From Macrotrachela quadricornifera (lineage: Eukaryota > Rotifera > Eurotatoria > Philodinida > Philodinidae): a stretch of DNA of 64,000 bases. Position 1 is the first letter of the stretch. The number at the start of each line of letters is the position of its first letter. Positions 1-64,000 of this stretch are shown here, piece after piece. The notes beneath the pieces were generated by a model. It was not told the DNA's origin and searched no databases. It saw only the letters and a list, made by a program, of their open reading frames with translations. Made by a program: the position numbers and the translations under genes. Location: NCBI GenBank assembly GCA_022393335.1, contig JAJEKB010021076.1, positions 555,093-619,092 on the forward strand. The letters are read 5' to 3'.

Positions 1-2
1 CC

Positions 3-278
3 TATGACCTTCAGCTTAGTCCAGGCAGTGAATATAGAGTTTATTCTCAACAAGGTTATGAAGAAACGGAAAAATATTCAAACGAAACATTCTTTTGTGA
101 GATGTGTGTCATGACTGGTATACTTTCAATTGGTATGTCATTACAATAAACTATTCTACTAACTATTATTTTCTACCATCGTTTAGGTGTCGGGGAAAAT
201 ATCGAAACTCAACTGCTTGATGAAAATGGTGATGAAACTGTATTATGCATACAGACGGCTGAATCTGATTGGACATAA
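3..278 (+). CDS. 3' end of an unrecognised protein gene (two exons)
   Basis: The window opens inside a coding exon (frame 3) that runs to 132, followed by a 54-bp GT-AG intron (133-186) and a last exon 187-278 ending in TAA. The join is in frame (a Gly codon split after its first base). The visible C-terminus has a CxxC motif (CEMC) and an acidic tail that ends ESDWT. I do not recognise the family. Codon flow across the splice and the typical short intron support a real gene whose 5' part lies outside the window. Confidence 0.55.
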
Positions 279-665
279 TATATATGATAGTATCAATACT
301 AACTCGTTGAAACTGAGAATTAGGCCAAAAAGCTTGCATTAAACTAGATAATTAACCTCCTAGAATCTTTAAAAAGAAGTTTTTAGAATTTTATTGACAT
401 TGAAAAACTAAATATATGGTGGAATTTTCAAGCACTCACACTTAACGACCCTTGATATGTTACAGAGCAAATTAAAATCTAGGGCAATTTAAAACTCTCC
501 TAGCAGCAATAGATACATCTTTCTTTTTATTCACAAGTGTTTTATTAATGTGAAAACTATCATTTTATCTATCAAAATTATATAATTTCAATATTTCGTA
601 ACCTAACAAAAAATAACAGCAATGATCTAAATTAAACTGAATTATAGTGGTGTTCTGAAAAGATA

Positions 666-823
666 CTAGGCGTTTGCACATGGATATTTCTTTTTGGGAT
701 GACATTCAGTGCAACATTTAACGTCGTTTGTTTTGGATGAACAAGATTTTGTAGCACATTTATCATTACAGTTACATGTTCCTATAACTGGATTTATTCC
801 TGCTGAAACATATTCTTCACATG
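666..823 (-). CDS. Cys-rich C-terminal exon (CXC-like module), partial
   Basis: On the minus strand an open frame ends in TAG at 666-668. It carries a dense cysteine pattern of the form CxCxxxCxTKxC...CCxxCHxxxxxxC, about 50 residues. This resembles the CxC...TKxCxCxK...C...CH...C tail found at the end of many invertebrate transposon-associated and zinc-binding proteins, so metal binding is likely. An AG acceptor at 825-824 precedes the exon; the frame closes upstream of it, so upstream exons are expected but I could not identify them. A minus-strand AATAAA lies at 546-541, about 120 bp past the stop. It could be the last exon of a small gene or a transposon remnant. Confidence 0.45.
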
Positions 824-945
824 CTTATGTATATGGCATTCTTGGTAGATTTGTTAGGTCAATACTACGGAAGTCTAAAAAAATCACATTTTCTCAAATC
901 TAGGAGATCTTAAATACCATATAAAATTGATAAAGTATCTTTCAT

Positions 946-1576
946 GTAGAGCCCGGCGGCTCCAAAAAAAAGGAACCAAGAACCGAATCGAAAACAGTTT
1001 TTTTCAGATTCCCTTACCCGAATTCGGAATCGGAACCGTGAAAAAAACGCAGACGGAACCGGAACCGGAACCGTTGGAACCGAAGATTTTTCGATTGACA
1101 ATGAAAATCTGTTCGAATGTCAACTGTCCTATAACCTTGAGCCCGAAATACCAGTCTACGGCTGTATCATAGATAGGCTTTGTATGCGTCTTAAGATCAG
1201 GGTTCCCAATTGTTTTGGAAACTGGGAATGTCTAAAACTTTGCCTCAAGGTGTGAAAAATCAACTGACGATCGGTAAAAAAACTTGACTAAATTTTTTTT
1301 GGAATCCTAACCAGGGGTGGTCTGTAGAGGTTTCAGTACTTCCCCTCAAGTATTGAACACATCTCAGGGCGAAAACTAGCATAGGTGACTATTCGCGACA
1401 AGTGATATTAGCTAGTTTTTCAATTAATACCAGCTGCTAGTTCCAAAACCGATTCTAAAAATATTTTTGGAACCAAACCGAGAACCGTTTTTTTTCGTTT
1501 TTACTAACCGAAGTCGGAATCGAACCGGCGGTTCCGATTCCAAATCCGGGTATATTTTGGAACCGCCGGAATCTAC
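946..1576. mobile_element. Inverted-repeat element (MITE-like), about 631 bp
   Basis: The ends match as inverted repeats: GTAGAGCCCGGCGGCTCC at 946 and, on the other strand from 1576, GTAGATTCCGGCGGTTCC. Next to both ends lie GAACCG-rich tracts in opposite orientation (about 980-1085 and 1440-1565), unusually GC-rich for this region. TTTCA lies close outside both ends (one base removed on the left), a possible target duplication. No transposase is encoded. The Glu-Pro and Arg-Phe repeat ORFs read from this region are translations of the GAACCG tracts, not genes. Confidence 0.6.
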
Positions 1577-2766
1577 TTTCAGAGGGCTATCAAAGATCCG
1601 AAAAATGTCCATTTTACCTAAAAACTCGTAATAAAAAAAGGACTTTAGTGACTTACAAAAAAGAAAGGTTTTTTCAGATATTACTCTTCAATAACGCACT
1701 AGAATTTCCTTTATCCTATAAGAATCATCCTTATTCCTAGCAACACTTTTGTGGGACTTTACTTACTACTAATGGGATCTTTCCATAGCTATAAAGATTT
1801 TTCTCTTTGATACAGATGATCATTATGATCGTCAAGCGGACTTTTCTATTTTCTATGGGATTTTTCATTATTTCCAGCAATACTGTCGTGGGAGCCACAT
1901 TTGGAAGGCAATAACAAATCTATAAATATCCTCGTTCTTTCTTTCGTTCTGTTTGTATGAAATAATAAAAACCTTTGTATGGAAGAGAAGTTGTCGTGTA
2001 GTGTGGAAGTCATGTAGGTTTGTCGAAGAGATGCTGATAGAGGCGATGAACATGTCTTATCGTTTTAATGAACACAACGCATGGGAGAACAGAATTTTGT
2101 ATAGAATTTAACTACGATGATTCCTTTCTGCTTGATTGCTATTCAAACTTTTCTTTGATAATACTCACTTTTCTGAATATTCTATTTTGCTGATAGTATG
2201 AGTCATGTGATAATTAATCTTTCATCGTTTACTTATCTTTTGGTATTATAAGGAGATGGTGGTGATAGGTCGTCCAACCCATGTTCTGAGAAAAAATAAA
2301 AAAGATTTTTCGTTTTTTTAAACAAAAAAAGCCTGCTTTTCGAGTAGTGCAGCGTGAAAATCATCAAAATCTTACTAAAAATGATGCGCCAAAAGGAAAT
2401 TCATACTCTTTCTGAAAGGTCTGAAGACGGACTATCTTCCCATTCATGTATTTCAGTTTGAGAATTTCTGACGAAAATTGACTTTTTTGAGGGGGATGGG
2501 GTCTTAATCAAATCAGATCAATCAAAGCATATTTCGACAGAAGATAGAGAAAGTGAACTACAAACTAAAAATGAATAATATATATCAATAATGACCCACT
2601 AACTCATACAAATAAAGGTACAAATTTTCCTACAAAAAACTAGTTTCAGATCTGAATGTTAACTGGTCCAAAGAACATGCAAATATATCAAATACATATT
2701 CTCCAGAAAAAAGCAATAAAAAAAAGACAAGACGAAACAGCGAATATCTTGAAAAGCATAGATATA
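1577..2766. other. Non-coding stretch with one dispersed-repeat segment
   Basis: No supportable gene. Positions 2405-2487 match 49977-50060 (shared words around TCTGAAAGRTCTGAAGA and CATTCATG), so this is part of a dispersed repeat. Positions 2345-2365 carry a degenerate copy of the TGCAGCGTGAAAA motif shared by several elements in the window. A short imperfect repeat (TTCCAGCAAYACT-like) occurs near 1733 and 1875. Confidence 0.5.
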
Positions 2767-3756
2767 ACGGGTGCGCCAGGTGAAATGAGCCTCTCAATAT
2801 TTTGACTATAACTTTTATTCTTTTTGATCTTCAAAGCTTATTGTTTTTCCAAAAGATGTGCCATCAAATTCTCTACAAAACCATAAGTAAGCTTATTTCT
2901 GTAGAAAGTTAAGAAAACAAATTAAACGAAGATTATTCAAAACATAAAATGTACTCAACTTTTCAAGCTAGCAAATATCCCACAATGAATGGTCGATGTT
3001 TATGTATCTTTTTTTTTGTTATTTAGTACGCTTATTTTAAAAGCAAAGTATACCATAAGATGCAGTGTGAAAAGCTCCACATGTACATCAAGAACCTTAT
3101 TTTATATATGAACTCTCTGTTTTCAAAATGAACAAACTTCTGTGGAACCAATTTTCGACGCTGCGAATAAGATCATTTTTTTGGTACATTATGATTTCAT
3201 TTTTTCTTATATCATCTTTTTATCGCTGAATATGGTTTACTAACAGAAAACAAAGTATAGTACAAGATGCAGCGTGGAAAGCTCTACAATCTACAAGCTA
3301 AAGTTTATTCCATTTGCGTAGTTTTTGTTTTAAAAAAATCCAAATTCTGTACGATTGTTTTTCAGAATGACGAAAATTAGTGACACAGAGTTTTGCTTTT
3401 CTTTGAAAACAAAAAATATATAATTAAAATAAACTTTAGTTTGTAGATTGTAGAGCTTTCCACGCTGCATCTTATGGTATACTTTGCTTTTAAAATAAAC
3501 GATCTTGACGATAGAAAAAGAAATATAAGCACTAGCCATTCACGAGACATTTGCTAGCTTAGAAAGTTAGGTACATTTTATGTTTTGAATAATCTTCGTT
3601 TAATTTTTTTTCTTAACTTTCTACAGAAATAAGCTTACTTATGGTTTTGTAGAGAATTTGATGGCGCATCTTTTGGAAAAACAATAAGCTTTGAAGATCA
3701 AAAAGAATAAAAGTTATAGTCAAAATACTGAGGCTCATTTCACCTGACGCACCCGT
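2767..3756. mobile_element. Foldback/MITE element, about 990 bp, with nested inverted repeats
   Basis: Left arm 2767 to about 2990 and right arm about 3545-3756 are inverted copies of each other. The ends read ACGGGTGCGCCAGGTGAAAT on the left and the inverse, with one change, on the right. Inside lie a second pair of inverted segments (3250-3310 and 3431-3490) and a single copy at 3042-3080, all built on the AGATGCAGCGTGRAAAGCTC motif that recurs near 44.8, 45.0, 48.0 and 54.9 kb. There is no coding capacity; ORFs over it are translations of the arms. Confidence 0.75.
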
Positions 3757-3862
3757 TAATATAATGAAAAAAGAAAAGATTAATTGTAAATTTATGATAT
3801 TTGAGAATAACATGAAAAAAATTAAAATAAAATAAAACGCAGGGAAATAAAAAAAAAGCCTT

Positions 3863-3890
3863 CTGATGAGATCCTCAAGCAAGGCCGAAA
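3863..3890 (+). ncRNA. Hammerhead-ribozyme-like core (copy 1)
   Basis: CTGATGA at 3863-3869 is followed 17 bases later by GAAA at 3887-3890, the two conserved core strings of a hammerhead ribozyme, with a possible but mismatched stem II between them. A related arrangement occurs at 7934. Both are followed by a CATCCTCA-rich tract. Hammerheads are known in Penelope-like retroelements, including those of rotifers. I cannot find a convincing stem III or stem I here, so this may be a dead copy or chance. Confidence 0.3.
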
Positions 3891-4200
3891 GGCGTCACGG
3901 TAGCTGGGACTCATCCTCACACATCCTCACTCCACCCTCACCCACACCATCAATTAATTGTAATAAGAAGAAGACGAAGCTAAAGCAAGTTTTTTTTCGT
4001 TCTTATCAAGATGATTGGATAAGAACAAAAACATTTCACAACATGCATAGTTTTATCTAATTCTGTAGGCTTTATCCAGCCATGTGAACAGAAATGGGAA
4101 AAAAAAGCTTTATGATATTTACATGTCATTTTCATAATAACATAGTATATATATAAAGAAAGAAAAGTAAATTATTTTCACATACCGTTTTATTACATTT

Positions 4201-5011
4201 ACGAGAACGGACAATCAAAACCAACTTTCAACTACACTCGAACACTTATCGATTGAAATCATTCTACAAATCTTTGGCTTATTTTCACTACGAGAAGTTG
4301 TGACACTTTTCTCCAACCTTAATACTTATTTTGATTCGATCATTCGACCGACGGGATGTTTCACTCATGTCGCCAAAGACAAGGATAATAGTACTATCGA
4401 TCTCTTGCGTTTACATGCTATGTCAATCAATCGTTTGATTGTAAAACATGCTGAAATAGTTGATTTTACATCATTAAACAATCTTCGTTCACTAACAATC
4501 AGGTATGGTACTGATGCACAATTCGACAGTATCCGTTCAAAACATTTTCCTTTACTGGAAATTCTTCATATCTTTGACAGTGAGTTACAAGAATTTTTAG
4601 AATGATTATGAAAAATGAATGCATTTTTTTATATGAATAGGATTTATCATGAATAGAAGTGGTGATATGGAATCAATACATAATTTGTTTCAAGTAATAT
4701 TTTCCAATGGTTTTCCTCATCTTCGAATATGTACAGTCGTTGGCATAGAACCTTTGGATTCAAGTCTAGCATGGACAGGAGCGCCTGCTCTTCGTTCTCT
4801 TTATATAGATATGAAAACGGCACAAGATTACGAACAACTTTTTTCTGTATGTTCTCATCTGTGTCGATTTACAAGTTACTCATCGCCTTGGAATGGTCCA
4901 CCAATAGGTATTGCTTTTTTTTCCTTTGTAAACTTAACTTTACGCCAGAATCTCAAGCATAAATACGTGGATAACGAAACTAGTTTCTCTTTAGTTCAAA
5001 AATTGATGTAG
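4201..5011 (+). CDS. F-box-type protein, partial or degraded
   Basis: The first exon encodes a typical bdelloid F-box segment (LxxLSIEIILQIFGLFSL...) that in other proteins recruits SCF ubiquitin ligases. It is followed by leucine-rich-like segments (LNNLRSLTIRYG, FPLLEILHIFD). A GT-AG intron spans 4580-4640 (61 bp) and rejoins in frame to an exon with FPHLRICTVVGIEPL and ALRSLYIDM. The exon either reads to 5011 or uses a 41-bp intron (4908-4948) and stops at about 4961. No ATG lies between the in-frame stop at 4168 and the F-box, so the start is missing or on an unseen exon. At about 250 residues it is shorter than I would expect for an F-box/LRR protein, so it may be truncated. Confidence 0.5.
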
Positions 5012-5268
5012 CAGAGTGCCAATTTCTACATAAGAATAAGAAGAAGCTTATTTTGAATAAATCCAACACTAAACTCACGGATTGTTAGCCATTCCTTCCA
5101 AGAGAAAGCAATCACAAAGGGAGAATATATATCATCTACTTTGTATAGAAAAAAAAAAGAACAGAAAATGCCTATCGTATATGACATTGACGTAAGAAAA
5201 ATGAATTACGGTCGAAGACTAATGCTTCACTCTGTTTATATGCAACGATTCTACCACACTTGTTTTAG

Positions 5269-5804
5269 CAAACCCCAGGAAACGTATATTCACCGAAATT
5301 CGTAAACTTCAACAGCTCGAATTTGAAAATAAGTTTATCATCGATGCAATTACAATGTTGTTCTTTGGTAGCAGTAGATCTCCAGTTCGTTTCGATAATA
5401 CGATGATGATCAAGCGCTCTTTCAAAAACTTTTTCATTCAAGGCCGAATTTTTCCAAATACCGATCCGTATTGTCTTCCTTCATTTCTCATTCGAATCAA
5501 AACAGCACCCGAATATCCGTTTAAAGTGCCTGAGGTAATCTTTCTCGATCCTATCTATCATCTACATGTTGCACAAAATGGCGACTACGGCTGTTGTCCT
5601 TGCTGTATTCTTGCTCCTAACATGTGGAAACCAACAACAGAATTGGTCGACATCGTTAATGCTGTCATTCGTGGTATCGATGATATACCAAATTTTAGCC
5701 ATGCTGCCAACTTCTATTGCGCTCAAGAATGTCAACAACGCTATCAAACATATCGAAGAAAAGCATTAGAATCTGTGCTCTCACTTGGACGAACCCGTTA
5801 TTGA
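5269..5804 (+). CDS. Ubiquitin-conjugating enzyme (E2)-like protein
   Basis: The frame opens with an E2-type first helix (KRIFTEIRKLQ), then the beta-sheet and PEYPFKVPEVIFLDPIYH, the W-x-P motif (NMWKPTTELVDIVNAVI) and a C-terminal helix. This is the UBC fold, which carries ubiquitin as a Cys thioester. The canonical HPN before the active site is replaced (HLHVAQNGDYG) and a CCPCC cluster occupies the catalytic-Cys position with two or three extra residues, so activity is uncertain. An AG acceptor at 5267-5268 precedes this exon. A short ATG exon at 5168-5191 with a GTAAG donor is nearby, but joining it is out of frame by one base, so the true first exon is unclear. AATAAA lies at 5898-5903. 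Confidence 0.6.
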
Positions 5805-5897
5805 TGTTTACTGGAAAAGACTCCAAATACACAAAGACAAAGCAATGAACAAACGATAAAATTTATCTTCTTGCTGCATTTAAATATCATATTCATC

Positions 5898-5903
5898 AAT
5901 AAA
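5898..5903 (+). terminator. Poly(A) signal of the E2-like gene
   Basis: AATAAA about 95 bp after the stop codon at 5804, on the same strand. Confidence 0.5.
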
Positions 5904-5904
5904 G

Positions 5905-6650
5905 CTACATTACTGGTATCATAGTACGAAAAACTTCTTTCTCTTTTTTTTTTGAAATCAAAAAGATTAGTACTTGCGTTTTTTAGCTACTAAAGGAATC
6001 TATTAAGGCTCAGCTGAGATAAAAAAAAGCGTTCAGACAAGGATATTAAAGATATTTGGTAAATCATTCTCTACCCATATGTTTTTAATCTCTTTTAATC
6101 TTCAATGTCACTTTGCTTAAAAACCTTCTTATTCACTAATAAAAAGAAATATTACATATCAATAGCAGAAAAAAAAAATTGGTGTTAACATAATTCACAG
6201 TTCCATTGCTTTTACTTGTATCCATGTGACTTCTATCTTTACCGAAATATTTGTATTTATCTGATTTCTATATTTGTGGAATTATTCTACTCATATGAAT
6301 TAAAACATCATCGGAATAAATCAAATCTGTATTGCTTGCAATTTCATCATCCACTTAACATTGAAAAAAAAAAATCAAAACATTGATAACAATTATAAGA
6401 AATACAGAAGATATCCGTCATCAACTTGATTCCATCAAAGTTTACAAAAACTTCTATCGAAATGTCTTTTTTGATAATTCTGCATATGTAACCTTTTGTC
6501 CTGAGTTTTCAATTTGCATACCTCTTCTAATTATTTTCATTCGTTGATTAAATTCTAACTTTGTAGATTTCGACATTTTGAAGAGTTTAGATAATATACG
6601 CGAAGCATTAGAAAATTTTTTCACCCGCCCTTGAGACAAATATTCTGTGC
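5905..6650. other. Non-coding AT-rich stretch
   Basis: No supportable gene. The short minus-strand frame at 6454-6639 sits directly past the end of the mariner remnant and has no recognisable domain. Confidence 0.4.
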
Positions 6651-6983
6651 CTAGTTCCAGTGTATTTTTTCAAAGTACCTTTCTTGTGCACCATTGCACT
6701 TGTCCATTAGAATAAACCAGTCCGTGAAACAGTTTTTGAAATCATCGTTTATGAGACTGTCAATGACTTGGTTCAAAGTATTCAACATTGAGTTGTCGTC
6801 ATTGGACTGAATTCCACGTAGTTGATTTTTCAGTTTCAGGAATAAGAAAGAATCACACGGGGTTAAATGTAGAGAATATGATGGATTTTGATATGATTCG
6901 GCTTGATCTTCGGTTAAAAATTTGTTAGTAATCCAGGCTTGATGTGGCCTTGCATTATCATCATGAAGAATCAGACTACGAAG
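6651..6983 (-). pseudogene. Tc1/mariner transposase, C-terminal fragment
   Basis: The minus strand reads about 110 residues without a stop, ending TAG at 6651-6653. It contains the second catalytic region (ILHDDNARPHQ) and the third (YSLHLTPCDSFLFLKLK, the equivalent of SPDLxPCDFFLF), and ends close to the family's usual YFEK tail. The N-terminal helix-turn-helix and first catalytic Asp are absent: homology stops near 6983, where unrelated sequence begins. It is a 5'-truncated remnant, distinct from the mariner at 18033. Confidence 0.8.
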
Positions 6984-7933
6984 GCTGCAGTAGTGTCAAA
7001 CTTGAAAGTTGATATAAAATATTCAACTATTCAATCATCTTCAGCTGCCCCTGTATGGTGCTGCTACGCCTTCCGCCAGCATTGCGCCCTCACCTGCAGG
7101 TAACTCTTTGAGGTTCTGCGATCTCAATGCCTCCTCTCTCCCTCTTCTAATACTAGAATCGTTGAATACTTGTATACTTGAATTCAAGTTTCAAGTATTA
7201 CATATATGTCCAATCGATTCTTCGACCTAGAAAGCCTTGGGTCAAACTTTATAGAAAAATCATTATTTTCTTTAAAAAAGCATTTTTTTACAAAAAAACA
7301 TCATTCGAAAAAATTCAAAAACTAATAGTATCATTCAATTCCTCCGCTCCAAAAATCTTTGGTCAAACATTAAGCGTCGGTGTGACCTTGAAGTCGTGAT
7401 TCTTTGATCAGTTTTCCTGAGAACATGTTTTTTTTACCTTCGATCCCGATAACAAGCAAGCAGATTATTTTTTTTTCATATGAACCTCTTTTCAATCGAG
7501 GGAATGAAACTGATACAACTAAATATATGATACCAAACAGTATTGTTTCATTTCTTTTTCTTCACTTTTTATTACTATTCAAGTACTATATGAAAAACCT
7601 TTCTTCTATGAAAAAAATAGCACGATTGATTAATCATTTTTTGAACCCTTTTACGGTCCCATCGAACATCGACTCATATACTCATCTAATTCAACAAAAA
7701 ACAAGCAAGTTTTTACCAAGTTAAAGCATGTTTATGATTTATTTAGTCAAATTCAAATGCTGATAATCATAAACAATCAAATATATTCGTAACCATCATT
7801 GTGTTTCCTTCTTTTTTATCTCATTCTCTAAGACTTGTATTCCAATATAAATTAGATAATCATACTCTGTTTTTTTTCTATTCTTTTCTTAGAATAGATT
7901 TCACTTGAACAAGTATAGCAGAGTAAATACCAT
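6984..7933. other. Non-coding stretch
   Basis: A relatively GC-rich patch at about 7035-7140 has no recognisable coding content. An imperfect palindrome of AAGTATACTTGAATTCAAGT type lies at about 7160-7190. The frame at 7404-7724 is AT-rich, hydrophobic and has no recognisable domain, so I do not call it a gene. Confidence 0.4.
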
Positions 7934-7985
7934 CTGACGAGGCCCTTCAACAAGACCGAAATCTAGAGTATGGGATGCTTAGATT
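7934..7985 (+). ncRNA. Hammerhead-ribozyme-like core (copy 2)
   Basis: CTGACGA at 7934-7940 and GAAA at 7958-7961 flank a possible stem II (GGCCCTT...AAGACC, with mismatches and a CAAC loop). A perfect five-pair stem III (ATCTA 7961-7965 with TAGAT 7980-7984) follows, then an unpaired T at the expected cleavage position 7985. This is a better fit than copy 1. Stem I (bases before 7934 against bases after 7985) does not pair, so the copy may be dead. The tract after it (TGTCATCCATTCATCCTC) resembles that after copy 1. Confidence 0.4.
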
Positions 7986-8783
7986 CACTGTCATCCATTC
8001 ATCCTCATCCTTACCCCTCAATCCTAATGATTCTGCAATGACTCGAAGGGATTTCAAATGGTCTCGGGTGATTCTGCTGTTCGGAATCAGCTGTTTCCCT
8101 TTTGTCGTAAATACAAAGCCCAAAACTAACCAAAATCCAAGACCCTCCCCCATCCAAACCGAAAACTCTAAGACTCGAAACCTATCCAAAATTCAAATGT
8201 TTTGGGTTTTAGTATTGGCACATGTCTACACTCTATGCTAGTGGATCAGTAGTTGATACGGAGTATCTAGACATGCATCGCACGCAGACTCAAGTTTGGG
8301 ACTAGGTATCGAATAGTATACGTTCAGGCTCGGTGCATGCATAGAAGCATCTTCATTTCTTTTTTCAGGGTTCGGAACTCATCGAATTTTCGACCACTCG
8401 GCGAGAAGCAACGCGTCGAATCTCAACTGTCGACTGCTCGACTTTACAGAAGAAAAGTAAAAGATATTTATTTTGCACGAGACCTGTTTTTTTTTCTTCT
8501 GTTGGTTGACTGACATCGCCGCATTCTTTTGCCCGTTTCTTTTTTTCGTTCTAACTTTCAACGATGACTAATTTATAATACTTTGTCACATTTTTATGAT
8601 TTTTTTCTTCCGAAAAAACACAATCTTATTTCTTGTCCGCGCAAATTGTCGACTTGGAAAAAACCAAGTTTGCTCTTCTTAAAGTCACAAACGCCATATA
8701 TATGAAACAGTCTGAAGTTTGGAACAAAGAAAAAAAAGAAGTCTACATTATTCTCTCAGATTGGAATAAAGTCGAGGTGCTAA
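7986..8783. other. Non-coding stretch upstream of the ART-TPR locus
   Basis: No supportable gene. It is the presumed 5' region of the ART-TPR pseudogene; an in-frame TAA sits directly before the ATG at 8784. Confidence 0.35.
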
Positions 8784-11700
8784 ATGGAGCAAAATTCGAT
8801 TACCGTGTGGCTTGATGGAATGGACAATCGTGATTCTATCGAAATGAATAAGGTAAATCATCTCGCAATCTGTAAAGTTGATCCATATTTTGTGACATTT
8901 CAGGATAGAGACAAATGTGTTGATTATATTAAACAGAAGCAAGCAACCAAGAAGAAGATAATTCTGTTAATATCAAGTGAAACGCCATCTCAATGTTTCG
9001 ATACATTTTCACATCTGAAACAAATGTTTTCCCATATTGATTCAGTTTATACTTTCTGTTCACACAAAGTGGACGTTGTTGAAGATGTTGAATCACTATC
9101 TGGAATTTACACAAATCTCGACTTGTTATGCAGTCATTTACGTCAAATGCCAACTGTACAACGCCTTCGCCGAAAAGGATTTGGACGCGATGATTTTGCT
9201 TTCTCTTCATTGAGTTCCACAGCTCTTCTCTCTACTCCTTCAATTTCAAACAGTTTACTTCTATCATCACAATCAAACGACTCGACTACTAACCGACAGA
9301 AATCTGAATTTATGTATGCACAATTTTTACGAGATATTTTGGTAGATATGGAATCAACGGAAGAGAAAATGATAGAATTCTGTCGGAATGCGTGTCGCAA
9401 CAATGAAAAAGAATTAAATGTCTTTGATGAATTTGAAGCCTATTATGATCCAAGGAATGCTATCTTTTGGTACACATGTGATACGTTTCTCTATCGGCTC
9501 TCAAACAAAGCACTGAGAGAGCAGGACGTTGATACACTCAATTCATTACGTTATTTTATCAAAGATCTTCATCTACAGCTGATACAAAGACATAGTTTCC
9601 AACAAAAGACAGCGACTAATACTGAAGCGGAGCAAACGATAGAAACGGTTTATCGAGGACAGTTGATGAATAATGAAGAATTCAACAAGAAAATACGATA
9701 GAACAAAGGAGGATTCTTGTCTGTCAGTAGTTTTTTCATCAACAACTTCAAATAAAAAGTTAACACAAATATATGCTGGTGATCGAAGCAACAACAGAGC
9801 ATCCGCAGAACAAAATATTTTGTTTCAAATCGACATCGATAAAGCTCTCAATAAGTTTCCATATGCAAATATTTCAGACGAAAGTACGTTTGAAAAAGAT
9901 GAAGATGAAATTTTATTCACCATGGGAGCTGTATTTCGAATAGAGTCAATTGATTGGAATGATGATGGTGTCTGGAATGTTAAACTGAAGCTTATTGGCG
10001 AAGAAGATGAAGACCTCAAAAAACTAACTGAGTTTATGAGAGAAGTTGTACTCTCGACGGATTCTCTTGGATGTTTGGCGAGATTGATAATAGAATTGGG
10101 AAAATATGATTAAGCTGAAAAATACCACGATTCGTTACTTGAAAATCTCACGCATATTGAAGATATAAAATCACTTAGTGTTATCTACAATAATCTTGGA
10201 CACATTCATAATGCTATGGGACAATAAGCACAAGCGATTAAATAATTTGAAAACGCACTTGATATCAAACTGAAACATTTACCTGCAAACGATTCATTTC
10301 TTGCATCTACCTACAATAATCTAGCATTAATATATTATCAACAGGATGAACATGAAAAAGCTCTATCATATTCCCATGAAGCAATGAATATAGATCTAAA
10401 TGCAGTCAATCCAAATCCAAATAAAATTGCAACTCGTTACGGTAATATTGAACTTGTTTTTCTCTCACAAAAGCGTTATTCAGAGGCATTGGAAATATTT
10501 GAACAATGTTTAAAGATACAATTTGAAGTTCTTCCCTCGAATCACTCAAACATAGCAACTACTTGCAATAACATTGCGTTAGGATACCATGCACTAAGTG
10601 ACTATGGAAAAGCCATAGATTTTTATAATCGTGCACTTGAAATTCAAAGGAAATCACTTCCTGTTGATCATCCAGACATAGCAAGAACCTACAACAATTT
10701 AGCTCTGACCTATGAAAAATATGGCAAACTCAATGAAACAATAAAAATGTATAACAAATCCTTAGAAATCATTTTGAAACATTTTCCTCTCAATCATCCA
10801 TCGATCATACTAATATACAATAATATTTCAACCATTTATGATTCACTTCATGATTATGATAAAGCAATCAAATATTTAAAGCCGATGATTGAAATTGATC
10901 TAGATTCACTATCACCGAATCATGTACAATTAGCCAATATCTATCATAATTTAGCTAATGCATACTTTTATACAGATAAACTAGAAGAAGCATTAGAAAT
11001 ATATGAAAAATCCTTGAAAATACGGTTAAAATTTCTTCCGACTAATCATCCTGATTTAGCAGCATCTTACAATAACATCGCCGGAGTATACGATTCGCTA
11101 GGTAAATATGATTGAGCTATTGCATATTTGGACCAAACACTTCAAGTTCAAATCAATTCGGATCAGTCAAATTATCCTGTATTAGCATCGACGTATAATA
11201 ATTAGTCGGGAGCATTATACAGTCAAGGTGACTTTGATGGAGCATTAAAATTGTATAGAAAGTCACTTGAAATTCGCTTGCAAGTTTTACCAACGAATCA
11301 TCCTGACATAATAACATCTTACAATAATATAGCACACGTTTGTGATTCATTAGGGTTATACGAAGACTCAATTCTCTATTCAAACAAAGCACTTGACATG
11401 CAGATAAATACACTTCCAGTTGATCATATCGATTTTGCAAGAACGTATAACAAATTGGGCTTATCATATTACAACTTTGATAAACTTGAAGAAGCATTAA
11501 TAATGCATAAAAAATCCTACAAAATACAAAAGCTCTGGCAAATAATCATCCTGATATAGCAGCATCCTACTATAATATAGCGTTAGTTTACATGAAACAG
11601 GGTGATTACGACAAAGCGATTGATTATTTAAATCAAACACTTGAAATTAAACTACTCTTACCAGCCAATCACCTAGATTCAGCTAAGACCTATGAAACTT

Positions 11701-11861
11701 TGGCTGAAGTACTCTATGAGCAAGGCAAGTTTAAAGAAGCATTGGAAAACATCATGAAGAGTTATAATATTAATGCAAGATATTTACCATTTAACCATCC
11801 AAAAATCAAGGAAAATTTCGAAACAATTGTATTTTTTAAGTGTAGGTACGAACAGTGGTGA
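8784..11861 (+). pseudogene. ADP-ribosyltransferase-TPR (kinesin light chain-like) fusion, inactivated
   Basis: This belongs to a large bdelloid family: an N-terminal region opening ITVWLDGMD, an Arg-type mono-ADP-ribosyltransferase domain, then 42-residue tetratricopeptide repeats. ART landmarks are the VYRGQ arginine motif (about 9645), a degraded S-T-S segment (about 9735-9750) and the DEDEILF Glu motif (about 9900). TPRs of the type YNNIALVY...GDYDKAI...LEIK fill about 10120-11800. The frame is broken: TAG at 9699-9701, a frameshift near 9735, TAA at the end of GKYD (about 10111), TAA twice near 10226-10242, TGA near 11113, TAG near 11202 and a frameshift near 11525. Stops of all three kinds in otherwise well-conserved repeats mean decay, not a changed genetic code. 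No introns are evident. Confidence 0.85.
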
Positions 11862-13185
11862 TGCAATGTGAATGTGCCAAAAAAGATTGTTGAAGCAATT
11901 GCTCCTCCTACATAGAAGCTTTTATCAAAGCATATAAACCAATACACAAGATGAATTAAATTCAAGTGTTACTATACTAATTTATCCTTGACATCACTTT
12001 CGGATATTGGATGAATAAGAAACAACAGCTAGTCCCTCCTAAGCTTTTCTTCAAAAAAAAAGCAATGTTAATTTTCACTTCTTGTATGTTTATTCATGTA
12101 GTCAATAACGAATGAATATTATAATGAGATAAGTTTATTTTATTAAAGGGTGATTCAAAAGTTTTGACTCCTCTCAGTAAATCAATAATATCTACAGTGT
12201 CTCAAAAGTCACTTATCAAAACAAGTTTCAATAAAATATTCGAAAAACCGGTTTCTTTCTCAGTAAATATGAAATTTACTTCTTAAAACATTGCAGTTCT
12301 GATATAAAAGAGTCCCTATGAGCGTTTACAATGAGAACCAGAGAATTTAAGAGCTACCATCGGTAAATCGTCGGTATACTGCCGGTGTTCTCAAATAATG
12401 TGGTATATCGGTGGTACTAAGAATAAATGGGCGACATGGGTCTAGAAAATATCTGAAAATCATAGTTTGAGCTATCAAAGATCTGAGTATGTCATTGTAT
12501 AGAGCTCGTTGAGTTGCACAAGACATAAGTGTTTTCAGGATTGCCACAGTGAACGAAATGAATATAGACAGATTTGACTCGAATATCTTGACACAATTTC
12601 ATTGAAAAAACACAATATTTTAAGATTTTCTCGGTCACACTTTTGGATATGAAAAATTCATGGGAGAAAAAGCGGATCCTCCGAAGCTTTCTGGATTCCT
12701 GTTTTAATCCAAAGCATCCGAGAATCAGCTCTTTTCCCCTTGGAAAACTCTGACTTCACTATTGAATAGAGCTCGTCGAGTTGTACGAGATACAGTGATG
12801 AGCTGCTTCGACACACGTTAATGTACGAATGTTCCCTGGAAAAACTCGAATCTGCCGCTAGCTTCACCAACCTATTTTTCCAAAGTAAGAAAGTAACAAT
12901 TGGGAAAATACTACATTTATACATAACTGATAGAGTTCTATCGAATGTATTGTTCAAAGTCTTGTTCATAAACTACACAGAAATCTGATGATAAATTGTA
13001 ATGAACGTATTATACATGAAGCGATGTTTTGTTCTATTATTCCTTGGATTCTTTAACGAAAGGTCACGGTGATGATTAATTTGAAAAATATGCTGTTCAT
13101 ATTACAACTCTCTGTTTTTTTTAATTGTCTTTCGCATTGTAACACTTGAAACTAATAGATCTCCTGCTTTATCGAATGACTAGTA
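11862..13185. other. Non-coding stretch with a dispersed repeat
   Basis: No supportable gene. Two related segments, 12499-12531 and 12767-12800 (AGAGCTCGTYGAGTTGYAC), recur in variant form at 20262, 21271 and 40721. The minus-strand frames at 12347-12547 and 12658-12969 are translations across these repeats. Confidence 0.45.
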
Positions 13186-14105
13186 CTATGGATGATCCAA
13201 AAGTTCCCGGAACTGCATTATATATAATCAGGACAATGACATTCCACCCAGCTCTGTACACCATGTATTCAAGATAGTTGTTGTGATATTCCATGGAAAG
13301 TTTCATCCTTTTAACTCACTCTTCAGATATCCTTTTGAAGTAAACAATAGGTATTGAATTTATCTCCTTGATTAGTGTATGAATGTGGATACTTTTTTGA
13401 GCCCTCAAAAACGTGAAAACGTTTCCCAGCGGTGATCAGATTTTATTTGATACTATTAGTCATTATCAGACTGTTATGTATCATCACAATATTGGATGAA
13501 AATCATTGTTAAAACTTGAGTCAACGAGAGAAAGTAGTCCTCGAATTGACATTTATTGTAAATAACAGCAAAAACAATGATATAGGCAACCTTCTCAATG
13601 ACTTTTGAATTATTATCTGTCATCTGGTAGTTTCTATAGTGAATAGAAATCCTATCGATATTACTGATAAATGTTTAAATTCATAAATAAAAAAGTTATC
13701 GAAAAACGTATCGTCACGGTCTAATCCAATCAGTTTCCATCATGGGTTTGTTCAACAACCTATGAAATAATCTCGGTATTAACTACAGAGTTAGAGGAAC
13801 GAATTTAAACTTCGCCGAACACGTTCATCTTAGACTAGATTTCCATACTCTTAGTTATTCAGGTATATTCAGTATAGCCTAGATAAACAGCAGCTACAAC
13901 AAGTTAGTAGGGGTCATAACCAAGGAGGTACATTGAATACCTATTGTTTACTTCGAAAATATATCTGAAGAGTGAGTTAAAAGGATGAAACTTCCCATGG
14001 AATATCACAACAACTACCTCGAATTTATGATGTAGAGAGATGAGTAGAATGTCGTTTCCCTAAATAAATACAGTGCAGTTCCGTGAACTTTTGGATCACT
14101 CATAG
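13186..14105. mobile_element. Mariner-type MITE, 920 bp
   Basis: Long inverted arms (13186 to about 13375 and about 13920-14105) begin CTATGGATGATCCAAAAGTT and end with the inverse, with a few changes. Both ends are flanked directly by TA (13184-13185 and 14106-14107), the mariner target duplication. The GATCCAAAAGTTCCCGGAAC-like terminus is typical of mariner relatives. There is no transposase frame between the arms, so it is a non-autonomous element. Confidence 0.8.
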
Positions 14106-14501
14106 TAAAATATTTTTGGGATACTGTATAAAATGGGTAAAATAATACTATCTTCTCTCTTTTGCGATGATAAATTTCATCATCTTGTAATGAAACTTCT
14201 CAATAAAAAAACATCCCAAAATATCTGCCCTGAACAGAGCTCCGATGTATCAAAATTCAGTTTGTTATCTCTCACTTTGTCACCACAATTGTATTCTTAT
14301 TTTTTTCAAAATTAACTCCTATTTCATAGGAAATGGCATTCAAAAAATAACAGAAATAAGCTCTTTCATATGAACTGATACTTATGTTTTCGGAATAAGA
14401 TTTTTACGGACTTTAGAAGCAGACTATTAAATCCAAAATCGAGAGAATTTTTGCCACAATCACTCGTCTTTTCAGTAGATTAGTATTATGGCGGACTCTT
14501 A
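14106..14501. other. Non-coding spacer between two MITEs
   Basis: No supportable gene; the short frame at 14133-14315 has no recognisable domain. Confidence 0.4.
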
Positions 14502-14851
14502 CCCTAGTGAAACATCTTGTTTCACAAGATCTTGAAATCTTAATAAACAGGTTCTGATGACGTCGTCATCTTGCAGCAAGATCTTAACTTGATAAGAAAA
14601 TATGATCTTCATCCAAGGATGCTCTTGAAGGATAACGTTTTTAAATGTATTTTAAACTGACCATTGGTCTCTAACTTGGCTCCTTGTATTTGCAGCAGCA
14701 ATTTAAGTTCAGATTCATCTTCGGCGTCAAATTTTACTTTAGATAGACTACCTCCGTAGTATTTAGAGCCACCCATAAACAATTTTTTGTGGTCATTTTT
14801 GATCACGAATATCTCAGTCAAGATCTTGCGAAACAAGATGTATCACTATGG
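14502..14851. mobile_element. MITE, 350 bp, TA-flanked, enclosing a coding-looking ORF
   Basis: Inverted termini CCCTAGTGAAACATCTTG (from 14502) and, inverted from 14851, CCATAGTGATACATCTTG are flanked by TA at 14500-14501 and 14852-14853. The match continues through a TTTCRCAAGATCTTGA segment. On the minus strand an open frame (14609-14836) covers most of the interior and encodes an acidic/basic patterned peptide (KVKFDAEDESELKLLLQ). I recognise no family for it. It may be a captured exon or an internally deleted relic of an autonomous element. Confidence 0.7.
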
Positions 14852-14853
14852 TA

Positions 14854-15328
14854 TTTAATCCGAAAATGAATTTATTTAAGTATTACAAGTATGAAAGGAT
14901 TCTTCGATCAATTTCACATCTATTTTAAAGTTTCTAAGCTTACAATATGTGTATTAGTTATTCGAAAAAGGAATTTAATTATTTAAAGAGTATTCTTCCA
15001 CAAGGCCAAGCAAAATGGTGACATACAAATGAGAATGTCAATAAAGAAAACGGGAATGAAAGGTAAAATTGAACTTGAACAGGCCTATCACTTTTTGATA
15101 CTAAATTATGCTAATAGTGGAGCACAACATATGTAAAAATGAATAATGAAAATATCATCAAACTTTATTCCACAATATATGTGTGTTTTTGTTCGATCAA
15201 AATCTTTGACTGGTAGATATTTAGATTTTAAACTATCGCAATTACAAAAAAAGATGATATCGAGAAAAATGAACAATTAATCTCTGAACCAATAATAAAA
15301 TTTCTTTCAGTTATTCATTTCGGTTTTA
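14854..15328. other. Non-coding spacer 3' of the aldo-keto reductase
   Basis: No gene seen. It holds the downstream region of the minus-strand aldo-keto reductase. Confidence 0.4.
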
Positions 15329-16582
15329 TTATAAAAGTTGTCTTGGATCAGGACACACTTTGCTTATCGGATGATTCAAATAAGACAGAATCATCATGTC
15401 TTGATTATCAAGTTGAAAATCAAATATAGATAAATTTTCCATCATATGAGTAGGATCACGAGTGCGAGGATTAATAACCATGCCTTGTTGCCAATGCCAA
15501 CGAAGTACTACTTGTACAGATGTCTTGCTATGTTTCTGTGCTATTATGGTAATATTGGGATGTTTGCGAAGATCAGGTATGGGATTCCAGGTGGGACCAC
15601 GTGTTGTAGAATAGTCAGGGGTAGCAATTGGTGCATAACTATTGAAAGTAATGTTGTGTTTATTGCAAAAATCATACAGTTCATCTTCATGCCAATAAGG
15701 ATGAAATTCAACCTAAAAAGAAAGAATGATATCAAGAAGAACTTTTTACACAGCAAATATACTTGATTAACACTTGGAATAGTAGAATTTAAATTAAAAA
15801 TTTCCAGTAAATGATTCACTTCGTAGTTACTCACACCAATGGCACGTACCTACAAAATAAAATTTCATTAGAATCAACTTAACAGATACATTTCAAACAT
15901 CGAAAATCCTTATGTAGATTTTGCATAGAAAAAAAGTAAATAAACGTCTCTATAGGATGTGTTAATAAGGCTGATTGTTCACTGGTACTACTCTTTAGAT
16001 TTTATAATAGCGAGTAAAACATAGAACCTGTCCGCGATTGAAAATTGTTTCTAATGCTCGCCACGTCTGAATACGGCAGTTGGTCCATGTTGATTGTCCT
16101 TCCTTGCAAGACGGGAATGGACCCTGAAATAAACCTGGCCAATGAATCAGAAGAAGATCGATGTAGTTGGTTTGTAAGGTTTTGAGGATGTTAGCAAATT
16201 GATCCAGTGTTTGATTATAACCAAGAGGTTCTACTTTTGATGTGATGAATATCTCCGAGCGAGGTATGCCACTAGATACCCATCCTGTGCCAACACCAGG
16301 ACTTGATCCATAATTACCAGAACTATCGATACGTCGACCACCTACCTTTAGCCATGCAACAGTAGCATTATGACCTTGGTCCGGTCCCCAGTATTCACCA
16401 CTTGATCCATCAGGTTTTCCGTAACCTCCAGTTCCTAATCCTACGACGGGCATAAGTACTTCGCCATGAACAGCATTCATCAGTCGAACAGTGAGTTGTT
16501 CTTTAACATTTTTTATCTCTGAAGTCGCACTGAGAATCAAAATGGTCAATAAGACAAAGGAGAAAATGCGTTGAATATACAT
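15329..16582 (-). CDS. Aldo-keto reductase, secreted or ER-targeted (3 exons)
   Basis: Exon 1 is 16582-16028, exon 2 is 15849-15763 and exon 3 is 15712-15329, stop TAA. Introns of 178 and 50 bp have GT-AG ends and all joins are in phase, giving about 341 residues. A hydrophobic N-terminus (IFSFVLLTILILSA) is a likely signal peptide, unusual for this mostly cytosolic family. The (beta/alpha)8 NAD(P)H-dependent reductase tetrad is complete: Asp86 (RRIDSS), Tyr91, Lys116 (ITSKVE) and His147 (LLIHWPG). GVSNYEV and VEFHPYWHE are family landmarks, and the cofactor-binding tail NPRTRDPTHMMENLSIFDF aligns with the usual IPKSxxxxRIxEN. Substrate cannot be told. The gene looks intact. Confidence 0.9.
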
Positions 16583-17879
16583 GAAGAAATGTTGTCGAAT
16601 ACAAAATGAAAAGAGAATACAGGTACTTTAAAAGAAAAAAAAAGAATATATAAATCTTATGAGATAAGGACACATACCCTTAGATAAATAAACATACAGA
16701 TGAATTGAAATAAAAAGAGAGCTGATAGAATTACGATATGATCTTCGCCGTTTTAAACCAAACAAGACTTCAGAGTAGAACAAATATCCTATTTACCTTT
16801 AACCTGCGTGCACATTGGAGAGAGAATGCTTTTATATTTATGAAGAAAGAAAAACATTCTTTTTTCTCTGTATTTCATCTTTATCATTAAAACAAGCTGT
16901 TAAAAATAGATTTTAATGATAGATTACAGGCATTCGAAAAATAGCAATATAATCTGATATCCGATATTTATTTTTTAACGGATTGCATAGAATAATTTGC
17001 TTAATATATTCAAGATATCTCTCCTATTATTCACTTGATTTAAATATAAATTCTTATCGTTTTACAGACATGTTGCTTTCACTTTACGTCAAAAAGTGTA
17101 AGAATTAATTTGTTGAAGTATATCTTTTAAACGATCAATTATTGCAAAACTAAACTGCAAGTAAAAGTGAATCAATCTTCCGCATTAAAAGAAGGAATTA
17201 TTCATCCAATATTTTTTTGTTTTCTTTTACATCATGTAATTTTAAGGAAACAGAACTAATACTGTGAATCATGCTCTATCTTTATTATATGTATATATTT
17301 CCTAAGGATATTTTTCATAATAATAGGTAGATAACTCGACAGAGCAATCGATCTCGTATCCAGCATTTCAAAATCAGTAATCTTGAAAGTTTTCTATCTG
17401 CGTAGTAAGCTGGACCAAAATAACTTAATCGATATATATTTCAAGTATTGTGGAAAAAATGCATATAGAAAAATAACTAGTCGTCGCTAGTCTCACTATC
17501 GCTTCGCTTTCCTACACTAAATATTCTGTTTAATTCCAAAATTGTAGAAGCATGTTTTGATTTCTAGGGAGCATACCTCAAGCGGCCGATGATTCCACTT
17601 CTCAAACTTTTCTCTTCTGCTGACATTCTCGAAAGCTGTTCAAGAAATGATTCATGTCTAGCTCAAAGGTAAAGACAAAGGGGAAAAGCCGACTTCTGTA
17701 CTTCTCGCGCCTGTCGGGTGATTTTTTGAATTCATACAAGGCTTCACTGTTTTTAAAATAGTGAGAGAGCGACCCTGACTGCTGATAGGCAATCGTCGGG
17801 CCTTGAGGCTAATAACCTCTCGGTTTTAAGACATTAAATCAATTCTGATAAGGAGAAAAAGAAAAACAAATACGTCAAT
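16583..17879. other. Non-coding stretch; 5' flank of the reductase and possible LINE 5' sequence
   Basis: No gene seen. From about 17690 to 17830 the sequence is less AT-rich, around CGTCGGGCCTTGAGGC. It directly precedes the LINE endonuclease remnant, so it may be its 5' region. Confidence 0.35.
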
Positions 17880-18032
17880 GCACAATGACGGATGAAATAT
17901 TCGTTGATGCATTAAACAATCGAAGAAAGAGCTCATCATTAAACAACTGAAACGATTTCGTATACAAATAGTTGCATTTAGTGAAACATGTTTATATCAT
18001 TTCGGTATTAAATTAATTAATGATTATACTTA

Positions 18033-19336
18033 GGTCGTACAAAAAGTTCCCAGATTATTAAACAAAAACATAAAGACAAAGAGAAAGTTCGAGTTTTATT
18101 TTATTAAATGTTCAAAGTAGTCACTACGATTATTTATACAAAGTTCCATCCTCTCTAATAGTTTGTCAAAAGTTTTTTTAAATTCTTCTTTTGGAATATT
18201 TTTTATTAGCTTGGAAACCGCCCGAGCCAATGATTTTTTATCTGGTTGATCAGCTAAATTCTGTTTGAGGTAATCATTTAGCCAATAATCACACGGTGCA
18301 AGGTCAGGTGAATATGGTGAATGTGACATTATATTGATACCTTCTTCTGTTAAATAATTAATAACATCTGAATGACGATGGGGTGAAGCATTGTCGTGAA
18401 GCAATTTTATACCTTTAGTACCATTTGACTTTCTTTGTTCCAGTATTTCTTTGACAACAGGCTTGAGACAATTTTCTATATAATAGTCGTGATCTATAGT
18501 CTCGTCATTATTAACAGCATGGATAAGAACAGGACCATTTGATTTAAAGAATATCGAAAATAAATTTTTTGGTTCAAATTTGCTTCGACGAACGATAGTA
18601 CGTGGTGATTCACCTTCGCCAATCCAGGTTTTGCTTGTTGACTTGTGATGAATCTGCCTATGGTAAATCCACGTCTCATCACCTGTAATAATATCACATA
18701 ATCGCCAGGAACCATCACGAAATTTTGCTAAATTTTCACGACAAAGTCGGACTCGTTCTTGCTTTTGTTCATCATTCAATTGATGGGGTATCCAACGAGA
18801 TGTAACTTCTCTCATCTTGAGATAATTGTGGATAATTTGTTCTATTGTACGACGAGAGAGAGATGTCTCAGCTATAATTTCATCATAAGTTGAATGTGGA
18901 TCATTGTTGATAACCTGTCGTACTAATTCAATATTTTCATTTGTAAGCACGGAAACTGGACGATCAGATCGAGGATCATCATTGACATCTTCTCTCTTCC
19001 TTCATGGAAACGCTTTGCCCACTCTGCAACTGTTGGATATGATGGAGCCTTGGGTCCCAAAGCTGTTGCAAGTTCTTCGTGAATTGTCTTTGGATTTAAC
19101 CCCAAAATAGTTCGAATTTTAATATAATATCGATTGTATCCATTATCCATTTTTGAAATTTTTTTTAAGTTCGAATTAAAGTTTATCGAAAAAAATACTG
19201 TAACTAAGTCTTAAAGAGATTTACTATATATACTATTATAGATAAGACATTCTACTATTTATCCATGCACAACACTCTTCGATATTAATTGGTTTATAAA
19301 ATTGCCAATAGCAATCTGGGAACTTTTTGCACGACC
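18033..19336 (-). mobile_element. Mariner transposon, 1,304 bp
   Basis: Termini GGTCGTACAAAAAGTTCCCA (from 18033) and the inverse with one change (to 19336) extend over about 24 bp and are flanked by TA at 18031-18032 and 19337-19338. It carries one transposase gene on the minus strand. Both flanks are parts of the same LINE frame, which confirms the insertion boundaries. Confidence 0.9.
18096..19150 (-). pseudogene. Mariner transposase (DD34D) with one frameshift
   Basis: About 350 residues, the normal mariner length. The N-terminal DNA-binding half (19150 to about 18985) and the catalytic half (to stop at 18096) are in different frames. The break is at about 18990, where GAGAGAAG seems to hold an extra AG relative to the frame that joins the two halves. 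Catalytic residues are present: Asp in TGDETWIYH, Asp in LLHDNASPH, and the third Asp in SPDLAPCDYW, exactly 34 residues after the second, so DD34D. The WIPHQL motif is also present. Apart from the frameshift I see no stops, so the copy is young. Confidence 0.85.
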
Positions 19337-20221
19337 TAAGTACAATGATTTACTTTGGCTTATCGTCTGATAACAAGACCAGAAACACACAGTGTGGCAA
19401 TTTGTCTCGATTCGATAGCAATAACGGTTTGGAAGTAGCCAGGATCAGAATGGCATGCAGTCTCAGAGAGAATTTTGAAAATCGGATTAAATTGTTCACC
19501 AATTAATATGACCGTTATAGCTGTTTACTCACCAATAAATCCCATCACTAAACAGATATCGAATCAAAGTGATAAATTCTATATAGAGCTGTAAGATATA
19601 GTAAATGAAATTTCAACTAAAGATATGATCATCGTCATGGGAGATTTGGATGTAAGGATAGCTGAAAATCAAAAATATCAAAACTTACGCAATTGCATTG
19701 GACCATTTACGGTTGATAAAAACAATCAAAATGGAACAACGTTAATTGATTACTGTGCTATTAATAATCTTGTTATTTCGAACATATTCTTCCAGCATAA
19801 ATTCGTACGTCAGACTTCCTGGATGCATCCTGGAACAAAGATCTACCACATGCTCGTTTATACATTAGTTAACAAAAAATTTATATCAAGTATTGAAGAG
19901 GTAAGAATGTTTCGAAGCGCAGCTGAATCAATAGGAATCGATCATCATTTAATGTGTGTTAAAATTAAGTTACATTTAAAAAATCGAATGAAACAGAAGA
20001 AATTTAACTACAATATTAATAAATTTGATGATAATAAAGCATTAGAATGGTTTCAATGTGATTTTCGTAAAACTATATCTAACATATCTGATAATTAAAT
20101 TACTATTGATGAAAAATATTTAGTATTTGTGAAATATTTGAAAGAAAACGCACAAAAACATTTTCAAGTAGATAAGAATATCAATCGAAAAAGGAAAGAA
20201 TTGTATTATGGGTCGTTCTAG

Positions 20222-22036
20222 ATCAAACTAGATACAAGCCTAGGATATTTTTATGCCAAATGATCAACTCGTCGAGCTCTACAAATCCTGAAAGTTTGAG
20301 CAAGTTCTGAGAAGGTCGCTGTAAATGTGGTATGTTTCCCATGGATTCACCCTCTATTATCATTTATAGAATTTTCTAAAATCCGTAAAACTGTGGATGC
20401 TATGTGTTCAGTTTTGATCCTCGTTGGTTTTCGTACGAGACTCATTACGAGTTAAGAAAGCCCACCGTCTACATACGATTACTCTATTTAAAGATCGCTC
20501 AAAAACGCTAAACTTCAAGGTGGGTTGAATTCACGATATTGTTAAGTCATCGATGACATCCTTCGACAGAGGTCTTTGTGTGATTGAACTGGTTCCTTAA
20601 CAAATCGTATAAATTACAAAATGTAACTAGAAAGTTGCAATTGTCCTTTTGTTGCGACTTCGAAATATATCTATGATCATTGTCATGCTCTTTTTTCTTA
20701 GTATTAATCAGTGCAAATAAAATTAATCGATTTGCACATGATTGTCTGTTCACTTGCGGATGCAGCAGCATGGCGAACCGGCGACCGCCATCACCTCGTA
20801 CAATTATATTGTATTTTTCCACAGTGAAAACATGCAAAAACGGACTATGATGTCTCGAATCGGCTCTGAAAAGTGTTTTTTTTATCATGACCGCCATGCC
20901 TACGATAAACTGTCATCCCCTCACTGGTTTTCTGGATTCGCTACTGCGTCTGTTCTCATAATTGTCTTGCACACAACAGTCATAGATCCTCAAAACTGGA
21001 TACAAAACCGAACTAAGCTCGATCGATGACCTAATCCATTCGACAAATGCCAGGTTCCTAAACTTTTAGTGTAGTTTCCTCATCAGGAATCTAAGTATTT
21101 AATAGGTTTTAAGATCCGAATGATTAATAATGACCTATTACGTTTTTTTTTGATAAAACTCAACTGTTATTTTTGCGAAATAACGCAATATAACGCGTGT
21201 TGAGTATTTGATCTGTATACTTGCGAGAACAAAATCTAAATCTAAAAAATTCATCACCAAGATGGTCAGCTAAAAGAGCTCTACAAACTCTGAAAGTTTC
21301 AGTAGATTTGGACGTGAGCACTAGGCCGGTTTGGCGAAACTTCATGGATACATTCATATCAAATATTCGTATAGAAATGATCATATATCTCTGCTTCGAA
21401 TACCTGGAAAGCCAAACTCTTGTAGGATATCTAATAACTCACTGACATATATCGTTTGAGCATATATTCGATCCAAAAGCGACTGAACAGTTAGGAATGT
21501 TTCCTCGTACGCTTTCATTAAAGTTGCCAACTGATTAGTCAATTTCAAAGCCCAAAAGTTTATGGCAACCGTCTCGCACCCTAGTGGGTGGTGTTTATGT
21601 AAATCCTATCTCAAAGCTTTGGCTTTTTCATTGGATTTACAGTTCAATCTGTTCTAGAATTAATGGTATTTTGCAACTTAAAAGAGCGTTAGAGGAATTT
21701 GATCCATCTTGAAGCTTGAGATTAACTTGATAATGTCCTTAAGAAGTTCATTATAAAAATAAATTACCAAAACCAGAACATTACTACTGCAATGCATCTT
21801 TCGATGTGAATTTGGTGTGTATTTTCAATTTTCTTTTTCAAGAGATCGAAGATTGTATTTCATGTAAGGCCTCTATGAATAAGATGTCCTTGTATGGCAT
21901 AAGAATCCACAAAAAAGTAGTTTTCATTTTCTTTTGTGATTGAATTTGATGCGACATCATCAACGAAGCGGGTACCCACAATCATGGTTTGAAGCTTTGT
22001 AGAGTTTGTCTTGCAACAACCACACATGATTGATCT
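20222..22036. other. Non-coding stretch with dispersed repeats
   Basis: No supportable gene. Segments 20262-20300 and 21271-21310 share AGCTCTACAAAYYCTGAAAG and relate to repeats at 12.5, 12.8 and 40.7 kb. The frame at 20742-21029 has no recognisable domain. The last few hundred bases are the 5' flank of the LamG gene. Confidence 0.4.
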
Positions 22037-25000
22037 ATGTCCACAAAAATTGCGAACACAAACGTATCCAAGTCAATTCGACCATCAATGATGCGATCCA
22101 CTACATGTTCAACAGCAAAATCACCGCGTGTTAGCAAACTTTCTCGACATCATCGATCTCGATCGATTCAGAGTGATGTGAGCATCTACAGAGATTAGTT
22201 TTTACAAAACTTATATCAAATGAGTAATGTTCTCTGTTCTAGCGTCATCTACCATCAACAACAAATACTCGACCCACCACAACCATTCATGTCATGCTTC
22301 GTCGATCAAGCAGAATTTGTCCAACAAACGATAATGAGGTAACTGATTCATATGATGCGTTTGGAGAATAATCCCGGAAACTCGATTAAATGGTAAGAGA
22401 GCAACACGTAGCAGATATAGAAGATATAGGAAGGAAACATAGACGGAGGGCGTGTCTCTCTATGAGAGTGCCACGGGAACACGAGAGGGGACACCTAGAG
22501 GGCGTCTCTCCCGCTGAAGGTACCACGGAAAGAGGAACACACGCGAAAATGCGGACAGTGTGCATGTGCCTTGAGGACTTATAGTGGGCACACGAGGTGG
22601 GCGGGTTATAGAAGGTATAGGAGATATAGGAGGTGTAGGAGGTATAGGAGATATACCTCCTATACCTCCTATATCTCCTATATTTCTTAGAAACCCTACA
22701 TCTTCTATAACAACTATAAGCTCTATCACCCTTTCAGTTCCTCATGCAAGTATAATCCTATATCTGCTATGTTTTGCTCTCTTAGCATTTAATCGAGTTT
22801 TCGGGGATATTCCCCAAACGCATCTAATCGATTGGTTGTTAAAACAAGTTAACTTCAGTCATATATGTGTGTAATGCTTGTTAGATATGTTCCTTTTCTA
22901 TAGATTTCATCTTTTGTGACTACTGATCATCACTCACATTGTGAAAAATCAATCGTGCCCAAGAGATTGAACAAACGGTCAACTACTACACCACACACCA
23001 TTAATGTCATTCGAGTTCATCGCCTTCATCGATCAAAAGCAGTGGTGAGAGAAGCGAATAAGTCTGTCTATCGAACCAAGGATCTTTCATATGATTTAGG
23101 CATTTATTTTCGAACAAATTTGTTGATCTAAGTATATCATGCCTATAGAAATAGCGATTAAATCGAAGATTTCGAACATTACGCAGATTGCTAGAGTATC
23201 ATACTGAAAAACGACATCTTCACCCGTTGCGAACAGAGCTCTAACCACTTTTCATTTTATCTCAACATGGATCACGAACATTTCATTGTTTTGGGCAAGG
23301 GGGAACAAACTAATTTCTGTGCTAAAAACCACCAGTAATCACTATAACGTGTTAAGGACCAATCAGATCTCAGGAAGGGTTTTTCTCCATTATAGTACGG
23401 ACAAAATATAGTATTCTTTGGGCCAATCTAGGAGTTCTCTAGACTGCTCTTTCATATGACCTGAACAAACTCTAGTTTTGTCCTTACAATCGCGAGGAAA
23501 CATTGGATTGTTCGAGCCAATCCGAGGTTACTACCAGAAATCACTAGAAACCAACGGAAATCATAGAAATCAAGTAATCAGTTTGCTCTTCCTTTGTTTT
23601 GGAACGGTATGACCGCATGCGTTCGCAAAAAGAACCTTGCTTTTTTTTATGAGCTAAACTTATCTTGGAAGATTTATTGCTCTTGATAATAGGCAAATGA
23701 TAGTGAATGGGAACACGAAGAATGGAGTAATGAACAAGATATTGTTGCACAAGAAAAAGCAAAAAATCTTATAGAAAATCAACTTGAATCTTCAATTATT
23801 AGAACGACTAACCATGGGCAATTGTCTATAAGTGATCTTGGTTTTAAGCCATCAAATGAGCATAGTGACAATTCAGTGAGTCTTTCTTTTTTTTACTTGT
23901 ACTTCTCTCTTTGATAACAGTAGGTTTCTTTATGGTCGAATCGAATCGATTCTGTGGGTGAATGCCGTGAACTATTTGAGCGGCAGAAAAAATCAAAGAA
24001 ACGAAGGTGAGATCGAGAATATGTTTTCTTTCTCTGATACTGATGTTTTTTTTTATAGACATCTTGGTGGCTATTGTCGCTTGTGCACACCGCTGTGTGC
24101 ACTTTTGACTGCGCTTGGTACTCTTCTCCTCATTGCGATTCTTACGTTTCCTATGACGTTCTTAATTAAACCCGGAACATTTACCATTGGATGGACGGTG
24201 AGTCAGTGTAAAATCATATTATTAGCTTTTTTTAAACTTGCAGACAGTATCCACAACATCGATCACAGTATCAAGTTCTGCATTCACATCGTCAGTAAAT
24301 TCCTCGGCATCATCCACGAGTTCTTCGACATCATCCACAAGTAAGTTAATGTCACGTAAAAGTTCATAAAGTTGCTAGTCATCGACGAACGAATTATTAA
24401 AACAGTAATACTTTTTTTTCAGGTACGACTACAATAACATGCGGTGTTTCATGTCTGAATGGAACATGGCTTTCGCCAGCAAGTCTTCTTGCCAAATGGA
24501 CATTCAATGGAGATTTTCTCGACGCAACGAGCAATTACAATGCAATAGCAGTCAATAGTCCATTATTTTTTAATAATGGTTATGTAAATCAAGCTCTTGG
24601 TTTGAAATCAAATAATAGTCAATATCTACACACTCCATATATCCCTTTAATTGACACTAGTTTTACAATTGAGGCTTGGCTCTATCCTACTACATATCCT
24701 AATCCAACAGATCACAGTATACTTGGTCTGTGTACAAATCCGGGGAGTAATCAATGTCTGCATTTAACAATTCGCAAGATTAGTACAACTTATCGTCTCT
24801 ATATGTCCTTTTTCGGTGATAGCTGTATTGGTATCAGTTCAGTACCAGCGAATCGATGGACACATGCTGCATTCGTTTTTGATAAAGTTACATTATCCAT
24901 GTCGGTCTATCTCAATGGAATACTTGATAATAAAAATATATCAACAATATCCCTTCAAGGTAGTCCAACCAATGTCACAATAGGCTATATTCCAGGTATC

Positions 25001-25794
25001 GTCACAACCTATGGCAATAACTTTTTTGAGGTTGAATTTTTTCAAACTTTTCTTTGAAAAATTTAACTATTTTAATTTTCTAGGGTTATATCGATCAATT
25101 GACAATATTTAATCGTGCTAAACCAGCATGTGAAATACTTGAGGATGCTTCATTAGCTACGTATTACAGTTTTAACACGTATCCTCTACTCAACGATTCT
25201 GGACCGAATTCACTTCCCAGCCTTTCACAATCGATCTCCTTTGCATCGTCCGCTTATTCCTTGCAAGCTATTTCTTTTAATTCTTCTTCGTCATATTTTC
25301 AAATTGCTAATCTTACTGGACTTGGTATTGTTAACCAAGCATTCTCCATTTCTCTGTGGGTACGACCTCGTTCGTTGTCAGGTACACTCGTTTTCGTTTC
25401 AAGTACTCAAGCAGGCACTAGTTGGTGCCTACCATTCATCGGTTTTTCTAGCAATGGATCAATCGTTGCTCAACTGTGGGCAGGCGCTATTAAATCTGTT
25501 TTGAGTCCAACTATTTCAACGCCCTTGGTATGGTCTCATATTGTCGAAACGTGGAGTTTAATCCAAGGGCTTCGACTTTACATTGACAATGTCCTAGTAG
25601 CATCAGATATATCGGTGGTATCATATGCAGCTAGTTCAGTATCAAATTATGTTCAATTAGCAAATAGACCCAATAACTCTTGTCTTTTTGGTCAGATTGG
25701 CCAATCATTATCGTTTAATGGTGATATTGACGATTTTCGAATTTATAGTCGAGAACTTACGGCAAATGACGTTTGCGAACTTTATCATAATTAG
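22037..25794 (+). CDS. Single-pass membrane protein with two LamG/ConA-like domains (9 exons)
   Basis: Exons: 22037-22177, 22243-22338, 22904-23044, 23693-23875, 23924-24006, 24059-24197, 24244-24340, 24423-25030 and 25084-25794. All have GT-AG junctions and consistent phase, total about 732 residues. The N-terminal 190 residues are basic and Ser/Thr-rich with no domain. One membrane helix (LCALLTALGTLLLIAILTF) lies in exon 6, a Ser/Thr mucin-like stalk in exon 7, and two concanavalin A/laminin-G-like domains in exons 8 and 9 (AKWTFNGDFLDAT...FTIEAWLYP; YYSFNTYPLLNDSG...FSISLWVRP...GDIDDFRIYSREL). The likely topology is cytosolic N-terminus and extracellular lectin-like domains that may bind carbohydrate. 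The exon 3 end (GTGAGA donor) is the least certain join. Intron 2 holds a MITE and intron 3 is 648 bp; the others are 46-82 bp. Confidence 0.8.
22354..22824. mobile_element. MITE inside intron 2 of the LamG gene, about 471 bp
   Basis: Ends GATGCGTTTGG (22354) and CCAAACGCATC (to 22824) are inverted. The match continues inward over about 90 bp through an ACTCGATTAAATG-TAAGAGA segment. The interior has CGTG/CACG-rich unique sequence and a repeat hairpin at 22612-22686. Removing it leaves a 94-bp intron, closer to its neighbours. Confidence 0.75.
22612..22686. repeat. Tandem 9-bp repeats meeting their inverted copy (hairpin)
   Basis: Several direct copies of GGTATAGGA/GATATAGGA run to about 22655 and are then mirrored by TCCTATACC/TCCTATATC copies to about 22686. 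This gives a long near-perfect hairpin at the centre of the MITE. Confidence 0.8.
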
Positions 25795-27498
25795 TGAGAA
25801 AAAAACACATAAAAACTCAGTAAAGCAGAAAAAATCATGCGTATGTCATTCATTTGCTAAATGAACTATTGCCGTGGGTGAACGAAATATTTAATCTTTT
25901 TAGACTGATCTTTGGTCATAATAGCATTAGACAAAAAAGAAGCCTTTTGTTTAATACAGAGATAAACTTCACTGCAAATGTTATTTTGTTGGATAGGTAT
26001 ATAATTGTCGTAGAAATGATGCAGTAAATCTTGATGCAATTACAAACGGTGATCTATCAGTTGGGAATAGATGTGTGACAGTTCACCAGTTCTAGAACTG
26101 GTTCTTTTCAAAAGAACTAGTTATTTGAACCAGTTCAGCTCCCTAATCGGGAACTGTCATACATCTAATCACTACATACCGTCCGATGCACCTTGAAAAG
26201 CTCTACTATATAGTAACTTTGGTTTTTCATGTCTGAATAGATTACCTTGTGCGAGAAGGACTATTAAACGCCGTAGTCGCGGCTTTTGTTGCACTCTAAG
26301 TGCTTAGTCGATCAAGAAACACAAGCGCTTGAACAAGAGCTCAATTACATGAACAAGAACAGTAAGCGATGAAACAAGAATCACAAACACTTCAGTTTTT
26401 TTTAGTGGTCTCCAGTCTTTACTCAAGATATGTTCAGAGCGCATGATATTCAGTCTTAAGAAATCCAAAAATATCATGCACTTGCTAAAATAAGTTCGGG
26501 TAGGGCCACCTATCTTGAGCAACTGATAACCACATTTATTATAAATGATCATGATATCACTGTTATTAGGTCAAAAACCTCGAAGATAGTGCTTATTGCC
26601 GAAAATAGTAATCAGGGTATCAAGGCAGCCCTGCCCTGTAACAGTCTCTGGTCTATACAATGAGTAAGACTAGAATTTTGGCATCCGTCAATTTTTACGA
26701 CAAAATATTTGGTGAAATATAAAAATTGTTTGTAAATGGAGGATCTATGTCGCTACTACCTACCTGTATAACACTTTTTCGCTTCACTGAATCAAACAAG
26801 TAATTGTTGGTTCATACATACAATTAAAGAGCTATCAAAAAGCTATCAACTACCCAATTTTACAACTATCTTTTGTTAATCAACCTACTATAAAACTGAA
26901 TCACCTATGATAAGACCGATTATAGAGTTTATAATAAAAAATGGGCTACTTTATTAATAATATTTCGCTTCGAAGATTCGATCGAAACTCTATAAAAACA
27001 GTGTCAAAATGCCAAATTCAACTCGTAGTTTCAATTGATATAGGATTTGATGGAGGTAGACTAAGAAAAGACCTATGGACCGATTTGATTCCTTATACAC
27101 CCCCCATCTTTTACTTGAATTTTGCATTATTTGTATCTTATGAGAAATATAAACATAAAAGTTGTTCAAACATAGGACGTTCTAAATTTTAAATGTATTA
27201 GAAGGTTATTCTAACTAGAAGACCATAGAATCAAATAATGATGCGCTGAGGCAATGTGTAAGTGTATGAATTTTTATTCTGAAGTAAAGGGGATTAGTTC
27301 AGATGAAAAGCATATTGAAACTCAATTTGATTATATAAGATATCAAAATTCTGATGTTGAATAAAAAATGATTGGACTACATATATTCGTCAGAATCGGT
27401 TGATTCTACATAAATTTTTCCAATGGAAAATGACTATTTCGTTGATCATCTGTTAAATGAAATGATAATTATTTCCGAATAAAATTCATACAGATAGA
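25795..27498. other. Non-coding stretch, contains one small palindrome
   Basis: No supportable gene. It contains the 98-bp nested palindrome at 26069-26166. Frames at 26304-26552 and 26941-27192 have no recognisable domain. Confidence 0.4.
26069..26166. repeat. 98-bp nested palindrome (mini-MITE or foldback)
   Basis: Outer arms AGATGTGTGACAGTTC and GAACTGTCATACATCT enclose ACCAGTTCTAGAACTGGT, itself a perfect palindrome, then TCTTTTCAAAAGA and a further inverted GAACCAGTTC. The whole segment can fold into one or several hairpins. No coding content. Confidence 0.75.
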
Positions 27499-27618
27499 TT
27501 TATTCAATTCAAATAAAATCAATGAAAAAAAAGCATAGAATTAAATTGTTAAATTGTAGTGCTAATATTAAAAATGTAAATAATAGTTCGTTGTAAAATC
27601 ATGTTGTTTTAAATATTC

Positions 27619-27858
27619 TTATTCTACATCAATACTTCCTTTACCAAAAATAGTAATTAATTTTGATGGGTGAACATAAACTCCTTGCCGATCATTATCT
27701 TGAAATCGGATGGCTACTAATTCCCAATTTGTTCGCTCCCATGTTTCTTGACCACCAGATGGAACTGTGAACCAATCATCACTACCTTTATCATTGGAAT
27801 ATTTCGATACAAATACAGATATTGTCGCACCACTTTGATTGTTTACTACGATGCTCAT
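27619..27858 (-). CDS. Small protein (79 aa) resembling an uncharacterised fungal family
   Basis: The frame runs from ATG 27858 to a stop at 27619, with a plausible beta-rich pattern: IVVNNQSGATISVFVSKYS, SDDWFTVPSGGQETWER, WELVAIRFQDND and GVYVHPSKLITIF. From memory this matches small basidiomycete proteins of unknown function with VxNxSxxxIxVxVxKYS...W-T-V-P-G...W-R...W-E-L-V; I cannot run a search. There is no signal peptide. A minus-strand AATAAA is at 27504-27499. Upstream on the minus strand, TATAAATA (28733-28726), a GTAAGT donor at 28671 and an AG acceptor just 5' of the ATG (27867-27866) suggest a short 5'-UTR exon and an intron of about 806 bp. Confidence 0.6.
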   Translation of the reverse strand: MSIVVNNQSGATISVFVSKYSNDKGSDDWFTVPSGGQETWERTNWELVAIRFQDNDRQGVYVHPSKLITIFGKGSIDVE

Positions 27859-28725
27859 TTTTTATCTATCAAAAGCAAATAAGACTCAAATTTATAATCA
27901 AAATATATACTCTAATTAAGTGAACACCTCTTATATATATTGCATCGGTATTCTATTTTACTTTCTGAGACTAATAGATATATCAAATAGTGAAGATCGT
28001 TCACTCTCTACATGTATTATCCCAGAACCTTCGTTTAAGTAGAGTTCACTCAATATTTCTCATTTGTAAGAAAAAAAACTATGTCGCGCAATTTCTGCAG
28101 AATTAAAATATAAAATGTGATATAACCATTGTTGATAATTCCCTAAAACTCATATTTTTATGGATGCTTGGGAACTCCTCTACATAATTTCTTACTTTAG
28201 ACAAAAGAATTTCAAAAAGTAGATAGTACATTAAAAGTATATCTAGGATTGAATTATAAATGCCCTTTGATGGTACCCTGAAACTGTCTGGTGCAGTATT
28301 TCATGAACTTCAGACTGCGTTTCTCACTCTCTGTGATGCGTTTGAGAATTCGTCAATAATGGTCTGTGACATATTTCTATTCAATATACTTCAACACTCA
28401 GTTTTTAGATCCTGTTTCATACAAAGAAAATCATATAATGTATCAATGAATCAAAGACTTTTTATATAAGGAAGTCAAATTAGAAAATTCTCAAACGATC
28501 AAAATATGAGAAGTAAAATCATGAAAAAGTAAATATCAGGTTTGAATTGATTTTTATCTTCATTTAGAAGAAAAAACAATTACATGAAAATTAAAAAAGA
28601 AAAATCAAAGACAATATTTGAGAAATGATTATAATAAAAAAATGAGAAATAAAAGAACGATAAGAACTTACTTGCTTGTTTGATCGAGGTATGTAAATGA
28701 AATACAACTGTTGAAAATCACATTG

Positions 28726-28733
28726 TATTTATA
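28726..28733 (-). promoter_or_regulatory. Possible TATA box for the small 27.6-kb gene
   Basis: TATAAATA on the minus strand, about 55 bp upstream of a GTAAGT donor that would end a short untranslated first exon. Inferred from spacing only. Confidence 0.3.
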
Positions 28734-31310
28734 GTCTCACTGAAAGAGAAAAAGAAAAAGAAAAAATAAGAGAGAATGAATAGTTTATTCTAAACGAATG
28801 TTGACTTGCTCTGAGATATTTTATTCGAGTTACTTTTTCTCCGGACATTTAATGAAGATCATTGTAGATTTTTGAATTCTTTTCGTTCGTATTTTAGTTA
28901 TTATTATAAATCAGCGTCAAACATGGGTGGGCAAGTCTTCGTGACCTAATCGTAGTTGAAATCTAACTGATTAACACGAAATGATGTGGGATGAATTTGA
29001 ATTTTTAAAATATGTTTAGAAGAGTTACAAACATATCATCTGTCTGTGTTACCTTAGAAAATATTTTATGCTATTTTGACCTCTCAGATCATTATGTATG
29101 CTGAAAATAATTTTTTTTTGCGATTTTTTCTTCGCAACATTCAACAAAGATTGTGTGTGTCTGAAATATGGCATTGTATGAATAAATAACAACCTGCTTC
29201 ACAGTGTTTCTTTTCACACTTAGCGAAGCCGAAATTGCTTTTTTTCGCCCTTCATCATTTCTTCAATTAATATACAATGACACTATATTGAGTTGTTGTA
29301 AACGATGAAATGTAAAAGTATCGAAAAAATTAATGGCTGTTTGTTTTTGCATGTAATGTATAAAAAGCGCCAAGCAATCTCGTTAACAACAGTAGATGTA
29401 TTTTAAAATCTTTATCAGTAAATATAATCAATCGTTCGCAATGTTTCTGCTTGTTTTCAATGTATGTCGATTTTTTTTTCATATATTTCATGAAGCTTGT
29501 GCAATATTACAAGATATTGTGAATAAAAAATAAAGTGCGATCTTCTTGATGAAATTGCTCTATTACAGAAAAACAAAGAATTTCGAGCCACAAAACCTAC
29601 CTGAAAACATTCGGTTTCGTAAATTACAAACGGTAGAAATGAATAACGTCTAATCGAGCACTGTATTTTCTCAGATGCTCCGATATGTGCATCCTACTTA
29701 TAGGAATAGCGTAAACTCATAAAGCCTTTGCTACATCATTTTACAGAATACTAAGAAAGCCTACGTCTCTTGTTGGAAATTTGATTTTAGATATACATGT
29801 TACACTTTGAAGAAAAATCAAGATGATATTCAGAATTAACGATTTAAATTGCGTCAAATGATATAAAACTTTAAAAGACTCTTAAGATATAATTTTTTAT
29901 GGGTGAATTCGAAATACAACGAAAACTAGAATATTTTTATGCTTTGTCTACTTAATTTGCTTGGTTTGCATCAGAGATCTACGAAACAGATATTTTTTAA
30001 AGATCCTTATATGTGCGAAATATTAATAAAAGATACACGTTTGCAAGGGGTGGCGCGATCGTGGAGGTATCCGGATGTAACACTCCTTCCCTCCTCCTCA
30101 ATAATTGAATTTTTTTGATTTTTTCACCAGATAACAGGTACAAAGATGAACTTTAAGAAGTTACCACAAAAGGTGTTTCATGAACAGATTAAAAAAAAAC
30201 TATCCGACGAATATTTGTCAGAAAACAGTTTTCGAAAACAGAATTTACTTAAAATTTCAAAAATCTCCCGCTTTGCAGATTAAACTTTGTCAATAAAATT
30301 TCAAATCTATATATATATATATATATATATAATGTTCAGCGCCTGTATTTGTGCGTGTCTGTCTGTGCCGGGTTGAAGGTCGAATAACGCTATAAAGGGG
30401 AAGATCTTCAAGAGCATCCCAAAAGGTACCCACAGGCCCTGACGTGAGTAAGGCAATACGGCGATTATGAAATAAGTGGAAGACAAAAATGGAATAAGGC
30501 TACACGAACTACGATGGACAAAGGCCGAAGACTATATGGACTATACAAATATAGGCAATTTAAGAGTATGAAGCTGTAGGACTTCTATATACTTAATGTC
30601 GAGTGTATGCGTGTATATGCCAGGACAAAGATTATATATTTGATGTTATACATTAGAAAGAAAACAGCCATACAATATGCACGGATTCTCGGTAGTGGAT
30701 GACTGTTTCTCACTTCCAAAAATATTCATAATACGTGATGCATATATCTTTCGAAAAATGTCAAGCCCTATTAAACCAACCAAATTCGTTCTTATTAGAC
30801 AGAGGAACGTCTGAGCTACAAATTATGTAGCATATATGTTTCTCTAAAACAAATCCAGAAAGGAAGAAAATTTTTGCAGCATCACTATCGAACAACATTA
30901 TTTTCTATGTCCTTCGATTTTTTTTATATCAAACGAGAAATCGTATTTTAAATTTAAAAAATGTATAAGGAAAAATATCATGTTAGGCTGTTCAAAATTC
31001 ATTTTCGATGTATCTGTGTTTTAAGTGACCTTAATATAGTCTTAAGCTCGGACTGGAATGAACCAGTCCTAAGATTTAATCTTGTTCTATTGATTAAAAC
31101 ATTAATGATGTTTCCAAATCATTCATGAATATTTCCGTTTGCGTTAATAGATTTTTCATATGGACATGAGAACGTACGTGTACTCCATTTTTTTTCTTCT
31201 TTTTTTTTATATAACTCAATATCATTTACTTTCATTTCACTCCAATTGTCGACTACTATAGAAATAAAATACTCAATCCGACATATTTAATATGCTTTCC
31301 AAAATTGTTC
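28734..31310. other. Non-coding stretch
   Basis: No supportable gene. A (TA)n microsatellite lies at about 30308-30332, directly followed by a less AT-rich tract (about 30333-30660, beginning TGTTCAGCGCCTG). An AT run next to such a tract is reminiscent of a Helitron-type end, but I cannot confirm it. Just upstream, at 28305-28350, there is a copy of the CGTTTCTCACTCTCTRTGATG repeat also seen at about 42305. Confidence 0.4.
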
Positions 31311-31680
31311 TCATGAGTATGATATTCCATTATCAGCCAAGATTTTATCATAGAAACGGACGAGTTCTAATGAATTCTCAACTGTATTTTTATGAATTGA
31401 TGTAGCTATAAAAGCAGCTACACCCATAGCAGCATGTCCAATGCTCCACCATTGCCAATAAATAGCATATATGCCACGCTCAGTTGAATTATGATTGATA
31501 AAAATATTTATCCTTTTTATAATCACCATGAATAATTGTACGTGGTTGTAAATTGTTGAAGGCAATAGCAATATCATTTAATCGTGATTCTAATACAGAA
31601 CCAACATTTTTTCGATAATTCTGATATTTGAAGCTCATTATCAAAATTGTGTATAGTCAAATCCCAAGCGTTTCTTATAT
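31311..31680 (-). pseudogene. CHK/aminoglycoside-phosphotransferase-like kinase fragment
   Basis: The minus strand encodes, in three frames, the catalytic end of a phosphotransferase-fold kinase: IAFNNLQPRTIIHGDYKKD (catalytic-loop HGD), the Mg-binding Asn segment NIFINHN after a one-base shift, then AIYWQWWSIGHAAMGVAAFI. In active relatives the last segment reads IDWQ...D; here the metal-binding Asp is Tyr and a later Asp is Gly. Frameshifts lie near 31600 and 31510. The N-lobe and the usual C-terminal helices are missing. It is a dead fragment of an EcKinase/CHK-like gene. Confidence 0.65.
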
Positions 31681-32120
31681 CATTCTTGTTTGCCTTGAAT
31701 AAAATACAGAGTAGATAGAGCTCAAACACCTAGCTATTTTAAACAAGAATAGTATCGAACTTCAATGAAATTATTACACACATTGATTACTATTTCGCTA
31801 CGAGGCAACAGATTCAACAGTAAAATCATGTTTTTTCCATCAAAATTGAAAACTAAATACTTCAAATTTCAAATCTTATGCTCATGAATCATAAATTTTC
31901 TCATAAGTCTTTTGTAAGCATGTCATCATTATTTTCTATTAAGACCTAGTGCACTTGATTACCTGAGTACAGTATGTGCTTTGTATGCTCCATTTAAAGA
32001 TTTCACTATAATAGTCTTAATCGGTTAATCCAGTCGTGTTAAATTTCAATTTAATCTTCCAGTGAATGAGTATATAATATTAGTCTAATGACTCTCAAAA
32101 CTTTTAACATTAATATTTGG
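31681..32120. other. Non-coding stretch
   Basis: Nothing recognisable between the kinase fragment and the transposon end at 32121. Confidence 0.4.
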
Positions 32121-34031
32121 GCGTGACCAACTGTCAAGAGGTCCCAATTCTCATTCATTCATGTAGGTTCAACTATCTATCAGAAAAACGTGATCTTTTT
32201 ATCACTTATACCACTTGTATAATGCTATTGATCTGTAACTGTTTGAGATATAGATATTGGTAAAAATGAGGATTACTAAGGACATCCTTATGTTTATATG
32301 GTAAACATGCTTCACACCATATTTATTGATATATTGTCCTCGCTATATATTCTATATATGATAATATTCTATCGAGTCTGTCCTAGCGTCGGGTTCTCAT
32401 TGGATCATTCCTAATCAAATCGTGATCTTTTCGCTTTCTCTCGTTTCCCGTTTTCTTTAACATACTTTAACTCGATAACACACACAAACGTTTATCACCC
32501 TTGGATTATGTCTTCCTCACAAGTTAAATAGAATTGCTCTCAATGTGATTATGCTCCAAGTGATCGTCGTAAATATTGCACTGAATGCCACTCAATGTTA
32601 AAGTGGACATGTACTGGTTCATCAAGGTCCGGTCTGTATAAGAATTATTATCGTCACCGTGACAACTTTAACTTTTGTACAACAGAACTTGAAGAAGAAA
32701 AACAACACGAAATGGAAGAGAAACAACAACAACTTCGGGCTTTAGATGATAGTAAGTAACATCACTCTATTAGTTTACATATGCGTTTCTTAGTCAACTA
32801 TTTTATGCTACCAAAGTAGTCAAAATAATAACTATTGTACTTTTTTGTACTGTAGAACAACATCCTTGGTCCGAATGGAGACGTACCAATGCATCTTGCA
32901 TTCAACATACGGGTTGTGACGTCGAACAAATACAAGAATTATACTCTATGTGTGAAAAACCACTGATAAATTATTGCTCTCATAAGAACCATCGACTTAC
33001 GGACAGTGCTGCTACCTTTTATTTACCTCCTATGAATATGTTTGTCGTTACACTATGGCACTTAAAACATTATCATTCTGAACGTTATATTGCTTCGGAA
33101 TTGAATATAAGTCAACAGTTATCGATATTTTACATTCGTGTGTATATCCAGAATTAATTTCAATACCTGCTAATATATCTAGCAGTAGAACACCACACGG
33201 ACTTCAGTGATACCACAAGCTAATAGTCGACTCGACTTTTATTGCAATTCTGGAACCTTATGATTCACAACTACGTAAAGCATATTATCACGCAAAAAGT
33301 TCAACAAATTATGCATTGAAAGTACAAATAGCTTGCGATTTTCATCATCGAATAGTACATGTATCCGAATGTTATCGTGGAAGTGTACATGATATTACAG
33401 TTCTAAGAGAATCAGGACTATTAGAATATGTAAACGATGATATGCAAATTATTGGTGACAAAGGATACATTGGTGAAGAATATGTAGCGACTCCAAGAAA
33501 GAAGTCTTGTGGACGTGAATTAACAGATGAAGATAAGGATTTTAATTATGACATTAACAGCGCAAGAGCAGCTATTGAAAATATTAATCAACGTCTGAAA
33601 ACGTATGCAATTCTTGGTGGTGTCTACAGAGGAGCTATTGACGATTTTCATAAGGCAACAAAAATCGTACAAGCGGTTTGTGCTCTATGTAATTCGAACT
33701 TAATAAAACATTCTATTCGTAGATGGATAAAATCATAACTTGTATTTTCTGATTAATTACTTAATAATAAAACTTATTGTTTTTTCATGTTGTCACAAAT
33801 ATCTAGTGGAGAATGGCGTACGTTAACAAATACGATGTGAAGCATGTTTACCATATAATCATAAGGATGTCCTTAGTAATCCTCATTTTTACCAATATCT
33901 ATATCTCAAACAGTTACAGATCAATAGCATTATACAAGTGGTATAAGTGATAAAAAGATCACGTTTTTCTGATAGATAGTTGAACCTACATGAATGAATG
34001 AGGATTGGGGCCTCCTGACAGTTGGTCACGC
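32121..34031 (+). mobile_element. PIF/Harbinger (IS5-like) DNA transposon, about 1.9 kb
   Basis: Terminal inverted repeats of about 200 bp: GCGTGACCAACTGTCAAGAG at 32121 and its near-perfect inverse ending at 34031, with matching subterminal sequence (32121 to about 32315 and about 33837-34031). It encodes one transposase gene on the plus strand. I could not settle the target-site duplication. Confidence 0.85.
32506..33738 (+). pseudogene. Harbinger-like DDE transposase, two exons, lightly damaged
   Basis: ATG at 32506 opens an exon with a Cys pattern CSQCDY...KYCTECHSM, a probable zinc finger, ending at a GTAAGT donor (about 32753). An intron of about 100 bp ends at TGTAG (about 32858). Exon 2 holds a helix-rich DNA-binding part and the DDE nuclease: first Asp in LIVDSTF, second Asp in GSVHDITVLRE, Glu in RAAIENINQRLK. 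The intact stretch 33316-33738 covers the last two. Lesions: in-frame TAG at 32527, a frameshift near 33119 and a TGA in place of an expected Trp near 33210. Only three lesions and well-matched ends suggest recent activity. Confidence 0.75.
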
Positions 34032-34082
34032 TCATATATAATAAATACTTATTATCAGTATGCTATTGATATAGATCAAAAC

Positions 34083-34708
34083 TAACGAGGGAACATATTC
34101 ACATGTTCAAATGTTTTAAACCCCATCTTTTGGCTATAAGTAGACCTCGATGAGACATGAAAGGTTTGAAAAGGATTCTTCCCCTCGTGCCTTTTTCTCG
34201 AATTATATTTATTTTACTCGTTTTTTTGGCTTACTGCAAGGTATTCCGAAAAAATTCGAATGACGTATTTTCGACTTGAAATTTTGCCCATCGATAGGTC
34301 TCATCGACAATAGATTGTTCCACAAGTCTCAGCCGAGGCGGATGCTTCCTTTACAAAATAATGAGTTTTCAAGCTGAAGCAGTTTTTTTCGAATAGTTGA
34401 TAAAATACAGGATTTTTTAAAATTCGGTTATCTAGAGAAGGAGCCGTTCGCTCAAGCTGAGACTTGTGGAATAATCTAATGTCAATGAGACCTATCGATG
34501 GACAAAATTTCAAGTCGAAAATGCATCATTGGAATTTTTTGGGAATACTTTGCAATAAGCCAAAAAAACGAGTAAAATAAACATAACTCGAGAAAAAAGA
34601 CACGAGAGAATGAATCCTTCTCAGACTTTTCATGTCTCATCGAGGTCTACTTGTAGCCAAAAGATGGGCTCTAAAACATTTGAACATATAAATATGTCCC
34701 CTCGTTAG
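34083..34708. mobile_element. Foldback element, 626 bp, almost entirely palindromic
   Basis: Begins CTAACGAGGGAACATATT and ends with the inverse, with minor changes. The two arms of about 300 bp pair along nearly the whole length (for example GACCTCGATGAGACATGAAA against its inverse near 34640), leaving a small loop near 34380-34420. No transposase. It lies 51 bp from the end of the Harbinger-like element but shares no termini with it. Confidence 0.8.
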
Positions 34709-35824
34709 ATAACTGTTTCAAATTTTTTTTTGACGCTGATTCAGAAAAATATTATTAAAACTTTCTATCTTGTAATGTCTCTTGTAAAAGTCGAATTTAT
34801 GATAGAGCTCGATTTTTCCACTTTTCAATACCTTCACAGTGTTTTTTAATTTTGTCTATGAAGAAAAGCTTTTTAGGGTCTGTTAAGATGATATTTGAGA
34901 TCAACTCGTTACGGCGAATCAGAATATATATAATAAACGCAAAAAAAAATTATACCGAAATTTTGCACTAGCTGAACCTTAATTTGCACTAATATCAACT
35001 CTGAGATGTTATATTAATCGTTCGAGAATATAATTTTCAATCATGGTCAATACCGAATTAGATGAAACTATGACTGCTCGAATTGGATCGAATTAGAAAA
35101 GCTCAGTTCGATTCAGGCTTTGCTTATTAACTCATCTAAATAATCTAATTGGTTATCCTTCAAAGAATATTTTTTTTTCGTTCGCCATACACCACCTTCT
35201 TTCGATTCACTTCAATAAATACAGCTCGTATTACCTGTCTTTGTTTGTTTTAAACAGTAGCGTTTTTTCTTCTCCCTTTCGTCATCATTGCCTTTTCCAT
35301 TTGTCACATGAGTGAGTGAAGCATAGTTAGATTCATTTAACATGTCGTGCTAGTGCTTTTTTTCATCTTTTTCTAACCAACTAGAAAATACTTTTCATGA
35401 GAACTTGTTTGTCTCACCGACAAATGCTATTGAATTCACATTTATATTCAGCCTAGTTTCATTAAGGAAGAGTACTAAATTATCTTTCAAAATTATTTTT
35501 TGACACTGTATAATAGTTTCAATCGAAGTATTGTCTTGACTAGACGGTAAACAAACTAAAATTAGAAAATCAACTATTTGATCTCGTATGCATGTGTAGA
35601 TTTAGTGAAATAATTAATTTAAGAGACAATTACTACAAAAAAATAATTCTGAGATATACTTAATCTGTGTCCATTAGAAAATGATGAATCATTGATTAGA
35701 CATATTGTTCGGTCATCGTAATCAGATATCAAATCATGTTCTTATTTGCTATGTTTCTTTATTTTTCATACGTTTTATTTCTAGCAATTGTTTAAACATT
35801 CATATAAGATTAGATACAATAAAT
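34709..35824. other. Non-coding stretch; 5' flank of the xanthine dehydrogenase gene
   Basis: No gene seen. An upstream in-frame ATG at 35705 would add 40 hydrophobic residues to the XDH; I prefer the ATG at 35825 because the added part matches nothing in the family. Confidence 0.4.
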
Positions 35825-38800
35825 ATGGTTAAGAAAACCACAACAGAATCATCAACCACGATAGTGAATCATCTTTTGTTTTATGTCAATGGAGAAGAAG
35901 TCATTGAACATCATCCAGATCCAGAATGGACCCTTCTTTGGTATCTAAGGAATAGTAAGTAAGATAAATATTTTCAACAATTTGAAATAATATGCTCTGT
36001 AAAGAATTGTGTCTTACGGGTGCTAAATTGAGCTGTGGCGAAGGTGGTTGTGGAGCATGCACAGTTGTTGTTTCACAGTGTATTGATCAAAATTCTGGTG
36101 AAATTGAGCATCGTACAATAAATAGCTGTTTAACACTTCTCTGTTCTGTTGATGGATGTCATGTTGTCACTGTCGAAGGTTTAAATTCAATAAACAAATT
36201 GAATCTTCACCCAATTCAATCTCGTCTTGCTGAATTATCTGGTTCACAATGTGGTTTTTGTACACCGGGTATGGTCATGTCTCTCTATGGTGCAATTACA
36301 TCAAAAAATGATTCCTCATTAACTATACAAGATATTGAAGAATCTTTAGATGGAAATCTTTGTCGATGCACTGGATATCGACCAATTCTTGATACAGCTA
36401 AAACATTTGCATGCGATATAGAGAAACTACCGAAACAACAATCATCAAAACTAACATCGACAACATTGGACAAATGCCTTTCGTTTGCAAATGCAGACGT
36501 CTTACCACCGGATCAATTACAATTTCCTTCAAAACTGAAAGAATACACTCCTCAATCCATTCATATTAAAGGTCAGATCTCACTTAATTCTTGTATTGAT
36601 TGTATTTATTTAATATTTAGGAACCTCGATCGAATGGTATCGTCCCATATCACTTCAAGAATTACTTTATCTTCGTTATACTTACTCAGGTGATGCTTCG
36701 AAACTCGTTTTTGGCAATACTGAAGTTCAAATTAAAACAAAATTTCAAAAATGTATATATCCTCGCCTTATTTCTGTCACGCACATTAAAGAATTGCAAA
36801 AACTTGAACAAACTGAAAATTCATTAATTATCGGTGCTGGTGTGACATTTTCACGTTTAAAAGAAAAATTAATTGAATGGAAAGATGAAAAAAGAAATGA
36901 TGGTGGCTTTTCTCAAGCTTTAATTAATCAACTGAAATATTTTGCGTCAACACAAATACGAAATGCTGCTTCACTTGGTGGTAGTATTATCACTAAGTAT
37001 GTCATTTTAACTTTATTTTGATAAAGTAGTTCAAGTTTAAGGTCTGATTTTAAATTTAAAAATGAAAGTTGAAGTTCTATATCTGAGCGAAATCAAAAAG
37101 AAATTTACAGATTTTAGCGATACGTTTTTTCTAGTTCGGACATCAATTCGATATTATTAGCTGCTGGTGCAACGCTCGAGTTTCATCAAGCGACTGCTAA
37201 TAAAGCTCGACATATGTCGTTGCATGACTTTTTCCGTGGTGATCACCATGTGTTGATGGCCGATGACGAAATATTGGTCGGTGTCTGCATTCCTTTTCCA
37301 GACCCATCTCATAAATATTTTATTCAATCGTACAAACAAGGTCGTCGACGAGATAACTCCAAAGGTATTGTCACTGCTGCCTTTCAAGTTCAACTTAAGC
37401 AATCGAATATAGACAAAGAGCAATGGCAGATTGTTTCAGCTATTTTTGCCTTTAATGGAATGGCATCATCAACGATCTTAGCAAAACATACTCAACAAGA
37501 AGTAATTGGAAAACTATGGACAAGAGAAACTATTACCAAAGCCTGTCAATCAATGCTGAAAGAAATGCCACTCGATGAACTAAGTCCAAGAGGCCAACCA
37601 GAATACAGGTAATGTATTTTAACATTATAAAAGAGACAAATTAGATAAAAGAAAACTTATATGTTCTATTTAGACGAACGCTTATCCAATCATTTCTTTT
37701 CAAATTTTTCTTCTATGTTTGCTCCGAACTGCGTTTATCATCGATTGACACTACGGTTCTTTCAGCTGCCTATCCTTATTGTCGACCAATATCTCATGGT
37801 CAACAGACTATAACCGAACGACCTGACTCGCAGAAAGTAGTTGGTAGTTCGATACCACATAAATCAGCATATTTACATACGACAGGAAAAGCTATATATT
37901 TCAGTGATATGCCATCCTTAGTCAACACACTTCATGGTGCATTTGTATTGAGTACTCAACCAAATGCTCGGATTAAACATATAAGTAAGAATAAAATTTC
38001 GATTTCGATGTAACTAATCAAAATGTTGCTCTATTAGATATTGAAATCGCTTCAAAAATACCCGATTTTGTCTCATTTGTCAGTCATATCGATGTACCAG
38101 GTACGAATAAAACGGGACCCTTTCTGCATGATGAAGAAATATTTGTTTCATCAATTACTCCATGTATTGGAGCTGTTATCGGTCTTGTTCTTTGTAAAAC
38201 AGAAAAATCAGCTCATTTAGCTGCAAATCTAATTCAGATTGAATATGAATTATTAACACCAACAATATTTACCATTGAAGACGCCATTGTTCATAAATCT
38301 TATTTGTGTGATGAACGATGTCTAAAACAAGGTGATGTTGACAAAGGTCTAGCCGAGGCCGAACATGTTTTGGAAGGAACAGTGATGATTGGCGGTCAAG
38401 AACATTTCTATATGGAGACAAATCATTTCTTTGTAATACCATCAGATGATGATAAAGAAGTGGCATTGTATTTTGGAGCACAAGCACCAACTACAGCTCA
38501 AGAACAAGTTGCATCGGCACTTGGTCGAGATGCCAGCCATATTACTTGTCATGTAAAACGTATTGGTGGCGGCTTTGGCGGAAAAGAATCAAGAGTGTAA
38601 GTAAAATCAGTATATCTCATATGTTTTGAGATGTTATAGTTTGATTCATATTTTAGAAATGGTTTGTGTGCTGCTGTTGCAGTAGCTGCAGTGAAAGTTG
38701 GTCGACCTGTTCGGTTGAATATGGAACGTCAAATTGATATGAGTGTTACTGGACAACGACATCCATTTAAAATTGATTATAAAGTGGGCTTCACAAATGA

Positions 38801-40424
38801 AGGTCGTTTGTTAGCACTTGATATTCAAATGTGGAGCAATGGTGGTTGTACCATGGATTTATCAATCTTTGTTATGCACCTAGCCATGTTACAGATGGAT
38901 AACTGTTATCATTTTGAAAATATTCGCATATGTGCCAATATTTGCAAAACACATTTACCATCTAATACAGGTTTGTTATTAAAAAATCACTATCAAAAAC
39001 TGATAGACTTTTCGTTCAATTAGCCTTTCGTGGTTTTGGTGGTCCTCAAGTGATGATAGCATGTGAGACAATTATCGAACGTATTGCCACATATCTTAAT
39101 ATTGATCCATTAACCATTCGTCGTCTTAATCTATACAAAGAAGGAGACATGACCCATTTTAAACAACAGTTAAAACAATGGAATGTTCCACGGTTACTCG
39201 ATGAACTTGTAGAATCTAGTGATTTCTTTCAACGTCAAAAGAATGTCAGAGAATTTAATCACACAAATAAGTATCGAAAACGTGGACTTGCTATTGTTCC
39301 AAACAAGTATTGTATTGGCTTCCTAACACCACATCATCATCAAGCAGGTGCACTGGTACTTATCTATAAGGATGGTTCAGTAGTCGTAAATCATGGAGGT
39401 ATATCAAAAAGTTTTTATCAAGTAAAAACATGCAAAAGATTTTTTGATTTTCAGGTGTGGAAATGGGACAAGGTTTACATACAAAGATGATTATGATCGC
39501 TGCTGAAGTTTTACTTTGCAACATTGATCGTATTCGAATCAGTGAAACAGCAACAGATAAAGTACCTAATACTACTGCTACTGCAGGATCGTATTCATCC
39601 GATCTTAATGGAATGGCAGTTCGTTTTGCATGTGAACAACTTCGAGAAAGATTAGATACACTTCTAGTTGATAACAATATCAATCTTTCGTGGGAAGACT
39701 TGATTAAACAAGCGTATCTTGCGCGTATCGATCTATGTGCTCGTGGATACTACTCTGCTCCTGGAACGTTCAAATTTGATCTTGAACAAAATTGTGCCCG
39801 TACTAATTATTTTACTCAAGGTGCAGCAGTGAGTGAAGTCGAACTGGATACATTAACAGGTGAATGGCATCTTCTACGTGTTGATATCGTTATGGTATGC
39901 TATTTTTGTATCAAATAAAATATAAACATCTCTATTGATGATTGATTGTTTAGGATCTTGGTCGATCACTTTGTCCACAAATTGATATTGGTCAGATAGA
40001 AGGTGCCTTTATGCAAGGTGTTGGGCTATATACTATGGAAGAGCTTGTTTGGGGCGATCATACACAGCATAAGTGGATAAAACCCGGCGAATTGTTTACT
40101 CGAGGACCGAATACTTACAAAATTCCATCATTTAGTGATGTTCCACTCGACATGCGTATCTCATTTTTGTCTAATACATCGAATCCAAAGGCCATCTATT
40201 CATCGAAAGGCATTGGTGAACCACCGATGCTACTTGCTGCTTCGGTCTTCTTTGCTCTGAAACATGCATGTATGGCCTATCGACAACAAGAAGGATTCTC
40301 AGAATATTTTACACTTCATTCACCAGCTACTGTTGAACGACTTCGAATGGCTTGTGCTGATGAATTCACTCAACGTGCATGTCCTCATGAACATCAAACA
40401 TTTCAAATAAAAGGTTCATTTTAA
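35825..40424 (+). CDS. Xanthine dehydrogenase / aldehyde oxidase (10 exons)
   Basis: Exons: 35825-35954, 36005-36571, 36621-36996, 37135-37608, 37674-37984, 38038-38596, 38657-38970, 39024-39398, 39455-39894 and 39954-40424. All joins are in phase, about 1,338 residues (family about 1,330). It is a molybdo-flavoenzyme oxidising hypoxanthine/xanthine or aldehydes. N-terminal 2Fe-2S domain: Cys54, 59, 62 and 85; second cluster Cys126, 129, 163 and 165 (CGFCTPG, CRCTGYRPI). FAD domain: KLVFGNTEV and IRNAASLGGSI. Molybdopterin domains: GGGFGGKE with Glu803, FRGFGGPQ with Phe915, and the catalytic base Glu1271 in KGIGEPPMLLAAS. Glu803 and GFGGPQ favour XDH, but the position of bovine Arg880 is Leu881, as in aldehyde oxidases. 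Introns are 49-138 bp. AATAAA is at 40512-40517. The gene looks intact. Confidence 0.93.
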
Positions 40425-40511
40425 GGAGATTAACATAGCAATGCAAATTTTTCAACAAAACGTATATAAACAAGCTGCATTTTTCGTCAAAACGATGGTC
40501 ATCTTTATTTC

Positions 40512-40517
40512 AATAAA
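40512..40517 (+). terminator. Poly(A) signal of the XDH gene
   Basis: AATAAA 88 bp after the XDH stop codon, same strand. Confidence 0.55.
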
Positions 40518-40738
40518 ATCATGTTTGAAATAGGAATGTACCAATTCTAATTCCTGTCCATTTCAAGAATTGAAATTGACTTGAATCGGAAGTGGTGTAT
40601 TCCTAGTTTGCGATCATTTGATGTTCATCATACTAATTACATAACATTAAGAGACTTAAAATGCACTAAGTACAAATATCGACTGAAATTATTTATTTCG
40701 AGTTTTTTACTTGGTTAGATACAGCTCGTTGAGCTCTA

Positions 40739-42350
40739 CAAAACTATATATATGAAAAAGCTGCTAGCACAATCCATGCGGGATTAAAACGTGAAACACG
40801 ATATACCCATTGTCGCTAGGTCCCTAATAGGGATGCAACAAACCCAAAGCTTTGGATTTGTTCTAAAAGTCTTAAACTCTTTAAGTTTGATAATTCAAAA
40901 TGTTTTTAATTATACATTTCGTTTTATTCAAGTATAGATGTGTGATGAATTTACGATTCAAAAATCTACTTTTAAAAATATAGTTAGGTGGTATCTCTAA
41001 ACTATTTTAGAAGCGAATAACTGTTTCAAGTCTTACATAATTTTATCAATTTTCACTTGTGTGAAAAGGAAGCTTGAACTACGTATATAAAATTCCTTTA
41101 GAAATGAATTCGCATTCTTTTACTGAAAAAAAATCAAAATATTTTTATATCTATGCTGACTGTCTTGCTTTTATCTTTTTACCGATATACTGTTGAGAAT
41201 TTCTCATTGACGCGTTTGATGAAAATGTAAATTATCACAGCTAGGAACTCAAATGTATGCTGAATTTCATTCTTATATTGCGAATTCAAAACATACTGCA
41301 AGTGAAAGTAGAGAAAATAGTAATTTCAAGTCCAGTAACTTGGTGTATTTAATTTTTCTAACAATCTTTTGATACTAATTTCTCAATTGAAAAAAGATTA
41401 AAAGAACTCCTTGCGTTATATTTGTAGGATTTGAAGTAATTGATCAGTAAAGTATCATGCAGAAAACATTTACTCGATACAATCAGTCGCATACAATGCG
41501 TCAATTTACTTTGTTGATGTTGGTATAAAAGAACATTGAACTGAAAATAAAGTTTCTGCAATATCATGTTCAACAGACAAAAGTCTTCTTTAAGAAGTAT
41601 TCAATATGTCGATGAAAAATTACATTAATCTGCTTGAAATTATAGAAATTCGGCCAAAACTTTGAAAGTATTAATCGTTTAAACAGTATACAATGTCAAA
41701 CTAAAATCGAGATATTTATCTTTTTGAAATATTGTGTATTTTTTACTGCTCGATACTCATACGATGATAATCTTTCTCAATTTTTCTCTCTCATATAGTT
41801 TTTTCTTTCTATATTGAAGTCGACATCGCATGTATCTTAGTAGCGAGCGACTATTAGAGCATTCCGGTTGAAGAGGCTCATTTCACTATTTGCATATACG
41901 TATATCTACAGAGAAAACAGCCTATTTGAGAAAAAGTAGACAGGGATAGTCTCCAAACCTATTTGGAAGATTTGTATCGTAAGAAAACAAATTCAAAGCC
42001 AAATATACAAATCCTTGAGAGTCCTAATCTGAGATACAAATCTTATATCAGGATTCAAATCCCAAATCCAAATCTTTAAGATTTGATGCCAAATCCAAAT
42101 GTTTCATGAGATTTGTTGCATCCCTAGTCCCTAACAACTCATTTTTTATGTATACCTGAGAATGCTTCCGCATTATTCCTTATTTTCGACCATAGAACTT
42201 TAGCAAGAAGATATTTCATTGATATTTTGAGCAGACTTGATTTATATATGCGTTCTTATAGTATCTTGAAGCTATCCGTCACATTTTGTCATGGGTTCCA
42301 GATCGCGTTTCTCACTCTCTATGATGGGTTCGATAGCCTATCCCTAATGG
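40739..42350. repeat. Dispersed repeat copy A, interrupted by the hAT element
   Basis: Positions 40749-40827 (AAAAGCTGCTAGCACAATCC, then GTGAAACACGATATACC) match 50614-50690. After the hAT, 42127 to about 42270 (TTATGTATACCTGAG, ATTATTCCTTA, GATATTTTGAGCAGACTT) matches about 50690-50800. The repeat was therefore one unit before the insertion. The shared CAGATCGCGTTTCTCACTCT further on (42305) recurs at 28305 and in part at 51022. Confidence 0.7.
40828..42126. mobile_element. Non-autonomous hAT transposon, 1,299 bp, perfect 8-bp TSD
   Basis: Perfect 15-bp terminal inverted repeats, TAGGGATGCAACAAA at 40828 and TTTGTTGCATCCCTA ending at 42126, are flanked by the direct 8-bp duplication GTCCCTAA (40820-40827 and 42127-42134). 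An 8-bp duplication and TA-GGG-type ends are the hAT signature. Subterminal AAATCCAAAT words cluster at the right end. No hAT transposase or BED finger is visible; frames inside are short. Confidence 0.92.
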
Positions 42351-44373
42351 GTAATTAATTAATTAGATCCTGGTTAGTTAATTAACCCGTTAGCTGTTAT
42401 TGATGGATATATTCGTCAAAGTGCCCTTTCTGCAAAATATGAAGACTACAACTCCTTAACTTGGTTTTCTTTGTATTCATCTTGTCTGTTCGGGTGTCTT
42501 ACGCTCATCGTAGCTTTCTCTACCAGTTTCGATTTTTTATATCAATTATTTTTCTCCATTTTCGTGTATCGAAACTAATTCTGCACAAAACTCACGATTT
42601 ACCTTCAAAAAATTTAACAGTTAACGGGTTAAAAAAACGAAGTTTGTCGAAAATCAAATTAAATTTTTATAAATTAAAAAAATTGAGCATTTAATAAATT
42701 TTCCAGATTTGACAGACGACTTATGGAAATTTAAAAATGCTACATGTATTTTAAAGTCAATTTTCTTAAAAGTAGAATTTCAAAAACTTCACAATTTTTT
42801 ATTCTATCCAATTTTTATCGATTTAAACATCTTCTATCTAACATTTTTAATTTTTTTCCTGCAAATGGTCTTGGCAGCGAATCCTTTCATCCGCTGTCAA
42901 ACATACGCACATTTGATAGTAGTAGGTAATCAGCACATATTTTCCTTGTAATAAATAAACACAATGAAGTCTTTCTAATACGAGTACTATCGAAGCTGAT
43001 AATACGCGCTTAGTTTACGAAAATGCTCATCATTGAAAAGTTTAACTCTCACTATTTTTGAATCGATCTAATCGATTCAAGTAAATATGAGAGTCCACAA
43101 TCTAGATTTTCATAAAAATGAAAAAAAAATGGTTTACACATTAGTAATCACTACAGTATCACAAAGATAAAATGTGCGTCAGCGATTGTTTTATTCAGTT
43201 TTTCTGCCTATTTTTTGATTTATTACGTATACGGTCAAAGTCAGTCGTTGCATACACGGCGTTTTACTTGATTAGTTATGTATTTTTTGTTAGGGTAGAC
43301 AAAAAAAAGAATGCATACATTAGTGATTGATGTATAAAAAGAGAAATGTAAATGTGCGCTTCTCACATTTTTATTCAGTTTCTTGCAATACGTGTATATC
43401 CTTAACTAGCACATTCATACGTTTTATTGCTAATTCGCTCGTCGTGGGTATTGATTAAAAGGTAACTACTACTATACTCTTTGAATTTAGTCTACAGTGT
43501 TTAAATGATACATTTACATATTACAACTTCTTCTTCTGAGAAAAAAGTAATTGGTAATTGTATCATCTTTCAATACTTGTGAATAAAAAGGAAATCAGCA
43601 CCTTAAGAACAGTATGAGAATAACGACACAATATGCCTCGAGTGACGCTTTGTTTAAGTTATTCGTGTATCTTTATTATTTGATTTAATTGCATAAACTT
43701 TTTAAACAACGATAGATGAATGTATTGAATCTTCTCTACGAACAAATGTCATAAATATCATTCTTACATATAAACTTTTACCGCAATATAAAAAACTAGA
43801 GTCTATGCTATTTTAGAAAAAATATTTTACAGAGTATCATTGTTAATTGCTTTTCATTCCTCGTCTATTCTAATCTTTAAGTTATACAGATTTTTAGTTT
43901 ATAAACATTTGTTTTGATGTCTTCATGGTGTTTCGAAGATCATTAAACATCCACCATTGGAACCAATCTTTTACATTACACGCTTAAGTTACTGAGCTCT
44001 AGAAAATAGAGAATATTTGATTTGAAAAACTGATTCACATTTGAAGACCTTTCATCGTTAGTGAATAGAAATTGCAATGAACCTCAAATATTACGCTGAT
44101 CCAACTATTAAAAAAGATTTCTTTGTATTAAATTATGGATGAATACAGACACACATATGTAATATCGGAAACTTGACCTTTTGATCATCTCCTACCGATT
44201 ATTTATCGTTTTTCTCTTTGTATCACAACACTATGAGTCAATTGATGCGAACAGTTGAATAATCGCTAAAGTTATTTTTTCGTTCTTTTTCATGTTATAG
44301 GCAGTATGTGTGAAATAGGGCAACGATATTCCTAGCTTTTTCTCTCATATTCTTCTTTCTCTGTCCATTTATG
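42351..44373. other. Non-coding AT-rich stretch
   Basis: No supportable gene. Two related segments, about 43130-43210 and 43310-43390, share ACATTAGTRATYR, AATGTGCG and TTTTATTCAGTTT in the same order: a diverged local duplication of about 180 bp. Confidence 0.4.
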
Positions 44374-44457
44374 TATAAAAGCAACATAAGTTCTAAAGTT
44401 GTTTATATGTTGTTTGAAGAGTCTGAAGCCGAAAAAAATGCTAGCTCATTTAGTGAA
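44374..44457 (+). promoter_or_regulatory. TATA box followed by a short candidate first exon (44407-44457)
   Basis: TATAAAA at 44374-44380 is followed by ATG at 44407, 17 codons (beginning MLFEESEAEKNASSF) and a perfect GTAAGT donor at 44458. The arrangement looks like a gene start, but I could not find the next exon. It cannot join the NRPS exon at 48311, because an in-frame TAA at 48299 with no acceptor after it blocks that. It is either an unidentified small gene or chance. Confidence 0.25.
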
Positions 44458-44728
44458 GTAAGTTCTTTGAATGATGATTTTGTTAGAATACATCTCGAAT
44501 CTAGAAATTCCAACAAAGTAGTTACTGTAGTTATGTGATATACAAGGAACACTGTACAACAATCAACATGACCATTCTGAAGTTTCTCGAAAGTCTTGTA
44601 AGATCTTTAGTCAAGAGGCAAAGATCGGAATCATCGAATCTAGAATTCCGAGAATCGTAGAATTTCAAGAATTTCGTAGGATTGCAAGAACTCCTTTCAG
44701 TTCCATAGAACTTCTTAGAATATCTAGT

Positions 44729-45121
44729 CTCCTACGGACAAAAAAAACGGCCTTTTTACATTTCATTTTTGCACCACATAAAACACTGTATTAATAAAAA
44801 ACAAAATGTATCACAAGATGCAGCGTGAAAAAAACTGCAATCTTCTAAAGACAACGTGTTTTATAGTTACACTTTTTGTTTTCAAAATGGACAAAATTTG
44901 AAGGCACCTGTTTTTGACTTTTAGAAACTTTTTGATACCATTAGCTGCACAGAATTTATCCATTTTGACAGCAAAAGCGGCAACTATAAAATAAACTGTT
45001 CGTTGTAAATTGTAGAGCTTTTCACGCTGCATCTTGTGATATATTTTGTTTTTTATTAATACAGTGTTTTATGTGGTGCAAAAATGAAATGTAAAAAGGC
45101 CGATTTTTTTGTCCGTGGGAG
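44729..45121. mobile_element. Foldback element, about 393 bp, with the GCAGCGTGAAAA motif
   Basis: Ends TCCTACGGACAAAAAAAA on the left and the inverse of TCCCACGGACAAAAAAAT on the right. Arms of about 110-130 bp pair through ATAAAACACTGTATTAATAA. Each arm carries one copy of the motif (44805-44840 and 45003-45055) found also in the 2767-3756 element and, as solo arms, at 48020 and 54911. Confidence 0.75.
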
Positions 45122-46242
45122 AGTAAACTTATATAGGTGATCGCAGCACTTCAGAATACAAACATGAAGATTTCAGTAAGAGAACATCTTTGTTTTGTTC
45201 TGCCCATAGCATTCCCGGGTATAAAAACTGTTTGCTTTGTTTCTGGATATAAAGCAAAACTTTATTCTGAATTTAAAAAGGTTTGTATAGAAATCTTAAA
45301 GACTCTGGGACTATGGTTGATTCTGAAGGGTACAGGAAAAAATCGAAGATTCCATTAAATTTCAGTCTTCCACTATTTCTCCCTTATCTTTAGCCCTTGA
45401 TGCACCATTTGAATATTTGAAGCCCGATGCGATACAGTAATCAACAAGCCAAACTAAGCGGAAACTTAGAGACGTGCAATTTTGATAAAAAAACAGTAAA
45501 ATACTGACAGTCAGCCATCAACACTGAGCTCACTAGAAACATACACTGACGCTGTATGCAGTGCCAGTTACAGTCAGTTTTTCAATGAATTCAGTGTTGA
45601 TGACGCCGATGATCAGTAAACTGGAATTGTACATCCGTACACAAACTTCCTGATTACAGGCGCGACGAAAAGGAGGATGTCGCTGTGATGTCATAACACA
45701 TTTTATTGGCTGCTACGAACATCAGAGAAAATGAAAATTTTCTGTTCCGATTCTAATAAGTTTTATTGTCTCAATAGTTTTAAAAAGAAACATCATATTT
45801 TATCATAAATGATTCAAAAAATATCCGAGAAAGTAGATAATATACTACGCATAACTTCCTAACTGAATAAAAATAAAAGAATGTATTTTTTCAGTTATTC
45901 TCTTTTTAAAATATAATGAGCTCCTCAAGTAGGACCCGTCGCGTCGAATGTGCTAAATAATAATACAGTCTTCTTTTGTTTTTCGGAGTCAAAGCCTTCT
46001 ATTAAGCAAAAAATATTAAGAAAAGAAACACGCAACTCGAACAAAAATATGATGTTACATCAGGATGGGCTGAATGAAAACAATGAAGAGACTCTTGGCA
46101 AATGTCTTGTGTCTCCAAGCAAGCGAAAATGTACAAAATGTATGATAAATATAATGTGAATTGTAGTTTGTGTGAATTTGACGAAAAATAGAAGCATAAT
46201 AAAAGTAACTAATGATAAATACAAATCGTATAAGCAGTTCGA

Positions 46243-46540
46243 TTTACTCTATTTCATATTGAGTATTAAAGTGGAGTAAAGAGAAAAGATTGTTCAATTG
46301 GTAGTTGAAGAATAAGCTATTATGTTCACTTCATTTCATATAGAATATGAGGACAAAGTAAACTAAATGAATATCATTAATAAATAGTGATAAAATAAGG
46401 TAATACATTTACTCTATTTCATATTGAATATAAAAATATGGTAAAGTAGAAGAATCGTGTAACAGATAGTTGACGAATAAACCATTATGTTTACTCCATT
46501 TTATATATAATATGGGAATGAAGCCAAGTAAATGAATAGT
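46243..46540. repeat. Diverged tandem duplication, period 165 bp
   Basis: Units at 46243 and 46408 both begin TTTACTCTATTTCATATTGA and share, in the same order, a TAGTTGA-GAATAA segment, ATTATGTT-ACT, and AAGTAAA near their ends, with about 25-30 percent difference. Non-coding. Confidence 0.75.
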
Positions 46541-48019
46541 ACGAGTCAGCTGTATGTTCGAGATTTTTGTTTCACCAAGTTGTTGTTTGATTAAATCATT
46601 CAACTGTAGTTGATTTAGTTTCACTCCTTTTATGATGAGGGGTGCTGTACTAAATGTTGATTGGCTAACTGCAGCCAATAGATTATTACCAGCTTAGCCA
46701 CCATGATTGGTATTTGATGGATTGTGTAGTAGATTGTCGAGGCTCTTGTTGTGTTTCTTTGATCCAGCACCACTCAGTTGTCTTGGAGACACTTCCAAAA
46801 ACATCAGTCAGAAAAATTTTCTTTTTAGAAAACCAAAAGGATACAAAGTTTTCCAAAAGATTAAAAAAGAAAAAGGTATATGAAAAAATTTCGAGAGATT
46901 TCCTATAGAATAAGAAATCAGACAAATGATGGAAACGAGATTTATTCCGATGAAGAAGGCGGCTGACAACTAGCTAGTCGAAATGATTAATGTGAACAGT
47001 ACAATTTAATAATTATTTTGTCATTATTCACTTGACTAGAAGTATGGATTACTTTTTCATCAAAAAGCTTTTAGGGTTATTTGAAATATACATAGATCGA
47101 CTTAGTTTCGAAGACGGTATTGATTATAGCTCAAAACGTAATTTTCTAACGGGAAATGTCTTAAGTAGAGGCTGAAAATGTGGAAAACTTTGTTTCGAGG
47201 TAAATGTGCCTTGGCATGTCTCAAATGGTTAATAGTTTTTTGCTAATTTGAATAATATAGTTTTGTGATTTTAGAGAAGGTTTCTCGAATTGGTATAAGC
47301 TTGAACTTGATTGTTGTTAATACTGGTGAATGATTATCAAAATCTGATGTCTTTTTCTATCACAATGGTTTAAGAGCACGTCTATTATACAATTTGAGAA
47401 AAACATCGAGAAAGATTATTTTCATAAGAGAGAAAATCTAAGTGCTGTAATTGATAGAGGTGTGTCGCGTGTATATAAATATAATATTTTCCCTGCACTT
47501 CTCTTTAAAATGGTAAAGATTCGCAATATTATTAGCTAAAAAGACATTGTAACCGTCGTTTATTTTAAAATCATAGTGGAGAAATTTTATTTTAAACAAG
47601 TTTATGAACAAAACCTCTTTTACTTCTTAAGTTATTTCCTATTCCTTTCTCTTTCATATCTATTCGAAACTGTCCCAATGACATTATTTTGAGCGATACA
47701 CTAGTGAATTTAATCTCGGTCTACATTTTTGTATGATAAGAATTTCGTTTTAGAATTTGTTAGAAAAATTGAAATTTCTTACGAACAAACAAAAAATTTT
47801 GATTAATGTTTTTGGGACATGATTATATTCTTTGGGTAAAAAAAACGATACAACTTTAGTCACAAATGATTTAGTTTTTACTGAGTCATAGAAGTAACAA
47901 AATTTAAGATTTCAAGCAATAAAAAGATCTCGTTTTCCCCAATGTCAGAATTCGGTTGCCCTGGAGTTTTGCCCATTTTGAAAACGAAAAGTACAACTAT
48001 AAAAAAGCATGGTCCTTTA

Positions 48020-48065
48020 TAGATTGTAGCACTTTTCACGCTGCATCTTGTAGTATATTCTCTTT
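48020..48065 (-). repeat. Solo arm of the GCAGCGTGAAAA foldback family
   Basis: TTGTAGCACTTTTCACGCTG followed by CATCTTGTAGTATATT matches the inner arms of the elements at 2767 and 44729. No partner arm lies nearby. Confidence 0.65.
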
Positions 48066-48310
48066 TTTAACACAATGTCTTAAGTGGCGATAAAATGACG
48101 TGTGATCCTATATGTGAAAACGTAAAATTTTTTGTTGAAACCAATACTGATACTTAATAAAGAGTTTATCTAGGCGTGTCTTTATGAATAAATACTTTGA
48201 ATAAGCCTCTATCACGGATAAAAATTTCAGCTCATTTGATCGATATCTAGTGAAGATATTTAAATATCTTATTTCCATATTATTTAAAAGGTTCCTTGTA
48301 AATTGGAAAT

Positions 48311-51300
48311 ATGGATTGTTATACTGGTGATTGGTCAACATGTCTTCACATTGAACTGATGAATAACTTAGAAAAATGTTCACAGAAAGTGTCAATAGAG
48401 TTAGATGAACAAAGTTTATCATATGCTGAAACATGCAATTGCGTACAACATCTTGCTTTGGCTTTACTCAATATCGATTTATTTCATCGACACAAAATTA
48501 TCTATCAAATAGTGGAACGTAGTATTGAATTACCATTAGGTATGTTCGCCATATTTACTGTTGGTCGCATTTATTTTGGTCTCAATCCAGATGAGTAAGA
48601 AACTCTAAATTAATCTAATGCTAATTCTCATTGCTATTTTATAAGTCAATACATCATTAAAAATTAAATCTTCTCTTGACACTATTGAAAATTTTCTTTT
48701 CCCATGTCCCTAAACTCAAAATTATTTTTCAAAAAAATAAATCTCGCACTAAATCTTTTTTGATTTAACTGATAATTAAAGATATAAACTTCGAACGTTT
48801 CCGAGGATAATTATTTTAGTCTTATTCGAAACAAATTTGGTTAGGATTTTCTCAAATCATTGATGAAAAGGTTGCCGGATAGTTATAAGAAAGATTTAAT
48901 ATAGGAAAAACCAGCTAGCGGCCACCCCCACATGAGGAAAGTTTTTTATCAATAAAAATAGAAAAAGTATTTCCTAAAACCAAAAGTACGCCGTCAATAG
49001 ATTACAAAACATGTTACAAGCTGTGACATGCTCCGTTTTTGGTTGACATAAAATCCTACTGATTGTCTGAAGAGTATCTAATAAAAATGGAAATCTCAGA
49101 TTTAAATCCGACTGTTATGTATACTTGAATAAGCAAAAATAATTGATGACAGATAGATTTTGATCAAACAATCCGAAAGTAAACTCATCCTTGAGCGCAT
49201 TGAGGAACTGCCTCTTAGATCGTCCTAATGCCTCCTATTTGTCGCATAGGACGCAACATGGAGTTAACTCCGAAACGTTTATTTAATTGCACAATTGAAA
49301 ATTTGTTTGTTTTAATTAATTATTTTGATAAGTCTATGGAATATCTATTCATTTTATAAACTCATATCATGTATGATAAGTGAGCGTAGAATTTGTTGAA
49401 GATTATTTCAACAGGGTAACAGACTATCACAATGATTTCTAGTGAAATAAATAGATAAATTCAATTTGTTCGTACCAAATTTGTATTCAATATATTGAAG
49501 ACTTCTTCGTCCCCTCGAAAAACGACCTTAGTCGAGGTAAATTCAAATGACATGAAATATTCAGGATATGTTAAGTCTAAAGTGGAGAAGCTATGCTAAA
49601 ATTTTCATCCCTATGCCATGACCTACCAAGGATACATTCATCAAATGAGCGTCAAAAATATCCAATCTAGTATTCGAATTTTTTTTGTCCAAACTCACTC
49701 TATATATTTTATTTTTTTTTGTTCTTCAAGAGTATATCAGAATACAATGTCTATTGGAGCCGTTTTTGATTCTTAACTTCTTACAGAAAAAAAGGATCCA
49801 TAAAGTCAATAACTCAAAAAATAGATGTCTATTTAAATAAGTGTTTGTATATATACTACAAGCAAAGCTTAATTTAATAAAGAACTTTAATAAATGATGT
49901 AGCTTAACAGACTCTTTGAAATAAAGGTAAAATATAAAAATTTTTAGTCAAACTAGAAGTTTTGGATAAACTACCTTATCATTTCTGAAAGATCTGAAGA
50001 TGGGCTACCTTTTCATGCATTTATCTCAGCTTTGAACTCTCTGGCGAAAACTGATGTTTTTCTTTTTCAATAGGAGCGACCTTAAGATGAACATTTGCTC
50101 CACATTTCTCGAACTGTCAATTAATTTTTTCTTAATATTTTCTATGCCATTTTGTAGTCCGTGAAATTCTCTATCGAATGATATATTACAATTCAGTTTA
50201 TTTTTTAATGTTGAGAGAAAATTTTTTTACGGAAAGCGGGATACATCAATGTTCGTATAGGAAAGCAAGGAAATAATGAAATTTTTTGTGATGGCTTAAT
50301 AATTTCTTGATGAACCATTCTTATCTTCGAACTCGACGGAGATATTTTTGAGAGAACTCTATACAGAAAAGTTTTAAGACAATTGCTTTACATTTTCAAG
50401 AGTTATCCTGAAAACGATCAAACGGGCACTGATCGATTTTATACTGTATGAAATTTTTGAACACAAAAAAAGGATCTTTGGAAAATTTTAGTTATATAAT
50501 CTTGTTACATTTAATTTTTCACCTGAAAAATAGAGAGAAGTTCTAATGTAAATCTGTTCTGAAGTTTATATTAACAGATCTAAGTCATAGAATCGTCTTA
50601 GCACTATTTGTATATTAGAAAAAAAAAGCTGTTAGCACAATTCCTGACGGGATTAAAAATGTAAAACACGATATACCGATCCTTACTAATTACTTCAAAG
50701 CCGTGTTTGATGTATACTTGGCTATTATTCCTTACTTTGAAGTATCGAACTGCAATAAGGAAATACTCCAACGATATTTCAACTAGACTTAGTTTGTACG
50801 TGACCTTTGATAGTCATCGAAGACGCATATCACCATGTATGGCAGATTTCAAACTGCACATCTCAAACTATATAATAGTTTCAAAAGACCATCTATCTCG
50901 ATTTGTGATGCTTTCTTAGCCTGTCAATCACGGTCTGTGATACTAATTTGACCTGTTGGTCACGGTCTGTGGGAAGGGGGATTCAAATTTCTACCCTTAA
51001 ACACTTTAACACTCTCTTTCAGATCGCGTTTCACAAGAAAATATGAGCTTTTATCATGATACTTTGAAAATTTGAAGTTTTCCACCTGTTTTCATTACTA
51101 ACGTCGAAAATCGATTACTGTCTTTAAAGTGTTTTGATTCGATACAGTCATGTTTTTTTCAAAAATAAACTAATATTGTGAAAACTTATGAGAAATTAGT
51201 TTATTTGTACATAAAACGCTTACTTTATGCTACTTTTTTTCGCAATATTTTAAAGCCTAAGATTACCCTTAATAAAAACTTTTTATTTTCAAGTTTCCGT

Positions 51301-54300
51301 AACGATCAATTATTCCTTTTTTAATTTAGTTCAGATTAAATAAAAGTTGATGAACATTTTATTAATAGTAGATCTAAGTGTTCTCTATCTATAATAAAAA
51401 ATCTCAGGCTCTATACTCTTCCATATTTAATCTTTTATTTTTCAAAGTTAAAAGAGAGAGACAAGTCTTAAATAAACAAATTTCAAGCAATCACTTTGAA
51501 GAAAACATTCTAACATTAATTTTTACTTTTTCAGTCCAATTCTCCAACTTTCGTCACGGATACACGATACGGCAATTACTGAATCCTTTGAAAATGACGA
51601 AAAAATCGATCAGGTACGTTTCTGAACTTTCATTGTTTTTGCTATTGTGAGTAGATTAGTATTATTTAACTTTGCTTCTCATAGGTAAATAAAGATCATG
51701 CATTTTTTTTCTAGAAAGTTAGTCAAAGGTTGAAAAATAATGTCCATTTAAAAAAGGAAGACAAATAGATATTTTTTTAATAATGTTTGAATGGATTGAT
51801 ATACAAAGCTGTGAGTTTTACTATTAAAAAGCGAAAATAAAAATGCATCGAACCATATATGAAAAGACTTCTTTAACTACTTCCCTAAAAAGTTTAGTTA
51901 AAGTTTCTCACAAAAAGTTGTCTTTTTATTATATGATAAAAAAACTGATTTTCCAACAAAAGCGGACAAAAACTCATATTGTCAATTATTTTTATGGAAG
52001 AATAGCATAGTCAATTGCATTTTAATGACTGAGATGTCTGATTAATCGTAGCTAGGAATAGAATCTCGATGTAGTTTATTAGTTCCTTGTTCAGCAGTTT
52101 TAGCGCATTCATGAAAGGCAATAAATGAATGTTGCAATTGAGAAGCATATTGTTTTTGTAGAAACTTTATTATCCACCTGCCTTCTTTTCTGAAATGGAC
52201 ATTAGCTGGAAAAAAGGTTGTTGGGAGAATTGAAAATATTATTTATAATCAGCTTGAGCAATGTCAATTCAACGAAAATTCCACTCAACATGATGAGAAG
52301 TTTAATTCTTCTATGAGCTGAATGAAGTATGCATGTATTTGGAGCCAATCGTATGAAATCGTGTTAACTCACATCTCAATCTTTATCATTCGTAATAACG
52401 CTTATCTATTATAATTGTAACTTGTTTCATTTAGGTATCATATCTATCTACTGCAATCATTCTTTGTCATCAAGCGACACAAGAACGAGTTCAAAAATTG
52501 ACGATGAACATGGATGTTCAGCTTGAACCATTCAACACCTCATCCTTGATTTCCTTGATGGCAATGACAGAAGCTTTGAATGATGATGATTTCGTTCGTC
52601 TCTCAAATTTAGGCGTTAGCAAGACGAGTTCAGCCTGTATTATTTGCACATCGGGTAGTACAGGCAAACCCAAAATCGTTGAACATACTCATGGCTCTTT
52701 AACATATAATGTTCATTGTATCGATAAAGCCCATTTATTTCGCTCTACAGACAACGTCTTACAGTTGGCCGGTTGCCAATGGGTTACTCATCTATGGGAA
52801 ACTACTGTTCCTCTTTGCTTGGGATCCACTGTTGTTTTTCTTCATCCCGGTGGACAACTCGATGTCAACTATTTGATGAAAACAATGACTCAAAAACAAA
52901 TTAGTGCTCTCAATACACTTCCGACAACCGCTCGTCTTCTTGCCGAACGTGATACTGCCAAGTCCAATGAAAGCGTATCATGTTTTCATTATTTGCGCGC
53001 ATATTTCCTTGGAGGTGAGTTAAATGGTTACTTTTCTTAAAATCATGAACTTATAATGAGTGCCTCATAATGAATGAGTCTCTCAGTATTTTGCATCTTT
53101 CTCCCCTATTTTCCAGCATCGAAAAAAAAAATTTTTTTTGTCAAAAGGTTTCTTATGAAATTCTCTACAAAACATAGACATTATTATTATTTTAAATGAT
53201 TTCCATTATTTTTTGACATGCGATACAATCAATTGGTCAGAGAATCACAACTTTTAAACAAGAACTATTGAGTAGGATTAGTGTGTCTCAAACCTATTGT
53301 GCGACGAAGGAGTATAACTCAGTAGATTTTGTAGAGAAAAGTCTGCTCTACAACACAGTATAATCGGTTTTTGAAATACATTTAAATACTTTGAATAAAT
53401 CTCGATGGAAGATTGTACAGGATCAAAGAAATGATAACTTCTGTTTTTAGAGATGATACTCTTTACAATGTTCTAACAAAATTTATTCATAATATTCCAG
53501 TGTATCTGAAAAATTATCTACAGGATTTTGTAGAACAGACTTTCCTCTACAAAACATACTATCTCATATATCTTCACAATACAACCGTTTTGAGATATAC
53601 TAATTGACTCTTCATATTAGACATCAGGTGACGTTGCATTCTCAGCTTATTTAATATTTCAACTATAATATTCTCATTTATAAATAGAATTCAAAAATAT
53701 TTTTTTACCAAAAGAATCAGTGAAAAAAGCTCTACAAAAACTTTTACAGAACACATTTTTTTTCTGAACACTATTGTGTTTTTAATTGACTTCTCATGAA
53801 ACAATCTGCTACAAACTTCTTGTTTGAAAGTTGTGTTCCTTTGACCAATTGATTGTATCGCATGTCGCAAAATAATGGAAATCATTTTAAATATTTTGAC
53901 ATGAAAACGTTCTCTTTTTGAGCAAATCATCTAATTTAAAATTCAACCATATCACTTGCTAATTGAGCAATAGAATATATATCCAACATCATTCGAGAAA
54001 CTTTATTGTATAAACTGTTGTATTCTAACTTCCAATATTTATCATCCATCAGATACAATACAGACATAGTTTAATTTTCACGATGCGGCATGTGAATTTA
54101 AATTCATTGGATGTAGATGTGACTTGTCAGTGCTGCAAATTTTTCATCAGTGATACGATTGCCTTTCGATTTATTGCTTAGGTTCGGCTGTTACTGAATA
54201 TCATATTAGTCCTTTAATGCGTATCATAGAACACCAACGGCCTTTACCACTTATTATAGTCGCCTATGGCGGATCGGAAATCTTAATGACCACTAAATAT

Positions 54301-57300
54301 GTGATTAATTGGGATCTGTCACACACGAATAATGAACGGAACATATTGCCAATCGGTAAAAACATGCTCGGACGGCAATGTTTTTTACGTGACACGAACA
54401 ATGAACAACGAATCACAACAAACGATACTATTGGCGAACTATGTGTTGTAGCAGGTAACAAATATGAATTTGGCGTTTTTAAGACATATTCAAAAGGGTG
54501 TGCAAAAATGATACTTTTCTTAATAGATTCATATACTTCATGCCTTTTGTCAGTTTTCTATGTAACTAAATATCTAGTCATCTATAAGGTTTGATCGAAG
54601 GTTTTCGGAGTCGAGGAATTCAAGTCTGTAATCGGTTTTCCAAAATTGTGGACTTCGTATTTTTCCTTATGAAAGTTTATTTTGAAAAAAAAAAATTTTC
54701 TATAAAGTTTAATGAAAGATTTACAGCAGATCTTCGAGTGGGATTGTATAGCTTGCAAAAACTTGTCTCATGGAATGAACCTTCTCTAACCGATTCATAG
54801 GATGGAACTATGCTCAAAAAAAATTTGTTTCATACTAGGATATTTCTATCTGCAAAAAATATGTGTTTCATAGAATGGGACTATCTTTACTATGAAATAA
54901 GCACTCGTGTGAATATTGTAGAGCTTTTCACGCCGCATCTTGTAGTATTATTTGTTAAAAAAGCATTCTGAAATCTTTCTATTTATATCGATATGAAAAA
55001 TACCGCGAACTTTTTGCCCTTACCTTATTTTTCTCGAAAAGCTGTATCAATGGAAAGCATTTTTTGTCAAATTAAATATAATTTCATCATTTGATTATTA
55101 TAAAACAGCATGTTATTCGAGAAAACTTTTCTTTTCTTTATATCTCTAAGTAATAACAATAATTAATCACATTCTTTTTCTTATTTGACAGAAAAATGTC
55201 AGATTATACACGATCAGATAGAAACAGACAAGATTTACAATTGGAATTGTTGTATGCTTCGTTTTTTATGAATCTTATATGTTCAAATAACATCGGACAA
55301 GAATCAGTCAGTTGATTTCTATACGTTTCTTAGTATTTGAATCTTGCTAGATTTGTGTAATCACCTTAGAGTTAGAGTCTGATGAAATCTTGAGAACAGC
55401 GAACGTATAGGATCTTGTCAGATTTTGTAACAAGATCATATGAAAAATCTTGTAAGCGTCAGATCTTGTACAGTAATGTAAGATCTTATGTCTGATTTTT
55501 TGACCTGGAATGTAAACAGGAACTTAGAGAAATCTTGAATCAAATTTAGAAGGAATCTTTTAGTTTATGATGCCACGGGCTTTCTTAAGAAATAGGTATT
55601 TCTAAGTAGAACAGGGAGTAGTTTATATAGTTTCCTACGGAATTCTGACATTTTCTTATCAAGATCTTTTGTAGGGTTGAAAATAAATCTTGATAGGGTC
55701 CTGCATTCTTAATCAAGGAGAATATGCGAGCAAGAAACAATGATAAACCCTGGAAACAGAAGCTATCAAAAATTGAGGTAGGATCACGAAGAAAGTTTAA
55801 CATGACATTCTGAGGTTCAGAATCCTAAAACATTTTTCTAAATTTTTTTAGAGAATGAACAGATTAGTACTATTGTAAAAATTGGCCGGTATTTCAAATC
55901 GAGAAAATCAACAAGAGAATTTAAAAATGCACAATAAGCTTTTCGAAAACTTCAAATTTCAAAGATCAATTTTGAATCTTTCTCATTTTGACAACATATT
56001 AAATCAATTAGAATAATGTATTCAGAATCAACTTCAACCACCACATTCAGTAATGTACGATATTTAGTTTTTTTGGATTAAAGAATCTGTAAAAAAACTG
56101 GAAGAAAAGAACTCTTTTAGATACCTTTCATTGAATTATTTTTTTTTAAATGAGTTTTAAATAAAATACAATTATCTTTGAATGAAAGGAAACCTGGGAA
56201 GTCAAAACGCACATATCCGTCCATTTTGCACAAAAGGAACGCCAAGCTTGGTTCCATAAATTTGTTTTCTCCAGACACAAACACAAATAACTCTGTTAAA
56301 TCAATACTCACTAAAGTCTATGCCACGACTTTCGAGTTATTTTCTGTTTTGAGCAGATCAATGAGTTACCAGAAACACATTGTTTTCAGTTTCTTTTGCG
56401 ATATTTTCTATTTCTGCATGTACGTGAATCAAGTGGGAGATCATTCAATGTTTAGAGATAGACTTTAATTATTTTCAAGTAGCTGATAGTTCGAATAGAG
56501 ATTGTTTTAAAAATATCGACGTATTTTTTATAGATAAGGGTGTCTTCAAATGCTATCGCGGTGATTCTGCATTAACTGCTCGTACCAAAGTGATGCCGAG
56601 TGACGTTTCAACAAGTGCTGGTTATGTGCGTACAGGTGATTTGTGTCGGTATAACAATAATGGAGAACTAGTTTACGTTGGACGTACAGATTTTCGATTC
56701 AAAATTTATGGTCAAATGGTCGAGCCCGAAGCTATCGAGCAAATAGTGATGAAAGCGAGCAATTTAGTCGATGCTTGTGTCGTGCGAAAGGAAGAAGGGA
56801 AGGATTTGAACGATGAATACCTATCATGTCATTTATTAGTGACTTCAACTGTTGATTCTCAAGATCTTATCCATCAAATTGTAGTCTACTGCCAACAAAA
56901 CTTGTCTTCATTCATGATTCCAGTCGCTTGGGAAGTGCATGACAAATTTCCATTGACACTATCGGGAAAAATCGATCGAAAGCAACTCGGTGCAATTAAA
57001 CGCATGCACAATGTTGATCATATTCAAGATAAGTATGTATTAGCTTTCTTTTCATTTCTTTCTTTCATTTGCGAACATATTAGACAAAGTAACGGGTGGC
57101 ACAGAACAAATTGTTTGCTTAGTGTTTTTAAAGTTTCTTTCCTATTATTGTTAATTTTAAACACTTTCTTCATCAGAAAATAGCTCTTGAAATTCACTAC
57201 AAAAACCATGTGTGCCTAGGTTCGAAAAAACTCTTTTAGATATATTTGGAAGAAAGACAAATCAAAAAGCTTCTTATCTACTGAGACGTGAAAATTCAAC

Positions 57301-59715
57301 ATCTCAAGATAAAAAGAGACAAATCCAAATTCTTTAAGAATTATTTTAGTCAAGATGTCTCCTCGATGTGTCCAGAGTATGAATTCTAAATCGATTAATT
57401 ACTTCGAATACTTCTCTTGTCAATAGTTAAAAAAAGTTCGCTCCAAGATCACACTATCTTTGATTGACATATAGCGTACTCGTCAGTTATTTGAAGAGCA
57501 TTCAAACAGCTTCCCTCTCACTTCTCTAACAGTAGGTCTGTCTTAAAAATAGCTCACTGTCACCTTTTCGTTATCATCATCTTAATCCTTCGTAAAAGCA
57601 TCAACTTTTTAGCATTTATAGAAGTAATTAAGAGCTACAAAATGAATTTAGTTCATATCGATAAGTAAATATGCTGCGCTCGATGTTTTCTAAGAAGCAC
57701 TTGGTCAGAACTGTCGTAAAAAAATAATGGGTAGCATAATATGGTGCCCCAGATTGTTAGCATATGTTGTAGAACTAAGTTGTTTTTTTGATAAAGGTGG
57801 AAAAGGATGCCGTATGAACACTTTGGTTCTGAATTCAAAACTACATTACTAACGGAAGGACTCAAGCCCATCAGGTAGTAGAGTAGATTTTCGTACTGAA
57901 GTTAGTACTGGTATAGAGTGCGTTGCTTTCACAGATCTTACTATCACGGTCGTTAGTGGTACAAGATTCACAAATGACAGAGACGTCGGTATCCAGATCA
58001 GTGCTAGCATAGAGTGCAATACTAACGCACACATCTTTACTATGGTGAACACCTTTTCATATAATACCAGCCATTTCTAGTGCGCCCTATGTAAACATAA
58101 CTGTGCCTCGAAGAAAGAGGTTATCCTCACTTAGGAGGTAATGGATACAGTCTTGTCGTCTCATTGTGTGAGTTAATATTCGAAAAGCTAAAGATATCTG
58201 AATACTAGGTTTTCAGATAATGCTCTAGAATCTTAATCCAATGGTTGATCGGTAATAGTAACCTTCTTTCATAATCGTCCTGTCAAGACATTCTTCATAG
58301 AGTATTGACCCTACGCTCCATTGACAATATCGGGCATACAACATTTACTCATAAATTTTAGCATTATTTTGTAACTTCTAGTTACCTCTATAAATGCTGA
58401 GAAGATGGTACTTTTACGAGAGATTTAAATAATGATAATAAGGGGTGACAATAAACTATTTATAAGATAGACCTACTGTTAGAGAAGTGAGAGAAAAGCT
58501 GTTTGAATACAATTTAAAGAGCTCACGAGAATACTATGTCAATCGAAGATAGTGTAATCTTGGAGCGAAAAGCATGAATTTCAATGTGAAAATGATTTTT
58601 GATGTGACTATCCATTAGAGCCATTTTGTGAACAGATTGTCCCCTCTTCTTTGGAAATCTATTTTAAAAGTACTCTGAGAGTCTGAGTTTGAGGCACTGT
58701 CGCTTGCTATAGATTAATAATATGGTCAGATTTTGAAAAACATAAGACTACGAAAATTTTAGAAAGTTTGAAAGTGATATGTCTGAAATCTGCGTTACCT
58801 CAAAAACTCGACTATTTCTGAAATTTACAAAATTTTTGAAAGATCTTCTTTTTGACTTAATTTGTTTTTGAGCATACTTAAGACTTTCGTATCCTCATAT
58901 TTTTATAATCTGAATAAATCTTGTTCGGTCTAGAAAGAATGTTTACTAGATCAACGCAAAATAAAAAACCGATATATGTATGTATCCATCAGATCTTGAA
59001 AAGTAAGAATATCTACGAAGTTACGATTAACTTTCTCCTATAAAATATTCGAAATATCCAATATGTAGAACTTAGTAAGTTTTCCAATTTTTTCATTCTT
59101 TCATAAGTTAGAGTTAGTCCAGGTGAACTTAAAAGAGTTATATCTACTGAGAGATATGTTCATGCAGGCTAATTTCTTTTACCGTTGATATAACTCATCG
59201 AATTCGGCAAGACAGACTAACTTTTGATCGAGTTAAACAACTGATATGTTTTTTGGGCGTTTATATGCGAAATACGCCCATTCCTTTTAAACAGTTTTTG
59301 GAGCTTAGTGTAGAAGCTTTAATTCCCATGTTTTACTTAAAGTTTTCATTTTTTCTATTGAAAACAAATAGACTGCCAAATGAGACAAATAGAAGTCTAG
59401 TTACAAACGACATGCCAATGACAGAATGGGAAAAACAGATTTTCGACATTTGGTGTCAAGTTTTATCAATTATTGATCCAGCGGAAATTAGTATGACAGC
59501 CCATCTATTCTCTTTGGGAGGCAACTCGTTTCACTTCATGAATATCATCGCTTTGTATCGAGATCATTTTGGCATTTCAACGCATTTTCCAACTATTACT
59601 GCTTTGCTTCAGCACGCTACTATTCGAGAACACGCTCAAATATTCGAACCAGCATACAGCAATGGCTTAACTATCAAAAAAAAGTTGCCTTTACAACCTT
59701 TGCACGTCATTGAAG
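48311..59715 (+). CDS. NRPS-type adenylation + peptidyl carrier protein gene (6 exons seen)
   Basis: Exons: 48311-48594, 51535-51613, 52435-53014, 54182-54454, 56534-57032 and 59372-59715. GT-AG junctions, all phases agree, about 686 residues without a stop. Adenylation motifs: LSYAE (A1), PLGMFAIFTVGRIYFGLNP (A2), CTSGSTGKPK 192-201 (A3), VAYGGSE (A5), IGELCVVA (A6), YVRTGDL with Asp441 (A7), YVGRTDFRFKIYG (A8) and LSGKIDRK with Lys551 (A10). Carrier motif LGGNSFHF with Ser624 for phosphopantetheine. It would activate and tether an acyl or aminoacyl group. The A4 position FDxS reads QWVT, so Asp235 is Trp. TAA just before the ATG leaves no room for a condensation domain. Introns are 821-2,940 bp, far above neighbours. 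The frame continues past 59715, but no further exon was found. Bdelloid NRPSs are thought to be of bacterial origin. Confidence 0.82.
48595..51534. other. NRPS intron 1 (2,940 bp), repeat-rich
   Basis: It holds a copy of the 2405-2487 repeat (49977-50060) and dispersed repeat copy B (about 50607-50900), the uninterrupted relative of the unit at 40739. I see no exon with adenylation-domain sequence inside, and none is missing: the domain reads continuously from LNPD across the splice. Confidence 0.6.
50607..50900. repeat. Dispersed repeat copy B (empty-site relative of copy A)
   Basis: Matches both flanks of the hAT at 40828-42126 in order (AAAAGCTGTTAGCACAATTC, AAACACGATATACC, then TGTATACTTGG, TATTATTCCTTA) without the hAT sequence. 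Confidence 0.65.
53181..53895. mobile_element. Inverted-repeat element in NRPS intron 3
   Basis: Left arm about 53181-53266 and right arm about 53817-53895 are inverted copies (for example GATACAATCAATTGGTC against GACCAATTGATTGTATC). The interior repeats TCTACAAAAC words. It accounts for most of the 1,167-bp intron. The exact ends were not determined. Confidence 0.65.
54911..54950 (-). repeat. Solo arm of the GCAGCGTGAAAA family in NRPS intron 4
   Basis: TTGTAGAGCTTTTCACGCCG followed by CATCTTGTAGTAT; same family as the copy at 48020. Confidence 0.6.
55375..55500. repeat. Cluster of AGATCTTG-like words in NRPS intron 4
   Basis: AATCTTG, GGATCTTG, CAAGATCATA, AATCTTGTAAG, AGATCTTGTA and AGATCTTATG occur in both orientations within about 125 bp. 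The same word makes up the termini of the MITE at 14502-14851, so this may be a degraded relative. Confidence 0.4.
57436..58570. mobile_element. Inverted-repeat element in NRPS intron 5, about 1.13 kb
   Basis: Left arm about 57436-57590 and right arm about 58430-58570 are inverted copies: TTCGCTCCAAGATCACACTA pairs with its near-inverse at the far end, and AACAGTAGGTCT with AGACCTACTGTT. Inside is a diverged local duplication (ATAGAGTGCRWTRC, about 57910 and 58010). No transposase. It explains half of the 2,339-bp intron. Confidence 0.7.
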
Positions 59716-62466
59716 GTGAGTTTGAGTTCGTTTCTTTTGTGAAACTTTTCTACAAACGAAGTTATGCATAAAGCCGTAATCAGAGCACACATGCAAAACC
59801 TATTTTAGTAGGCACATAAGGAAAAATGGTCGGTTCTTCTTTCGTAATAAAGTAATAATATAGAAAAACTTGTATGTTCGAAACATGAACGTGAGAAATC
59901 ATCATTTAAAATGTTCCGTGATTGCAATGGTTTAATTAGGTATCTTTCAATTCGCTAATGACGTAAAAATGATCAGAAAACTTGGTTTTATCAATTTATC
60001 ACGTTTATTCAACCCCATACACGATATCCAAACAAAAACTATAATTCAAAAAACTGACGATATGCTAGAAAATGCAAATACCCATTGGCAGTTTTGGATA
60101 AGAGACTTGTAGATCATCAATATTATACTAATAAAGCTTGTTAGTGGAACTCGTTTGAGGTCAAAATGTGGAACTCACGTACCATCATAAGAAAGATGTT
60201 AAATGAGTGCCACTTATCTTCCCTTTGTCGTAAAAAAAAACGTGAAGTAATCTTGACTGACTTCTTCTCCTTCCATTCGGTACTTAGGAAAACTCATGTG
60301 AAGATCTTTGTTTTAATCTCTTCCTTTTACTATGAAAGTCAACTCTCTGGTGTTTGACCTTAGGTGCTAAAGCCTCTAAGAAGAGTATCTGTAAGGAAGA
60401 AGGTTTCCTGAAGACTTCGACTAAAAACTTCCTTTCCGTTTTTTCAACACTATACAGAATTTTCCAAAGGTGTCTACCATAGAGAGACGAAAAAACCTCT
60501 GCCTAAAATTTATACTCACTATTTTCTTCGAAAATATATGTGAGTTCCACAAAAGCATTTCTAGTACCCTTAAAATATGGTAATAAAGTATTCGACAATC
60601 ACTGAGCTTTCCAATAATACATGTCAAGCCACATATACAATGTTTATTTTAAGAATGACATCAAGAAAATTTTCTATCATCGATTACCAGAAATCATTGG
60701 TGACCGAATTTATAACTTATTAAACAAGCGCCGTGAATCATTGTTTTCCAGATAATATAATGGTATAAGAATATATGTATTACTTGAGTTAGAGGGGAGA
60801 AAACATGAACAAGATGAATGATGTTGGCTTACTCCATTTATTATGCATTTTGAAAAAGTTTAGCAAAGTACATTAAAAATTTACCGTTTTAATATGATTT
60901 TTCTAAACTTCAAAAAAAATTGTTCGAAAAACTTATCGTTTTCCCCAAAGATGGACTTTTGTTGATAAAATTGAAATCAATTTCACACGGTTGAAGGTAT
61001 TCCCAATATTTTTTTTTAAAGGTCTGGATAAGACTCAACTATTGTCGGAACGGATTTTTAATAACTGAGTCTTGGTCTGAGAAAAATGAAATTTACTGTC
61101 GTATGCTCACCCTTTTTGTGCCTCGTGGCCACGGCATGTATACTAAAATGTTCATAAAAAATGCATTTCAAAATTCTGTTCGGGTAAAAGTTGGGCATGG
61201 AGATTAGCTTCAATTTGAAATCAATCCGAGCTCTGTATCTTTAACCGTATTCAAGTTATAACAGTTCTCGTGGAAATTAGTAAATCGACCGAAATTTTGG
61301 CTTGGTATGACATATCGGGCTCAAATTTTTATCAGAAGCGTTTCTCATTGGTTCTACTTAGTTCTAAAAATTTCAGCTCAAATGGACTGCTTTAAGTAGG
61401 AAAACCATCTTAAGGGGGAGGGAGCCTTAAAGTGATTTCCCAATGAACACCAGTTTTCTCAATTTACGAACATCCAAATCTCTTAACCAATCGATAGAGC
61501 GAGCCAACTTATGTATGCAGGCAAAAGATTAGACTTTTTTAATGCTAGCTTAAGAAAACTAACAGAGACCCACTTTTTGAATTTTTTCTGTTATACCCAA
61601 TGACTCGTAATATGGAAAAATTCAAAAAGTGGGCCTCTGCAATTTTTCTTAAGCTAGGATAAAAAAATCTTATCTTTTGCTTCCCTACATAAGTTGATGT
61701 GCTCTATCGATTAGTGAAGAGATTTAGGTGTTCGTAGTGGTTTATAGAATCAACTCACTGAGCCCTATGTACTGGTAGTATCAGCTCCCAATTTGGACGT
61801 GTTCGTGTATCTTACAAATATTCATTGGTTATCCTTCGAAAGTATAAATATCATATTTCGCTCAAACATGATGTCATGTATCATGACCATCTTAGGTAGC
61901 ACTTTCCCTTCAAATGTTTCAACCAATGAAATCTTAATATCAATACTAGATCAACATGTAGCCCATGAAAAACTGTACCAGATCCTGCAGATGACAGTCT
62001 GTTGTAAAGAGATTTTCTCAGCACTTGAGAGGTCTGAGCATTAATGGCATACCTAAAACATTTATAATCATTACTTTCTTGCTGAAGTTTTCATTTATGT
62101 TTACTATTTCTGAATAATTAATGCATAGTTTTGTACAGAATTTGATGCTCTTACAAATGAGGCTAATTTTAACTAGACGAGGAAAGTTTATGTTGGATGA
62201 ATTTTCTTTGAGTGCACTAAAAATAAGGTGCAACAAGCGGAGATTGGAAGCCATCCAATCGTTTTCGAAATCGATCCAATTTTGTCAAGAAAGAATCGCC
62301 ATAAAGTTTTGCATGAAATGATGTATTTCTTTCGGTTATCCATGGGTGAGCTGATTTACGTTCATATACACCCCTAGCCTTTATATTGATTTAAAGTGTG
62401 TCAAAACTATGATTCATGAATATTAAACAGTAACAGTTATAATAATATTTTAATGTCGATAACATC
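59716..62466. other. Sequence 3' of the last NRPS exon seen; no gene recognised
   Basis: It starts as an NRPS intron (GTGAGT donor at 59716). I found no condensation, thioesterase or reductase sequence. It contains the foldback at 61466-61735. Frames at 60166, 61793 and 62121 have no recognisable domain. Confidence 0.4.
61466..61735. repeat. Foldback hairpin, 270 bp
   Basis: Arms 61466-61590 and 61612-61735 pair along their length, with short gaps (ACGAACAYCYAAATCTCTT ends; CCCACTTTTTGAATTTTT near the loop), leaving a loop of about 20 bp. Confidence 0.75.
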
Positions 62467-63517
62467 AAAGGAACTGGTGCTTTTTCCATGGTCTATCCCC
62501 CCCCCCGCGAGATTTCTTTCCTTTCAGTTATTTTTTTGTAGAGACTCATGTGAAGATACAAGATCATTAAACCAGAATGTGGACTTTTTTACTGTTAGCA
62601 AAAAAACTGATATTTTAAGAAACAGTGAATTTCCATATAAAATACCACAAAAACAGTTAATATTTTGAGGTTTTAGTTATTGAAAATTGCTTTTGATGGG
62701 AAATAAACACGATATTCAGAATCAGTGTGCTAAAATCTACCATAAACTTTATTTTTTAGCGTGAAACATTTCCATTAAAATTTTTCCCCTACTCCCCCTC
62801 AGCGTTTTTACTTGATAATTTTTACCTGTACCCTCCTACGGGACGAAATTTTGATGGAAAATATTTCGCGTTAAAAATTAAAGTTTTTGGTGTATTTTGA
62901 CATGCTGATTCTGAATATGATGTTTATTTTTCATAAAAAGCAACTTTTGATAACGAAAATCTTAAAAAACTAGCTGTTTTCTGATATGTTTTGCCTCTTA
63001 AACTCTGCCTCTTCAGAAGTTTGAATCCTACTAATAAAGATTAACATAGTTTTTTTGCTTTTCTTTTTTTATTTGATAGATTTTATAAAGTTGCATTTGT
63101 GGTGAAAGTTTCACTTTTTAGCTGCAAGTCTTTCTGAAGTTATAGATTAAACAATGTCTGTGGTACGTTGAAAAACAAGTGTTAAAAAGAGAATTTTTTA
63201 TGATAGGCAGTGGTCGTCAGGATAGTCATTGAATAAGATGATTTTAATTTTATTTTGTAGAGAACATTCAGTTGTATATATAGTAAAAATTTGGTTATTA
63301 TTCATGCAACTATGGATAAGATATAGGTCTTGACATAATAAGGGAATAAATACCCATTGATGATGATCCTTCTCCTAAAATATTGATTTTTTCCTAAGAC
63401 TAAAAAAGTCCACATTCTGGTTTGTTGATCTTGTATCTCCACATGAGTCTCTACAAAAAAATAACTGAAAGGAAAGAAATCTGGGGGGGGGGGGGGGGTA
63501 TATGCACCAGTTCCTTT
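62467..63517. mobile_element. Inverted-repeat element, 1,051 bp, with paired poly-C and poly-G tracts
   Basis: Ends AAAGGAACTGGTGC at 62467 and GCACCAGTTCCTTT ending 63517. Arms of about 120 bp continue past a C-tract on the left (about 62499-62508) and a G-tract on the right (about 63483-63498). A second inverted pair lies inside (about 62735-62890, AACTTTATTTTTTAGCG against its inverse). No transposase. Confidence 0.8.
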
Positions 63518-64000
63518 CTAAAATTTTATGTAATATTGGCAAAAAAATTTAAACCAGAACTGACTATAAATACTGAATATAACTAGATGGCTTGTATTTT
63601 TTAAGATTTAATGCATACAATGAATCATCATTAACCCTTTCCGTCCGGCTACCAGAACACCGCTAGTTAAAAATTATTTTTTGGCATATTTATGCTTCCT
63701 TCATGATGGAGATGTCATAAATATGTTCGATGGAACAAAAAGGTTTTTCCTCGCCGAATACCTTGATGTTGCCATTTGGCAACATCCGGCCGTAAGGGGA
63801 CAAAAATTTTGGAAAACTCGTTTGTTTTTCGCCTGTCAATTTTCGTTTTCTTGAGGATTTTTTTGAATTCATATCTTCACACAACAATACAGCATGTCGT
63901 TTCGTCCGTCTTTTGATAAATAAAGCTGAAATATGCCTAGAATATGCTAAAAATTTGCACAATGATGCAAAATTAGCCAGTTTTTGTCGAAAAGCTCTAC
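63518..64000. other. Window end; possible piggyBac-like terminus
   Basis: TTAA at 63631-63634 followed by CCCTTTCCGTCCGG resembles a piggyBac target site and terminal repeat. A minus-strand frame (63962-63690) lies just inside but has no recognisable transposase motif. The partner end would lie beyond the window. Confidence 0.25.

Follow-up and report, generated by a model that had tools for sequence, protein, structure and literature searches.

A 64,000-nt stretch of contig C4501 of the bdelloid rotifer Macrotrachela quadricornifera (hereafter, the window) contains six exons of a predicted non-ribosomal peptide synthetase (NRPS) gene that are separated by introns far longer than those of a nearby XDH gene. 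The question raised by this locus is whether these exons make up an intact gene whose frame has survived a series of insertions peculiar to it, as the original prediction held, or are part of something larger, and how long introns fit into the history of the gene.

Splicing of the six exons between 48311 and 59715 yields 686 codons without a single stop, with agreeing phases and with GT-AG borders at all introns, so that the six-exon model and the five intron lengths first given for it were reproduced exactly (Table 1). The encoded protein matches the AMP-binding and carrier domains of Pfam; in the protein search, its closest relatives are P0001 of Adineta steineri (64%) and then P0002 of Rotaria magnacalcarata (41%), the top named non-bdelloid match being a bacterial synthetase (26%). 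The start methionine and the 284-nt length of exon 1 are common to copies C4071, C4741a, C4741b and C5005, and the start is shared with A. steineri P0001 as well. The donor of exon 4 has the same GTAAC in three copies, and the P0001 model reads through it. Acceptors at 59154 and 59168 would also keep exon 6 in frame, but the copies use the homologue of 59372, and this acceptor is preferred because homologous acceptors are present in C4741a, C4741b and C5005. Rfam and tRNA scans gave no match.

Table 1 Features of the window, with the comparator gene (coordinates in the window).
Feature	Coordinates	Strand	Description
XDH (comparator)	35825..40424	+	1,338 aa, nine introns, 8 kb upstream
Exon 1	48311..48594	+	start Met, N-terminus of A domain; donor GTAAGA
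Intron 1	48595..51534	+	2,940 bp; 330-848 bp in five other copies
Exon 2	51535..51613	+	79 nt
Intron 2	51614..52434	+	821 bp; 355-1,467 bp in five other copies
Exon 3	52435..53014	+	A3 TSGSTGKPK, A4 region; 74-76% nt at five other loci
Intron 3	53015..54181	+	1,167 bp; contains inverted-repeat element ~53181-53895
Exon 4	54182..54454	+	A5, start of A6; donor GTAACA
Intron 4	54455..56533	+	2,079 bp; 1,409 and 1,641 bp in two other copies
Exon 5	56534..57032	+	A7, A8, A10 lysine
Intron 5	57033..59371	+	2,339 bp; contains inverted-repeat element; 396 and 397 bp in two copies
Inverted-repeat element, low-copy	57436..58570	.	nearest relative C4200:107687-108964, 76-77%
Exon 6	59372..59715	+	carrier domain LFSLGGNSF; phase 1 end at donor GTGAGT
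Intron 6, start	59716..64000	+	fills remainder of window; end at 66019 (exon 7 candidate) or else towards 72087
Palindrome in intron 6	61465-61736		
Inverted repeats in intron 6	62467-62620/63373-63517		C or G homopolymer in each arm

The contrast in intron length holds up: the nine XDH introns (50, 49, 138, 65, 53, 60, 53, 56 and 59 bp) fall within the predicted 49-138 bp, whereas those of the window gene run from 821 to 2,940 bp and are about 15 to 50 times longer. The XDH protein itself is closest to that of Rotaria sordida (69%), with ~65% to Adineta. A search of the 450-Mb assembly (5,695 contigs) reveals five other adenylation-carrier (A-T) copies with the same exon boundaries (C4071, C4741a, C4741b, C2296 and C5005). 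Exon lengths of 284, 79, 273, 499 and 344 nt recur wherever the respective exon was located, except for exon 1 of C2296 (285); exon 3 is 580 nt in the window and 586 in the five copies, and for exon 2 of C4741b, C4071 and C5005, the position comes from similarity and the length of 79 nt was assigned, AG and GT being present at the ends. The introns, in order from intron 1, are 848, 934 and 563 bp in C4071; 842, 1,467, 3,580, 1,409 and 397 bp in C4741b; 846 and 979 bp in C4741a; 846 and 980 bp in C2296; and 330, 355, 3,180, 1,641 and 396 bp in C5005. Thus, all 17 introns measured in the five copies span 330-3,580 bp, and all 22 are at least 330 bp long when the window is included; introns 3-5 of C4741a, which span a 10.3-kb N stretch, and those of C4071 and C2296 that run off the contig ends are outside this count.

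Among XDH-family introns at 15 loci of the same genome, none of the 49 reaches 300 bp (median 58 bp), the sizes being estimates based on the spacing of neighbouring protein matches, with 78 of the 81 matches used (the lone C1121 match and two at the second C4475 locus, none of them in adjacent pairs, were omitted), gaps missing more than 25 query residues excluded, introns read through within a match uncounted and one estimate negative (-23). Two loci, C4834 and C4511, have non-coding spans of 5.6 and 2.1 kb that are possibly hidden in uncounted gaps, so the XDH family is not free of long introns and the contrast is strong rather than absolute. Given the shared boundaries and long introns of the five other copies against the short XDH-family introns, long introns are a trait of the A-T family. 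Moreover, intron 3 (3.2-3.6 kb) aligns between C4741b and C5005 in blocks at 78-84%, and hence was already long before those copies separated, and the A. steineri models appear to be split at intron 4, with P0001 entering the donor (VVAGNEYKLF against VVAGNKYEF in the window) and P0004 reading out of the acceptor (IFIDNGVF). The initial view of the long introns as insertions peculiar to the window gene is therefore not supported; only part of their length looks copy-specific, for example, the element in intron 5 (Table 1). Several other NRPS A domains are each contained in one uninterrupted frame (600-1,779 codons). Bdelloid introns are described, in part of a published study (PMC5916493), as two classes, most of 30-100 bp and a substantial minority far longer, and the measured A-T family introns are all in the longer class.

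The inverted-repeat elements that had been proposed for introns 3 and 5 were recovered by alignment of their arms, 53188-53264 with 53817-53893 in intron 3 (91%, E 1.6e-23) and 57437-57643 with 58366-58569 in intron 5 (81%, E 2e-47). Inverted repeats are present in six of the nine introns of the ten-exon model described below. Elsewhere in the window, one dispersed family of palindromic or inverted repeats occupies 2765-3758 and 44725-45125, fragments of it also occurring around 48 kb and within intron 4 (54889-54956), and the open frames 18096-19001 (-) and 32774-33738 (+) look, by eye, like mariner-type and DDE transposases.

The suggestion that the frame is still under selection is borne out. 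Over 682 A-T codons, dN/dS between the window and C5005 is 0.310 (95% interval 0.246-0.387) at dS 0.729 (Nei-Gojobori), and the value against C4741b is 0.332, which supports purifying selection on the predicted A-T part. When neutral drift was simulated over half the divergence (to 81% identity), none of the 300 runs remained stop-free, with 8.1 stops on average; recent decay of the gene is contradicted by both results. Exon 1 of C2296 was left out of the dN/dS estimates because of a 1-bp insertion. At that locus (C2296:18649-18933), one extra base soon after the start codon causes a frameshift, and the two other exons seen are open.

The claim that the gene is intact within the window fared differently. 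Exon 6 ends in phase 1 at a GTGAGT donor, which implies that the gene continues and that the window holds only the A-T portion of a longer, predicted A-T-C gene; a gene complete within the window was rejected on the same grounds. A. steineri P0004 runs on into a condensation (C) domain. In the remainder of the window (59716-64000), no C-domain match to P0004 was better than E 0.17. Further along the contig, with the numbering continued from 64000, two C-domain exons, 8a (72088-72636) and 8b (75229-75880), are in phase and stop-free, with a 2,592-bp intron between them. The gap is read as an intron because the two halves are in phase and its acceptor is common to four other loci (those of family II, below); an exon 8 broken by an insertion was considered and rejected for these reasons. 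A splice-aware scan turned up a weak exon 7 candidate at 66020-66149, which scores 16 where the runner-up on the strand scores 6 and the reverse-strand control 0.5, and loss of exon 7 from the window copy was accordingly dropped as an explanation. The exon 9 candidate at 81240 is weak as well: its score of 31 equals the control maximum of 31, and it has the right length and a PLSxWL motif. The original prediction had named missing exons with stops as evidence that would count against it; exons 8a and 8b are open, and for exons 7 and 9 there are weakly supported candidates.

Together, these ten predicted exons, two of them weak, may be spliced into one message of 1,172 codons over 33 kb, with introns of 821-6,304 bp (the five in Table 1, followed by 6,304, 5,938, 2,592 and 5,359 bp). 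In this model, AMP-binding (PF00501) scores 132 bits against a cut-off of 29.9, PP-binding (PF00550) 31.3 against 20.8, and Condensation (PF00668), in the frame assembled from the predicted exons, 86.4 against 30.6; the AMP-binding C-terminal domain (PF13193) is slightly under its cut-off (22.1 against 24.5). The Pfam match of the C domain starts after the exon 7 candidate, as it does after exon 7 in C5005.

The 12.4 kb between exons 6 and 8a leaves room for misassembly or for two separate genes, and with the weak candidates for exons 7 and 9, one could suppose that the window gene comes to an end with the carrier, or is truncated, and that the C exons are a remnant or a separate neighbour. 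We consider such a pair of neighbours unlikely: exon 6 has a conserved phase-1 donor, exon 8a retains the homologous acceptor, the phase and the VSIKRLRQAL start, and exon 8b appears to be under purifying selection, with dN/dS of 0.18-0.21 within family II at dS 0.96-1.10, albeit with wide intervals.

Within this predicted A-T-C gene, the two halves differ in their affinities. The window and C5005 proteins are 65.2% identical in A-T and 34.8% in C. The five other copies of this A-T family (family 1) are 61-68% identical in amino acids to the window in the matches to exons 3 and 5. By contrast, exon 8b has four relatives among the scored genome matches (74-75% nt), on C4677, C3754, C4411 and C3694; the window C protein is 64-67% identical to these four family-II loci (the best 104 of 137 candidates being scored in a genome search for condensation domains), shares with them an extra intron acceptor within exon 8 and is 37% identical to the A. 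steineri C domain. No family-1 A-T was found at the four family-II loci among the best 65 of 331 matches. Instead, the A domain at C3754, part of a single frame of 665 codons extending as far as the carrier end of the query, is 32-36% identical to that of the window, and the A segments upstream of the C domains on C4677 and C4411 are 36% and 34% identical to it; for C3694, no A domain was found among the best 65 of 331 matches. From the order A, 8a, 8b on the same strand, with an A-to-C spacing of 4-5 kb, C3754, C4677 and C4411 appear to pair a second A-T type (A-T2) with the family-II C domain (C_II). Since the family-II C domains at these three loci are preceded by a different A domain, there appear to be two old gene types, A-T1 + C_I and A-T2 + C_II, and the window gene appears to combine A-T1 with C_II.

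Several further observations concern these families. The family-II C domains fall into pairs, C4677 with C4411 and C3754 with C3694, at dS ~0.08 within and 0.27-0.32 between pairs, a pattern that would fit the alleles and ohnologues of a degenerate tetraploid genome. A further family-1 A-T is represented by its exons 5 and 6 at C2330:7737-8240 and 10043-10387 (70% and 59% aa), which might continue C2296 or C4071, the copies cut off by a contig end. With at least 104 condensation-domain matches, in which pieces of one domain may count twice, and open frames of 7,480 and 10,526 codons (C4465 and C4286), the genome is very rich in NRPS. No allele of the window gene combination was found among the scored matches. 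When the protein database was queried with the window C domain, the sole match was P0241, which lies outside the family-II group of the window in the tree; this search also missed A. steineri P0003 and is thus of limited sensitivity.

The C domain of the window gene belongs to a family other than the one that follows A-T in two other copies and in A. steineri, so that a chimera, with its joint inside intron 6, is the probable nature of the gene. Overall, we regard as probable, with some room left for doubt, the joint reading that the six exons provide the A and carrier domains of a predicted, longer NRPS of the A-T-C type, with a C domain from another family ~12 kb downstream, and that the two parts were joined inside the giant intron 6. 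For the window gene, the switch from the family-1 A-T to the family-II C is bracketed only between exons 6 and 8a; in two pairs of other copies, C4741a/C4741b and C4741a/C5005, a similarity breakpoint lies inside intron 6. C4741a and C4741b are located 46 kb apart on one contig, and their DNA is 79-92% identical in blocks that include exons 1-3, exon 6 and ~1.84 kb of intron 6 (exons 4 and 5 of C4741a lie in the N stretch), after which it is unrelated; beyond this point, C4741b runs on, in phase 1, into yet another type of C domain, the third, which is 24% identical in amino acids to that of C5005, and into a carrier-like end (FFEQGGTS, by eye), with a 50-bp intron and a total of 1,270 codons. 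C4741a and C5005, in turn, are 73-85% alike in collinear blocks and 92-98% past a point inside intron 6, with dS of 0.312 in A-T and 0.068 in exon 8 of C. Intron 6 is in phase 1 in all three of these copies, and in the window, exon 7 is a candidate. These observations make exon shuffling of NRPS modules via a giant intron of an animal gene the likely explanation.

The mosaic could also have arisen by gene conversion of A-T exons onto a family-II gene, a process that is partly compatible with the joining of cassettes. Part of a published account attributes abundant gene conversion to a bdelloid genome (PMC3846280), and the tails of C4741a and C5005 are 92-98% alike. Conversion alone, however, would not account for C4741b, in which a wholly different tail follows an A-T so similar to that of C4741a, and we give this alternative a low probability, about the same as that of the two neighbours.

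Another possibility, which we rate as less probable still, is that no swap occurred and that we are dealing with an old A-T-C paralogue in which the C domain evolved much faster. The C domain does evolve somewhat faster than A-T, as C5005 and A. steineri are 69.5% identical in C and 76-79% in A. However, the synonymous divergence between the window and C5005 differs too, with dS of 0.729 (0.611-0.874) in A-T and 2.374 (1.577-infinity) in exon 8, the intervals being non-overlapping. Furthermore, the window C domain has its four close relatives, three of which follow another A domain, and groups with them in the tree (100/100), apart from C_I of C5005, C4741a and A. steineri. An assembly artefact, that is, two loci wrongly joined in contig C4501, could be favoured by the richness of the intron in repeats and is the least credible of the alternatives, given that no match scored for exon 3 or exon 8b comes near identity (76% and 75% nt at most) and that exons 6 and 8a have the phases of the complete copy C5005. 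As a separate matter, the A domain of C5005 is surprisingly close to A. steineri P0001 and P0003, considering the ~65% for XDH; this closeness might reflect exchange between bdelloids or strong constraint.

With regard to the activity of the predicted chimera, in an alignment with 21 other synthetases, of which the named ones are bacterial, the A-domain motifs known as A3, A7 and A8 and the lysine of A10 are kept, as is the carrier serine (LGGNSF aligns with LGGHSL). The A4 aspartate (FD..S), which binds the amino group, is present in 18 of the 21 other rows and in none of the five bdelloid rows (V, I, I, V and A). The NCBIfam model for amino acid adenylation, TIGR01733, scores 182.6 bits, under its cut-off of 317.4. 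Thus, the enzyme might load a carboxylic acid other than an ordinary alpha-amino acid, or bind its substrate in an unusual manner. The condensation active-site motif HHxxxDG reads RHEAIDG in the window gene, with the first histidine replaced, and the C domain could condense or release the loaded acid.

Bacteria reshuffle NRPS modules by recombination; cyanopeptolin is reportedly a case of module recombination in bacterial NRPS operons. There, as here, the exchange is within related synthetase genes, but the putative exchange point here is a phase-1 spliceosomal intron of an animal gene. The closest counterparts are A. steineri P0001, P0003 and P0004, related A + C_I enzymes with the same start, the same donor and acceptor of intron 4 and 64-69% aa identity in A, but with a C domain of family I and models that are split and skip the carrier. 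In an NRPS family of bdelloids that is of bacterial origin, bears introns and is mobilised with transposable elements, the whole gene moves, whereas here cassettes appear to have been recombined within genes. Bdelloid NRPS/PKS genes are reported, in part of a recent study, to stem largely from horizontal acquisition (Nowell et al. 2024, PMC11258130) and to be associated with the response to a pathogenic fungus. The window gene is like those genes in its A, T and C domains, in its multi-copy family and in its best matches, to A. steineri and, among named non-bdelloid sequences, to bacteria. It differs in the five long introns within A-T, and the relevant portion of that study mentions recombination of modules in general, with exchange at a single intron undescribed there (PMC11258130). 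A search of the literature for intron-mediated NRPS module shuffling in an animal found none, which does not prove its absence.

We suggest the following mechanism. Mobile elements would inflate the introns at little cost, and the long phase-1 intron 6 would let A-T and C cassettes recombine with the coding sequence undamaged. Giant introns might then act as recombination platforms, with one A-T cassette pairing with at least three kinds of C cassette at intron 6 and exon shuffling diversifying the chemical defences of a largely asexual lineage; this wider proposal is tentative, and we think it somewhat more likely to be wrong than right. The same A-T cassette appears with three different C partners in one genome. 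If transcripts confirm the predicted structures, the horizontally acquired assembly-line enzymes of bdelloids would evolve by intron-mediated exon shuffling, which would provide a testable answer to the question of how chemical defences are renewed in a largely asexual animal and point to a possible role for long introns beyond that of accumulated debris.
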